Positions 1-46,043 of a DNA stretch of 46,043 nt are shown in pieces. The notes beneath the pieces are model-generated. The model did not search any database. It had not been told where the DNA came from and saw nothing but the letters and a program-made list of their open reading frames with translations. The stretch covers positions 1-46,043 of the forward strand of contig JACRCN010000008.1 in assembly GCA_016219005.1 (NCBI GenBank). Reading direction: 5' to 3'. The position numbers and the translations under genes were made by a program. The stretch is from Deltaproteobacteria bacterium (GTDB lineage Bacteria > Desulfobacterota > Desulfobacteria > Desulfobacterales > SpSt-501). Each line of letters starts with the position of its first letter. Positions within the stretch are counted from its first letter, which is position 1.

Positions 1-8
1 CCCTTCAT
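1..8 (-). CDS. Start codon of a gene running off the left edge
   Basis: Read on the minus strand, the first bases give a Shine-Dalgarno AGGAGG, seven bases, then ATG (positions 8-6) and AAG. That is a good translation start for a gene lying left of the window. Nothing of the product can be seen. Its promoter should lie in the gene-poor stretch to the right. Confidence 0.5.
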
Positions 9-624
9 GTTACGACCTCCTGTAGATGTGGAATAAATATGGGGTGTCAACGCGGAACACCGGACCATCTCCCCTGACGTTGCGGGTTGCTCGTACGCAC
101 GGTTCGCAGATTGCGCGGATGGTGCACGACGCACCGCACCAAAAGGTTGAGGAGGGAGTTCGGGATGCAAATCGGAATGCAAGCGGGTATCTGATAAAGA
201 ATTCGTCCGGGCTGTTCGGCCCGGGCGAACGTGAGCGTTCAAATCGTTTGAAGCGTGTTGCATAACCCCCCAACAGGATTAAATCGTGCTACTGTTTTTA
301 ACTCGGTTCAGCTTCCAGTCATGCAACTGATGATGCTGCAACTTTACCCTATCGGTTTTTGAGATGGTATGGGGTCCGCACCCCATTTTTACCTACTGAA
401 ACCGTAGACATTATCCGGATGGAGCGGCTGCAGGCCGGATGCGGAAGTGGTGCATGGGAATGCGCGTGGTTTTGGCCCGCAGGAGTGTGGATCGAGCCGC
501 GGAATCGAAGAATACAGGATTGCATGTATTGTGAGGAATGGTACGGTCGGCTATCGTTACAACCGGCATGGGTATCACTTGAGGGAAACTGCACCGACAA
601 ACAACCCCGAAAAGGAGGTGAGCT
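9..624. other. Gene-poor stretch upstream of two divergent starts
   Basis: No convincing coding region was found. Several overlapping open frames exist on both strands, but none has a good ribosome site or a recognisable family. The stretch presumably holds the promoter for the gene leaving the left edge and the promoter for the small gene at 625. The only clear structure is the hairpin at 369-390. Confidence 0.5.
369..390 (+). terminator. Hairpin followed by a T run
   Basis: A perfect 7-bp stem (ATGGGGT / ACCCCAT) with a CCGC loop is followed by five Ts on the plus strand, the form of a rho-independent terminator. No T run follows on the minus strand. No clear plus-strand gene lies upstream, so what it terminates is unknown. 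Confidence 0.45.
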
Positions 625-906
625 GTGCAATCCATCCAAAGCACTCCGAGTGAGGCGGCTCACGATGCCTCCACCGTCCACATGGGTTGGAACCTCAGGA
701 CTCTGCTGGCAGCAAGGCTGGAACGACAGGGCGTGGATCAGGCTCACATGGCTGGTTTTCTGCGGGAAATGGAGAGGCTTCTGCGGGAATTACCCGATGT
801 GACCCTGCCTGAAGTGAACGCGAGATTGCATTACCTGGGCTGGCAGGATGTGAATCTGGATTATCACTCGATGCAGCTCGCCGCCTTCTGCCTGGAGGCG
901 CGGTGA
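625..906 (+). CDS. Small soluble protein of unknown function (93 aa)
   Basis: The start is GTG, chosen because a near-perfect Shine-Dalgarno (AAGGAGGTG, 612-620) lies four bases upstream. The product is soluble and probably helical, with a Leu/Arg/Glu-rich middle (residues 30-60) and no signal peptide, membrane segment or cysteine pair. I do not recognise a family. The region from about residue 27 could be a small helical bundle or helix-turn-helix-like fold, but that is only an impression. The gene stands alone between the gene-poor left end and the convergent response regulator. Confidence 0.6.
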   Translation: MQSIQSTPSEAAHDASTVHMGWNLRTLLAARLERQGVDQAHMAGFLREMERLLRELPDVTLPEVNARLHYLGWQDVNLDYHSMQLAAFCLEAR

Positions 907-1080
907 CGCCGGCGTTTCGCGCAATAGACTTTCAAAGCCCTTTTCGACAACCGATGGCACAAGCAAGTCGCTTTTTCCGTGGGAGCGGCTTTCAGGCGAG
1001 ATGATCGCGGCAGGATGCCGAAATCAAAGCCGGTTCGGGCGCGACGGACAGCCGGGGTGCGGCGACGGCCGTATCTGCCG

Positions 1081-1743
1081 TCACGTCTTGGAGGAGATCA
1101 GGCCGTGCTCGAAGGCGAACGCGGTAAGGGCGGCGGCATTGTGGAGGTCCAGCTTGCTCATGATGTTGGCACGGTGCTTTTCGACGGTTTTCACGCTGAT
1201 GTTCAACAGATCGGCGATTTCCTTGTTCTGGCAGCCTTCCCCCAGCAGCTTCAGAACCTCCTTCTCGCGCTCTGTCACCGTGTCGAGGGAGCTTTTGCTC
1301 TTCAGTGTTTTGCGCCCGTCCAGGTAGCCTTCCAGGACACTGTCGGCAATGCCCGGGCTGATGTATTTCTTGCCCTCCAGCACGTTGCGAATGGCCATCC
1401 GCAACTCCTCGCGGCTGGAGTCTTTTATGGCGTAGCCGTCCGCTTTGGCGTCGAAAGCCTGCAGCACGTACTGGTCGGATTCGTGAATGCTCAGGACCAG
1501 GATTTTAACGTCGGGCATCGCCCCCTTGATTTCCCGCAGCACCGAGAATCCGTTCATCCGGGGCATGGAGAGGTCCAGCAACACGAGGTCGGGTTTTGAT
1601 TTCCGAATCAACCGGACGGCTTCCAGCCCATCCTCGGCTTCTCCAATGATTTCGTATTCCGGTCCGGGCGCCAGAATGGCCTTGAGGCCTTCTCGGAACA
1701 GCCGGTGATCCTCGACGATGAAGATCTGCTTCTTCGGTTCCAT
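1081..1743 (-). CDS. NarL/FixJ-family response regulator
   Basis: A 220-residue two-domain regulator. The receiver (about 1-125) has the acidic pair Glu11-Asp12, phospho-acceptor Asp57 in LLDLSMP, and the conserved Lys in AIKDSS near residue 107. The C-terminal LuxR-type helix-turn-helix (about 153-215) contains TEREKEVLKLLGEG and the NKEIADLLNISVKTVEKHR recognition region. By family it is phosphorylated by a HisKA_3-type kinase, then binds DNA and changes transcription. No kinase is adjacent; the nearest of the right class is at 5750-9046. The minus-strand start has a modest AGGGAG ribosome site. Confidence 0.92.
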   Translation of the reverse strand: MEPKKQIFIVEDHRLFREGLKAILAPGPEYEIIGEAEDGLEAVRLIRKSKPDLVLLDLSMPRMNGFSVLREIKGAMPDVKILVLSIHESDQYVLQAFDAKADGYAIKDSSREELRMAIRNVLEGKKYISPGIADSVLEGYLDGRKTLKSKSSLDTVTEREKEVLKLLGEGCQNKEIADLLNISVKTVEKHRANIMSKLDLHNAAALTAFAFEHGLISSKT

Positions 1744-1971
1744 GGCGGAAATCTCCCTGCTAGAGCTTCCTCTAAATTCCGGCGGCTAAATCAAGCGTAC
1801 CCGGTCGACCCAAACCGGGTTTCCCTTGCTTTTAACACAATACGCTGCAACAGGCAAACCCACTCCTCCAGTCGTACGCACCTCGAAGAAAAATACAGGA
1901 TCAACCCCATTTATCCGGTTCCCCCACTTAGAGTAGGTTCGGAAGCGAAATGGAGCAGCGTGCTCAACCAT

Positions 1972-2115
1972 GAAGCCATCTCGAAAATAAAAGATCACAG
2001 CCGAGGGCAAGGCGCACGCCGACGAAAAAGTGCCGCAACCGCGGCAGGTGGTGAACGTTTTTCAGAGGCGTGCAACGCCTTCATCGACTGTCGGGTGCAT
2101 TTTTGAGATAGCTTC
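1972..2115. mobile_element. MITE-like element, copy A (144 bp)
   Basis: Imperfect terminal inverted repeats of 17 bp (GAAGCCATCTCGAAAAT at 1972-1988 against ATTTTTGAGATAGCTTC at 2099-2115, 15 of 17 paired) bound a non-coding segment. The interior and right end are clearly related (roughly 80% by eye) to 12091-12228. The flanks share AT on both sides, a possible 2-bp target duplication. There is no transposase, so it would have to be moved by another element. It sits between the response regulator and the small gene before sdhA. Confidence 0.65.
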
Positions 2116-2208
2116 ATTTGGGATCGGTGCAGGTTACTTGTAGCGTATATGTACCGCATCGGCAAGAGCAGACGGCATGCTGCGGCGGGAATCCCGAAAG
2201 GAGGCCCC

Positions 2209-2547
2209 ATGCAACGGATTTGTGCTGGAGCCGGCCCCACGTTATGCAGGAGGTGGGGCACTGTAAGGCCCTTGGTCAGCCGGGAACAATTCCCGGAAGC
2301 CTGGAAAGACCCCCTGGATCTCTACGGCAGCTTGCGCAGCGAATTGACGCCTCCGGGCTTTGATTCGTCCGTCGAGCGAACTCACGTGAGAGAGTTGGTC
2401 CGGATGCACGGCGCCGGATGGGTGTGGTCGAACCGACAGCGCTTGGTGTCCTTGCGCAAATTTGTTTCCCGGGCCCAGTCGGGCCGCGTCGCCCGACGGC
2501 CGGAGCGGGTCCCTGCATGCGAGGTTCGCGATGGATCGACACTATGA
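2209..2547 (+). CDS. Small protein of unknown function preceding sdhA (112 aa)
   Basis: The ATG at 2209 follows a strong Shine-Dalgarno (AAAGGAGG, spacer CCCC). The frame overlaps the sdhA start by 17 bases, which suggests translational coupling. The protein is soluble and basic at its C-terminus, with RMHGAGWVWSNRQRLV around residues 67-82; I have a vague memory of similar short proteins with a Trp/Arg-rich motif but cannot name a family. It occupies the place where a membrane-anchor gene (sdhC) would often be, but has no membrane segment. It may be a small real gene, or a frame open by chance with a lucky ribosome site. Confidence 0.45.
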   Translation: MQRICAGAGPTLCRRWGTVRPLVSREQFPEAWKDPLDLYGSLRSELTPPGFDSSVERTHVRELVRMHGAGWVWSNRQRLVSLRKFVSRAQSGRVARRPERVPACEVRDGSTL

Positions 2548-4255
2548 CGCCGTGATCGTTGGCGCCGGGTTGGCAGGCCTGCGAGCAGCCATCGAATTGG
2601 CGGGGCGGGCGCGGGTGGCCGTGATCAGCAAGGTCTTCGCCACGCGGTCCCACTCCGGAGCCGCCCAGGGCGGCATCGGTGCCGCCATCGGCAACGAGGA
2701 GGAAGACCGCTGGGAATGGCACATGTTCGACACGGTCAAGGGCAGCGATTATCTCGGGGACCAGGATGCCATCGAGGTCATGGCCAAGGACGCCCCGCGC
2801 ACCATCTACGAATTGGAGCACCTGGGGGTACCGTTCAACCGCACCCGGGACGGTAGGATCGCTCAACGGGCTTTCGGCGGCCACACCCGCGATTTCGGGA
2901 AAGCACCCGTGAAGAGGGCCTGCTACGCAGCGGACCGCACGGGCCGGGTCATATTGGATACCCTCTGGGAACAAAGCCTGCGCAAGGGCATCGACTTCTT
3001 CGATGAATACCACGTGCTGTCGCTGATGATCAACGGGAGCAGCTGTTCAGGTGTCGTGGCATATGAACTGGCAACCGGTGCCATCGTCGGCTTCCACAGC
3101 AAGGCGGTCCTGCTGGCCACCGGGGGGGCCGGCAGGATCTTCAAGGTCACTTCCAATGCGCTCGCCTCGACCGGCGATGGGATGGCCATGGCTTACCGGG
3201 CCGGTGCGCCCCTCGAGGACATGGAGTTCGTGCAATTCCACCCCACCGGAATCTACAAGCTCGGGATTCTCATCAGCGAGGCCGCCCGCGGAGAAGGAGG
3301 GGTCCTGCGAAATGCAAAAGGCGAGCGGTTCATGGAACACTACGCCCCGGTCATCAAGGACCTGGCCCCCCGGGACATGGTGTCGCGTTGCATCCTGGAA
3401 GAGATCCGCGCCGGGCGCGGGATCGACGGCAAAGACTTTGTGCACCTGGATCTTACCCACTTGGGGCAGGACGTCATCGGCCACAAGCTGGCGGAAATTG
3501 CCGGGTTCGCTAAAACCTATGCGGGCGTCGACCCTGCCAGGGAGCCGATACCGGTCCACCCGACCTGCCACTACATGATGGGAGGCATTGCCGCCAACGC
3601 CGACGGGGAGGTGGTCGTCGACGCCGGCGCAACGCCCTTGCCCGGGCTGTTCGCCGCCGGGGAATGCGCCTGCGTGTCTGTGCACGGCGCCAATCGCCTG
3701 GGGTGCAATTCCCTGCTGGACACGCTGGTGTTCGGCCGGAGGACGGGTGGCGCCATACGCGATTTCATTCAGACGGTCAAGGCGCCGAAGCCCTCCGACG
3801 CATTCCGGAAAAAGGCCGAATCGCGCATGGCCGAACTCCTGGCGATCGAAGGTCCGGAACAGATCGGCGCCGTCATGACCGAATTGCAGCACACGATGAT
3901 GGAGCACGTCTCCGTTTTTCGACATGCGAAAGGTTTGCAGGCCGCACTGGCGAACATCAGGGAACTGAAGGAACGCTGCGCGCGCATAGCGATCCTGGAC
4001 AAGGGTAAATGCTTCAATCGGAACCTGCTGGATTCCATCGAACTCGGCCAAATGCTCGATCTGGCGGAGGTCATCACCCTCGGGGCCCTGTACCGGGGGG
4101 AAAGCCGCGGGGCCCATTGGCGCGAGGATTTTCCGAAGCGCGACGACGAAAAATTCCTCCACCATACCATGGTCCACCTGAGCGGGGGAGCGCCGCAGAT
4201 ATTCTCGAGACCGGTTGCCATCACCCGCTTCGAGCCCCGGGAAAGGACATATTGA
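2531..4255 (+). CDS. sdhA: Succinate dehydrogenase / fumarate reductase flavoprotein subunit
   Basis: Oxidises succinate to fumarate or the reverse, using FAD. The start at 2531 is chosen because the Rossmann motif (DAVIVGAGLAGL, residues 6-17) follows at once. His41 in ATRSHSGAAQGG matches the histidine that binds FAD covalently. Also visible are the active-site loop FGGHT near 117-121, HPTGIY, the second domain HPTCHYMMGGI and the C-terminal FAD motif GANRLGCNSLLD (Cys where Gly is usual). The length of 574 residues is normal. Its stop lies one base before the sdhB start. No SdhC or SdhD gene is present nearby, so how electrons reach the membrane is not shown. Confidence 0.95.
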   Translation: MDRHYDAVIVGAGLAGLRAAIELAGRARVAVISKVFATRSHSGAAQGGIGAAIGNEEEDRWEWHMFDTVKGSDYLGDQDAIEVMAKDAPRTIYELEHLGVPFNRTRDGRIAQRAFGGHTRDFGKAPVKRACYAADRTGRVILDTLWEQSLRKGIDFFDEYHVLSLMINGSSCSGVVAYELATGAIVGFHSKAVLLATGGAGRIFKVTSNALASTGDGMAMAYRAGAPLEDMEFVQFHPTGIYKLGILISEAARGEGGVLRNAKGERFMEHYAPVIKDLAPRDMVSRCILEEIRAGRGIDGKDFVHLDLTHLGQDVIGHKLAEIAGFAKTYAGVDPAREPIPVHPTCHYMMGGIAANADGEVVVDAGATPLPGLFAAGECACVSVHGANRLGCNSLLDTLVFGRRTGGAIRDFIQTVKAPKPSDAFRKKAESRMAELLAIEGPEQIGAVMTELQHTMMEHVSVFRHAKGLQAALANIRELKERCARIAILDKGKCFNRNLLDSIELGQMLDLAEVITLGALYRGESRGAHWREDFPKRDDEKFLHHTMVHLSGGAPQIFSRPVAITRFEPRERTY

Positions 4256-4256
4256 A

Positions 4257-4967
4257 ATGCAGTGCACGTTCGCAGTCTTCCGTTTCGATCCCGCGGCAGA
4301 CCGGCAAAGCCGGTACCAGCACTATGTCGTCTCGGCCGAGCCCGCCGACAAGATACTCGACTGCCTGAACCGGATCCGCTGGGAGCAGGACCCCACCTTG
4401 GCCTACCGTGCGTCCTGCGCCCACGGGATCTGCGGTTCGGATGCCATGGTCATCAACGGCCACGTGGCGCTCGCCTGCCAGAAACTGGTGCGGGATTTCA
4501 AGACTGCCAACAATTTCGTGATCGAACCCCTGCCCGTTTTTCAAGTGCTCAGGGACCTGATTGTCGATTTGCGGCCGTTCTTCGAAAAACATCGCGCGGT
4601 GCGGCCCTATCTGGTCACCGCCGGGGAAAACCCCGAAAAAGAGCGTCTGCAGAACAGCGAAAACCAACAGTTCGTCGAACCGGCGTTGCGCTGCATTCTA
4701 TGTGCGGCGTGCACGGCGACCTGCCCGATCACGCGGGTCAACCCGGCCTACCTGGGGCCGGCCGCCTTGCTGCGGGCCTTTCGGTACGTCTGTGATTCCC
4801 GCGACACCCTCACCCTGGAGAGGCTGCAGGCGCTGGACAACGATGACGGGATCTGGGGATGCAAGACCATGTGGTGGTGCACCGAGGTCTGCCCGAAGGG
4901 CATCCCGGTCACCAAGTGCCTCGGGCAGATCAAGCGGCTTCTAAAAAAGGGAGACGCGCATGCCTGA
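4257..4967 (+). CDS. sdhB: Succinate dehydrogenase / fumarate reductase iron-sulfur subunit
   Basis: A 236-residue electron-transfer subunit. The N-terminal [2Fe-2S] ferredoxin domain carries the cysteines of SCAHGICGSDA and LAC; the C-terminal domain carries CILCAACTATCP for the [4Fe-4S] cluster and CKTMWWCTEVCPKG for the [3Fe-4S] cluster. All expected ligands are present. The ATG at 4257 follows directly on the sdhA stop, so the two genes are surely one transcript and probably coupled. The normal partner that receives the electrons, a heme b or quinone-binding membrane anchor, is not encoded beside it. Confidence 0.95.
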   Translation: MQCTFAVFRFDPAADRQSRYQHYVVSAEPADKILDCLNRIRWEQDPTLAYRASCAHGICGSDAMVINGHVALACQKLVRDFKTANNFVIEPLPVFQVLRDLIVDLRPFFEKHRAVRPYLVTAGENPEKERLQNSENQQFVEPALRCILCAACTATCPITRVNPAYLGPAALLRAFRYVCDSRDTLTLERLQALDNDDGIWGCKTMWWCTEVCPKGIPVTKCLGQIKRLLKKGDAHA

Positions 4968-4985
4968 GGGAGGACGGAGGCTGAA

Positions 4986-5489
4986 ATGGTCCAATTGAAA
5001 AGCGTATCGCTGGCTGCAATTCCAGCCGCGCTCGAAAAAGCGAGCTGCTATCGGTTCCTGAACGAACCCGGCGAGGCGGAAAGCATCTGCCGGGACGTGT
5101 TGGACATCGAGCCGGACAACCAGAAGGCGTTGATTACCCTGCTGCTGGCCCTGACCGACCAGTTCAGGCGCGAGCTGGAACCGCAGTTCACCGAGGCTCG
5201 TGGCGTCATCGCGCGGCTGGAAAGCGAGTATTGCCGAAGGTATTACGAGGGGATTGTCTGCGAACGCCGCGCCAAGGCGCACCTCGACCGCGGTGGACCG
5301 GGGTCAGGGACCCTGGCATATGAGTGGTTTCAAAAAGCCATGGGACATTACGACCACGCTCTATCGCTGAGATTGGCCGGCAACGATGACGCTGTCTTGC
5401 GATGGAACGCGTGCGTCCGCTTTCTCGAGCGCCATCCCGCCCTGAGGCGCGCCCGGCAGGTCCCGCCCGAAGAGCAGATGCTGGAGTAG
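4986..5489 (+). CDS. TPR-like protein following sdhB
   Basis: A soluble protein of 167 residues with helical-hairpin repeats: residues 14-55 (ALEKASCYRFLNEPGEAESI, then a second helix ending in DIEPDNQKAL) read as a TPR unit, and residues about 105-140 (YEWFQKAMGHYDHALSLRL) as another. It starts 18 bases after the sdhB stop, behind GGAGGACGGAGG, and so belongs to the sdh transcript. Its function is not known; an assembly or scaffolding role for the complex is only suggested by position. Confidence 0.75.
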   Translation: MVQLKSVSLAAIPAALEKASCYRFLNEPGEAESICRDVLDIEPDNQKALITLLLALTDQFRRELEPQFTEARGVIARLESEYCRRYYEGIVCERRAKAHLDRGGPGSGTLAYEWFQKAMGHYDHALSLRLAGNDDAVLRWNACVRFLERHPALRRARQVPPEEQMLE

Positions 5490-5749
5490 ACGCCCGCGAT
5501 TCAAGCGGCTGCGGGAGGTATCTTATTCGACGATTTGCAGAACGGTCCATTTTAGCGTTCCCGCTGCGGTCCGAGGCGAGCGACCGCCACATCCATCCGC
5601 TTTGATAATTCCCTTGCCAAAAAGAGCAGCCATCACGTACTATCTCACCGTTAATTCACCAGTTCAGATCCTGCACCGCTTCGGAACATGCCACCCGGCG
5701 GGCTCCTTATGAAATCACCGCAGGAAGTGTCTGCGGCGAAGGGGGCGTT

Positions 5750-8700
5750 TTGGAGATGGAGACACTCGCGGCTGAAACCGTTGGGCCCGCTTGGATCGAC
5801 AGGGCGACGGCGCTGCCCGTATATGCGGCTGTCGCATTGACCTTGAGTTTCATCTGGTTTCAAGGCTTGGTGGACGTCAGCTATGAAAACCCTGCACTGA
5901 CGCTGCTTCTAAATACGCTGGTTGTCGCAGGCGTATCCGCTTGGGTGGCCGCGCTGGCGTTGCGTGGCTATCTGGCAAGCGGCTTGCCCGAGATGCTCTA
6001 TGCCGGGTGCGGGTTCGTCGCCATGGGCTCGTCTTTTCTGCTTTCGAGCTTGTCCGTTGGAGGCGCCCAAGGCTCGAACCACGCGGTCGCCGTGCAAAAT
6101 CTCGGCGTTTTTTGCGCCTCTATTTTCCATCTCGCGGCGGCTCTGCACGTAGGTCAGCCAAGGGTTGGCAAGCCGGATCCGACCGTTGTCAAGGCGGCAT
6201 CCGCTTTCCTGGGAGTCCTGGCGCTCACGGGGTTTTTCTGGGCTGCGGCGCAGTACGACCTGGCCCCGGCGTTTTACATACCGGGCAAGGGAACGACCCC
6301 GGTGCGGCAGCTTGTCCTCACGGTGTCGGCTGCTATGTTGACCGTAGCTGCCGCCTTTCTTATCCGCAATGCCACCCGGCGGGGCAGCCTGTCGCTGCGC
6401 TGTTACGGTTTAGGGCTCGGCCTCATCGCCATGGGGCTTGTCGGTGTTTCCATTGCCGTTCCCGGAAGCATTCTCAGCTGGACGGGACGCCTGTCCATAA
6501 GCCTCGGCCATCTCTATCTCCTGTCGGCATTCATGGTTGGCATCCGCACAGCGGTAAAGAAAGGCCTGGACGTGAGGGCGGCTGCGGCCGATTACTGCCT
6601 CGAGTCCGCAAACAGCCGCGACATCATCCTCCACATTCAGCTCGACAACGGCCGCATCCTGGAGGCCAATGCCGCCGCCGTCGCGGGTTACGGCTACCCT
6701 CGGGAGGAACTGTTGAGCCTGACCATCCAGGACCTGCGTGCGCCCGGAACGTTGGCGCAAACCGTAGATCAGATGGACGAAGCCAACCGCCAAGGCATTC
6801 TTTTCGAGACGAGCCACCGGCGGAAAGACGGCAACACCTTTCCTGTAGAGGTCAGTTCCCAGGTCGCAACCATCGACGGCACGCGGACCCTGGTCAGCAT
6901 GGTTCGTGACATCACCGAGCGCAAACGGGCCGAGGATGCGTTGCGCAAACGAGAGCTGCGCCTGCGCCAGGCGCTCCAGGTCAGCCGTTCCTTTGCGTTC
7001 GAGTGGAACCCGATCACCGACGAGGTCACCCGCTCGGAGGAGTGCGGGCCGCTGCTCGGATTGAACGGGCACGAGGCAATCCACGACTCCGGTGAGAATT
7101 TTTGCCAGCGCGTCCACCCGGACGACCGCGAACATTTCGTCGCCGCGCTGCGCGCGCTCACTCCGGATGCCCCGTCTTACATTACGAAATACCGCCTGGT
7201 GAGACCCGACGGCCGAGTCGCCACCCTGGAGGAAACCGGCCTCGGTTTCTTCGATGCCGCGGGACGGTTGAACCGCCTCACGGGCATCGCTGCCGACGTC
7301 ACCGCCCGCGAAAAGGCCGAAAAGGCATCGCGCGAGAGCGAAGCCCGGTTCCGGCTGCTCGCCAACACGGCTGAGCAGCTCTTGACGACCGGGGATCCAC
7401 AGGCCCATGTCAGGGATCTTGCCGGCCGGGTCATGGCACACTTGGACTGTCACTGCTTCTTCAATTTCCTGGTGGCGGACGAAGCGGCAGCCCGTTTGCG
7501 TCTGAACGCCTGGGCGGGCATCTCCGATGAAGAGGCCCGTCGCATCGAGTGGTTGGACTACGGTGTGGCCGTCTGCGGATGCGTAGCCCGCGACGGCCGG
7601 CGCATCGTGGCGGAGCACATCGGCATAACACCCGACGTGCGCACCGAGCTGGTGAAGTCATACGGCGTCAAGGCCTATGCCTGTCACCCGCTGATAGGAG
7701 TGGACGGCAGGGTGCTCGGCACGCTGTCGTTCGGCACCCGCAGCCGGGAAACCTTCAGCGCGGATGACCTCGCGCTGATGAAGGCGGTGACCGACCAGGT
7801 GGCGGTGGCCATGGTGCGTATTCAGAACGAGCAAGCGCTGCGCCGCAGTGAAGAAGCGCTTCGGAAGGCCAACGAAGAACTGGGGGAAACCGTCCGGGAA
7901 CGAACCCTGGAGCTGGAAGACAGCGTGGCGGCGTTGCGGAATGAAATCGTCGTGCGCAAAAAGATCCAGACCCAGCTGCACCAGCTCTCGCGTGTGTTCA
8001 TGGACGCCGCCGACCCGATCATCATCGAGGACCTGTCGGGGATGGTCGTCGAGATGAACCGGGAGGCGGAGGCTGTTTACGGATGGAGCCGGGAGGAACT
8101 GATCGGCAAGCCTGTTAACACGCTCTTTCTGCCCGAACGCCATTACCTGGCCGCGCAGCTGCGGGAACGCTGCAGCGCCGGCAAAGAAATCCGTAACTGG
8201 GAGGGTATTCGAAAAGCCAGGTCCGGGCGGGTAATTCCGTCCCTTTTGACGGCGTTTCCCTTGACGGATGAATCCGGCAAAGTTGCCTTTGTGGCTACGA
8301 TTTGCAAGGACATTTCCGAGAGGCAGGAGATGGAGGCGCGGTTGAAGGACGCCCAGCGTCATCTGCAAGCGCTTTCGCGCAAGAGCCTGGAAGCATTGGA
8401 AGCGGACCGGCGCAATGTAGCGCGCGAGCTCCACGACAGCATCGGCGGCAGCCTCGCGGCGATCAAGTTCGCGTTGGAAGATGCGGCCGAGCAGGCGGCA
8501 AAAATTCCGGGCGGCGGGGCGGCGCCCCTGGATACGATCGTCTCGCATCTGGCGGACGCGATCAAGGAAACCAAACGCATTTCGGCGAACCTGAGGCCGC
8601 TGATGCTGGACGACCTGGGGCTGTTGGCGACCATCGACTGGTACACGCGGCAATTCCGGCAGCGTTACGGCGATATCCGCCTGGTCAGGCAGTTTGAAGT

Positions 8701-9046
8701 GGAGGAGCACGAGATTCCCGAAGATTTTAAAATCGTGGTCTATCGTGTGATGCAAGAGGCGGTCACCAATGCAGCCAGGCACAGCCGGGCCGATACGATC
8801 TGCATCCGGTTAAAGAAGAGTGTGACCCATTTCGAATTCGAGGTGGAGGACAATGGATGCGGCTTCGATTTGAACGAAGTCTTCGACCGGAAGGACCAAT
8901 TGACCGGTTTCGGGTTGAGAAGCATGCAGGAGCGGGCCGAGATCTGCGGCGGTGTTATTAACATATACACACAGCCGGGTGAAGGGACCCGCGTCAGGAT
9001 CACCCGACCGGTCGAAACAAATCCTACAGACTGCGCGATAGGCTGA
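5750..9046 (+). CDS. Membrane PAS/GAF sensor histidine kinase, NarX-type
   Basis: About 1,098 residues. Eight hydrophobic stretches (about 20-270) form a MASE-like membrane sensor module. PAS domains follow at about 285-395 and 400-520, a GAF domain at 540-695, a short coiled coil, and a third PAS at 755-870. The catalytic core is a HisKA_3 dimerisation domain with phospho-acceptor His895 in VARELHDSIGGSL and a HATPase with N box EAVTNAARHS and DNGCGFD. Such kinases phosphorylate NarL-type regulators, and the orphan regulator at 1081-1743 is a plausible partner. The start is TTG 5750 or ATG 5756. The 3' end overlaps the convergent gene by 23 bases. Confidence 0.92.
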   Translation: MEMETLAAETVGPAWIDRATALPVYAAVALTLSFIWFQGLVDVSYENPALTLLLNTLVVAGVSAWVAALALRGYLASGLPEMLYAGCGFVAMGSSFLLSSLSVGGAQGSNHAVAVQNLGVFCASIFHLAAALHVGQPRVGKPDPTVVKAASAFLGVLALTGFFWAAAQYDLAPAFYIPGKGTTPVRQLVLTVSAAMLTVAAAFLIRNATRRGSLSLRCYGLGLGLIAMGLVGVSIAVPGSILSWTGRLSISLGHLYLLSAFMVGIRTAVKKGLDVRAAAADYCLESANSRDIILHIQLDNGRILEANAAAVAGYGYPREELLSLTIQDLRAPGTLAQTVDQMDEANRQGILFETSHRRKDGNTFPVEVSSQVATIDGTRTLVSMVRDITERKRAEDALRKRELRLRQALQVSRSFAFEWNPITDEVTRSEECGPLLGLNGHEAIHDSGENFCQRVHPDDREHFVAALRALTPDAPSYITKYRLVRPDGRVATLEETGLGFFDAAGRLNRLTGIAADVTAREKAEKASRESEARFRLLANTAEQLLTTGDPQAHVRDLAGRVMAHLDCHCFFNFLVADEAAARLRLNAWAGISDEEARRIEWLDYGVAVCGCVARDGRRIVAEHIGITPDVRTELVKSYGVKAYACHPLIGVDGRVLGTLSFGTRSRETFSADDLALMKAVTDQVAVAMVRIQNEQALRRSEEALRKANEELGETVRERTLELEDSVAALRNEIVVRKKIQTQLHQLSRVFMDAADPIIIEDLSGMVVEMNREAEAVYGWSREELIGKPVNTLFLPERHYLAAQLRERCSAGKEIRNWEGIRKARSGRVIPSLLTAFPLTDESGKVAFVATICKDISERQEMEARLKDAQRHLQALSRKSLEALEADRRNVARELHDSIGGSLAAIKFALEDAAEQAAKIPGGGAAPLDTIVSHLADAIKETKRISANLRPLMLDDLGLLATIDWYTRQFRQRYGDIRLVRQFEVEEHEIPEDFKIVVYRVMQEAVTNAARHSRADTICIRLKKSVTHFEFEVEDNGCGFDLNEVFDRKDQLTGFGLRSMQERAEICGGVINIYTQPGEGTRVRITRPVETNPTDCAIG

Positions 9047-10250
9047 GCAGGTTTTTGTTGATGGCCAGCCGGGTTTGCGGCTGGATGAAATCGTGCTGGT
9101 CTTCAATGAAGGGCAGATACGTCAGGGTGTGTTGCATCGGCCGGATGGTCAGGGCCGGGAGCATCTCGGGCAGGACCCGCCGCGGCTTGAAAAACGCCGC
9201 CAGCACCACCTTGAGGCTCTCGCAGGCCTCCTCGACAGGAAGTGTCACCGGGTGATGCGGGCCGGGGGGCAGCATCGGCGCCACGCGGTCCTGTGCCTGA
9301 AGGAGCGTGAGGCTCTCCGCCAGGCGCATGAACACCTGTGCCCGGATTTTGAATGCCGGGGTCCAGAATCGGAACTCCCTCAGCCCGGCGGTACGGTCGA
9401 CGACATTCGGCAGGTTCGCGATCCGCGCCAGGTCGGCATAGGATTTCAGGCCGATAGCCGACAGGTCGCACGTGATCTGCCAGAACGGGAAATAGATGCC
9501 GGCTTCAACTGTGTCTTCCAGACAGGCGGATTCGACCTGCGCGAGCGCTTCGCCGGCGGGATACCACGCCGACTGGCAATTCCGGCAGAACATCGCGAGC
9601 GTGTTGCGCGCGCCTTCCAGGTCCCAGCCGCAGGCGGGGCACAATGCCGCAACGAATCGAACGCCCCAATCCGGCCGCCCGCCCGCGAGCCCCGTATCGG
9701 GGAACCCGCCGCCGGCTGCCGTTACCGGTCTGTCCAACACCGCGTCGTAGAGTTGGTCCGTCGCATAAAACGGGGAGTACATCAGGCTCATGGATTCGCC
9801 GAGGTGAGCGCAGTGCAGGATGGGCCGGGGCAGCGCCTGGCTGAAGCGCCGGTTGAAGGCCGCCAGCGTGTCATCGAACGACCGGGCCAGCCGAACGAAT
9901 CGCCCCGGCATCTCGGGGGTCACAAATTTCAGTTTCAGGGCCTGGCTGCGCAGGCCCAGGGTCGCCGGGATAGGGGACGCATCGGTCGCGCAATGGCTCA
10001 CATCGATGAACTTGTATTCGATCCCGGCCGGCAGGCTGAACAGCAGAATCCCCTTGAAACGCCAGTAAGGGACGTAAACCAGGTCCTTGCCCACAGGGTT
10101 CCGGGCAGGCAGGACGTAGCGGAAATAGTCGCGCGTCAGCAGCAGCGATGTGACCCGGCAGAACGGGCAGGCGAAGAGCCGGTCGGTCTCTTCCAGATTG
10201 GCCGGAGCCCCGCACTGCGGGCACTGATTCTCGATTTGAAAGGTGGTCAT
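9024..10250 (-). CDS. Zinc-ribbon protein of unknown function
   Basis: A 408-residue protein with an N-terminal zinc ribbon (CPQCGAPA and CPFCRV, residues about 10-33) and a second four-cysteine set in the middle (CPACGWDLE and CRNCQSAWYP, about 215-245). The rest is a mixed fold with no signal peptide; residues about 50-75 (VYVPYWRFKGILLFSLPAG) and 250-262 (YFPFWQITCDL) look like paired YxPxW strands. It lies 175 bases downstream of the SPFH/zinc-ribbon gene on the same strand and probably works with it. Similar pairs of zinc-ribbon and SPFH genes are known, for example ydjG-ydjI beside pspA in Bacillus subtilis, linked to membrane stress. The exact role is not known. Confidence 0.8.
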   Translation of the reverse strand: MTTFQIENQCPQCGAPANLEETDRLFACPFCRVTSLLLTRDYFRYVLPARNPVGKDLVYVPYWRFKGILLFSLPAGIEYKFIDVSHCATDASPIPATLGLRSQALKLKFVTPEMPGRFVRLARSFDDTLAAFNRRFSQALPRPILHCAHLGESMSLMYSPFYATDQLYDAVLDRPVTAAGGGFPDTGLAGGRPDWGVRFVAALCPACGWDLEGARNTLAMFCRNCQSAWYPAGEALAQVESACLEDTVEAGIYFPFWQITCDLSAIGLKSYADLARIANLPNVVDRTAGLREFRFWTPAFKIRAQVFMRLAESLTLLQAQDRVAPMLPPGPHHPVTLPVEEACESLKVVLAAFFKPRRVLPEMLPALTIRPMQHTLTYLPFIEDQHDFIQPQTRLAINKNLLSLSRSL

Positions 10251-10425
10251 GGTGCGTTTCGTTACACGGCGCTGGTTGCAAGATTCAATCGTCTGAGTTC
10301 GAACGGCTTACAGGACGCGCCAAATTCAAAGCGTGAGAACGCCGCGGCGCGAGGCGTGCTTGAAGTACGCGCGCAGCGCCGGCGAGACAAAGCGCAACGC
10401 CGAAGTCGGCCGGGTTGCGAAGCCG

Positions 10426-11556
10426 TTACAGTTTCTCCCCGCAATCATTGCAGTGGATGGAGTCGGCCAGGTTTTCGGAGCCGCAATGCGGGCAGAATTT
10501 TTTCTGGGGCGCGGTTTCCGTCGTAAGGCCGCAGCGCGGGCAGAACTTCGCGTTCGGCGCCAGGTTCTTGCCGCAGCGGGAGCACTGACTGAACACGACC
10601 AGCTGATGCCCGCACTGCGGGCAGAACTTGGAGTCTCCGGGGACACTGCTGCGGCATTCCGGGCAGGCCGCCTCCGGCGCCGCCTCACCCGGCCGGCCGC
10701 CGGTTTTCTGGCCGCCGAAGTACTGGGCGAATATGGCCGGCAGCATGAGGCCCAGACCGGTGCCCATTCCGGTGCCGGAGCCGGCTTCGCCTCCGGCGGC
10801 TTTTTCCATGGCCATGGCCGCCTTCATCTGCATGAGCTTCTCCATGTCTTGGAATACGCCCATGCGGCTGCGGTCGTCGATCGCCTGCTGGACATCGGGC
10901 GGCGGTGTTACGGAATTGATGTAGAGCTGGGCCAGGCGAATCCCGAAATGGCTGAAATCCTCCTCCAGGCGTTTGCTCAGGCCCTCGGACAATTCGTCAT
11001 ATTTGGCCGGCAGGTTGAGAAGCGAGTCGAGGGTCTGCCCCATATAGTCGTTGAAGCGCGACACGATCACGCTGTTGAGATACTCTTCGACCTGCGCGGT
11101 CGTGTAAATCCCCTGGGTGCCGATCAGACTGTTGATGAGCAGGACCGGCTGGGCCACCTGGAGGTTGAACACGCCGAAGGCCCGCAGGCGCACCAGCCCC
11201 AGCTCCGCATCCTTGTAGGCTACGGGGTCGCGGGTCCCCCATTTAAGGTTGGTGAACACTTTCAGGTTGACGAAATACACCTCGGCCCGCAGGGGGCTCT
11301 GCATGGCCCAGGGGATGCTGGCGATTTTGGTCAGGATGGGGATGTTGCCGGTTTTCAGGGTATGGCGACCGGGGCCGAAGACACCCACCGCCTTGCCTTT
11401 GTAAAAGAACACGGCGGCCTGGCTCTCCCGCACGGTGAGCTGGGCGCCGTACTTGATCTCCCCGGACCCCTGCTCCGGGAGCCGGTGTACGAGCTCCTTG
11501 CCGCTCTCATCAAACCACTCCAGATTTTCCAAAAAGACGATGTTGTCGGTTCCCAT
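10426..11556 (-). CDS. SPFH-domain protein with three C-terminal zinc ribbons
   Basis: A 376-residue protein. The start at 11556 is chosen over longer frames because AGGAGG lies eight bases before the ATG. Residues about 25-265 form an SPFH/band-7 domain of the YdjI (virion-core-protein-like) type, beginning with LTVRESQAAVFFYKGKAVG. A Gly/Met-rich linker leads to three tandem zinc ribbons: CPECRSS/CPQCGHQ, CSRCGKN/CPRCGLT and CPHCGSE/CNDCGEK. By family, SPFH proteins oligomerise on membranes; the zinc ribbons may bind a partner. There is no transmembrane segment, so membrane attachment would be peripheral. It is followed by the zinc-ribbon gene at 9024-10250. Confidence 0.88.
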   Translation of the reverse strand: MGTDNIVFLENLEWFDESGKELVHRLPEQGSGEIKYGAQLTVRESQAAVFFYKGKAVGVFGPGRHTLKTGNIPILTKIASIPWAMQSPLRAEVYFVNLKVFTNLKWGTRDPVAYKDAELGLVRLRAFGVFNLQVAQPVLLINSLIGTQGIYTTAQVEEYLNSVIVSRFNDYMGQTLDSLLNLPAKYDELSEGLSKRLEEDFSHFGIRLAQLYINSVTPPPDVQQAIDDRSRMGVFQDMEKLMQMKAAMAMEKAAGGEAGSGTGMGTGLGLMLPAIFAQYFGGQKTGGRPGEAAPEAACPECRSSVPGDSKFCPQCGHQLVVFSQCSRCGKNLAPNAKFCPRCGLTTETAPQKKFCPHCGSENLADSIHCNDCGEKL

Positions 11557-11774
11557 GATCGCCTCCTGTGTGATGGTAGGGCGCTGCGGAAGTATTGCAT
11601 CTGACGCATACTGCATTATCGGCCGTTTTGGCCGAGCGCTTGAGGGAAATACCGGCGGCTTGCCCGTCACCATACAGGACTTATTATGAGGTTACCCGGA
11701 AAACGGGTGACAACCGTCGCTTTCTGGCGAGGGCTCCGGGTTCAAACGCTAACAGGCGGAAGGAGGGACACCGG

Positions 11775-12017
11775 ATGATTCGAATCGAAAAAACATCCCG
11801 GCTGACGGCGGAGCAAATCATCCGCCGGGCATCCGAGTTTTTTGGCGAAGGCGGAGAAGGGCTGGAGCAGACAGGCCTTCAAGACTGCTGCGTATCCTTT
11901 GCCGGCGGCGGCGGTCACGTGACGGTGTTCGTCGCGGACGAGAAAACCCACCGCACGGTGGACGTCGAGAGCCGGGAGTTTGAATACCAAGCCAAGCGCT
12001 TTCTTGAGTCGGTATAG
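11775..12017 (+). CDS. Small conserved protein of unknown function (80 aa)
   Basis: The ATG at 11775 is preceded by GGAAGGAGGG, which rules against the longer open frame. The sequence reads as an alpha-beta-beta-beta-alpha unit: a helix at 10-23, then CCVSFAGGGGHVTVFVADE (38-56) and EFEYQAKRFLESV at the end. The Gly-rich turn between strands and the final helix recall a small family found in other anaerobes, but I cannot name it. It is divergent from the SPFH gene, with a shared upstream region of 218 bases. Confidence 0.75.
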   Translation: MIRIEKTSRLTAEQIIRRASEFFGEGGEGLEQTGLQDCCVSFAGGGGHVTVFVADEKTHRTVDVESREFEYQAKRFLESV

Positions 12018-12068
12018 GTGGCTTCGCAAAAGCGGGTTGTGACGCGCTGCGCCAACCTATGTGGGGCG

Positions 12069-12251
12069 AAATCCCCCGATACCCCCTTTAGTCATCTTAA
12101 AAAAAGCAGATCACAGCCGAGGGCAGGGCGCGCGCCGATAAAAAGCGCAGCTGCGGCAGGTTGTGAGCAGCTTTCAGAGGCGGGCTACGCCGCCATCGCG
12201 CTGTCAGATGCATTTTTGAGATAGCTTCTGGCAAAGGGAGTTGGGGGATTT
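12069..12251. mobile_element. MITE-like element, copy B, with outer inverted repeats
   Basis: The segment 12091-12228 is related to the element at 1972-2115, including the right terminal repeat ATTTTTGAGATAGCTTC (12212-12228), which is identical in both copies. The left inner repeat is degenerate. Outside it lies another imperfect inverted pair: AAATCCCCC...CCCCCTTTA (12069-12090) against CAAAGGG...GGGGGATTT (12232-12251). The whole is non-coding and is either a composite element or one insertion inside another. Confidence 0.6.
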
Positions 12252-12286
12252 GGGCAGCAACTTCCTCAACAGCCCGATCGGCGACC

Positions 12287-12484
12287 TCAGCCGCGAACGA
12301 GCCAATAGATGACCGGCAGTGTCAGGGCCGCCAGAACGAGCAACCCCGGAGTGGTCAGGTAGGCCGCGTACCAGGGCAGCTTTTTCAGACGCGTTTTCCT
12401 GAATTCGGAAAGAAACCAGTTACCCAGCATGATGGCGCCCACCAGGACCGAAATCATCTTGACGAATTCAATCATCACTGCCAT
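12287..12484 (-). CDS. Small two-helix membrane protein (65 aa)
   Basis: Two hydrophobic segments (about 5-24 and 42-62) flank a basic loop (FRKTRLKKLPWY). The polarity of loops and the compact length are typical of a real small membrane protein. No family is recognised and the ribosome site (GAAAGATGGCAGTG) is weak. It stands alone between the repeat element and an AT-rich intergenic stretch. Confidence 0.5.
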   Translation of the reverse strand: MAVMIEFVKMISVLVGAIMLGNWFLSEFRKTRLKKLPWYAAYLTTPGLLVLAALTLPVIYWLVRG

Positions 12485-12675
12485 CTTTCATGGTTTTGGG
12501 GGATCGGGGAATGCTGAAGCAGCGGGTTTGCGTCGGGGCACGGCCGGCCGATCGTTGAAACGGAAATTCTCATTATAATTTTCTACGGATATAGTATAGT
12601 TAAGTCACATATCCCATAGCAGTGTTTAAAGTCAATCCCTCTTGGCCCTTTATCACTACTCTTTGGAAGCTGCAG
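12485..12675. other. AT-rich intergenic stretch
   Basis: The base composition drops sharply at about 12555-12660 compared with the surroundings, with several TATAAT-like words on both strands (for example around 12570-12596). It probably holds the promoter of the small membrane protein, and it may be foreign DNA belonging to the recombinase remnant on its right. Confidence 0.4.
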
Positions 12676-13032
12676 TCACACACCGGTGGTGGAGGGCAAA
12701 TTCTCTTCCATTCCTTTGAACAGTCTTCGACGCTTCGACCAGTTGAAAAGAGCTCGAATAAGTGTTATGACTTCTAAACGAGTTGCGGGTGAGCGATTAG
12801 ATGGAAGGCAGTCGACGACGTGGTCCGGGGTGACGTCGAAAGGTTTCCTGCTCCCGATGAAACGCTGGACGTGGTCCCGGAAGCAGCTGTCGTCGTCAGC
12901 GCAAGAGACCTTTCCGCAACGTATGGCGTCGGCGAGGTAGAAAGCGCAGGGATGGTTTGCGGTAAGGGCCGAGGGCGCAGCGGATGTTTTTATGTTTCCT
13001 CCGTTGCGCGTTTGCTCTTTCCACGAGGGCAC
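12676..13032 (-). pseudogene. Truncated tyrosine-recombinase-like gene beside tRNA-Arg
   Basis: The 118-residue frame has a segment that reads like the SAM-like core-binding domain of phage/integron integrases: a helix around HVQRFIGSRKPFDVTPDHV, then RSPATRLEVITLIRALFNWS followed by KRRRLFKGMEENLP, the place where such domains normally lead into the catalytic domain. The frame then stops, and no Arg-His-His-Tyr catalytic domain follows. Its 5' end lies 22 bases from the 3' end of tRNA-Arg, the classic site of integrating elements. I infer a relic of an island or prophage. The resemblance is motif-level only. Confidence 0.45.
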
Positions 13033-13053
13033 CTAACACCCTGATATCATGGC

Positions 13054-13126
<73 letters not shown>

Positions 13127-13227
13127 ATAGCGCCGTTTTTTTTAACACATGTCCAAGACGCTGTCCATAGCCATTCGCTTCCGCCGGCGTTCTATTTGTT
13201 TAACATTCTGACCATACGGGCAGCCTG

Positions 13228-14622
13228 ATGAAAAAAGAGGCCAAGAAAAAGAAGCCGGAAACCAGGAAGAAACCTAAGTCCGCCGCTGCACCCAAGCCCA
13301 AGCCTGTGCACAAAGCCGTCGCCGCACCCAAGCCCAAGCCTAAGCCCAAAGCCGCCGCGGCACCTAAAGCCAAACCTAAAGTTAAACCTGAAGTCAAGGC
13401 ACGCCCGAAAAAGGCTGGAAAATTTCAAAAAGCCGGTTCCGCTCCAGGCAGACGGCCGACATCAACCCCGGCGGCTAAGCCGTCCGGCAAGAAAAAGCAA
13501 ACCTCCACGTCGCGAGCGGCTGTAAAAGTCGAAGCCGTAACACCTCCCGCGAAGAGCAAACCGGCGAAAGCTGCACCTTCCGTTGGCAGGTTCCAGGCGA
13601 GCGCGTCGAAGACAGGCAAGCCCGACACGGCTGTGAAGGCGCGCAAGGAAGCGAAGCCGGTCAAGAAATCGACGCCGGCCCGGAAGACGTCCGTCGTCGA
13701 GAAGGCCGAGAAGAAGCTATCCAAGAAGAAAAAGGCGGAATCCGACGACAAGGCGCTCGTCAAGTTCGACCCGCTGCAGAGGTATCTTTCGGAGATTAGT
13801 CGCTACAAGCTGCTCACCCGAGAACAGGAGCGTGACCTCGGCACCCGCGTCAAGGAGCAGGACGATAAGGAGGCGGCATACGTGCTGGTCACCGCCAACC
13901 TGAGGCTGGTCGTCAAGATCGCGCTGGAGTTCCAACGGGTGTGGATGCAGAACCTGCTCGATCTCATCCAGGAGGGCAACATCGGCCTCATGCAGGCCGT
14001 GAAGAAGTTCGACCCCTACAAGAACGTCAAATTCTCCTACTACGCCTCGTTCTGGATCAAGGCCTACATTCTGAAGTTCATCATGGACAACTGGCGGCTC
14101 GTCAAGATCGGGACGACCCAGGGCCAGCGCAAACTTTTCTTTAAGCTGAAAAAGGAAAAGCAAAGGCTGATCGAGCAGGGGTTCGACCCGAAACCCAAGC
14201 TGTTGTCCGAGCGGCTTGGAGTGTCGGAACGGGAAATTGTCGACATGGACCAGCGTCTGGACAGCTGGGACGTGTCGCTGGATGCCCCTCTGAAAAACGA
14301 CTCCGAAACCGAACGCATCGAATTTCTCAGCACGGACAACGAGTCCGTCGAGGAGCAGGTGTCGAAAAAGGAAATCGAATTCCTGCTGCACAACAAGATC
14401 ACCGAATTCAGAAAGAAAATGTCGCCGCGGGAGATCGAGATTTTTGAACTGCGCATTTTTTCCGACAACCCCGTTACCCTTCAGGAAATCGGAGACCGCT
14501 ATGGTATCTCCCGGGAACGGGTCCGGCAGATCGAGAAAAACATCATCCGGAAGATGCGGGAGTTTTTAAAACGCGAGATCCCCGACTTTGCATCCTATTC
14601 TGAAGACACCGACGCGGAGTGA
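13228..14622 (+). CDS. RpoH-like sigma-70 family factor with a long basic N-terminal tail
   Basis: Residues about 176-464 form a compact sigma factor of RpoH size: region 2 (ANLRLVVKIALEF, LLDLIQEGNIGLMQAVKKFDP, FSYYASFWIKAYI), region 3 and region 4 (EIGDRYGISRERVRQIE). Residues 1-175 are an unusual Lys/Ala/Pro tail with motifs such as AAAPKPKPKPKAA, like histone H1 or TonB linkers, and would not fold. By family it directs RNA polymerase to heat-shock or stress promoters. The tail could bind DNA or RNA non-specifically. It heads a plus-strand gene string and starts just after tRNA-Arg, on the other strand. ATG 13228 is the only start before the tail. Confidence 0.9.
   Translation: MKKEAKKKKPETRKKPKSAAAPKPKPVHKAVAAPKPKPKPKAAAAPKAKPKVKPEVKARPKKAGKFQKAGSAPGRRPTSTPAAKPSGKKKQTSTSRAAVKVEAVTPPAKSKPAKAAPSVGRFQASASKTGKPDTAVKARKEAKPVKKSTPARKTSVVEKAEKKLSKKKKAESDDKALVKFDPLQRYLSEISRYKLLTREQERDLGTRVKEQDDKEAAYVLVTANLRLVVKIALEFQRVWMQNLLDLIQEGNIGLMQAVKKFDPYKNVKFSYYASFWIKAYILKFIMDNWRLVKIGTTQGQRKLFFKLKKEKQRLIEQGFDPKPKLLSERLGVSEREIVDMDQRLDSWDVSLDAPLKNDSETERIEFLSTDNESVEEQVSKKEIEFLLHNKITEFRKKMSPREIEIFELRIFSDNPVTLQEIGDRYGISRERVRQIEKNIIRKMREFLKREIPDFASYSEDTDAE
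13270..13410 (+). repeat. Low-complexity Lys-Pro-Ala coding repeat
   Basis: Short direct repeats of the type GC(A/C)CCCAAGCCCAAGCC(T/C) recur here, for instance at about 13288 and 13327, encoding runs of Pro-Lys and Ala. They lie in the sigma-factor tail and could change length by slippage. Confidence 0.6.
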
Positions 14623-14671
14623 CGATTCTGCCTGCGTGACTCGTCTTACCCCGGCATTAGGAAACCTTCTC

Positions 14672-16381
14672 ATGAAAAGCCACCTGTTCACGGTCATGGC
14701 CTTGATCTGCCTTCTCGGCGTTCTGGCCGGCTGCACCCATGTTACCGGCACCCCTGCGCCGGCCCCGCCGCGCGCCGTGGTGGCCCCGCCGGAGAATGCC
14801 TATTTCTACTACATGGCCGCACAGAAGGCGCGCACGGGCGGTAAGACCGACCATGCGATCCTGCTCATCCGCAAGGCGATTGCGCTCGACCCGGATTCCG
14901 CCTACCTTCAGCGGGAACTGGCCACCATATACCTCCAGAACAAAGAGAATGAAAACGCGCGGCGGCTCGTCGAGGAGCTGCTGGCCAGGCACCCCGACGA
15001 CGTCAAGGGGCTCATCCTTTACGGCGGCATCCAGCAGATGGCCAACGACAGCGCTGCATCCATCCGAGCCTACGAGCAGGTGATCCGGCTGGATCCCTCC
15101 CAGGAAAAAATTTATGTGCTTTTAGGTGGTTTGTACCTGGAGGCGAACGATCTGGGAAACGCGGAACGGGTCCTGCAGCAGGTGACTGAGCGTTTCCCCA
15201 GGTCCTACGCCGGCCATTTTCTCATGGGCCGGTTTCACCTGACGCGCGGCAATCAGGCCCAGGCGGAGAAAGAGTTCCGGCGGTGCGCGGAAATCGACCC
15301 CGACAGTCTGGACCCGCTGTTCGAGCTCCTCAAGCTGTACCGGCAGCAGGGGAAAAAACAGGACGTGCTCAAGGTCAACCAGGAAATCCTCCAGCGCGAC
15401 CCCGACAACAGCCGTGCCTCCCTGGAGCTGGCTCTGTTCTACCGGCAGGCCGGGATGAAAAGCGAAGCCGACGCCCTCCTCAAGTCGCTCGGTGAAAAGA
15501 GCGCCAGCGAGTTCGAGGTCGTTCTCCAACTGGTTCAACTCTACGTGGACCCGAAGAAATACGACGAGGCCATCTTCCTCATCAACGGGATGTTGCAGGG
15601 GGTGCCCCAGAGTCCGGAGCTGCATCACCTCAAGGGGTTCAGTCTTTTCGGACTCAAGCAGCGTGCCGAAGCTCTGGCCGAGTTCCGTCTGGTGACGCGC
15701 GAGTCGCGCTTTTACCAGGACGCCGTGGTACACATCGCCTTCATCCTGCAGGAGCAGGGGAAAACCGATGAGGCCTTGCAGCAGCTGAGGTCCGCCGCTG
15801 AAAATGACCCGGAAAACACGGAGCTGTCCTATTACCTCGGCACCATCTGCGAAGAGGCCGGGCGACTCGGCGAGGCCGAAGGTTATCTCAAGCAGGCGCT
15901 TGAAAAGGCTCCGGATAACGCCAACTACCACTTCCGCCTGGGTGTCGTCTACGACAAGCAGAACAACAAAGAGGCTTCCATCGCTGCGATGCGTAAAGTC
16001 ATCGCGCTGGATCCCAAGAACGCCAACGCGCTCAACTATCTCGGTTACACTTACGCCGACCTGGGTCAAAATCTGGACGAGGCCGAACAGCTGGTTATCG
16101 AGGCACTCAAATACAAGGCCAATGACGGGTTCATCACCGACAGCCTGGGATGGGTCTACTACAAGAAGGGCGAGTATACGAAAGCGCTCGATTACCTGAA
16201 GAAGGCCCACGAACTGGTCCCCGACGACCCCACGATCATGGAGCACGTCGGGGATGCCTATTTCCGGCTGAACGACAAGGCCAACGCCCTCAAATACTAC
16301 CAGAAAGCGCTTTTGAAGAAAGACAAGGAGAAGGAAGATCTGCAGAATAAAATCAGGCAGCTGAAGGAGGGCGGCCGTTGA
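14672..16381 (+). CDS. TPR-repeat outer-membrane-type lipoprotein
   Basis: The 569-residue product begins with a lipoprotein signal (MKSHLFTVMALICLLGVLAGC; Cys at residue 21 is the lipidated one), which fixes the start at 14672. From about residue 45 to the end it is built of roughly a dozen tetratricopeptide repeats, recognised by units such as DHAILLIRKAIALDPDSAYL and ANYHFRLGVVYDKQNNKEAS. Such proteins are scaffolds for envelope complexes. The gene overlaps the next lipoprotein gene, so the two are probably made together. Confidence 0.92.
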   Translation: MKSHLFTVMALICLLGVLAGCTHVTGTPAPAPPRAVVAPPENAYFYYMAAQKARTGGKTDHAILLIRKAIALDPDSAYLQRELATIYLQNKENENARRLVEELLARHPDDVKGLILYGGIQQMANDSAASIRAYEQVIRLDPSQEKIYVLLGGLYLEANDLGNAERVLQQVTERFPRSYAGHFLMGRFHLTRGNQAQAEKEFRRCAEIDPDSLDPLFELLKLYRQQGKKQDVLKVNQEILQRDPDNSRASLELALFYRQAGMKSEADALLKSLGEKSASEFEVVLQLVQLYVDPKKYDEAIFLINGMLQGVPQSPELHHLKGFSLFGLKQRAEALAEFRLVTRESRFYQDAVVHIAFILQEQGKTDEALQQLRSAAENDPENTELSYYLGTICEEAGRLGEAEGYLKQALEKAPDNANYHFRLGVVYDKQNNKEASIAAMRKVIALDPKNANALNYLGYTYADLGQNLDEAEQLVIEALKYKANDGFITDSLGWVYYKKGEYTKALDYLKKAHELVPDDPTIMEHVGDAYFRLNDKANALKYYQKALLKKDKEKEDLQNKIRQLKEGGR

Positions 16382-17214
16382 AGGGGAATGGTTTTTTTAA
16401 GCGGGCATGCACGACGGACAGGCGCCGCGTGCGTGCGATCCTCCTGGCGGTGCTGGCGGCGGCGCTTCTCGGCGGGTGCGCCAGCCTGACCGGGGTGATG
16501 GTAAGCCAGCCGGAGGTCCCCGAGGACCCCGCCGCAGCGGCCGAGGCGCTCAGCGTGATCGCCAAGCTGCAGCAGGCCAACCGCGCGCTCAAGACATTCA
16601 AGGGCGTCGGGCGGCTGACGGTCCGGCAGGCGGGCAAAGTCCAGGTCGATGAGCGCATGGCCTGGGTCGGGGCGCCGCCGCTGAAACTGAGTGTGGTGCT
16701 GTTTGCGGCGAGCTTTCCGGCCCTGCGCATGGCCGGTGATGGCGAGTGGCTTTACTACCAGGACGGCCAGGAGCCCGGTGCACCCGTGAAACGGATTCGC
16801 GCAAGCGACCCGGATTTCAAACGGATCCTGTCCATCCCGATCCAGGCGAGTGACATCATCGCTCTCATGTGCGGCAAGATGCCGATCAAGGAGCACACCC
16901 AAGCGACAATCCAGCCGCTTGCCTCCGGCCAGGGCTATGTGCTGCTGCTCATGGACGGCCGGTCGGTGCGGCAGAAGATCTTCTTCGACGATGCCAAATC
17001 GGAGACCCGGCAGACCGAGGTTTACGATTCCTGGGGCAAGCTGGTCTTTCAGGCGAACTTTCTCGAAATGCAGGTAGTGGGCGGCTACCGGGTGCCGTCG
17101 CGACTGGTGGTCTCCCACGGGAAAGACGCCACGGTCCAGGTGCTGGTCGAGAAGTATTGGGCCGACGTGCCTGTCACGCCTGAGATGTTCGTGCTTGCGG
17201 TGCCGCCGGGGTAA
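16378..17214 (+). CDS. LolB-like / DUF4292-type lipoprotein
   Basis: Starts at TTG 16378, overlapping the stop of the TPR gene (TTGA) behind GAAGGAGGG. A twin-Arg-free signal (RAILLAVLAAALLGGCASL, Cys at about residue 34) marks a lipoprotein. The mature part has the half-barrel pattern of the LolB/LppX superfamily: GVGRLTVRQAGKVQVDERMAWVGAPPLKLSV-type strands, then a WLYYQDGQEP turn. By family such proteins receive lipoproteins or lipids in the periplasm and insert them into the outer membrane. It may serve as the LolB of this organism, but the residue match is loose. It shares a string with the TPR lipoprotein. Confidence 0.78.
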   Translation: MKGNGFFKRACTTDRRRVRAILLAVLAAALLGGCASLTGVMVSQPEVPEDPAAAAEALSVIAKLQQANRALKTFKGVGRLTVRQAGKVQVDERMAWVGAPPLKLSVVLFAASFPALRMAGDGEWLYYQDGQEPGAPVKRIRASDPDFKRILSIPIQASDIIALMCGKMPIKEHTQATIQPLASGQGYVLLLMDGRSVRQKIFFDDAKSETRQTEVYDSWGKLVFQANFLEMQVVGGYRVPSRLVVSHGKDATVQVLVEKYWADVPVTPEMFVLAVPPG

Positions 17215-17256
17215 TGTGCCTGTCAATGCTTCGAGCGAAGCAGGCGGTAATTCTGT

Positions 17257-18516
17257 ATGCATGCTGAAATCCTTGCCACCGGCGACGAGATCCGCACCGG
17301 CGCCCTGGTCGATTCCAACTCGGCCTGGATCGCACAGGCGCTCGAGGAAGCCGGCGTCGCCGTGGACCGTCTCAACGGGGTCGGGGACGATCTCGATCGG
17401 CTGACCGGGATCCTGAAGGAGATCGGTGGCCGGGCCGATGTCGCCGTCGTCACCGGGGGGCTGGGACCGACGGTGGACGATCTTTCCGCGCCTGCGGCGG
17501 CCGCTGCCGCAGGCGTAGGGCTGGTCATGGAACCGGCCGCCCTGGCCGCCATCGAGGAGTTTTACCGGCAGCGCAACCGCCCGATGAACCCCTCGGTCCG
17601 GAAGCAGGCTTTTCTGCCCGCGGGCGCGGACATGCTCGCCAATCCGGTCGGCACCGCACCGGGATTCCGCCTGCGGATCGGTCGCTGTGCGTTCTTCTTC
17701 CTGCCGGGCGTGCCGTTCGAGATGAAGCGCATGCTGGCGGACCACGTGCTGCCGCACATCAACCGGATGCGGGGCGGATGCCGCGAAACCCGTCTGATCA
17801 AGACCTTTGCCTGCTTCGGATTGACCGAATCGCTGACCGGCGAACGGGTGGGAGGGATCGAAGAGCGGTTCCCCGGCGTCAAGCTGGGCCTGCGCGCCAA
17901 GTATCCCGAGGTCCAGGTCAAGCTCTACACGAGGGATCCGGTTAAAGCCGAGGCTGTCGGCCGCCTCGATGCGGCTTCGGCTTGGACCCGGGAGCGGATC
18001 AACGATGTGCTCTTCTCCGAGACGGGCGAGTCCATGGAGGCCGCCGTCGGCCGGCTCTTGCGGGAGAAAAAAGCATCTGTAGCCGCGGCCGAAAGCTGCA
18101 CCGGCGGGCTGCTGTCCAGTCTCCTGACCGACGTGCCCGGCAGTTCCGACTATTTCCTGCTGTCGACCGTGACCTACGCCAACGACGCCAAGATGCGCCT
18201 GCTGGGGGTCAACGCAGAGACCCTCGCGCGCAGCGGCGCCGTGCACGAAGACACCGCGCAAGAAATGGCCGAGGGCGTGAGGCGTCTGGCCGGGTCCACC
18301 TACGGACTTTCCACCACCGGGATCGCAGGTCCTGCGGGGGGCACATCCGAGAAACCGGTGGGCACCGTCTGCATCGGGCTTTCCACCCCGGCCCGGACGT
18401 TCGGCTACCGTTTCCACTACACTTACGGCCGGCGGTCGATGAACAAACACATGTTCGCTATGAAGGCCATGGACATCCTGCGCCGGGAGCTGGCAGGCCT
18501 GGTGCATTCGCTTTAG
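17257..18516 (+). CDS. cinA: CinA family protein (nicotinamide-nucleotide amidase)
   Basis: A full-length 419-residue two-domain protein. Residues 1-170 are the MoaB/MogA-like (MoCF) domain: EILATGDEI, VVTGGLGPTVDD and FFLPGVPFEMKRM. Residues about 260-415 are the PncC-type deamidase: AAAESCTGGLLSSLL, STVTYANDAKMRLLGV, TTGIAGPAGGTSEKPVGTV. The enzyme converts nicotinamide mononucleotide to nicotinate mononucleotide and so recycles NAD by-products; some members also have ADP-ribose pyrophosphatase activity in the first domain. It lies 42 bases after the LolB-like gene; the ribosome site is weak, so coupling to upstream translation is possible. Confidence 0.95.
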   Translation: MHAEILATGDEIRTGALVDSNSAWIAQALEEAGVAVDRLNGVGDDLDRLTGILKEIGGRADVAVVTGGLGPTVDDLSAPAAAAAAGVGLVMEPAALAAIEEFYRQRNRPMNPSVRKQAFLPAGADMLANPVGTAPGFRLRIGRCAFFFLPGVPFEMKRMLADHVLPHINRMRGGCRETRLIKTFACFGLTESLTGERVGGIEERFPGVKLGLRAKYPEVQVKLYTRDPVKAEAVGRLDAASAWTRERINDVLFSETGESMEAAVGRLLREKKASVAAAESCTGGLLSSLLTDVPGSSDYFLLSTVTYANDAKMRLLGVNAETLARSGAVHEDTAQEMAEGVRRLAGSTYGLSTTGIAGPAGGTSEKPVGTVCIGLSTPARTFGYRFHYTYGRRSMNKHMFAMKAMDILRRELAGLVHSL

Positions 18517-18574
18517 CCCGAATCATTCAATTTCAATCCTGCCGTTCCTGCTTATCCAGTCGGATGCTGCTTTC

Positions 18575-19864
18575 ATGAGTCTGCTTTCACGGATACTCAA
18601 CCGGGTTACGCCACGTTCATCAGCCGCCGCGCCGGCGCCTTGGCCGCAGGCGCCGCAGTCCATCAGGGTTTCCGGCGGCGATGGCGGCGCGCTGACGATT
18701 CGCGCCGGCTGGCTCATCGACGGCCGGGGCGGGCCGGTGCGGCGCAACGTCCGGATTGTCGCAAAAGACGGGGGCATCGTCGGGCTCTGGGATGCGTCAG
18801 CCGAACCAGAAGGCTTTGCGGCCGAAGTCCTTCCGGACTATAGCGGTTGCACGGTGATCCCCGGCCTGGTCGACAGCCATGTGCACCTGACCCTGAGCGG
18901 TTCGGCGGATGAGGAATTCCGAAAAAGGCTGCGGGCGGCCTCGTATGAAAGCATCCGCCGGGTGATCGGCGATCATTTGCAGGACCACCTGAACCACGGT
19001 GTGGTCGCTGTGCGGGACGGGGGCGGGACTCGCGGCTATGCCCTGAGGTGCGCGCGGGGTTATTCCGGACCCGTGCGTGTGTGCGCCGCCGGCCGGGCCT
19101 GGCACCGGGAAGGCCGCTACGGTCGGCTCATCGGGCGGCCGCCGGGAAAGGGTCTCGGTCTGGCGGAGGCCATTCGTCAGGACGACGAACCGGTGGATCA
19201 CCTAAAGATCGTAAACTCCGGGTTGAACAGCCTGACCGAATACGGGAAACAGAGTGCGCCGCAATTCGACCTGAGACAGATGTCCGCCGCCGTAAAGGCC
19301 GCCGCGGAGCGGGGGCTGTCGATCATGGTGCATGCGAACGGAGCCGAGCCCGTGCGGATTGCGGTCGCGGCCGTTTGCCGGTCGATCGAACACGGGTTTT
19401 TCATGGGCAAGGACAACTTGGCTCGCATGGCGGACCAGGGCGTGACCTGGGTCCCCACCGTCGTTACGATGTCGGCGTATGCCCGGATTTTTGAGCAAAC
19501 CGGTCGCAACCCCGACGTTGCCCTCAGGACGCTCGATCATCAGCTCGAGCAGCTCGCGATCGCGCGCCTCCGGGGGGTGAGGCTGGCGTTGGGCACGGAT
19601 TCCGGCAGCCCCGGTGTCGATCACGGTGCGGCGGTCATCGAAGAAATGAAGCACTTGATGCAGGCCGGGTATTCCCTTCCGGAAGCCATCCATTGCGCCA
19701 CACTAAACGGGGCGCGTCTGATCGGCGGCGAATTCGGGCTGATCGAGCCGGGCAGACCGGCGACGTTTGTGATCGTGGAGGGTGGTCCATCCACGCTGCC
19801 GGAAGGTTTAAGGAAAATCAGGGCGGTCTTCATCTGCGGGATCAAGCAATTCGAGGCCGGCTGA
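18575..19864 (+). CDS. Metal-dependent amidohydrolase (imidazolonepropionase/prolidase-like)
   Basis: A 429-residue TIM-barrel hydrolase. Metal ligands are visible in order: DSHVHL (residues about 104-109), a Lys in DHLKIVNSG that would be carbamylated, His in MVHANG, His in IEHGFF, and Asp in GTDSGSPG. The N-terminal and C-terminal strands (LTIRAGWLIDGRG, GRPATFVIVEGG) form the small beta domain. No signal peptide is seen, so it acts in the cytoplasm. The substrate cannot be told; relatives cleave cyclic amides or Xaa-Pro dipeptides. It ends the plus-strand string and is convergent with the SDR gene. Confidence 0.9.
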   Translation: MSLLSRILNRVTPRSSAAAPAPWPQAPQSIRVSGGDGGALTIRAGWLIDGRGGPVRRNVRIVAKDGGIVGLWDASAEPEGFAAEVLPDYSGCTVIPGLVDSHVHLTLSGSADEEFRKRLRAASYESIRRVIGDHLQDHLNHGVVAVRDGGGTRGYALRCARGYSGPVRVCAAGRAWHREGRYGRLIGRPPGKGLGLAEAIRQDDEPVDHLKIVNSGLNSLTEYGKQSAPQFDLRQMSAAVKAAAERGLSIMVHANGAEPVRIAVAAVCRSIEHGFFMGKDNLARMADQGVTWVPTVVTMSAYARIFEQTGRNPDVALRTLDHQLEQLAIARLRGVRLALGTDSGSPGVDHGAAVIEEMKHLMQAGYSLPEAIHCATLNGARLIGGEFGLIEPGRPATFVIVEGGPSTLPEGLRKIRAVFICGIKQFEAG

Positions 19865-19931
19865 TCGTGCTCGGCCATGATAACGACTGGAATCGAAGCG
19901 GGCTCGCACGAACATCCGATCGCTTTATCGT

Positions 19932-20894
19932 TTATGTGTAACGTTGGGGATGCATCTTCATTTCTTCCAGGAAATCTTCCACGATCCGCTCCGGATCGTA
20001 TTCGGGCTTCCATCCCCACTCTTTGCGTGCGACACCGTCGTCCAAGGGCTTCGTGAATCCGTCGATGATCTTCTGGCGTTTCTCATCGACCTGGAACTCT
20101 ATCCTGGCCCCCGGAACCTTTGACCTCACCAGATCCACCAATTCTTGCGCACTGGCAGCGGGCGTTGGGCCGGCAATGATGTAGTTCACCATTTTGATGT
20201 GTTCTACGGGCGCTGTCCCCAGCATCACAATCGCCCGGGCAGAGTCCTTGAAGTACATGACCGGGCAACGGGTCTCCGGTTTCACGTACATGATATACGG
20301 CTTGCCCTTGGCGCATTCTTCTATCACCCAGGCGTTATACTGGACGATGCCCGGCGTCTTCACCCCCGGCCCCACAATCGAGGGATAGCGAACCCCCCGG
20401 AAATCCAGGTCGTACTTGCGCTTGTAGAACTGGCCCAGCAGTTCCGAGAAGACTTTGGTGCAGCCATAGAAAAGCTGAGGACGCTGCAATGTGTAATCAT
20501 CCACGACGGGCTCACGGACGTCTATGCCATAGGTGGCGATGGTGCTGGCAAAGAGCACTTGGACCACATCCAACAACCGTGCCGCCTCCAACACGTGGAA
20601 TGTCCCCATGGCGTTGGCCCGGAAGGAAGCTGCCGGGTCAGCATCAGAAGGCACCGAGAGCATGCCCCCCATGTGATAGATCACCTTGGGCCGGAACGTT
20701 TTGACCACGTTCAACACGTGGCTGAAGTTACCCAGATCCCCACGAACCACCTCCACCTGGTCCGCCACGTCATCGAGCAGCTTCGTGGATGGGTTGATAT
20801 CAAAGACCACCACCCCCTTTTCGCCCTGTTCGAGGAGCAGGCGCACCACCTGTGCCCCAATGAATCCGGTTCCGCCTGTGACCAATACGCTCAT
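19932..20894 (-). CDS. Epimerase-type L-threonine 3-dehydrogenase-like SDR
   Basis: A 320-residue extended short-chain dehydrogenase: the NAD site VTGGTGFIGAQVV, the catalytic Ser/Tyr-Lys set (FASTIATYG; FYGCTKVFSELL), and a C-terminal part with FRGVRYPSIVGPG, KPETRCPVMYFKDSARA and DDGVARKEWGWKPEYD. This pattern matches the epimerase-like threonine dehydrogenases, which turn L-threonine into 2-amino-3-ketobutyrate, more than it matches sugar epimerases. It is the last gene of the TRAP/BKACE operon, 46 bases after the hydroxyacyl-CoA dehydrogenase. There it may oxidise a beta-hydroxy acid other than threonine; the substrate is inferred only. Confidence 0.85.
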   Translation of the reverse strand: MSVLVTGGTGFIGAQVVRLLLEQGEKGVVVFDINPSTKLLDDVADQVEVVRGDLGNFSHVLNVVKTFRPKVIYHMGGMLSVPSDADPAASFRANAMGTFHVLEAARLLDVVQVLFASTIATYGIDVREPVVDDYTLQRPQLFYGCTKVFSELLGQFYKRKYDLDFRGVRYPSIVGPGVKTPGIVQYNAWVIEECAKGKPYIMYVKPETRCPVMYFKDSARAIVMLGTAPVEHIKMVNYIIAGPTPAASAQELVDLVRSKVPGARIEFQVDEKRQKIIDGFTKPLDDGVARKEWGWKPEYDPERIVEDFLEEMKMHPQRYT

Positions 20895-20940
20895 GACCGT
20901 CTCCGATCTCGTGCAAGAAGCCAGCCTGCATCCGGGATGG

Positions 20941-21903
20941 CTATTTGTTCCAGTAATCGGCCCTCAGTCTTTCCAGAAACTCCTTATCCCGTTTACGAAC
21001 CGTTTCATCAAGCTCCGCCCTGGAGGAATCCAAAGTATAATCGTAAAATCCCTTGCCGCTCTTGATCCCGTAGTGGCCTTGAGCGACCAGGTTTTGGAGT
21101 GCCTTGGGCGGTTCAGTCATGCTTTGAATCTGGGGAGCCAGGTTCTCGCACACCTTGAGCCAGATATCCAATCCTCCCAGATCCATGGTGAGCAACATCC
21201 CGATGCTGGCCAGGCGAAACCCGATGCTGCCCTTGATCGCCTGGTCGATGTCCGCGGCGCTGGCCACTCCTTTTTCATAGAGGTCGATGACCTCCCGGGC
21301 CATGGCCGCCTGGATCCGATTCACCAGGAAGCCCGGCAGCTCCAGGTTGATCTTCACCGGCAGCTTTCTGATCCGGCTCAGAAGACGGATCGTTGTCGTC
21401 ACCGTCGCGTCGCTGGTCTGCTCGCCTTTCACCACTTCCACCGTGGGGACGATGTGGGGGGGATTGAACCAATGGGTGATGACCAGCCGATCCTTTTTTT
21501 TCACACGGGCGCCGATGTCCGTCATCATCAGCGAAGAAGTGTTGCTGGCGATGATGGCATCCGCATGGCAAAAGGATTCCACGCGTTGGAATAGGTCCTG
21601 TTTGACTGCCAGATTCTCAGGCGCGGCTTCAACGATGAAGTCGCTGCCCTGCGCGGCGGCCTGCAGTTCAGTGGTGGTGGTGAGTCTCTGGAGGGCCGGC
21701 TCGATCTCGTGCTTCTTCAGAAGGCCCCGATCATGAAACAGCTCCAGGTTCTTCTCGATATGTGCCCGGGCCGTGTCCAGAATCGGTCCTTTGAGGTCAT
21801 AGAGACGGACCGGATAGCCGTTCATGAGAAACGCTTGGGCGATCCCGTGTCCCATGATGCCTGCGCCAAGGACTGCGATGGTCCGGATGCCTTCGAACTT
21901 CAT
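20941..21903 (-). CDS. 3-hydroxyacyl-CoA dehydrogenase-type NAD enzyme
   Basis: The start at 21903 (GGAGG six bases upstream of the ATG) gives 320 residues. The N-terminal Rossmann motif is VLGAGIMGHGIAQAF; the catalytic Ser-His-Glu-Asn set is indicated by ASNTSSL, THWFNPP and the ENLAVK/VNRIQAAMARE regions. The C-terminal dimerisation domain ends with GIKSGKGFYDY. By family it oxidises 3-hydroxyacyl-CoA, or free 3-hydroxy acids, with NAD. Beside a beta-keto-acid cleavage enzyme it would supply the keto substrate. It lies 57 bases after the BKACE gene in the same operon. Confidence 0.92.
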   Translation of the reverse strand: MKFEGIRTIAVLGAGIMGHGIAQAFLMNGYPVRLYDLKGPILDTARAHIEKNLELFHDRGLLKKHEIEPALQRLTTTTELQAAAQGSDFIVEAAPENLAVKQDLFQRVESFCHADAIIASNTSSLMMTDIGARVKKKDRLVITHWFNPPHIVPTVEVVKGEQTSDATVTTTIRLLSRIRKLPVKINLELPGFLVNRIQAAMAREVIDLYEKGVASAADIDQAIKGSIGFRLASIGMLLTMDLGGLDIWLKVCENLAPQIQSMTEPPKALQNLVAQGHYGIKSGKGFYDYTLDSSRAELDETVRKRDKEFLERLRADYWNK

Positions 21904-21960
21904 TCTGCCTCCACTCTCGCAGGTAATAGAAGCGGGATGCTGACGTCCGCCGTTCACACG

Positions 21961-22881
21961 CTAATAGTTTACCTGATCCAACCCCTTCAGGCCGAGGGTT
22001 TGCCGGGCCTCATCCGGTGTTGCGGGTTCGATCCCGAGCTCCCGGGCAATCCTGACAATCTTCTCCGCCTGTTCGGCATTGCTCCTGGCCATGCGGCCCT
22101 TTTCCAGATAAAGGCTGTCTTCAAGGCCCACGCGCACATTTCCGCCCATGAGAAGGGCCATGGTGCACATGTTCATCTGGTGGCGGCCTGCCGCGCACAC
22201 AGACCATCTAAAATCGCCGATGGCGGCCCGTGCTGTCTGATACAGGAACATCACGTTTTCCAACGAGGGCTGGATGGCTCCGAGGATCCCTAAAACGAAC
22301 TGGAGGTAGACCGGCTTCCGGAGATGACCGGCCTCGATCATGTAAGCGACATTGTTGATCATCCCCACGTCGTAGATCTCGATCTCGGGCTTTGTCCCGC
22401 TCTCCCGGAAGTAACCGCAGAACTCCCCGAGCGTCTTGAAGGTATTGGGGAAAATGAAGTCCTCGGTCATGCCGAGATAGTGCGGCTCCCAGGGGAACTT
22501 CCACTCCTTGTAACGGGAGAGCTGCGGAAACAGGGCGAAGTTGATAGACCCGAAGTTGAGCGAGGCCAACTCCGGCTTGAATGCCCGGACCGAGACCGAG
22601 CGCTGCTCTACCGTCATTCCCAGACCAGCGCCGGTGCTCAGACAAAGGACGATGTTGCAGCGGGACTTAATGTCGGTGATCACTTCCTTGAAGAGGTCGA
22701 CGGAAACAGACGGCATGCCGGTTTGAGGATCTCGCACGTGGATGTGGGCCACGGCCGCCCCGGCCTCGTAGGCCCGCACCGCTTCATCCGCGATCTCTTT
22801 CGGGGTGATGGGCAGATGAGGACTCATGGTCGGGGTGTGGATACTTCCCGTGATCGCTGTGGTTATGATGGCTTTTGGCAT
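21961..22881 (-). CDS. BKACE (DUF849) beta-keto acid cleavage enzyme
   Basis: A 306-residue TIM-barrel enzyme of the Kce family, which converts a beta-keto acid plus acetyl-CoA into acetoacetate and a new acyl-CoA. The zinc ligands His46 and His48 appear in AHIHVRD at the same numbers as in Kce; a third ligand Glu is in VRVGLEDSLYL near residue 232. CLSTGAG occupies the usual STG motif. The start at 22881 is set by MPKAIITTAITG. The substrate of BKACE members is diverse (3-keto-5-aminohexanoate, dehydrocarnitine and others) and cannot be read from the sequence. It is flanked by a TRAP transporter and two dehydrogenases. Confidence 0.92.
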   Translation of the reverse strand: MPKAIITTAITGSIHTPTMSPHLPITPKEIADEAVRAYEAGAAVAHIHVRDPQTGMPSVSVDLFKEVITDIKSRCNIVLCLSTGAGLGMTVEQRSVSVRAFKPELASLNFGSINFALFPQLSRYKEWKFPWEPHYLGMTEDFIFPNTFKTLGEFCGYFRESGTKPEIEIYDVGMINNVAYMIEAGHLRKPVYLQFVLGILGAIQPSLENVMFLYQTARAAIGDFRWSVCAAGRHQMNMCTMALLMGGNVRVGLEDSLYLEKGRMARSNAEQAEKIVRIARELGIEPATPDEARQTLGLKGLDQVNY

Positions 22882-22916
22882 TCCATTCTCCGCAAAATTT
22901 TCATGAAATGTTCGGG

Positions 22917-24236
22917 CTAATGGGACAACACCCTTGGCAGCCAGAGGCACACGTCAGGAAAAACGATGCAAAGCAGTGTGATCGCCAGTTGCAGGAGGAC
23001 GAAAGGCACGACCCCTCGGTAGATGTCATTGAGGGGGATATCCGGTGCGATCCCCTTCAGGTAGAAAATGGAGTATGCGAAGGGGGGTGACAGGAACGAT
23101 ATCTGCAGGCTGATGCAGACCACGAGACCCACCCACAGGGGGTCGAACTTCAGATTGAAGAGGACGGGGGCGAAAATCGGCACCATGATCATGAGGATAC
23201 CGATCCAGTCGATGAAGCACCCCAGGATCAGGATGATGGTCAGCAGCGCGGCGAATATTCCCCAGGGGCCAAAGCCGAGACCGAGCAGCAGATCCGTGAT
23301 GACCTGGCCGCACCCGGCGTTCAAGAAGGCCCCCGTGAATATGTTGGAGGCGATGGCGATGAAGATGATCATGGCGGTGATGCGGAGCGTCAGGTAGCAA
23401 TTTTCTTTGAAGGACGTCCACGTGGTGGTGCGGTAGATAAGCCCCATGGCGATGGCACCGATGGACCCCAAAGCACCGGCCTCGGTGGGCGATGCCACTC
23501 CCGCAAAGAGGGATCCCAGAACGAGGCATACCAGGCCCAGCGGCGGACACAGATATTTCACGCCCTGAACAGCAGATTCCCTGGAGAAGAACTTCAGGGC
23601 CATCTCCCTGGGCAGGCTGGGTCCCATCTCGGGGGAGATGACGGTCCGAATGATGACGTAGACAATATAGGAGAGTCCCAGGAGTATGCCCGGAATGAAT
23701 GCGCCCGCATACATGTCCACCACGGATACCCCGGCCATCGGGGCATACAGGATGAGCATGACGCTGGGGGGAATCAGGATTCCCAGGGTGCCGCCGGCGC
23801 AGACCACACCGCTGGCTAACGCCATGGAATAGCGGGCGTTGCGCATGGAAGGTATGGCCAGAAGGCCGATGGCCGTTTCCGAGGCCCCCACCACACCGAC
23901 GCACGCCGCGAACATCATGGCCAGCGTAATGGTGGCAACGGCCAGCCCGCCCTTGAGCCCGGCCATCCACCTCTGGAGAACGATGAACGCCCGCTCGGCC
24001 ACTCCCGAGCTTCCCATCATGGCCCCCATGAAGATGAAGAGGGGGACTGCGGCCAGGATGTATTCCGAGAGCGTACCGTTGATGACCCGTTGCGGGATCA
24101 TATAGAGAAAAGCGTTGCCTCCGGTCAGGTACCCGAAGAGAAGGCCCATGGTACCAATACCGAAAGCAAGGGGGAAGCCTGCCAGGAGGATAAACAGGCT
24201 GAGAAGCATCAGGACGGTGGTAAGCTCAGGACTCAT
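22917..24236 (-). CDS. dctM: TRAP transporter large permease (DctM)
   Basis: The start at 24236 (MSPELTTVLM) overlaps the end of dctQ by 11 bases. The 439-residue protein has about twelve to thirteen hydrophobic segments and typical DctM landmarks: FPLAFGIGTMGLLFGYL, PLFIFMGAMMGSSGVAERAF, GVVGASETAIGLLAIPSM, and CAGGTLGILIPPSVMLILY. It imports an organic acid across the inner membrane with sodium, as the second half of a DctQ-DctM unit fed by the binding protein at 24837-25889. Confidence 0.96.
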   Translation of the reverse strand: MSPELTTVLMLLSLFILLAGFPLAFGIGTMGLLFGYLTGGNAFLYMIPQRVINGTLSEYILAAVPLFIFMGAMMGSSGVAERAFIVLQRWMAGLKGGLAVATITLAMMFAACVGVVGASETAIGLLAIPSMRNARYSMALASGVVCAGGTLGILIPPSVMLILYAPMAGVSVVDMYAGAFIPGILLGLSYIVYVIIRTVISPEMGPSLPREMALKFFSRESAVQGVKYLCPPLGLVCLVLGSLFAGVASPTEAGALGSIGAIAMGLIYRTTTWTSFKENCYLTLRITAMIIFIAIASNIFTGAFLNAGCGQVITDLLLGLGFGPWGIFAALLTIILILGCFIDWIGILMIMVPIFAPVLFNLKFDPLWVGLVVCISLQISFLSPPFAYSIFYLKGIAPDIPLNDIYRGVVPFVLLQLAITLLCIVFPDVCLWLPRVLSH

Positions 24237-24738
24237 GGGCCCCTCCCTGGATGGCGACACGCAAGGCGCGTAAGAAGTTCACCAGCCCCTGAAAGATGAA
24301 CAGAACGAATCCGAAAGTGATTATCAGCTTGAACGGCGCCAGCTTGGGACGCCACACGCTCACCGAGGATGCCTCTCCGGACTGGAGGGACCACAACGTA
24401 TGCTCCCCGCACTTGTACGTGAGGACAATGAGAAAAGGGAAGAACAGCAGGAGATAGCAGACAACGTCGACCCACGCCTTCGCCCTGGGCGACAGTTTGG
24501 CGTAGATCATGTCCATCCGCACATGGGCCTTGACTTTCTCGCAGTACGCTACACCCAGCATGGCGTAGGCACCATAAACCATGTAGGTGAGCTCGAAGCC
24601 CCACGCCGTCGGTTTATTGAAGATGTAGCGCATGGCCACGTCATAACAAATGGCGATCACCAGCCCCGCCATGAAGAAGCTGGCCAGCTTTCCCGTCCAC
24701 TCGCTGAGCGCATCGATGAAACGGAAGACCTTTTCCAT
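24226..24738 (-). CDS. dctQ: TRAP transporter small permease (DctQ)
   Basis: A 170-residue protein with four membrane segments (about 15-35, 48-66, 88-108, 132-156). The RYIFNKPTAWGFELTYMVYG and HVRMDMIYAKLSPRAKAW motifs are typical. It lies 98 bases after dctP and overlaps dctM, so the order P-Q-M is that of a standard TRAP operon. Confidence 0.95.
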   Translation of the reverse strand: MEKVFRFIDALSEWTGKLASFFMAGLVIAICYDVAMRYIFNKPTAWGFELTYMVYGAYAMLGVAYCEKVKAHVRMDMIYAKLSPRAKAWVDVVCYLLLFFPFLIVLTYKCGEHTLWSLQSGEASSVSVWRPKLAPFKLIITFGFVLFIFQGLVNFLRALRVAIQGGAHES

Positions 24739-24836
24739 GCAGGTTCCCCCCGTGCAAACGGATTCGAGGGCTATATCCCGATGGGTGTCCCCGGGATCAT
24801 AGCCCTCTCACAGACATCGCGATCGATTTTCCGCTC

Positions 24837-25889
24837 TTAGTGGGGCAGCGAAAACCGTTTGCTGTATGGATACCACTTCTCGCCGAAGTCCTTCTGGGAC
24901 TTCCACACCTTGCCGAAGAATTCATCCTTGGCGCTCATTTCGTCCAAGTAAACAGAAGCCCACTTCATGAAAGTCTTCACGGTCTCCGGGTCCACCTCGA
25001 CGATCTCGATGCCCTTTTCCTTGAAAAAAGCCATGGCCTCGATGCTCTTGGATTCCATCCAGAGCCAGTTCTGGAGCCGGCTCTTCCACATGGCTGCGTC
25101 CACCAGTACCTTCAGATCCGCCGGGAGGGCTTCCCAGGCCTTCTTGTTGACAACGACTTCCAATTGAGATGCCGGCTGGTGAACCCCTGGAAGATGAAGG
25201 TACTTGCAGACCTCCCAGATGCCCAGGCCCTTGTCGAAAGAAGGAATGCTGTATTCCGCGGCATCGATGACGCCCCGCTGCAGGTTGGGCATGATCTCGC
25301 CGGCCGGCATGAACACGACGGAGAGCCCGTTTCTGGTCATGACATCCCCCATGACGGGCATCATGCGAAACTTGATGCCCTTGAAATCCTCGATCTTGCG
25401 AAGGGGTTTCTTGGACCACATGAAGATCTCCATGGCCAGGGGCGCAGCGATAAATACCTTCACATTGTACTTGTACTTGTCGTACATCTCCTGGTACAGT
25501 TCCTTGCCTCCGCCATGTTCGAGCCACATCTGCATATCCAGGGCATTCATACCCCCCGGAGCGGCTGTGAAAAGCGGCGCCACGGGGATCTTCCCCACCC
25601 ATTGCCCCGTGTAACCGAAATTGGCTTCATACACCCCGTCGCTCACGGCCTTGAGTCCTTCGAAGGGCGGGACCAAAGCGCCGGCCGGGAAGACTTCCCA
25701 AACCAGCCTGCCGCCGGTCAGGTTCTTGACCTCTTCCGCCGTGCGTTGAAGGGTCTCATGGTAAAGCATCCCGGCCGGGACAAATCCCTGAACTTTCCAC
25801 TTGATGACCTTCTCTTGGGCCAGAGCCGGTACCATCAGTGCGATCATGACCACAATGGTGAAGACGCCTGCAAACATTTTTCTTCTCAT
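24837..25889 (-). CDS. dctP: TRAP transporter substrate-binding protein (DctP)
   Basis: A 350-residue periplasmic protein with a clear signal peptide (MRRKMFAGVFTIVVMIALMV, cleavage after ALA near residue 24). The start is fixed by GGAAGGAGG seven bases before the ATG. The mature fold has the DctP hallmarks FKGIKFRMMPVMGDVMTRNG, whose Arg (about 176) binds the carboxylate, and NLQRGVIDAAEYS. The type resembles TakP/DctP7 proteins that bind keto acids or other organic anions; the ligand is not known. It begins the catabolic operon that continues to 19932. Confidence 0.95.
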   Translation of the reverse strand: MRRKMFAGVFTIVVMIALMVPALAQEKVIKWKVQGFVPAGMLYHETLQRTAEEVKNLTGGRLVWEVFPAGALVPPFEGLKAVSDGVYEANFGYTGQWVGKIPVAPLFTAAPGGMNALDMQMWLEHGGGKELYQEMYDKYKYNVKVFIAAPLAMEIFMWSKKPLRKIEDFKGIKFRMMPVMGDVMTRNGLSVVFMPAGEIMPNLQRGVIDAAEYSIPSFDKGLGIWEVCKYLHLPGVHQPASQLEVVVNKKAWEALPADLKVLVDAAMWKSRLQNWLWMESKSIEAMAFFKEKGIEIVEVDPETVKTFMKWASVYLDEMSAKDEFFGKVWKSQKDFGEKWYPYSKRFSLPH

Positions 25890-26028
25890 GGCAACTTCCT
25901 CCTTCCCCCGTAGTTGTTCCGATGTTACTGGGCAGCAAAAAAGTTTGCCGCTTTACTACCCTCGAGAGGTGCAAGTCAGAGAGTCCAAAACGCTGTGCAC
26001 CCTGGCTGACGGCCAGATGCCTGTTATT

Positions 26029-26053
26029 CGACAACCGGTTAATCGAATTGTCG
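26029..26053. promoter_or_regulatory. Imperfect palindrome upstream of the TRAP/BKACE operon
   Basis: Arms CGACAA and TTGTCG are perfect and 13 bases apart; the inner bases are only partly symmetric. It is 140 bases before the dctP start, in the right place for a regulator of the operon. No regulator gene is in the operon. Confidence 0.35.
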
Positions 26054-26066
26054 CAATCGCCTGCCG

Positions 26067-26244
26067 GAGGCTTGATAGAAGGGGTTTCTCCTGCGGTAAA
26101 CGCCTGGAGGCTGGATGGTAAAAGGCACTGTGGGCGTATTGATGGGACAACATGTAGCCACCTCAACAGATCGCGGTTGGCCTGCTCGATCGACTCAAAC
26201 CCGTAGCCGTACCAGAAGCGCTCGTGGACGTAATCGATGGGCTG
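26067..26244 (-). mobile_element. IS21-like transposase remnant
   Basis: The minus strand reads IDYVHERFWYGYGFESIEQ and ANRDLLRWL (26244-26155), the motif near the end of the IS21 IstA integrase core. After one frame change it continues with LPQEKPLLSSL (about 26099-26067), matching the usual EKPLL ending. Both sides are cut by stops. It is a decayed fragment, not a working gene. Confidence 0.65.
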
Positions 26245-26256
26245 CTACACTTTGTC

Positions 26257-26275
26257 ATTCATCTATTGGATGAAT
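26257..26275. repeat. Perfect inverted repeat in intergenic DNA
   Basis: ATTCATC and GATGAAT flank a five-base loop (TATTG). It lies between the IS21 fragment and the hydrolase 3' end. It could be a weak operator or part of an element end; no T run follows. Confidence 0.35.
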
Positions 26276-26409
26276 AACTTTCAATTTTTAAATACGCCTT
26301 ACAGGAATAGAAGTTAAACGTCAAGTCGAAAAACCGGTAGCGCAGATCAGGCGAAGCCGAGACGGCGGGCAAGGTGACCGAGAATCTGCATAAAATGCGG
26401 ACGGACTGG

Positions 26410-27168
26410 TTATCGGTCGATGCGGTGCCCGACATGTTTCAAGCCGTTGCTCAGCCACAGGGATGCCTCGCGGATGAAATCCGCCTGGTGGGTGGCATCC
26501 CCCATGAGGTGGTCGCCGCCTTTTTGGACGAGAAGGCGTTTGGGCTCACCGGCGTGATCGAAGATTTCGTGCGCGTGGGAAAGCGGCACCAGATCGTCGG
26601 CCTCTCCGTGAATGACGAGGATGTTGCGCAGCCGGCCGAGGGTGCCGGCAAGCTCGAATTCTTCCCTCAGGACGGAGGCCATCCGGCTGAGCTCGGGCGA
26701 AGCCTCCGGTCCCCGGCCCGGGGGTTTGAGCGGCAGGCTGCGAACCGGTGCGGCAAAGGTGACGGCTGCCGCCACCTGCCGCTGGCTGGCCACCCGCAGG
26801 CACACCGCACCGCCCATGCTGCTGCCGAAAAGCCCGATCCGCTTTCCCAGGCCGGGGCGTGAATCCATCAGGCGGATCGCGTGGAGCAGATCGCTCGCCC
26901 GGCCCTCCAGGGATGTGACCGCCTCCAGCCGCCCCGCGCTTTCCCCGCAGCCCCGGTGGTCAAAGCGGAAAAAGGCCAGGCCGAGAGCGGTGCAGGCCTC
27001 GGCGAGAGCGATCTGTTTGGGAGAGTTGCGGTCGCTCAGCAGCCCGTGGCAGCCGATGACGACCGGCGGGTTGTCGGCGGCGGGAAGATGCAGCGTCCCC
27101 TTGAGCCGGAACCCATCCGCGGCAAACTGAATGTCTGCAGTGGACGTGCGGCTTGAAACCCCGGCCAT
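26410..27168 (-). CDS. Alpha/beta hydrolase
   Basis: The start at 27168 is chosen for the GGAGG five bases upstream; the open frame extends to a GTG at 27183. The 252-residue protein has the nucleophile elbow GLFGSSMGGAV, an oxyanion region PPVVIGCHGLLSDRNSP, a possible acid Asp in GEADDLVPLSHA, and the catalytic His in KGGDHLM. It belongs to the serine aminopeptidase/esterase group. It has no signal peptide. It is divergent from the RNA methyltransferase gene, with 61 bases between the starts. The substrate is not evident. Confidence 0.9.
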   Translation of the reverse strand: MAGVSSRTSTADIQFAADGFRLKGTLHLPAADNPPVVIGCHGLLSDRNSPKQIALAEACTALGLAFFRFDHRGCGESAGRLEAVTSLEGRASDLLHAIRLMDSRPGLGKRIGLFGSSMGGAVCLRVASQRQVAAAVTFAAPVRSLPLKPPGRGPEASPELSRMASVLREEFELAGTLGRLRNILVIHGEADDLVPLSHAHEIFDHAGEPKRLLVQKGGDHLMGDATHQADFIREASLWLSNGLKHVGHRIDR

Positions 27169-27229
27169 GCCTGCCTCCAGCACGAAAATCCTTGAAGTCT
27201 GCGGCTCGTTCCTCTAATCTACACCACAT

Positions 27230-28618
27230 ATGCGACGGCGCCAACAGATGATTGTCGAAACCGATATCACGGGGCTTGCCTTCGGCGGAAAAGGGATTGC
27301 CCGGCTCGACGGAATGGCGGTCTTCGTGGAGCGGGCGGTTCCGGGCGACAAGGCCCGCATCCGCATCACCCGCAAGAAGCGCAACTACGCCGAAGCCCGG
27401 CTGGAGGAGGTTCTTGCGCCATCCGCCGACCGGGTGGCCGCCCCCTGCCGCTACAGCGGCATCTGCGGCGGGTGCACCTGGCAGTTTTTGCGCTACGAGA
27501 AGCAGCTCGAATACAAGCGCCGGCACGTGGCAGAGTCCCTGGAGCACATCGGCGCCATCACCGGGGTGCCGGTTCACGCCAGTCTCCCGTCGCCCGCCAT
27601 GTTCGGGTATCGCAACAAGATGGAGTTCACCTGCACGGACCGCAAATGGCTCCTGCCCGAGGAGATGGGGCAGCCCGGTGCGGAGAACGGCTTCGCGCTC
27701 GGGCTGCACGTGCCGGGCACGTTTCACAAGGTGATCGACATCGCGGAGTGCCTGCTCCAGCCGGCGGCGGGCAACCGTATCCTGGACGAGATCCGGGGGT
27801 TCATCCGGTCCTCGGGTCGGCCGGTGTACGGGCTGCGCAGCCACGCCGGGTTCTGGCGTTTCGCCATGCTGAGGAACTCGGCGGCGAACGGGGGCTGGAT
27901 GGTGAACATCGTCACCGCCACCGAGGACCGGGCGATGGTGAAGACACTGGCCGAACGACTGACGGCAGCCTTTCCCGAGGTCGTTTCGATCGTGAACAAC
28001 GTGACGGCGCGCCAGGCCGGGGTTGCCGTCGGCGAGTTCGAACACGGGGTTTTCGGCGCACCCTCCATCCGAGATGCCATCGGCCGGTTCGAATTCGACG
28101 TCTCGGCCAATTCATTCTTCCAGACCAACACCCGGGGCGCCGCGCTCCTCTACAAGACGGTTCTGGAATATGCCGGCCTGGAAGGGCAGGAGACGGTGCT
28201 CGATCTGTACAGCGGCACCGGCACCATCCCCATTTATATCTCAGGGCACTGCCGGGAGGTCGTCGGCATCGAGATCATCGCCAGCGCGGTGGCCGATGCG
28301 GAGAGAAACTGCCGGCTCAACGGAGTGTCCAACTGCCGGTTCATCCGGGGGGACATCCTGGAGGGCCTGTCCGGGGTCGCGGTGCGGCCGCAGGTGATGG
28401 TGATCGACCCGCCGCGGGTCGGCATGGCCAAGGAGGTCGTGCAACAGGTGCTCGCCATGGGCCCGGAGCGCATTGTTTACGTTTCCTGCAATCCGGCTAC
28501 CCTCGCCCGGGACCTCGTGATGCTGAAGGATGGGTACGCCGTGCGGGAGGTCCAGCCGATCGACCTGTTTCCTCACACCTTTCACGTCGAATCGGTGGTG
28601 CGCCTGGAGAGAAAATAA
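27230..28618 (+). CDS. rlmD: 23S rRNA (uracil-5-)-methyltransferase, RlmD/RumA type
   Basis: A class I SAM methyltransferase of about 462 residues: a TRAM domain (7-65, ITGLAFGGKGIARLDG), an iron-sulfur set of cysteines CRYSGICGGCTWQ (about 76-88), the SAM motif VLDLYSGTGTIPIY, IDPPRVGM, and the catalytic Cys in YVSCNPATLARDL. It methylates uracil-5 in 23S rRNA or related RNA. Starts at ATG 27230 and ATG 27248 are both possible; neither has a clear ribosome site, and the second places the TRAM domain at the usual distance. The exact target uridine cannot be told. Confidence 0.93.
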   Translation: MRRRQQMIVETDITGLAFGGKGIARLDGMAVFVERAVPGDKARIRITRKKRNYAEARLEEVLAPSADRVAAPCRYSGICGGCTWQFLRYEKQLEYKRRHVAESLEHIGAITGVPVHASLPSPAMFGYRNKMEFTCTDRKWLLPEEMGQPGAENGFALGLHVPGTFHKVIDIAECLLQPAAGNRILDEIRGFIRSSGRPVYGLRSHAGFWRFAMLRNSAANGGWMVNIVTATEDRAMVKTLAERLTAAFPEVVSIVNNVTARQAGVAVGEFEHGVFGAPSIRDAIGRFEFDVSANSFFQTNTRGAALLYKTVLEYAGLEGQETVLDLYSGTGTIPIYISGHCREVVGIEIIASAVADAERNCRLNGVSNCRFIRGDILEGLSGVAVRPQVMVIDPPRVGMAKEVVQQVLAMGPERIVYVSCNPATLARDLVMLKDGYAVREVQPIDLFPHTFHVESVVRLERK

Positions 28619-28639
28619 CCAACGCCAAAGGAGGGTGCC

Positions 28640-29383
28640 ATGAAAGTTGTCTTCCACGAAGACTTCTACCAGGTCTACACCTCCGACCCGGCGGCGGAAC
28701 CGGGCCGCATGGAGGCCATCGTCGCCGTGCTCGAACCGCACGTGGAATTCGTAACGGCCGAACCGGCTTCGGAAGACCAGATCGCCGCTGTGCACACGGC
28801 CGCCCACATCGAAAGGGTCCGGCAGATGGGACTCTACGACGTCGCGGCCCTGGCCGCCGGCGGCGCGGTGCAGGCGGCCACCATCGGGCTCACCGAGCCG
28901 TGCTTCGCCCTCATCCGGCCGCCCGGCCACCACGCCTCGGCCGGCTCCTGCTGGGGGTTCTGCTATTTCAACAACATGGCGGTGGCCATCGTCGCGTTGA
29001 AGCAAGCGGGCAAAATCCAGGCGGCCCACGTCCTGGACTTCGACCTGCACTTCGGCGACGGCACGGTGAACATCCTGGAGCGCAGGGAATACGTCGGCAT
29101 CCACAACCCGGGGGCCCACGAGCGCAAGGCTTACCTGTGGGAGATCGCCGAAGAACTGGCGCGTTGCCGGGCGGACATCATCGGCATATCCGCCGGTTTC
29201 GACAACCACCGCCAGGACTGGGGCGGGCTGCTCACGACCGGGGACTATTTCGAGATGGGACGCATGGTGCAGGAGGCCGCCAAGCGCTGCAAAGCCGGGT
29301 GTTTCGCGATCCTGGAAGGCGGCTATAACCACGATGTGCTGGGAAAGAATGTGCTGGCCCTGATCCAGGGGTTGTCCGCATAA
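28640..29383 (+). CDS. HDAC-family deacetylase, acetoin-utilisation/histone-deacetylase-like
   Basis: Strong ribosome site (AAAGGAGGGTGCC) before the ATG. Residues show the active-site pair in RPPGHHASAGSC, zinc ligands Asp and His in DFDLHFGDGT, the third zinc Asp in ISAGFDNHRQDWGG, and GGYNHD, so the catalytic set is complete. At 247 residues it is shorter than most members (300 or more); the gap is in the region between the N-terminus and the catalytic pair. The target could be acetylated polyamines or small amides; none is shown. It lies 21 bases after the RNA methyltransferase gene, so the two are cotranscribed. Confidence 0.92.
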   Translation: MKVVFHEDFYQVYTSDPAAEPGRMEAIVAVLEPHVEFVTAEPASEDQIAAVHTAAHIERVRQMGLYDVAALAAGGAVQAATIGLTEPCFALIRPPGHHASAGSCWGFCYFNNMAVAIVALKQAGKIQAAHVLDFDLHFGDGTVNILERREYVGIHNPGAHERKAYLWEIAEELARCRADIIGISAGFDNHRQDWGGLLTTGDYFEMGRMVQEAAKRCKAGCFAILEGGYNHDVLGKNVLALIQGLSA

Positions 29384-29434
29384 ACCCATTGCCGATCTAT
29401 CCCGCCTTGGGCACGCACCGGCGTGTGTCCGCGA

Positions 29435-29465
29435 AGAGCGCCGTTTAAGAACGTGCCTCTTTTTT
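29435..29465 (+). terminator. Imperfect hairpin plus T run after the deacetylase gene
   Basis: GAG/CTC and CGTT/AACG pairs with an internal loop are followed by six Ts. It lies 52 bases after the deacetylase stop and before the convergent peptidase gene. The stem is weak, so this is only a candidate. Confidence 0.35.
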
Positions 29466-29527
29466 GCTTGAAAACATAAAAGCCAAAATGTCAGGGGACG
29501 CAATGGGATGAGACCGTCAGCTCCCCG

Positions 29528-30565
29528 TTACAGGGCTTCGAACCGGCGCAGACGCTCTTCCATGTCGGGGTGCGTGGAGAGGTAGTTCGACCAACGAGCT
29601 TCCGTGTCCGGGTCGTGCGGCCGTTTTTCCTGCTGCAGCCGCCGCATCAGGTCGGCGAAACGGCGCGGCGGGATCTGGTGCGACTGCAGGTAGTCGAGTG
29701 CGTAGCGGTCCGCCTCGCGCTCGAAATCGCGGGAGTAGGCAAGTTCCGTCAGCATGACCGGCAGCCCTAAGAAGACCTGGGATGTGCCGGAGACGTCGCC
29801 GGTGACGGCCATGATGGCGAATGCCAGCAGCGAGTCCTGGATGATCCGCTGAACTCCGTGACGACGGGCCACATGGCCGGCCTCGTGAGCCAACACGGCC
29901 AGGAGTTCGTCGTCGTGTTGCGAAAGCTTGATCATTTCATCGGTCAAGACGATGGCTCCGTTGGGCAGTGCGAAAGCGTTGGCGCCCACCCGCCCGCCTT
30001 TGCGGAAGTGAATCTGCAGGCGCAGGGCGGAGTGGCTCCGGACCAGCGGTTCAAAGTGAGAGGCCATGCGTTGGCGTACCGATTCGTCGAGCTGGGAAGG
30101 TTTGAACACTGTCCGGTCCAGGATATCCAGGGTCTGGCGGCCCGCCTGCTGGACGATGGATGAGGGCAGGTTGTGGGCGATGACCCGGGCGGCGGCGGGA
30201 ACGCCATAGCGTCCCACCGCCCACATGACGGCGCTCATCGCCACCAGACAAATCAGGATGTAACGCTTGCGGCTCTCCAGAACATGGACGATGTGCAGGC
30301 GCGGCCGCTTTTGGAAGCGCTTCAGCAGATCGTCGACCGCGGGGTTGTCCTTGGTTTCAAACTTCTGGCCGTGCGGAAAATAGAGGTAGCGCGCGGTGTT
30401 GGCTAGGCGGGGCGACGCCATGAGATCGAAGCGCGGCAGTGCCAGCAGGGGTTCGGCGATGTCGGGGCCGCGGACATGCACAACCCCATTGTCGAAGACG
30501 CGGCATTCCGCCGGCACCTGGGCCGAGGTTTTGCCGTCGTAATAGTTGCCGCGGATGACGATCAT
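29528..30565 (-). CDS. M48-family membrane metallopeptidase
   Basis: A 345-residue protein. The N-terminal 95 residues are a small strand-rich domain, followed by one membrane segment (YILICLVAMSAVMWAVG, about 106-122). The peptidase domain has HEAGHVARRHG (zinc ligands, catalytic Glu) and the third ligand in FEREADRYALDY. By family (HtpX/BepA type) it degrades misfolded membrane or periplasmic proteins. It overlaps the DUF898 gene by four bases (ATGA). The convergent deacetylase gene is 144 bases away. Confidence 0.92.
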   Translation of the reverse strand: MIVIRGNYYDGKTSAQVPAECRVFDNGVVHVRGPDIAEPLLALPRFDLMASPRLANTARYLYFPHGQKFETKDNPAVDDLLKRFQKRPRLHIVHVLESRKRYILICLVAMSAVMWAVGRYGVPAAARVIAHNLPSSIVQQAGRQTLDILDRTVFKPSQLDESVRQRMASHFEPLVRSHSALRLQIHFRKGGRVGANAFALPNGAIVLTDEMIKLSQHDDELLAVLAHEAGHVARRHGVQRIIQDSLLAFAIMAVTGDVSGTSQVFLGLPVMLTELAYSRDFEREADRYALDYLQSHQIPPRRFADLMRRLQQEKRPHDPDTEARWSNYLSTHPDMEERLRRFEAL

Positions 30566-31932
30566 AGCCCCAGATCAAAGTCGAAGAAGTCGCTCGATGC
30601 ATCCCCGATGGCGCCGACCTCTCGCTGCTTTTCGGCCACAAAGGTATTCAGGTCTCCCGCCGCGATCAAGGTGAGGTGCTGCGCCTTGTAATGCATGGTG
30701 CGCACCTTGGCCCAGGGGTGATAAAACCCCAGGGTCAGAGCCGTGGCCAGGGTATTGGTAAGTACCAGCATCATGAAGCTCCTGACGTCCATCGTGGATT
30801 GCAGGCGATGACGCCCGAGGCGGCTGGCGTTGTAAAGAAGGTTTCCTGTCCCGACCGCAAAATAGGCGTAAACGTAAAGATAGATGGGCAGCGCCAAGAT
30901 CGCCAGCGGTGCGAACAACGCCGCCGCGCCGGCGAGGATGACAACGGCCAGAATCCCCAGCAAAGAGGCGACCATCAGGATGCGGTAATAATCCCTCCAG
31001 GAGGCGCTGAAGCTGAAAGGCGTCTTGCCGTACGAGCTGTTTTCGACCAGGAATTTTTTCTGGCGGAAATAGACGTAGGGTGACAGTATCCCGAGGGTCA
31101 GCATCGTCAGGAGCGGCCACAGCACATAGGCCTTGGCAGCCTGGCCGTAGCCGGCCTTGAACCCGAAACGGATGTTGCGCCAGGCGCTGTTGGACGCGTT
31201 GAACATCAGCGAGCGCGTGACCAACCAGGGGGCGAGGACTCCCATTGCCGCAATAAACAGGAATTGGATCAGGGGGAAAAAATGCGATACGGCGGCGGCA
31301 ATGACCGCAATTCCGCCGACCACGAGACGGCCCTTCAGAATCTTGACGGGGTTCGCCAGGTATTCGAAGCCGGCGCCGTTCACCCGCGTGTTGCCGTAGA
31401 AATACTGCTTGCGGCGGACCTTGGCCCATGCCGAGTAGATGCCGAGTGTAACGATGGTGAGCAATATGTTCACGATCCAGATGCGGAAGTACTCGGAGCC
31501 GTTGCCATGAAACTCGAAGGCAAACTTTGACGTCGCAAGCGCCGTCGACGGTTTCGGGCTGCCCGCCACGGCAGGCCTCAACTTGGCCGTTGCGTGGTCT
31601 TCCGCTCGAACCGACGGATCAGCCGACCGGGGTGCTTGGGTTCGCGCGGCCGGGGTCGCAGGCGAAGGCCCTTGCGGTTTTCCCGCAGGCCCCTGGGGCT
31701 GGGGCACTCCCAGCGCGACCCGGATGCCGGCCTTTTTAAGCAGGATGCATTGGCTGCGGGCCGTGGCCTCATCCAGGCCTTTCCTTAACACCACCCGCTT
31801 GCCGTTCAGGACCTTTCCGGCCGTCTCCGCGCTGATGGACAAAATCTGCGCGACCTTATGAAACACCGCCTGCTTGTCGTATCCTTCAAGGATTTCCCCC
31901 TTGTAGATTACCTGATACCGGTTTTGGTCCAT
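30562..31932 (-). CDS. DUF898 (YjgN-like) membrane protein with an extra N-terminal domain
   Basis: Start at 31932 (MDQNRYQVIYKGEI) with GAGGG before it; a longer frame starts at 31983. Residues 1-75 form a small alpha/beta domain (YKGEILEGYDKQAVFHKVAQ, then VLRKGLDEATARSQ), then a Pro/Ala-rich linker to about 150. The rest is the YjgN-type DUF898 domain with about eight membrane segments, including repeated YSAWAKVRRKQYFYGNTRV and YHPWAKVRTMHYKAQHL units. The function of the family is not known. It is translationally coupled to the M48 peptidase, so the two may act together in membrane quality control. Confidence 0.9.
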   Translation of the reverse strand: MDQNRYQVIYKGEILEGYDKQAVFHKVAQILSISAETAGKVLNGKRVVLRKGLDEATARSQCILLKKAGIRVALGVPQPQGPAGKPQGPSPATPAARTQAPRSADPSVRAEDHATAKLRPAVAGSPKPSTALATSKFAFEFHGNGSEYFRIWIVNILLTIVTLGIYSAWAKVRRKQYFYGNTRVNGAGFEYLANPVKILKGRLVVGGIAVIAAAVSHFFPLIQFLFIAAMGVLAPWLVTRSLMFNASNSAWRNIRFGFKAGYGQAAKAYVLWPLLTMLTLGILSPYVYFRQKKFLVENSSYGKTPFSFSASWRDYYRILMVASLLGILAVVILAGAAALFAPLAILALPIYLYVYAYFAVGTGNLLYNASRLGRHRLQSTMDVRSFMMLVLTNTLATALTLGFYHPWAKVRTMHYKAQHLTLIAAGDLNTFVAEKQREVGAIGDASSDFFDFDLGL

Positions 31933-32144
31933 GGTTTCCCTCGCCGAGTGGAAGAAAGTGGCCGCCAAGTTTGGATCGTTCATGCCTTAACAACGGGATC
32001 GATCTGAATATCGGCCAAAAATTATTCAACTTTAGGCGGATTTCTCATCACCACGATAACAGCAGGCGAATTGTTTCCATCGCGCTTCGGTGAATGGCTC
32101 CGAACGAAGCCGGCTCGTCAGGGCTTCGCCCGATATGGTTTTCG

Positions 32145-32174
32145 TTGGTTTTGCCAACGCCTTTTTGTTATAAT
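32145..32174 (+). promoter_or_regulatory. Sigma-70-type promoter for the secreted protein
   Basis: A -35 of TTGGTT (32145-32150), an 18-base spacer, and a perfect -10 TATAAT (32169-32174). The spacer includes half of a CGTTGG/CCAACG inverted repeat. The distance to the start codon at 32226 is reasonable for a short leader. Confidence 0.55.
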
Positions 32175-32181
32175 CAAACGA

Positions 32182-32198
32182 TTCCCAAATATTGGGAA
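32182..32198. promoter_or_regulatory. Perfect palindrome at the expected transcription start
   Basis: TTCCCAA-ATA-TTGGGAA is a perfect inverted repeat beginning eight bases after the -10 box. In that place a bound repressor would block initiation or clearance. A half site-like TTCCC follows at about 32203. The protein that binds it is unknown. Confidence 0.5.
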
Positions 32199-32225
32199 AA
32201 TATTCCCCGACGCCTGGAGGGTTTT

Positions 32226-32873
32226 ATGAAAAACGCCATCATCCCACTCATGGTGCTAATTTTTGTCATATTAACTGTGCCCGCTTCGGCCCAGCATGTC
32301 AGTACCGGCATATCCATCGCAGACGGCGAGTTGCGAAGCTTTTATCTCGCAATTGGCGACTACTATCGCGTACCGGAACCCAGGGTCGTTCACGTGAAAA
32401 AGCATTACCGTGTGCGCGACGAGGAACTCCCGGTCGTATTCTATCTCGCCTCCTGTGCGCGCGTGGAACCTGACGTCATTATCGACCTTCGGCTTCGGCA
32501 GAAGATGAGCTGGCTCAACATTACCTTTCATTTCGGCCTTACCCCGGAGATCTATTATGTCCCGGTGCAACGCGTCAGCCCGCCCTACGGAAAAGCATAC
32601 GGGCACTACAACAAGCACGCGCACGACTATAAGAAGGTGGCCTTGGTGGATGAAGATGTGGTCAACCTGGTCAACATGCGATTCATTTCCGATTATCATC
32701 GCATTGCTCCAGAGATGGTTATGGACATGCGGGGTCAGGGCAAGAGATTCGTCCTCATCAATGAAGAAGTCCGCAAGGGAAAAGGCGGACATCATGGCGA
32801 AGACGACGACAAGGGGAAGGACAAGCATCAGGAAGGTGGGAAAGGAAAGGGAAAGGGGAAAGGAAATAACTGA
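32226..32873 (+). CDS. Secreted protein of unknown function with a Lys/Gly-rich tail
   Basis: The start at 32226 (CCTGGAGGG eight bases upstream) gives a good signal peptide (MKNAIIPLMVLIFVILTVP, cleavage after ASA near residue 22). Two related units follow: about 30-105 (ADGELRSFYLAIGDYYRVPE then PDVIIDLRLRQKMSW) and about 138-185 (DEDVVNLVNMRFISDYHRIA then MVMDMRGQGKRF). This is a duplicated small helical domain. The tail (about 187-215) is Lys, Gly and His rich. It is exported to the periplasm or envelope. Its promoter is unusually clear for this window. No family name is known to me. Confidence 0.82.
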   Translation: MKNAIIPLMVLIFVILTVPASAQHVSTGISIADGELRSFYLAIGDYYRVPEPRVVHVKKHYRVRDEELPVVFYLASCARVEPDVIIDLRLRQKMSWLNITFHFGLTPEIYYVPVQRVSPPYGKAYGHYNKHAHDYKKVALVDEDVVNLVNMRFISDYHRIAPEMVMDMRGQGKRFVLINEEVRKGKGGHHGEDDDKGKDKHQEGGKGKGKGKGNN

Positions 32874-32953
32874 AGCGAATGGTTCAACCGCATTGAATTT
32901 GACGTTTCAATCCCTATAGTGGTTTTCAGCGCGACAGGCATTTTTGATCACTG

Positions 32954-32981
32954 AGCGGGCGAGATTCTCACCCGCTTTTTT
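32954..32981 (+). terminator. Rho-independent terminator
   Basis: A stem AGCGGG-C-GAG / CTC-A-CCCGCT with one mismatch and an ATT loop, followed by TTTTTT. It lies 80 bases after the secreted-protein stop and 20 bases before the transporter start, so it ends the first and separates the two genes. Confidence 0.85.
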
Positions 32982-33000
32982 ATTGTTGGGCCATCTGAGA

Positions 33001-33897
33001 ATGTTAACCGAAAACGCCAAAGCGATTATCGCCTGGTTAAACGTTTCCGTGATTTGGGGCACAACTTTTCTGGTCATTCGGATCGGAGTCGGACACCTGC
33101 CCCCCATGCTTTTTGCTGGCATTCGCTGGGTATTGGCAGGGGCCATCTTCATCTTTTTCTTGAGATGGAGAGGTTGGGCGCTGCCAAAGGCAAAAGAGCT
33201 TATTCACCTGGCGGTCGTGGGCCTGGCCTTGTTGGGGTTTGCAAACGGCCTGGTGGTGTTTGCGGAACAATGGATTCCGAGCGGATTGACCGCCCTCCTG
33301 CTGACTACTATGCCGTTTTTCATGGTGGGGTTGGAATCTCTATTGCCGAAGGGTCCGAAGCTGAATGCGGCCATCCTGACCGGCCTGGTAATGGGCTTAG
33401 TCGGCGTGTGTCTGATTTTTGGAGAGGAGGTCAAATACTTGAACGATCCCGACAATCTCATCGGGGTGTTTGCGCTGTTGGGGGCGGTTTGTTTCTGGTC
33501 GGCGGGATCGCTTTACTCGAAATACGTCAAGGTTGATGTTCATCCGCTCATGGGAGCTTCCGTTCAAATGCTGATCGCTGGAATCTTCTTGAGCGTGATA
33601 GGGATTTCAATTGGAGAGCTTTCTCGTTTGAGCTTCGAAATCAATGGGCTGCTCTCCCTTGCGTATCTGATCCTATTTGGTTCCTTCGTCGGGTACGCTT
33701 CCTATATTTATGCTCTTGCCAAATTGCCTTTGTCTCTAGTGTCGACCTTCGCCTACATCAATCCGGTTATTGCGCTTTTCTTGGGCTGGATCATTTTGGA
33801 CGAAAAGCTCAATCTTCAGATAGTCATCGCGGCAGTGGTGATTATTGCGGGTGTATTCATAGTGAAACAAGGAGCGGCCCGGCTGAAAAATTCTTGA
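33001..33897 (+). CDS. EamA-family (DMT) transporter
   Basis: A 298-residue protein with ten membrane segments in two EamA halves (about 10-140 and 155-290). Typical features are VIWGTTFLVIRIGVGHLPPM at the start and the second repeat with LPLSLVSTFAYINPVIALFL. The start ATG at 33001 is preferred over a TTG at 32944 because the latter lies before the terminator. Members export amino acids or metabolites; the substrate cannot be seen. Transcription would need a promoter inside or just after the terminator, or partial read-through. Confidence 0.92.
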   Translation: MLTENAKAIIAWLNVSVIWGTTFLVIRIGVGHLPPMLFAGIRWVLAGAIFIFFLRWRGWALPKAKELIHLAVVGLALLGFANGLVVFAEQWIPSGLTALLLTTMPFFMVGLESLLPKGPKLNAAILTGLVMGLVGVCLIFGEEVKYLNDPDNLIGVFALLGAVCFWSAGSLYSKYVKVDVHPLMGASVQMLIAGIFLSVIGISIGELSRLSFEINGLLSLAYLILFGSFVGYASYIYALAKLPLSLVSTFAYINPVIALFLGWIILDEKLNLQIVIAAVVIIAGVFIVKQGAARLKNS

Positions 33898-33972
33898 TAA
33901 GGCCTCGGAAGTGGAGCAGAGGAAAAATTTACCCTCCGATTTTTGCACTACATTTGAACCATCCGAATATTC

Positions 33973-34359
33973 CTATAGCATTTCGACTTCTTCAGTGGCT
34001 GTCTTCACAACAAATATCCGATCATTATTTCCCTTGAGGTCGGAAGGGACAATGTAAAAGCCCGGACGATCAGGGGAATATCCGGTTGTGTAACCTACGA
34101 TGGTCTCACCATCCAGGAACTTCACTCTAATTTTACGACCTCCACCGGCGACTTTGTCATTATATGTTTTTTTATGATCCTTGGCGCCCTCGTAATTCTT
34201 AACAAAAAATATTGCCTTTAAATCTTCTATATGAACCTCAATTGGTCCACCTTCCAGTTGTTGCAGGTGGAAGAAGGTTCTATTTGGCAAGAAATTATTG
34301 GTTTGCCCCTTCACTATAGAAGCATCTTTGAATTTTAGCACCACTTTGTTTGTCACCAT
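33973..34359 (-). CDS. Small conserved protein (DUF6982-like)
   Basis: A 128-residue, beta-rich, soluble protein with two similar halves: residues about 5-50 (VVLKFKDASIVKGQTNNFLP) and 77-118 (KIRVKFLDGETIVGYTTGYS then PDRPGFYIVPSD). The motif LDGE-x-I-x-GYT-x-x-YSPDRPGF is one I associate with small conserved bacterial proteins often found by kinases, possibly DUF6982. A Sm-like or PilZ-like barrel would fit, but I cannot show it. It is on the same strand as, and just downstream of, the split hybrid kinase. Confidence 0.78.
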   Translation of the reverse strand: MVTNKVVLKFKDASIVKGQTNNFLPNRTFFHLQQLEGGPIEVHIEDLKAIFFVKNYEGAKDHKKTYNDKVAGGGRKIRVKFLDGETIVGYTTGYSPDRPGFYIVPSDLKGNNDRIFVVKTATEEVEML

Positions 34360-34504
34360 AACGCCCCCTATACGTGTGAATAGGTTGAGATTGAAAGGTT
34401 GTGCATTTTGACTCTCGGGTAATTGCTTTATTCAGTCGAATTCATGCAAGCCTCGGTCGATCCTGCAGCCGCGATTCCTCCACCGTATTTAGGCTTCATG
34501 AGGA

Positions 34505-35977
34505 TTATTCTTTATCCAAAGCTTTCCTGACCGCACCGGCCATCTCATTTATCAATATCGGCTTCATGACAAGCGCCTTGATGCCTATTTTCACAGCCCG
34601 CTCCTGGTCTATGGCCTGGCTGTAGCCCGTGCAGATAATAACAGGGAGGGTAGGCCTTATCCTCAGCAATTTCCTCGCCAGCGCCTCTCCTGTCATGCCA
34701 GGCATGGTCTGGTCGGTGATCACGAGGTCGAAATGATCGGGTTTTGCCTTGAAAAGCTCAAGTGCCTCTATGGGGCTGGTTCGAGAGACGACATCGTACC
34801 CTAAATGCTGAAGCGCTTGCTGTCCGACAGCCACCAGCATCTTCTCGTCATCTACAAACAGGATTCTCTCGGAGCCTCCCAGTATTGATTTCGGATGCTC
34901 CGCTTTGATCGGCGCCATGATATCGGCTTTGGGCAAATAAATTTGAAAAGCAGTGCCCTTCCCCAACTCACTTTCAACCTTAATAGCGCCGCCATACTTC
35001 TTGACAATCCCATGAACAACGGCGAGACCCAAGCCAGTCCCGACACCCTTTTCTTTCGTGGTGAAATAGGGGTCGAAAATCCGTTTTATGACATCGGGGG
35101 CCATTCCATATCCCGTGTCCTTAACAGAAATCCTGACGTATGACCCTATCTCCAGGTCGATTAAGTCATTCTTTTGGGCGAGGTCGATTTCAGTATTATG
35201 CACCTCAACTTCCAGAAGGCCGGCCCGGCCGCCGATGGCATGCTGGGCATTCGTGCAAAGATTCATGATGATCTGGTGGAGTTCAATTGAATTTGCCAAG
35301 ACCGCCCCGGATTTTTCATCAATGCAGGTTTTGATTTCAATCGTTGCCGGTATCGTTGCACGCAGAAATTTTACGGCTTCCTTGACGACCAGTCCCACCT
35401 TGACCGGCATGCGATCTTCATCGGTCTGCCGGCTGAACGCAAGAATCTGTTTAACAAGATCTTTGGCTCGGTTTGCCGCAATTAAAGCCTGATTTAGTTC
35501 GTTTTCACTATTTGATGCGCCTTCGTTGAGCATGGCAAGCTCGGTATAGCCAATGATGGCCGAAAGAATATTATTGAAATCATGCGCAATACCCCCGGCC
35601 AGACCACCGATGGCTTCCATTTTCTGCGCTTGACCCAGTTGGGCTTCAAGCTGCTCGCGGCGTTGGTCGGCAAGTTTGCGATCGGTGATATCCCGGAAGA
35701 CTCCGAAAATCTGGGCTTGGCCCTGGTAATGAATGGGCACCCCGGTCGACTCCACGTACACAACATTCCCATCCACAGTTAAAACTCGATGCTCGCGGGG
35801 AGGTGCAGTCCATCTTTCATTTACCCCTTTTCTTATTCTCTCGGCGGATCCGGGACGATCATCCGGATGGATAAAATCCAAGTAGCGTTTTCCAACCAAC
35901 TCACGCGCATGGTTCGCACGGAACAGCTTGAGTGCAGCCGGGTTCGCATAAATAACGATTTCTCCGGAGCGGACCAA
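34505..35977 (-). CDS. Kinase-receiver half of the split hybrid histidine kinase
   Basis: From the only near-cognate start (TTG 35977), 490 residues can be read: a PAS domain lacking its first strand (about 1-110), the HisKA with phospho-acceptor His in GGIAHDFNNILSAIIGYTEL, a HATPase with NLCTNAQHAIG, DTGYGMAP and GTGLGLAVVHG, and a C-terminal receiver with Asp in DLVITDQTMPGMTG. All catalytic residues are present. No ribosome site supports the TTG, so expression would need re-initiation, read-through of the TAA, or an unseen start. Confidence 0.7.
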   Translation of the reverse strand: MVRSGEIVIYANPAALKLFRANHARELVGKRYLDFIHPDDRPGSAERIRKGVNERWTAPPREHRVLTVDGNVVYVESTGVPIHYQGQAQIFGVFRDITDRKLADQRREQLEAQLGQAQKMEAIGGLAGGIAHDFNNILSAIIGYTELAMLNEGASNSENELNQALIAANRAKDLVKQILAFSRQTDEDRMPVKVGLVVKEAVKFLRATIPATIEIKTCIDEKSGAVLANSIELHQIIMNLCTNAQHAIGGRAGLLEVEVHNTEIDLAQKNDLIDLEIGSYVRISVKDTGYGMAPDVIKRIFDPYFTTKEKGVGTGLGLAVVHGIVKKYGGAIKVESELGKGTAFQIYLPKADIMAPIKAEHPKSILGGSERILFVDDEKMLVAVGQQALQHLGYDVVSRTSPIEALELFKAKPDHFDLVITDQTMPGMTGEALARKLLRIRPTLPVIICTGYSQAIDQERAVKIGIKALVMKPILINEMAGAVRKALDKE

Positions 35978-36040
35978 GATTGCATCCGTGGAGGACTCAA
36001 CGATTTGACGGTGTCTTTCTTCACTCTCCCGCAGCGCCTC

Positions 36041-38614
36041 TTAAGCCTGCTTGCGCTCGGTGATATCAACGCAGGCCCCAATTCGCTTCGAGGGGATTCT
36101 GCCTGAAGCTGTCTCGCGAAACAGCGTGCGTCCCCGCCATAGGACCCATCGCACCTGGCCGTCGGGGCGAACGATCCGGTGCTCGGAGGAAAACCTGCCG
36201 TCTCTGTCCGGGTCCATGCCTCGTGCGCTTTCGGCCAAAACGCGTTCCAGATCGTCTTCATGAACGATTTTCCAGGCGTCGTCGCCGGTTCTTTCAGCTC
36301 CGGGCGGCACGCCCAGGATCGCGCACAACTCCGGCGACCAGTATACCTTATCCGCTTCCAGGTTCGTCACATAGGTACCTATCCGGCCCGCCTCGTTGGC
36401 GATCCGCAGCCGGTGCTCGTTCTCACGCAATGCTTCTTCCGCCTGCTTGCGTTCGGTGATGTCGGTCGCAAAGCCCTCGATGATAAACGAGCCGTCCTTC
36501 GTGCACTCGGATACGCGGGCGTTCATGCTCAGCCAGATGATTCCGCCGGCGGCGGTGCGTGCCTGATACTCAAATTGCTCCACGCGGCCGAAATCCCGCA
36601 GCAAGCGGATGAATTCGTCCCGTCGTTCGGCATGAACGTAAAGCTCGGCTGAGAGATCGGTGTAGTGCTCCAGCGCTTCTTCCGGGGAGGGGAACCCGAG
36701 AATTCGGGCCATCGCAAGATTGATGGCAAGGGGCTGCCCGCTCGAACTCGTGGTGAAGATGCCTACCGGTGCGCTCTCGAACAACATGCGAAATCGATCT
36801 TCGCTCTCACGCAGGGCGTCCTCGGCCCGCTTGCGCTCGGTTATGTCGGTGTGGGTGCCGAGCATTCGCAACGGTTGCCCATCGGCCGAGCGCGATACCA
36901 GCCTGCCGAGCGAGAGAATCCACTTCCAGTCCCCGCTCTGGGTGCGTTGTCGGTACTCGACGCGATACTCATCGCGCAGGCCTGCTACATAATCCTCGTA
37001 TCTCCGGTAAACCTTCTCGCGATCGTCCGGGTGCAAGCGTTCGCGCCATGCGGAGTTGTTCTCGCGGAACTCGGCCGGATCGTAACCGAGCATGCGGGCA
37101 TACTCCGGGCTGACGACACATTCCCCGGTCTGGACATTGAGATCGTAAAGCCCCTGGTTGGCGGCGGCAAGGGCCAGGCGCAGGCGCTCCTCGCTTTCAA
37201 TGAGCGCCCGCTGTGCAGCGCGCTCCTCGGTCTGATCGTGGAAGACCAGCACTACACCGATGACCGCACCGCTCTCTTCCCGAATGGGTGCGCCGCTGTC
37301 GGCGATGGGTCGTTCGGTCCCGTCGCGGGCAATCAGCAGGGTGTGGTTGGCAAGTCCCACTACAGCGCCATCGCGCAGCACCCGTTGAACGGGATCTTCA
37401 ACAATTGCATGGGTCTCTTCGTTGACGATGCGGAAAATCTCTTCCAGGGGTCTGCCCCGGGCTTCCGCCTCGGTCCAGCCGGTGAGCCTTTCCGCAACCG
37501 GGTTCAGATGCCGCGCCCGACCACCGGTATCCGTAGTGATGACCGCGTCGCCAATGCTGTAGAGGGTTATGCGATATGTCTCTTGGATCTCACGTTGCTG
37601 GCGCTCCGCCTCGTAGCGATCCCGGAAGTTATGCACCTGCCGCCGTCGGTAGAAGTAGACGGTCGCGGCTGCGGCCAGCAGAATGTATGACCCGACGATG
37701 ACCGCGATGACGCTGGCCCGGTAGCGCGCCTCAGCGAAGATTTCCTCCGCATCCATCTTGGCCACCATGAACCAGGACGAACCGGGAATAGGGCGGAGAT
37801 CGGCCACCACCTCCACGCCGCGGTAGTCTTGGCCCTCGAACTTGCCTTGCTTGCCGAGTACTGCCTGCACACCGGGAAGATCCGTTCTCGTCAACGGCAT
37901 GCGCAAGGAGATGGCGGTCCTAGCTTTATGGCGCAGCTCGTTCAGGAAAACGATTTCCTCGCCCTCCTGCTGGACGAGCAGCGTCTCGGCGCTGCTGCTG
38001 GGCGTGGGCCAAGACTGAATCAGAGGATACAGGTAGGTTTCCGCGTTGCTGCGTAAAATAGCAACTGCCACCGGCTGCCCCTCAGAGTCCAGCACCACTG
38101 CAGCGACATCGATATGAACGAAGCCATCCGGGCAGCGGAAGAAATCGGAAAGCACGGCCTCACGACGTGCGATGGCCTTCGCGATTGCCCGCCGCGTAGC
38201 TGCGCCCACCGGGTCGGGAGTATCATTGACGCCAACCAGGATGTTTCCATTCAGATCGAGCAGGCGCGCATCGGAATACCCGTCAGCCATTACCGTGGCA
38301 TTTAAGAATTCCCGCAGTTCCGCTTGAAGACCCGGAGTAGCGGGATCCATGGAAAATTTTCCAATAGCCCCGGCCAGGAAGGGATTTTTCGCCGCTACAG
38401 AGATGTCGCCCAGGCGCTCCTTTCGCCACTGCTGAATCTGCGCGGACTTGAGTCTGCCGATGGCGGAGATCGCCTGGTATTTCTCGTGGCGGATTTCTTT
38501 CGCCTCTTTCCGATAATACCAATAGCCGCCGGCCGAAATCGTTAAAGCAATCACGGCGAAGATAGCGGTCCACACTTTGAGAGCGGAACCGGCAGGTAGA
38601 TATTTATCGCCCAA
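36041..38614 (-). CDS. Sensor half of the split hybrid histidine kinase
   Basis: The 857-residue frame has a membrane segment (about 12-33), an extracytoplasmic Cache-type domain (about 35-300), a second membrane segment (about 303-325), and four PAS domains (about 350-465, 475-600, 605-725 and 730-857), joined by ERKRAEDALRESE-type linkers. It ends at the TAA right after ERKQA. Alone it would bind a ligand but could not phosphorylate anything. Confidence 0.75.
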   Translation of the reverse strand: MGDKYLPAGSALKVWTAIFAVIALTISAGGYWYYRKEAKEIRHEKYQAISAIGRLKSAQIQQWRKERLGDISVAAKNPFLAGAIGKFSMDPATPGLQAELREFLNATVMADGYSDARLLDLNGNILVGVNDTPDPVGAATRRAIAKAIARREAVLSDFFRCPDGFVHIDVAAVVLDSEGQPVAVAILRSNAETYLYPLIQSWPTPSSSAETLLVQQEGEEIVFLNELRHKARTAISLRMPLTRTDLPGVQAVLGKQGKFEGQDYRGVEVVADLRPIPGSSWFMVAKMDAEEIFAEARYRASVIAVIVGSYILLAAAATVYFYRRRQVHNFRDRYEAERQQREIQETYRITLYSIGDAVITTDTGGRARHLNPVAERLTGWTEAEARGRPLEEIFRIVNEETHAIVEDPVQRVLRDGAVVGLANHTLLIARDGTERPIADSGAPIREESGAVIGVVLVFHDQTEERAAQRALIESEERLRLALAAANQGLYDLNVQTGECVVSPEYARMLGYDPAEFRENNSAWRERLHPDDREKVYRRYEDYVAGLRDEYRVEYRQRTQSGDWKWILSLGRLVSRSADGQPLRMLGTHTDITERKRAEDALRESEDRFRMLFESAPVGIFTTSSSGQPLAINLAMARILGFPSPEEALEHYTDLSAELYVHAERRDEFIRLLRDFGRVEQFEYQARTAAGGIIWLSMNARVSECTKDGSFIIEGFATDITERKQAEEALRENEHRLRIANEAGRIGTYVTNLEADKVYWSPELCAILGVPPGAERTGDDAWKIVHEDDLERVLAESARGMDPDRDGRFSSEHRIVRPDGQVRWVLWRGRTLFRETASGRIPSKRIGACVDITERKQA

Positions 38615-38868
38615 TATGGATCATCCTTTCTTCATGCATTCGACAACTTCTTGGTCTAAGGTCAATTCCGTTCCTAGACACTTCTGGATCTACTCGCCCG
38701 ACGCTCCAAGCGAATGGCATTGGGATATATCATGTTAATTGCACTTCTTCCGATAGGGTACCACAAATCTCAATACAACTAAACGTGTCATTCCTATCCG
38801 CTCGTGTCCGGGTTGAGGGACAGGCATGTTTTTAGGCGCCCTTCAATCTCGCGCATAGAACCGTTTGT

Positions 38869-41800
38869 TCAAATTAGGGCTTCGCGGATTTTCGTGGCGA
38901 AAGCCTCCCTGGAAAACGGTTTCTGCAGGAAGTGAACGCCTTCGTCGAGCACCCCGTGGTGGGCGATGACGTTGGCGGGGTAGCCCGACATGAAAAAACA
39001 TCTAAGGCCTGGCTGCGAGGCTTTGATCTGTTCCCACAGGTCGCGGCCACTCATTTCGGGCATCACGACGTCGGTGACCAGCAAATGGATTTCGTTGGTG
39101 TATTCTTTCGCCAGCCGGATCGCTTCCCGCGGACTGCCGGCCGCCAGTACGGTATAGCCCAACTCTTCCAGCAGCATTCCGGCAAATTTGAGCAGCGACC
39201 TTTCGTCTTCGACCAGCAGCACGGTTTCCGTGCCGGTTGGAATTTCGGCAGGTTTGTGCGGCTGTTCGGCGGCTGCCGCCTGAGGCTCCTGCCGCGGCAG
39301 GTAAATTTTGAAGGTAGTCCCTATCCCTGGTTCGCTGTACACATTGATGAATCCGTTGTTCTGTTTGACGATGCCGTAAATCGTCGCCAGGCCGAGGCCG
39401 GTGCCTTTCCCAACCTCCTTGGTGGTAAAAAAGGGCTCGAAGAGTTGCACCAGGGTCTTTTTGTCCATGCCGCAGCCGTCGTCGCTGACCGCCAGCATTA
39501 TATATTTCCCTGGGATAAAACCCGCATGGGCCTGGCAGTAGTCAGCGTCGAACTCCACCTTGCCGGTCTCGATGGTTATCTTGCCGACGCCGGCGATTGC
39601 GTCGCGGGCATTGACCATCAGATTGGCCAGAATCTGGTCGATCTGGGCCGGGTCCATCTTCACCGGCCAGAGGTCTTTAGCGGGTTTCCAGAGCAGGTCG
39701 ATATCCTCGCCGATCAGCCGTCTAAGCATCTTGAGCATGCTCGCGATGGTATCATTGAGATCAAGAACCTTCGGGTCGATGGTTTGCTTGCGGGCGAAGG
39801 CTAAAAGCTGGCGGGTGATGTCGGCTGATCGCTGTGCGGCGGACTTCACTTCGTCCAGATACATCTGGAGCGGATCATCTGCCGGCAGCTTCATGCTCGC
39901 CAGCTCAGTATACCCTATGATCACCCCCAGCATGTTGTTGAAGTCGTGAGCGACACCGCCTGCCAGCCTTCCGACGGCCTCCATTTTTTGTGATTGCCGG
40001 AATTGGTTCTCCAACTGGAGGCGCTGAGTGATGTCACGGTTGCTGCCCCGGCGCCCCATATAATTCCCTTTTTTGGAAAAAACAGCCCAACATTTATGGT
40101 CGATCCAGCGTGCCTCCCCGGTCTGCGTTATTATACGAAACTCAATTCCACCCGGTTTTGAACTGCACGTTCCCAGATCATTCATGTGGGATTCAAATTT
40201 ATAGCGATCTTCAGGATGAATGATATTGAAGAGCGCTTGCGGATCGTCCAAAAAAAATGAGGGCGGATAGCCCGATACCCTCTCGCAGGAAGGCGACACG
40301 TATAGAAATTTTCCGGCAGAATCGACCCAGTATTCCCAGTCGTACGTGTAATCCGCCACAAATCTGTACCGCTCCTGGCTCTCGCGAAGCTCCTGCTCTG
40401 CCCGCACCCGTTTAATGGAGGTGCCCAGCTGCAGCGCCGCCTTCTCCAACAATTCGACCACTCCCAAGGGGACCATGCCCTCGCGACGGTCGGCCACATG
40501 AATCAAGCCCAGTATCCGGTCGCCATCACGAAACGGCACCAGCGCCACGGATTCGTAGCCCTCATAATTGCACCTGTTGCGGGTTTGCCCTTTGTCTTCC
40601 TCCGAAACCGTCGCCAGAAAACGGGTGGTACCGTTCATGTAAAAAGAGGCCCCCTGGGTATAGAACGGCAGCCCGGGGTCAACCGCCCCCCTGATAACGT
40701 TGATGCACATGCACTGGTCCGACTTTATGGAAAGAGGACTTTCCAGATTAAAAAAATCTTGACTGAAACCGGTGTAAGCCCGGTAGGGAATTCTCCCCTC
40801 TTCGTCGAGGACCCTTATGCCCACAGCCTCACAACCGGTGTAGGCCCTGATCTCAGACATAAATGCTTCCAGCAGAGGGGTCATCTCCCTCTTGTCGTGA
40901 ACGATTTCAAGAAAGCGATGAGAAACCCGTAGTGCTTCCTCGTCCCTTTTACGCTCGGTGATGTTATCAAAGACCGCAATAAAGTCTTCCCGATGCAGGC
41001 TGTACGCGGAAATCGAGAGCCATATCTCCAACGGTTTCAAATAGATTTCGAACGCTTCAGGTTTGCCGGTCAGAGCAACTCGCCCATAAATTTCAAAAAG
41101 CTCCGGAGACAGTTCCCTGATCCCCGGAATCACATCGCTGACTTTTCTGCCGACCACGTTTTTCAATCCGGTCAGGCGGGTGAAGGCCTGGTTGACATCG
41201 AGATAGACAAAGTCTACCGGGCGGCCCTGGTCGTCGAGAAGCATTTTACAGTACGCAAACCCGTTCAACATGTTTTCAAAGAGCGCACGATATCGGTCCC
41301 GGCTCTCCTGAATGGCTGTTTCGGACCGCTTGCGCTCCGTGATGTCCTCGGTAAAGATAACGATTCCACCAACGGCGCCGTCGGCCGTGTACCAGGGCCG
41401 CACCACCCACCGCAGCCATTGAACGGTGCCGTCTGACCGTACGAAGGCGTCTTCATCGGTCTGCACAACCGCGCCCTCCAGTCCCTGACGATGCGCTTCC
41501 TTCCAGCGGTCCGGGATTTCGGGGGTAATCTCGTAGTGAGATCGGCCGACCATGTCCCGGTTTCCGAGGTGATAGTCCGCCATCCAGCGGCGACTGGCAG
41601 CGAGGTAGCGCATCTCGCGGTCGAACATGGCGATGGCAACCGGCGCATGTTCGATGAACAGCCGGAGTTTTTCTTCGCTCACGCGCAGGGTGGCTTCGGC
41701 TCTCGCGCGCCTTTCCGCCGCCTCGTCAAGCAGGCGACGAGCAGCTGCGACTTCGAGAATGTCCGGAAGCGGTGCTCCCGGCGCGGGCGTTTCCGCCAGG

Positions 41801-42708
41801 GATGCCACCGATCTGCCGAGCCGGCGACCCGCCAGCATTCCACCCAGAAAGCTGGCCAACGTGGCGCCAAGAATCCCCGCCCCCATGGCGGCCACCGCCG
41901 TGAGCAGTGGCGCCCTATAGACATCGGGCGGAATCTCGAGCCCTACCGACCAGGGCGATACCGTGGACTCGACAACGAAGCGAGCGGCCCCATCCCCATC
42001 CTTCTCCGGGTTCAGCCCCGGGCGTGTGCGGCGGGCGATCGTTTCGCCACTGCCATCGAGCAGGGCCAGGGACCAGCCGGAAGGAAGCACCATCTGATCG
42101 AGGTGCTTTTGGAACTGGCGGGTCTCGAAGATGGTGAGCAGGAGAAACGCTGCCCGGCCTTCACGCATGGCCGGTACCGCGATGGCAACCAGAGGTTCCC
42201 TGGCGATCGGTCCGAAAAAGGTATCGCCTACCGCCGGCTTGCCGGTTTCCAGCGCGGTGGGCGCCGCGGCGCGGCCCTTGGGCTGCGGCAGCATGGGCAG
42301 CTCGGTGCCGAAGGGTACACGCGTGTTGAACAGCATATGCATCGGCGTTCCGACGTCGGCAAGGATGACATGGCTGCCGAGACTCTGGTAGAAGCCTTGC
42401 GCTTCCCGGTAGAGATCCTTCCAGCGCGAGGCATCGTCCACCAGTGGCGACACGGCCAGCACGTTCAGTGCTGCGATGCGCGCATTCAGCTCATGGTCGA
42501 TCGTGGTGGCGAAGTTCTTTGCAAGATTGACGGCTTCAAGGTCGCGGTCGGATTGCGAGGTTCGGACACTGTCGACGGCCAGCCAGGCCGCTAACAGCAG
42601 CAGCGGCAGCATGCACAACCAGATCAACCGTGCCACGAATGTGGAAAGCGGCATTCCGGCCCGCCTATCGGCCGGGCAATGCGAATGGAATATACGGAAT
42701 GCGGCCAC
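38869..42708 (-). CDS. Hybrid sensor histidine kinase with Cache, PAS, GAF and receiver domains
   Basis: Start GTG 42708, set by GAGGAGG seven bases upstream. The 1,279-residue protein has a membrane segment (about 27-47), a Cache-type sensor outside the membrane (48-265), a second membrane segment (about 271-297), PAS domains at about 345-465, 470-590 and 775-900, a GAF domain at 600-770, HisKA with His in GGVAHDFNNMLG, HATPase with NLMVNARDAIAG, DDGCGMD and GTGLGLATIYG, and a receiver with Asp in LLVTDVVMPEMSG. It is close in design to the split kinase downstream, and the two may have arisen by duplication. Confidence 0.93.
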   Translation of the reverse strand: MAAFRIFHSHCPADRRAGMPLSTFVARLIWLCMLPLLLLAAWLAVDSVRTSQSDRDLEAVNLAKNFATTIDHELNARIAALNVLAVSPLVDDASRWKDLYREAQGFYQSLGSHVILADVGTPMHMLFNTRVPFGTELPMLPQPKGRAAAPTALETGKPAVGDTFFGPIAREPLVAIAVPAMREGRAAFLLLTIFETRQFQKHLDQMVLPSGWSLALLDGSGETIARRTRPGLNPEKDGDGAARFVVESTVSPWSVGLEIPPDVYRAPLLTAVAAMGAGILGATLASFLGGMLAGRRLGRSVASLAETPAPGAPLPDILEVAAARRLLDEAAERRARAEATLRVSEEKLRLFIEHAPVAIAMFDREMRYLAASRRWMADYHLGNRDMVGRSHYEITPEIPDRWKEAHRQGLEGAVVQTDEDAFVRSDGTVQWLRWVVRPWYTADGAVGGIVIFTEDITERKRSETAIQESRDRYRALFENMLNGFAYCKMLLDDQGRPVDFVYLDVNQAFTRLTGLKNVVGRKVSDVIPGIRELSPELFEIYGRVALTGKPEAFEIYLKPLEIWLSISAYSLHREDFIAVFDNITERKRDEEALRVSHRFLEIVHDKREMTPLLEAFMSEIRAYTGCEAVGIRVLDEEGRIPYRAYTGFSQDFFNLESPLSIKSDQCMCINVIRGAVDPGLPFYTQGASFYMNGTTRFLATVSEEDKGQTRNRCNYEGYESVALVPFRDGDRILGLIHVADRREGMVPLGVVELLEKAALQLGTSIKRVRAEQELRESQERYRFVADYTYDWEYWVDSAGKFLYVSPSCERVSGYPPSFFLDDPQALFNIIHPEDRYKFESHMNDLGTCSSKPGGIEFRIITQTGEARWIDHKCWAVFSKKGNYMGRRGSNRDITQRLQLENQFRQSQKMEAVGRLAGGVAHDFNNMLGVIIGYTELASMKLPADDPLQMYLDEVKSAAQRSADITRQLLAFARKQTIDPKVLDLNDTIASMLKMLRRLIGEDIDLLWKPAKDLWPVKMDPAQIDQILANLMVNARDAIAGVGKITIETGKVEFDADYCQAHAGFIPGKYIMLAVSDDGCGMDKKTLVQLFEPFFTTKEVGKGTGLGLATIYGIVKQNNGFINVYSEPGIGTTFKIYLPRQEPQAAAAEQPHKPAEIPTGTETVLLVEDERSLLKFAGMLLEELGYTVLAAGSPREAIRLAKEYTNEIHLLVTDVVMPEMSGRDLWEQIKASQPGLRCFFMSGYPANVIAHHGVLDEGVHFLQKPFSREAFATKIREALI

Positions 42709-42801
42709 GGTGAAGCCTCCTCGTCAGGCGGGTCTGGCGCGTCGAGAAAGATCAGGGGGACGGGCTGCTGCCGTCCGACCCGGCGCGACAGATCGTTAAT
42801 C

Positions 42802-43078
42802 CGTTTACTTTCGTCTCACACACGCTATGACAACGTCAGTATCATGTTGTATGGATACCGAAGTATCGGTTTCGAATTTTGACAGGGGCGATAAAGGAGT
42901 TGCCTAAAAAGGTATCCCGGCGATTTGCGGGCATGCGGGATGCGAGGTGCTGGAGCTGGATGTGCAGTCGGATATTGTGCATCTGGTGGTAATGACGCCC
43001 GCGATGTTGTCGATCTCGGACCTGCTGGGTCGGTTGAAGGGTCAGATCTCGATAGGGTGCCTATGCTTCTTGGGATAA
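42802..43078 (+). mobile_element. Decayed IS200/IS605 transposase (TnpA) remnant
   Basis: Three plus-strand frames joined by two 1-base losses give a clear IS200 TnpA: LLSSHTRYDN (to about 42834), then YHVVWIPKYRFRILTGAI and KELPKK (42840-42911), then IPAICGHAGCEVLELDVQ (from 42914) and VHLVVMTPAMLSISDLLGRL with KG (to about 43040), then a stop at 43076-43078. The HUH motif is damaged (DIVH for DHVH), and the part with the catalytic Tyr is gone. No tnpB follows. Confidence 0.85.
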
Positions 43079-43144
43079 TTCTACCACATACGCCATTTTA
43101 ATAAAACGATATTTTATAACTCATTGATATTTTAATTATATGAT
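43079..43144. promoter_or_regulatory. AT-rich stretch with a direct repeat, possible promoter region
   Basis: Strongly AT-rich between GC-rich neighbours. GATATTTTA occurs twice (43108-43116 and 43126-43134), 18 bases apart, which suits tandem sites for a regulator. It lies just before the structured leader. A clear -35/-10 pair was not found. Confidence 0.4.
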
Positions 43145-43213
43145 CGCTCTCCTTTTCCTGGGTCGAGCCGTGGAAGGCTCAAGGGCGGTCATCTAAAAAT
43201 AGGGAGGAGAGCG
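43145..43213 (+). promoter_or_regulatory. Structured 5' leader hiding a ribosome site
   Basis: A perfect 9-bp stem joins CGCTCTCCT (43145-43153) with AGGAGAGCG (43205-43213). The 3' arm overlaps the Shine-Dalgarno (GGGAGGAG) and the first base of the GTG of a candidate 29-codon ORF. Inside is a second hairpin GAGCC-GTGGAA-GGCTC (43165-43180) and a single-stranded GGGCGGTCATCTAAAAATA. The layout is that of a riboswitch or an attenuator; it does not match a riboswitch class I can recall. Confidence 0.5.
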
Positions 43214-43302
43214 TGCAAGAAATAAAAGCTCGCTTATTGGGGCCGTTTTCATTTCATATGAAATACATGATCGACCCCATATCGACCCCAAGAGCACTCT
43301 AA
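43213..43302 (+). CDS. Candidate 29-residue leader ORF upstream of the heme-sensor kinase
   Basis: GTG 43213 follows GGGAGGAG and runs for 29 codons to TAA 43300-43302, 33 bases before the kinase start. The reading gives VQEIKARLLGPFSFH, then MKYMIDPISTPRAL. A leader peptide for attenuation, a small protein, or chance are all possible. The ribosome site lies in the outer stem of the leader, which would link its translation to the fold. Confidence 0.35.
   Translation: MQEIKARLLGPFSFHMKYMIDPISTPRAL
43251..43264. promoter_or_regulatory. Perfect 14-bp palindrome before the heme-sensor kinase
   Basis: ATTTCATATGAAAT reads the same on both strands. It is 72 bases before the kinase start, inside the small ORF. 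A second short direct repeat, ATCGACCCCA, follows at about 43269-43290. It could be an operator. Confidence 0.4.
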
Positions 43303-43335
43303 TATGATTATAAAAATTATGGAGGAAGATTTTCG

Positions 43336-45150
43336 GTGATGGAGCCGCGCGCAAGCCGTCTTAAAACTTATCTCTGGATACTGATGATATTGTGGACCGG
43401 TGTTGTCCTGGGGCTTTTCCTATCGGACAGCCGGCACCTGGCCCATACAGTCAAAGACCTGGCGATTGCCGAAGCGAGGGCATATCTCAACAAAGACCAG
43501 GCAAGCAGGCTTTGGGCCGCATCCCATGGCGGGGTGTATGTCCCTATATCCGAGAAGACACAGCCAAACCCATTCTTGAACCACCTGCCGGAGCGTGACA
43601 TCCGAACCCCTTCAGGCAAAGCGCTTACCTTGATGAATCCGGCGTACATGATCCGCCAGATAATGGAGCAATATGCGGAACTGCATGGGGTCCGAGGCCG
43701 CATTACGGGTTTAAAGCACTTCAGTGAGGCAACTGCTCCGGATGATTGGGAAAAATTTGCACTCATGACGTTTAAGGGCGGTGATGAGGAACAGTTGGAA
43801 TTTTCGGAAATCGAAGGCGCCCCCTTTCTGCGGGTCATGCGGTCTCTCGCCACCGAACCAGACTGCCTGAAATGCCACGCTCATCAGGGGTATCAGGTGG
43901 GGGATGTTAGGGGCGGCGTTAGTGTGTCGGTTCCCATGGCATCTTACTTGAGCTATGCCGCCCAGGATATGAAAGTTCATGGTTTCTCGTATGCACTGCT
44001 ATGGTTGGCCGGGCTTGGGGGCGCCATTTGGGCCGAGCGCAAACTGGCGCGCAGCATGCAAGCGCGAGATCGTGCAGAAGAACAACTGCGGCTTTCGCAG
44101 AAAAATTATATGGCCGTGGTGGCGAACTCCTTGACGGGAATCTACATCAACCAGGACAAAATCGTGCGGTTCGCCAATGCGCGATTCGCCGAAATTCACG
44201 GATATGCCCCAAATGAAATAGTCGGTGTGAATGTACTTGACCTCGTCCACCCCGAAGACCGGAATTTTGTCGAAGAGTTAGGCGAAAGGCGCCTGAAGGG
44301 AGAGAATGTTGTCAACGAATATGAGATTCGATGCATCACCCGCGATGGAAAGACCATCTGGGTTCAACGCCGCAATACACTGATTGAATACGACGGGGCA
44401 CCCGCCATTTTGGGCAATGCGATCGACATCACCCGGCAGAAGGAGGTTGAAGAGACGCTTCGGGCCTCCGAGGAGCAGTTGAAAAAATTGTCGGCCAGAC
44501 TTTTGCGGCAACAGGAGATCGAGAAAAGAGACATTGCCAGGGGGATGCACGAGGACATCGCCCAATGCCTGAGCGCCATCAAGCTGCGTGTGGAATATGT
44601 ATTGGACGAACTCGGCGATGAAGGCCCTGACTCCCGCATGGACGCTTTAAGGCCTATCGTTTCTGACGTTCAACAAAGCGTGCGCTCCATCCGTAGAATG
44701 ACCCAGAATCTTAGACCCCTGCTGTTGGACAATATGGGCGTTGGTTCCGCCGTATCATGGATTTGCCGGGAAACAGCCAAAGCCCGCTCCGGCCTACGAA
44801 TTGAGCAACACATTGGCGTGGAGGAGTCCCGGATTCCTGACGACTTGAAAATAGTCGTTTTCCGAACCATTGAGGATGTACTAAAAAGTGTTTCCCGCTA
44901 TGGCAAGACAGGCTTGGTGGAGATTGTGCTGCAAGTCGTGGAGGACCTGATCGTGTTGACGATTAAAGCACCGATCACCTGCGAGCTTCAGGACCTGTCG
45001 ATTCCAGCAGGCATCCCATTTGACTATCTGGACATTCAAAAGCTGAAAGGTCGCGTCGAATCGTGCGGCGGCGCCTTCAAATTTGAGGGCCTTTCAGAAA
45101 GTGTGAAAACACTGGTTGCGTGCTGGCCGTTGGCACACGATCGCCACTAA
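43336..45150 (+). CDS. DUF3365 c-heme-type sensor histidine kinase with a degenerate ATPase domain
   Basis: A 604-residue protein: membrane segment (about 13-30), periplasmic DUF3365 sensor (31-215) with a heme c site CLKCH (177-181), a second membrane segment (about 220-240), a PAS domain (about 255-375), and a HisKA_3 domain with His405 in ARGMHEDIAQCLSAI. The C-terminal part aligns with HATPase, but the N box reads RTIEDVLKSVSRYG without the usual Asn, and the DxGxG and GxGL motifs are absent. It should bind heme and sense redox or gas, but may not bind ATP. Start is GTG 43336 or ATG 43339. Confidence 0.9.
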   Translation: MMEPRASRLKTYLWILMILWTGVVLGLFLSDSRHLAHTVKDLAIAEARAYLNKDQASRLWAASHGGVYVPISEKTQPNPFLNHLPERDIRTPSGKALTLMNPAYMIRQIMEQYAELHGVRGRITGLKHFSEATAPDDWEKFALMTFKGGDEEQLEFSEIEGAPFLRVMRSLATEPDCLKCHAHQGYQVGDVRGGVSVSVPMASYLSYAAQDMKVHGFSYALLWLAGLGGAIWAERKLARSMQARDRAEEQLRLSQKNYMAVVANSLTGIYINQDKIVRFANARFAEIHGYAPNEIVGVNVLDLVHPEDRNFVEELGERRLKGENVVNEYEIRCITRDGKTIWVQRRNTLIEYDGAPAILGNAIDITRQKEVEETLRASEEQLKKLSARLLRQQEIEKRDIARGMHEDIAQCLSAIKLRVEYVLDELGDEGPDSRMDALRPIVSDVQQSVRSIRRMTQNLRPLLLDNMGVGSAVSWICRETAKARSGLRIEQHIGVEESRIPDDLKIVVFRTIEDVLKSVSRYGKTGLVEIVLQVVEDLIVLTIKAPITCELQDLSIPAGIPFDYLDIQKLKGRVESCGGAFKFEGLSESVKTLVACWPLAHDRH

Positions 45151-45407
45151 TTCCTTATCGATGTCAGACACGATCCGACGATCGGAAATCTCCGCTCATT
45201 GAATCAGGTTTTTTTTCCGCATCCTTGTCCATCACCGACGTTTACTTCTTTTCCCACAGCCGCTCGCATCATTCTAATTCTAAATCTATCCCTCTTGACA
45301 TGAGCATGGGCTTGGTTATTGTAGCAGTCTACCGATAAACTCAGAGCACCCTCAGTAATTGGCACCTATTCCAGTTTCTGCCGGTAAATCTTGTTGAGAG
45401 TCCACCC

Positions 45408-45803
45408 ATGGATTCACCAAGGATCAGAGTAGCAATACTCGACGACAATGCAAAGTTCCGGAAATCTCTTGGGAAACTCATAGGAAAAGAGCCGGACATC
45501 CATGTGGTGGCAGAAGCCGAGACAGGCCTTGCCGGGATCAAAGAGGTGGAGGACCGGAAACCGGATGTTATCCTGATGGACAACCAAATGCCCTTCACCG
45601 ATGGCCTGGAAGCGACCGAAATGATTGTCTCCCGGTATCCGGATACCAGAGTCATCGTCCTGTCAATGCACTCAAAAAGCACCATTAGAGCAAGTTCATG
45701 CCAGACATGGGCATGTTATCCCTTGTGCGAGAACTGCAGTATCAAGGAGATCATTGCTGCAATCAGGGAAGTCAAAAACCGGGGCGAGGACCAGCTTGCC
45801 TGA
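45408..45803 (+). CDS. Stand-alone receiver protein with a damaged C-terminal half
   Basis: A 131-residue receiver of the NarL type: AILDDNAKFRKSLGKLIGKE, phospho-acceptor Asp in VILMDNQMPFTDG, and VIVLSMHSKS. After that the expected pattern (about ALxAGAxGYLLKD) is replaced by ASSCQTWACYPLCENCS, so the conserved Lys is not visible, with four Cys in 20 residues. The last helix (IKEIIAAIREV) is normal. No DNA-binding domain follows. It may be a phosphate sink or redox-tuned receiver for the kinase 257 bases upstream, or a decaying regulator that has lost its HTH. Confidence 0.82.
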   Translation: MDSPRIRVAILDDNAKFRKSLGKLIGKEPDIHVVAEAETGLAGIKEVEDRKPDVILMDNQMPFTDGLEATEMIVSRYPDTRVIVLSMHSKSTIRASSCQTWACYPLCENCSIKEIIAAIREVKNRGEDQLA

Positions 45804-46043
45804 TGGGTGAATCCCAGCATCTATTGCCGATAGCAACGATTCTTCCGCCGGGGTTCTTTTATCATCAGTGACTCTTCGCAGGCACTGTTAAGAGCATGTT
45901 TGACTGATCTTCGACAGTACGTTTTTTAAAGTCCAATAATTACGGCACACTACAAGATTGGCACGGGGTCTTGGCACTACCGTCTGGGTTTCGCGTTGGG
46001 TTCATAGTTCCCGGATGGTCGGCGGCAGCGCCACCCCGACGGC
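45804..46043. other. Right end of the window, no gene seen
   Basis: No plausible coding region or terminator was found. A TGGCACG word at about 45959 looks like half of a sigma-54 promoter, but the second half has the wrong spacing. Confidence 0.5.

Follow-up and report, generated by a model that had tools for sequence, protein, structure and literature searches.

A TRAP-type importer encoded next to a beta-keto acid cleavage enzyme (BKACE) and two different dehydrogenases raises the question of which compound is taken up and degraded. Such an operon lies in the window, by which we mean the whole stretch of 46,043 nucleotides analyzed here (Deltaproteobacteria bacterium, Desulfobacterota; GCA_016219005.1, contig JACRCN010000008.1, positions 1 to 46,043). 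To our knowledge, few BKACE pathways are known. We consider it probable that the operon encodes the import and catabolism of a short, neutral 3-hydroxy acid.

Organization of the operon

Six consecutive ORFs with narrow spacing run from 25889 to 19932 on the minus strand in the order dctP-dctQ-dctM-BKACE-HAD-SDR, where HAD denotes a 3HCDH-type dehydrogenase and SDR an extended short-chain dehydrogenase resembling L-threonine 3-dehydrogenase (TDH):

24837..25889, minus: dctP, TRAP solute-binding protein, 350 aa (Pfam DctP, 138.6 bits)
24226..24738, minus: dctQ, small TRAP membrane subunit (Pfam DctQ, 89.5 bits)
22917..24260, minus: dctM, large TRAP membrane subunit (Pfam DctM, 240.6 bits; TIGR00786, 288.7 bits, cut-off 268.45)
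21961..22881, minus: BKACE, 306 aa from the likely ATG (PF05853, 350.2 bits, cut-off 24.8)
20941..21903, minus: HAD, 3-hydroxyacyl-CoA-dehydrogenase-type, 320 aa from the likely ATG (3HCDH_N, 202.6 bits; 3HCDH, 75.8 bits)
19932..20894, minus: SDR, extended, related to L-threonine 3-dehydrogenase, with an altered substrate pocket (Epimerase, 124.1 bits)

The ORFs and their Pfam matches bear out the initial annotation, which had read dctPQM, a DUF849 enzyme, and two dehydrogenases as one run on a single strand, and the adjacent P, Q, and M components identify a TRAP transporter. The BKACE and HAD ORFs are open to 22950 and 21957, respectively; their likely true starts (ATG at 22881 and 21903) were chosen by homologue lengths and GGAG-type ribosome sites, and dctP has a strong site, AAGGAGG. 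Gaps amount to 98 bp (dctP-dctQ), 35 bp (dctM-BKACE), 57 bp (BKACE-HAD), and 46 bp (HAD-SDR), and the dctQ and dctM ORFs overlap by 35. A consensus scan of 19700-26500 returned one promoter-like and three terminator-like sites, fewer than in shuffled sequences and none at the ends of the operon, so that spacing and conservation are our grounds for assuming a single transcript. Downstream, the gene at 18575-19864 (plus strand) is convergent with the operon. Upstream, on the same strand, the next large ORF ends 520 bp away; it encodes an alpha/beta hydrolase (26410-27183) with no homologue in loci L036-L082 (blastp E 1e-15, 30% identity, 60% coverage) and was left out of the gene set.

Genomic context in the phylum

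We searched 395 genomes of the phylum, 68 of which carry BKACE-type genes, and located 44 listed places of the SDR gene. At least 20 of these have a BKACE gene no more than 12 kb away, against about 0.3 expected; at least 23 have a HAD gene within that distance, and at least 18 have both. The counts are lower bounds, with at most five candidates scored per genome and HAD matches being those listed. With 20 of 44 places near BKACE and 18 near both enzymes, the linkage is not due to chance, and the view of the two dehydrogenases as parts of one set holds. The linkage is not universal: at 24 places no BKACE is listed within that distance, and 19 have neither BKACE nor a listed HAD, some of them at contig ends.

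Gene order varies. The TRAP-BKACE-HAD-SDR order of the window recurs in L036, L043, L087, and L088 (and in L037, cut inside dctM), while L081, whose contig is also cut inside dctM, shows dctM-HAD-SDR-BKACE, and L094 shows HAD-TRAP-SDR, as does L093, cut inside HAD. The three enzymes also recur together next to a Liv-type ABC importer, which is unrelated to TRAP, and one such locus, L063, belongs to the window's own genome. L063 and others have the order XRE-HAD-LivHMGFK-SDR-BKACE (Liv parts of L063 verified by Pfam), and L100 and L101 have XRE-BKACE-Liv-SDR-HAD. Some loci are less complete. No BKACE is visible at the TRAP-HAD loci L083, L095, and L096, nor in L094, which is cut after the SDR; no SDR is visible in L095 and L096, and at L061, a Liv-type locus, the stretch covered contains no HAD. 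Because the same enzymes occur in related bacteria alongside another importer, the gene set is real, and the suggested survey of gene order yielded a conserved set in varied orders with two unrelated importers. On plasmids, 43 records match the SDR, all below 60% identity (highest 33.8% among the best 15 of the 43), and no BKACE is named in the incomplete gene tables of three plasmid regions, two with a HAD and one with an SDR.

Phylogenetic trees divide the set. The HADs of the TRAP loci form one clade of 12 rows (SH-aLRT 100), including L086, whose 3 kb contig shows no TRAP gene. In contrast, a single clade for the BKACEs of the seven TRAP loci is rejected (lnL 136 lower, p-AU 1.1e-6), so BKACE joined, or was exchanged in, the dehydrogenase core more than once. 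The SDRs of TRAP loci do not form one clade either. One tree omitted rows L044, L046, and L047 (same contigs as L039, L038, and L040), and the HAD tree omitted L044; the BKACE clade test omitted, besides those three rows, L064-L066, L068, L069, L041, L042, L100, L101, and the PDB references, and L105, L106, and L108-L114 are in no tree.

Catalytic and substrate-site residues

The zinc ligands claimed in the initial annotation to resemble those of Kce are indeed in place: H69, H71, and E277 (GTG-start numbering) align with H46, H48, and E230 of Kce, which we take to be its Zn ligands, and R273 and D278 are the kept Arg and Asp of the site, whose roles we assume. Acetyl-CoA-dependent cleavage would follow from family chemistry. 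The nearest curated family is NF053538 (3,5-dioxohexanoate-cleaving), which the window BKACE matches with 408.9 bits, under the equivalog cut-off of 430 that BKACE15 (521.6 bits) and 3lot (448.3 bits) pass; by the scores of this model, the BKACE of L039 cannot be told apart from those of the TRAP operons.

HAD keeps the catalytic His/Ser/Asn/Glu. In an alignment of 31 rows (L039 and L044 being the same gene, and one HAD outside the length limits omitted), Lys56 and Asn221, named in PMC10470551 as contacts to the CoA part of the substrate, are each found in 0 of 31 rows; for the window HAD, the predicted substrate is a free 3-hydroxy acid. This loss is unspecific, however, because both residues are also missing from an Agrobacterium HAD (39% identity) whose neighbours include a CoA transferase and an enoyl-CoA hydratase, so that the window HAD may still use a CoA ester.

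For the SDR, the nearest PDB relatives are L-threonine 3-dehydrogenases. The NAD motif and the catalytic S117, Y143, and K147 (Ser/Thr-Tyr-Lys) are kept in at least 95% of 33 rows, whereas the substrate loop GTTDYA, defined from three aligned TDHs and present in all three, occurs in none of the 33 SDRs from the retrieved loci, and the WP motif is missing in 32 of 33. The best NCBIfam match, D-erythronate dehydrogenase, was rejected at 108.5 bits (cut-off 325).

The nearest solved relative of DctP is 2zzv (E 6.8e-45), followed by, among others, proteins named as ketoacid-binding (7ug8), lactate-binding (TTHA0766, 7e9y, a fusion), and sorbitol/mannitol-binding (SmoM, 2hzk). These names point to lactate, keto acids, and sugar alcohols, not to 3-hydroxy acids. 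We keep the earlier label of an operon for an unknown acid.

Proposed pathway and alternatives

Judging from the protein families, DctPQM would import the acid, and HAD and SDR, acting in parallel or in sequence and with their catalytic residues present, would oxidize its hydroxyl with NAD to a beta-keto acid. BKACE would then join this keto acid with acetyl-CoA and split the product into acetoacetate and R-CO-CoA. R must not be methyl, because the BKACE step would otherwise give no net change; the likeliest acids are C5-C6 compounds, e.g. 3-hydroxyvalerate, 3-hydroxyhexanoate, 3-hydroxy-5-oxohexanoate, or 3,5-dihydroxyhexanoate. Acetoacetate could be activated by an acetoacetate-CoA ligase, which is absent from the window operon and encoded once elsewhere in its genome, at C3 (938.6 bits, cut-off 520.9). 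In at least two relatives such a ligase closes the operon: in L043 (NF002937, 906.1 bits, cut-off 639), and in L083, whose operon ends in another (46% identity to that of L043, AMP-binding and ACAS_N domains).

The 3HCDH family uses (S) hydroxy substrates, while the threonine hydroxyl on which TDH acts is 3R and corresponds in geometry to that of (R)-3-hydroxybutyrate. Our guess is that HAD and SDR have opposite stereopreferences, in which case both hands of the acid would be funnelled into one keto acid. The HAD-type CsTfD prefers (S)- over (R)-3-hydroxybutyrate (PMC10470551), and a figure legend of PMC2131755 places a D-carnitine dehydrogenase next to the L enzyme, a precedent for two-handed funnelling.

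The operon might instead be the lower part of phloroglucinol/triacetate degradation, with HAD as triacetate-forming dehydrogenase (TfD), BKACE as triacetate acetoacetate-lyase (TAL), and either 3-hydroxy-5-oxohexanoate imported by TRAP or the ring opened by enzymes encoded elsewhere. This is conceivable, if rather doubtful. TfD and TAL are established (PMC10470551); NF053538 is the nearest family of BKACE; and the L039 BKACE (76% identical) is accompanied by a HAD, a DAPG-hydrolase-type protein, and a classical SDR, the latter 71% identical to that of L107, whose cluster has a pyrogallol-hydroxytransferase-type large subunit. Yet BKACE stays under the cut-off of a model that does not discriminate here, and the HADs of L039 and L107 group with Liv-type HADs, apart from the TRAP-type clade. 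Phloroglucinol reductase (PGR), cyclohydrolase, and transhydroxylase are missing from the operon, which of PGR, cyclohydrolase, TfD, and TAL has only the HAD- and BKACE-type genes; the one PF04199 cyclase of the genome (78.8 bits) is on another contig, C65; and the pathway, in its published form, gives the SDR no role. Oxidation by SDR and HAD of two hydroxyls of one dihydroxy acid (e.g. 3,5-dihydroxyhexanoate) before cleavage would fit the co-occurrence of both dehydrogenases with BKACE and agrees with the acceptance of 3,5-dioxo- and 5-hydroxy-3-oxohexanoate by BKACE15. We nevertheless judge it unlikely, since L096 has TRAP and HAD with no SDR nearby, and none of the candidates scored in its genome, G387, matches the SDR at E up to 1e-50.

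A CoA-ester pathway, in which HAD would use a 3-hydroxyacyl-CoA and BKACE be a bystander, is suggested by the cluster around the Agrobacterium HAD and by the TRAP-HAD loci without visible BKACE. The window operon, however, lacks genes for a CoA ligase, a CoA transferase, and a hydratase, and BKACE became associated with the core on more than one occasion; we regard this pathway as quite improbable. The initial annotation had hinted at threonine, whereby the SDR would make 2-amino-3-ketobutyrate for cleavage by BKACE. Despite the PDB relatives of the SDR, this is almost certainly incorrect: the TDH motifs are lost, HAD is left without a role, and BKACE, moving the acetyl group to CoA and adding acetyl back, would regenerate the same keto acid.

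The reading we prefer, import of a 3-hydroxy acid followed by oxidation and BKACE cleavage, is supported by the recurring gene sets. The claim of a new catabolic route is softened, because TfD and TAL are a known pair of HAD-type dehydrogenase and BKACE, whereas the recurrent combination of importer and two dehydrogenases stands; the titles and abstract openings surveyed announce no operon that combines a TRAP or Liv importer with BKACE and two dehydrogenases. There is some chance, though a minor one, that the operon represents an undescribed anaerobe route for imported short-chain 3-hydroxyalkanoates (e.g. 3-hydroxyvalerate and 3-hydroxyhexanoate from polyhydroxyalkanoates), in which two dehydrogenases of unrelated fold would convert both enantiomers into a single beta-keto acid. 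BKACE would then transfer the acyl group to CoA, so that the imported acid would need no ligase of its own, and the core would have repeatedly captured or exchanged BKACE and work with either of two importers. The recurrence of importer, dehydrogenases, and cleavage enzyme across the phylum brings the substrate within reach of binding screens and a few assays, and its identity would assign a function to the TDH-like SDR group and to the TRAP and Liv binding proteins.

Comparison with known systems

Carnitine catabolism likewise uses a HAD-type dehydrogenase (carnitine dehydrogenase) and a BKACE, according to PMC12482172 and PMC2131755; unlike it, the window operon has no thioesterase-type gene, and carnitine was rejected because HAD scores 148.7 bits against the model for L-carnitine dehydrogenase, whose cut-off is 414. 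With Kce of lysine fermentation, the window enzyme shares the BKACE family, the Zn-site residues, and the site Arg and Asp, but Kce function was rejected at 267.4 bits on NF052387 (cut-off 382), and Ile takes the place of Glu14, the Kce residue that binds the amino group of the substrate (PMC10470551). The SDR has the extended fold, NAD motif, and catalytic triad of SDR-type L-threonine 3-dehydrogenase without its GTTDYA and WP motifs.

The nearest known pathway is the lower half of phloroglucinol degradation. According to PMC10470551, TfD and TAL of Clostridium scatologenes comprise a HAD-type dehydrogenase acting on a free 3-hydroxy acid and then a BKACE using acetyl-CoA. The window operon differs in its HAD clade from the phloroglucinol-like clusters L039 and L107 of the phylum; it lacks ring-reducing and ring-opening enzymes and adds a TRAP importer and the TDH-like SDR, while sharing with TfD and TAL a HAD-type and then a BKACE-type gene, with acetoacetate as the (here proposed) product.

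Operon layout and the BKACE active site

As the initial annotation had described, genes for a TRAP importer (dctPQM), a beta-keto acid cleavage enzyme (BKACE), a 3-hydroxyacyl-CoA-dehydrogenase-type enzyme (HAD) and an extended short-chain dehydrogenase (SDR) follow one another as six minus-strand ORFs of the window, which is contig C36 in a draft genome of 5.24 Mb:

25889-24837, minus strand, dctP
24738-24226, minus strand, dctQ
24260-22917, minus strand, dctM
22881 (likely ATG) to 21961 (stop), minus strand, BKACE
21903 (likely ATG) to 20941 (stop), minus strand, HAD
20894-19932, minus strand, SDR

Intergenic distances are 35-98 bp, and the dctQ and dctM ORFs overlap. A promoter and terminator scan of the operon gave no excess over background and no site at either end, so a single transcript from dctP to the SDR gene is only inferred. 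Elsewhere in the window, positions 34505-45150 encode a series of sensors rich in PAS domains, two of which carry histidine kinase domains, and a Tll0287-like sensor.

Aligned with Kce, the BKACE of lysine fermentation, the window BKACE retains the residues that make up the Zn site of Kce, in keeping with the Kce-like zinc ligands noticed earlier, as well as the Arg and Asp. It has Ile at position 14 of Kce, which binds the amino group of the Kce substrate according to PMC10470551. The closest curated family is 3,5-dioxohexanoate-cleaving (score 408.9, below the cut-off of 430). The references BKACE15 (521.6) and 3lot (448.3) exceed this cut-off, and nine proteins from the loci surveyed fall below it, at 234.6-428.5 (L048 428.5, L039 423.7, L043 421.1, L045 412.8, L081 401.7, L063 400.7, L087 392.5, L078 390.4, L101 234.6). 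The window's genome (G000) has five BKACE genes (contigs C36, C21, C97 and two on C9), at least two of which adjoin dehydrogenase and transporter sets.

Linkage and locus types (ARRANGEMENTS) across the phylum

Using the window proteins as queries against 395 genomes of the phylum (up to 5 candidates per genome scored), we retrieved relatives of BKACE in 68 genomes (E up to 1e-60), of HAD in 132 and of SDR in 35 (both E up to 1e-50). For at least 20 of the 44 SDR places, a listed BKACE is no more than 12 kb away, versus about 0.3 expected at random; a listed HAD is that close to at least 23, both enzymes to at least 18 and one or the other to at least 25, and 19 have neither among the matches listed. 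Conversely, at least 21 of 87 BKACE places are this close to an SDR; therefore, the majority of BKACEs in this set serve other settings.

TRAP loci with BKACE, HAD and SDR comprise the window, L036, L043, L087 and L088, together with L037 and L081, which both end inside dctM, so the gene order proposed for survey does recur in other genomes. L036 and L037, from Desulfobacterales MAGs, are the nearest named loci to the window, so the phylum is probably Desulfobacterota/Thermodesulfobacteriota. L081 is ordered dctM-HAD-SDR-BKACE. Other TRAP loci are devoid of BKACE: L083 (HAD, SDR, acetoacetate-CoA ligase), L094 and L093 (HAD-TRAP-SDR, both interrupted by contig ends), and L095 and L096 (HAD, no SDR).

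A second type combines a Liv-ABC importer with an XRE-cupin regulator, named by Pfam in L063 (the regulator also in L083 and L100) and by blastp in other loci. The order XRE-HAD-LivHMGFK-SDR-BKACE is found in L059, L062, L063, L067, L076, L077, L078, L108 and L109, L063 being in the window's own genome (contig C97). XRE is 3' of BKACE in L057 and in L061, which has no HAD within the stretch available, and BKACE sits between LivF and LivK in L055. L100 and L101 have a different gene order and BKACEs more distant in sequence. In the Liv-type operon L109 (159-2156; G337:C424), two neighbouring BKACE genes, 51% and 72% identical to that of L063, lie 3' of SDR. The Liv-type set of L076 is followed 3' (9491-16356) by genes for an IclR regulator, an EPSP-synthase-like enzyme, an NMT1-type binding protein, a 640-residue DctM protein and an MFS transporter. 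BKACE adjoins two different HAD-type dehydrogenases, a further two-dehydrogenase layout, in L048 (10042-12863) and L054 (6882-9699), and an SDR of this group precedes a ChsH2-type OB-fold protein and two thiolase-like proteins in L085 (4893-8965).

Assembly of the proposed pathway and the phloroglucinol alternative

In a quick HAD tree, whose reference branches are long, HADs of TRAP loci form one clade of 12 rows (SH-aLRT 100). For 11 of these rows the contig also carries TRAP genes; none are seen on the 3 kb contig of the exception, L086. Ten HADs of Liv loci form a separate group (87), which joins those of L039 and L107, two phloroglucinol-like clusters (97); the HADs of L100 and L101 adjoin the TRAP clade, not the Liv group (92). 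Constraining the BKACEs of seven TRAP loci to one clade, a group chosen ahead of the test but with a quick tree already in view, gave a tree 136 log units worse (p-AU 1.1e-6), and the TRAP label needs at least 4 changes on the BKACE tree. This lack of monophyly indicates that the TRAP-HAD core acquired or swapped its BKACE on more than one occasion, which is the strongest sign that BKACE chemistry belongs with this core. SDRs of TRAP loci also fall into more than one group.

The gene company of L039 and L107 makes participation of the operon in phloroglucinol degradation a serious rival. The window operon contains no upper-pathway genes. L039 (6199-11931) encodes, in a row, a classical SDR, HAD, a BKACE 76% identical to the window's, a DAPG-hydrolase-like protein and DUF3604. 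L107 (2011-11479; G177:C47) likewise encodes, in a row, BKACE, a classical SDR (71% identical to that of L039), HAD, an acetoacetate-CoA-ligase-like protein (66% identical to that of L043), a pyrogallol-hydroxytransferase-type molybdenum subunit, an Fe-S partner and an FmdE-like protein, and looks like a pyrogallol/phloroglucinol degradation cluster. We consider it probable that the operon imports a 3-hydroxy acid, oxidises it and cleaves the product by BKACE; any single substrate class, judged from sequence, would be a doubtful assignment.

Proposed chemistry

BKACE would exchange the acyl group of a beta-keto acid for acetyl. Because this reaction with acetyl-CoA yields acetoacetate, the neighbouring acetoacetate-CoA ligases fit the pathway, but direct use of 3-hydroxybutyrate would match them too. 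Such a ligase ends the L043 operon (906.1 bits, cut-off 639) and, by similarity, that of L083 (46% identical to the L043 ligase; domains checked), adjoins SDR in L084 (by similarity, 87%), is divergent to dctP in L096 (by similarity, 62%) and lies 3' of BKACE and the regulator in L057 (903.2 bits); the window's genome has one copy, at C3.

The window HAD retains its catalytic residues. Two CoA contacts named in PMC10470551 are absent from it and from 31/31 aligned rows, which points only weakly to a free acid as substrate because an Agrobacterium control HAD, in a CoA-transferase/hydratase cluster, likewise lacks both.

The closest relatives of the window SDR are L-threonine 3-dehydrogenases, with which it shares S117, Y143 and K147; unlike three of these enzymes, however, none of the 33 SDRs of the fetched loci has the GTTDYA loop, and the WP motif is absent from 32 of them. 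With acetoacetate or 2-amino-3-ketobutyrate, BKACE would give no net change, so the substrate R would be longer than in either. Together with the missing loop, this argues against the earlier hint at threonine.

The 3HCDH family acts on the (S) hydroxyl. In threonine, the carbon that its dehydrogenase oxidises is a 3R centre whose priority order matches that of (R)-3-hydroxybutyrate. (S)-3-Hydroxybutyrate is favoured by CsTfD, the triacetate-forming dehydrogenase of Clostridium scatologenes, according to PMC10470551. Because of these preferences, we propose that HAD and SDR may serve opposite hands of the acid. Carnitine catabolism, with its D- and L-specific dehydrogenases, offers a precedent for such a pair, as listed in a figure legend of PMC2131755.
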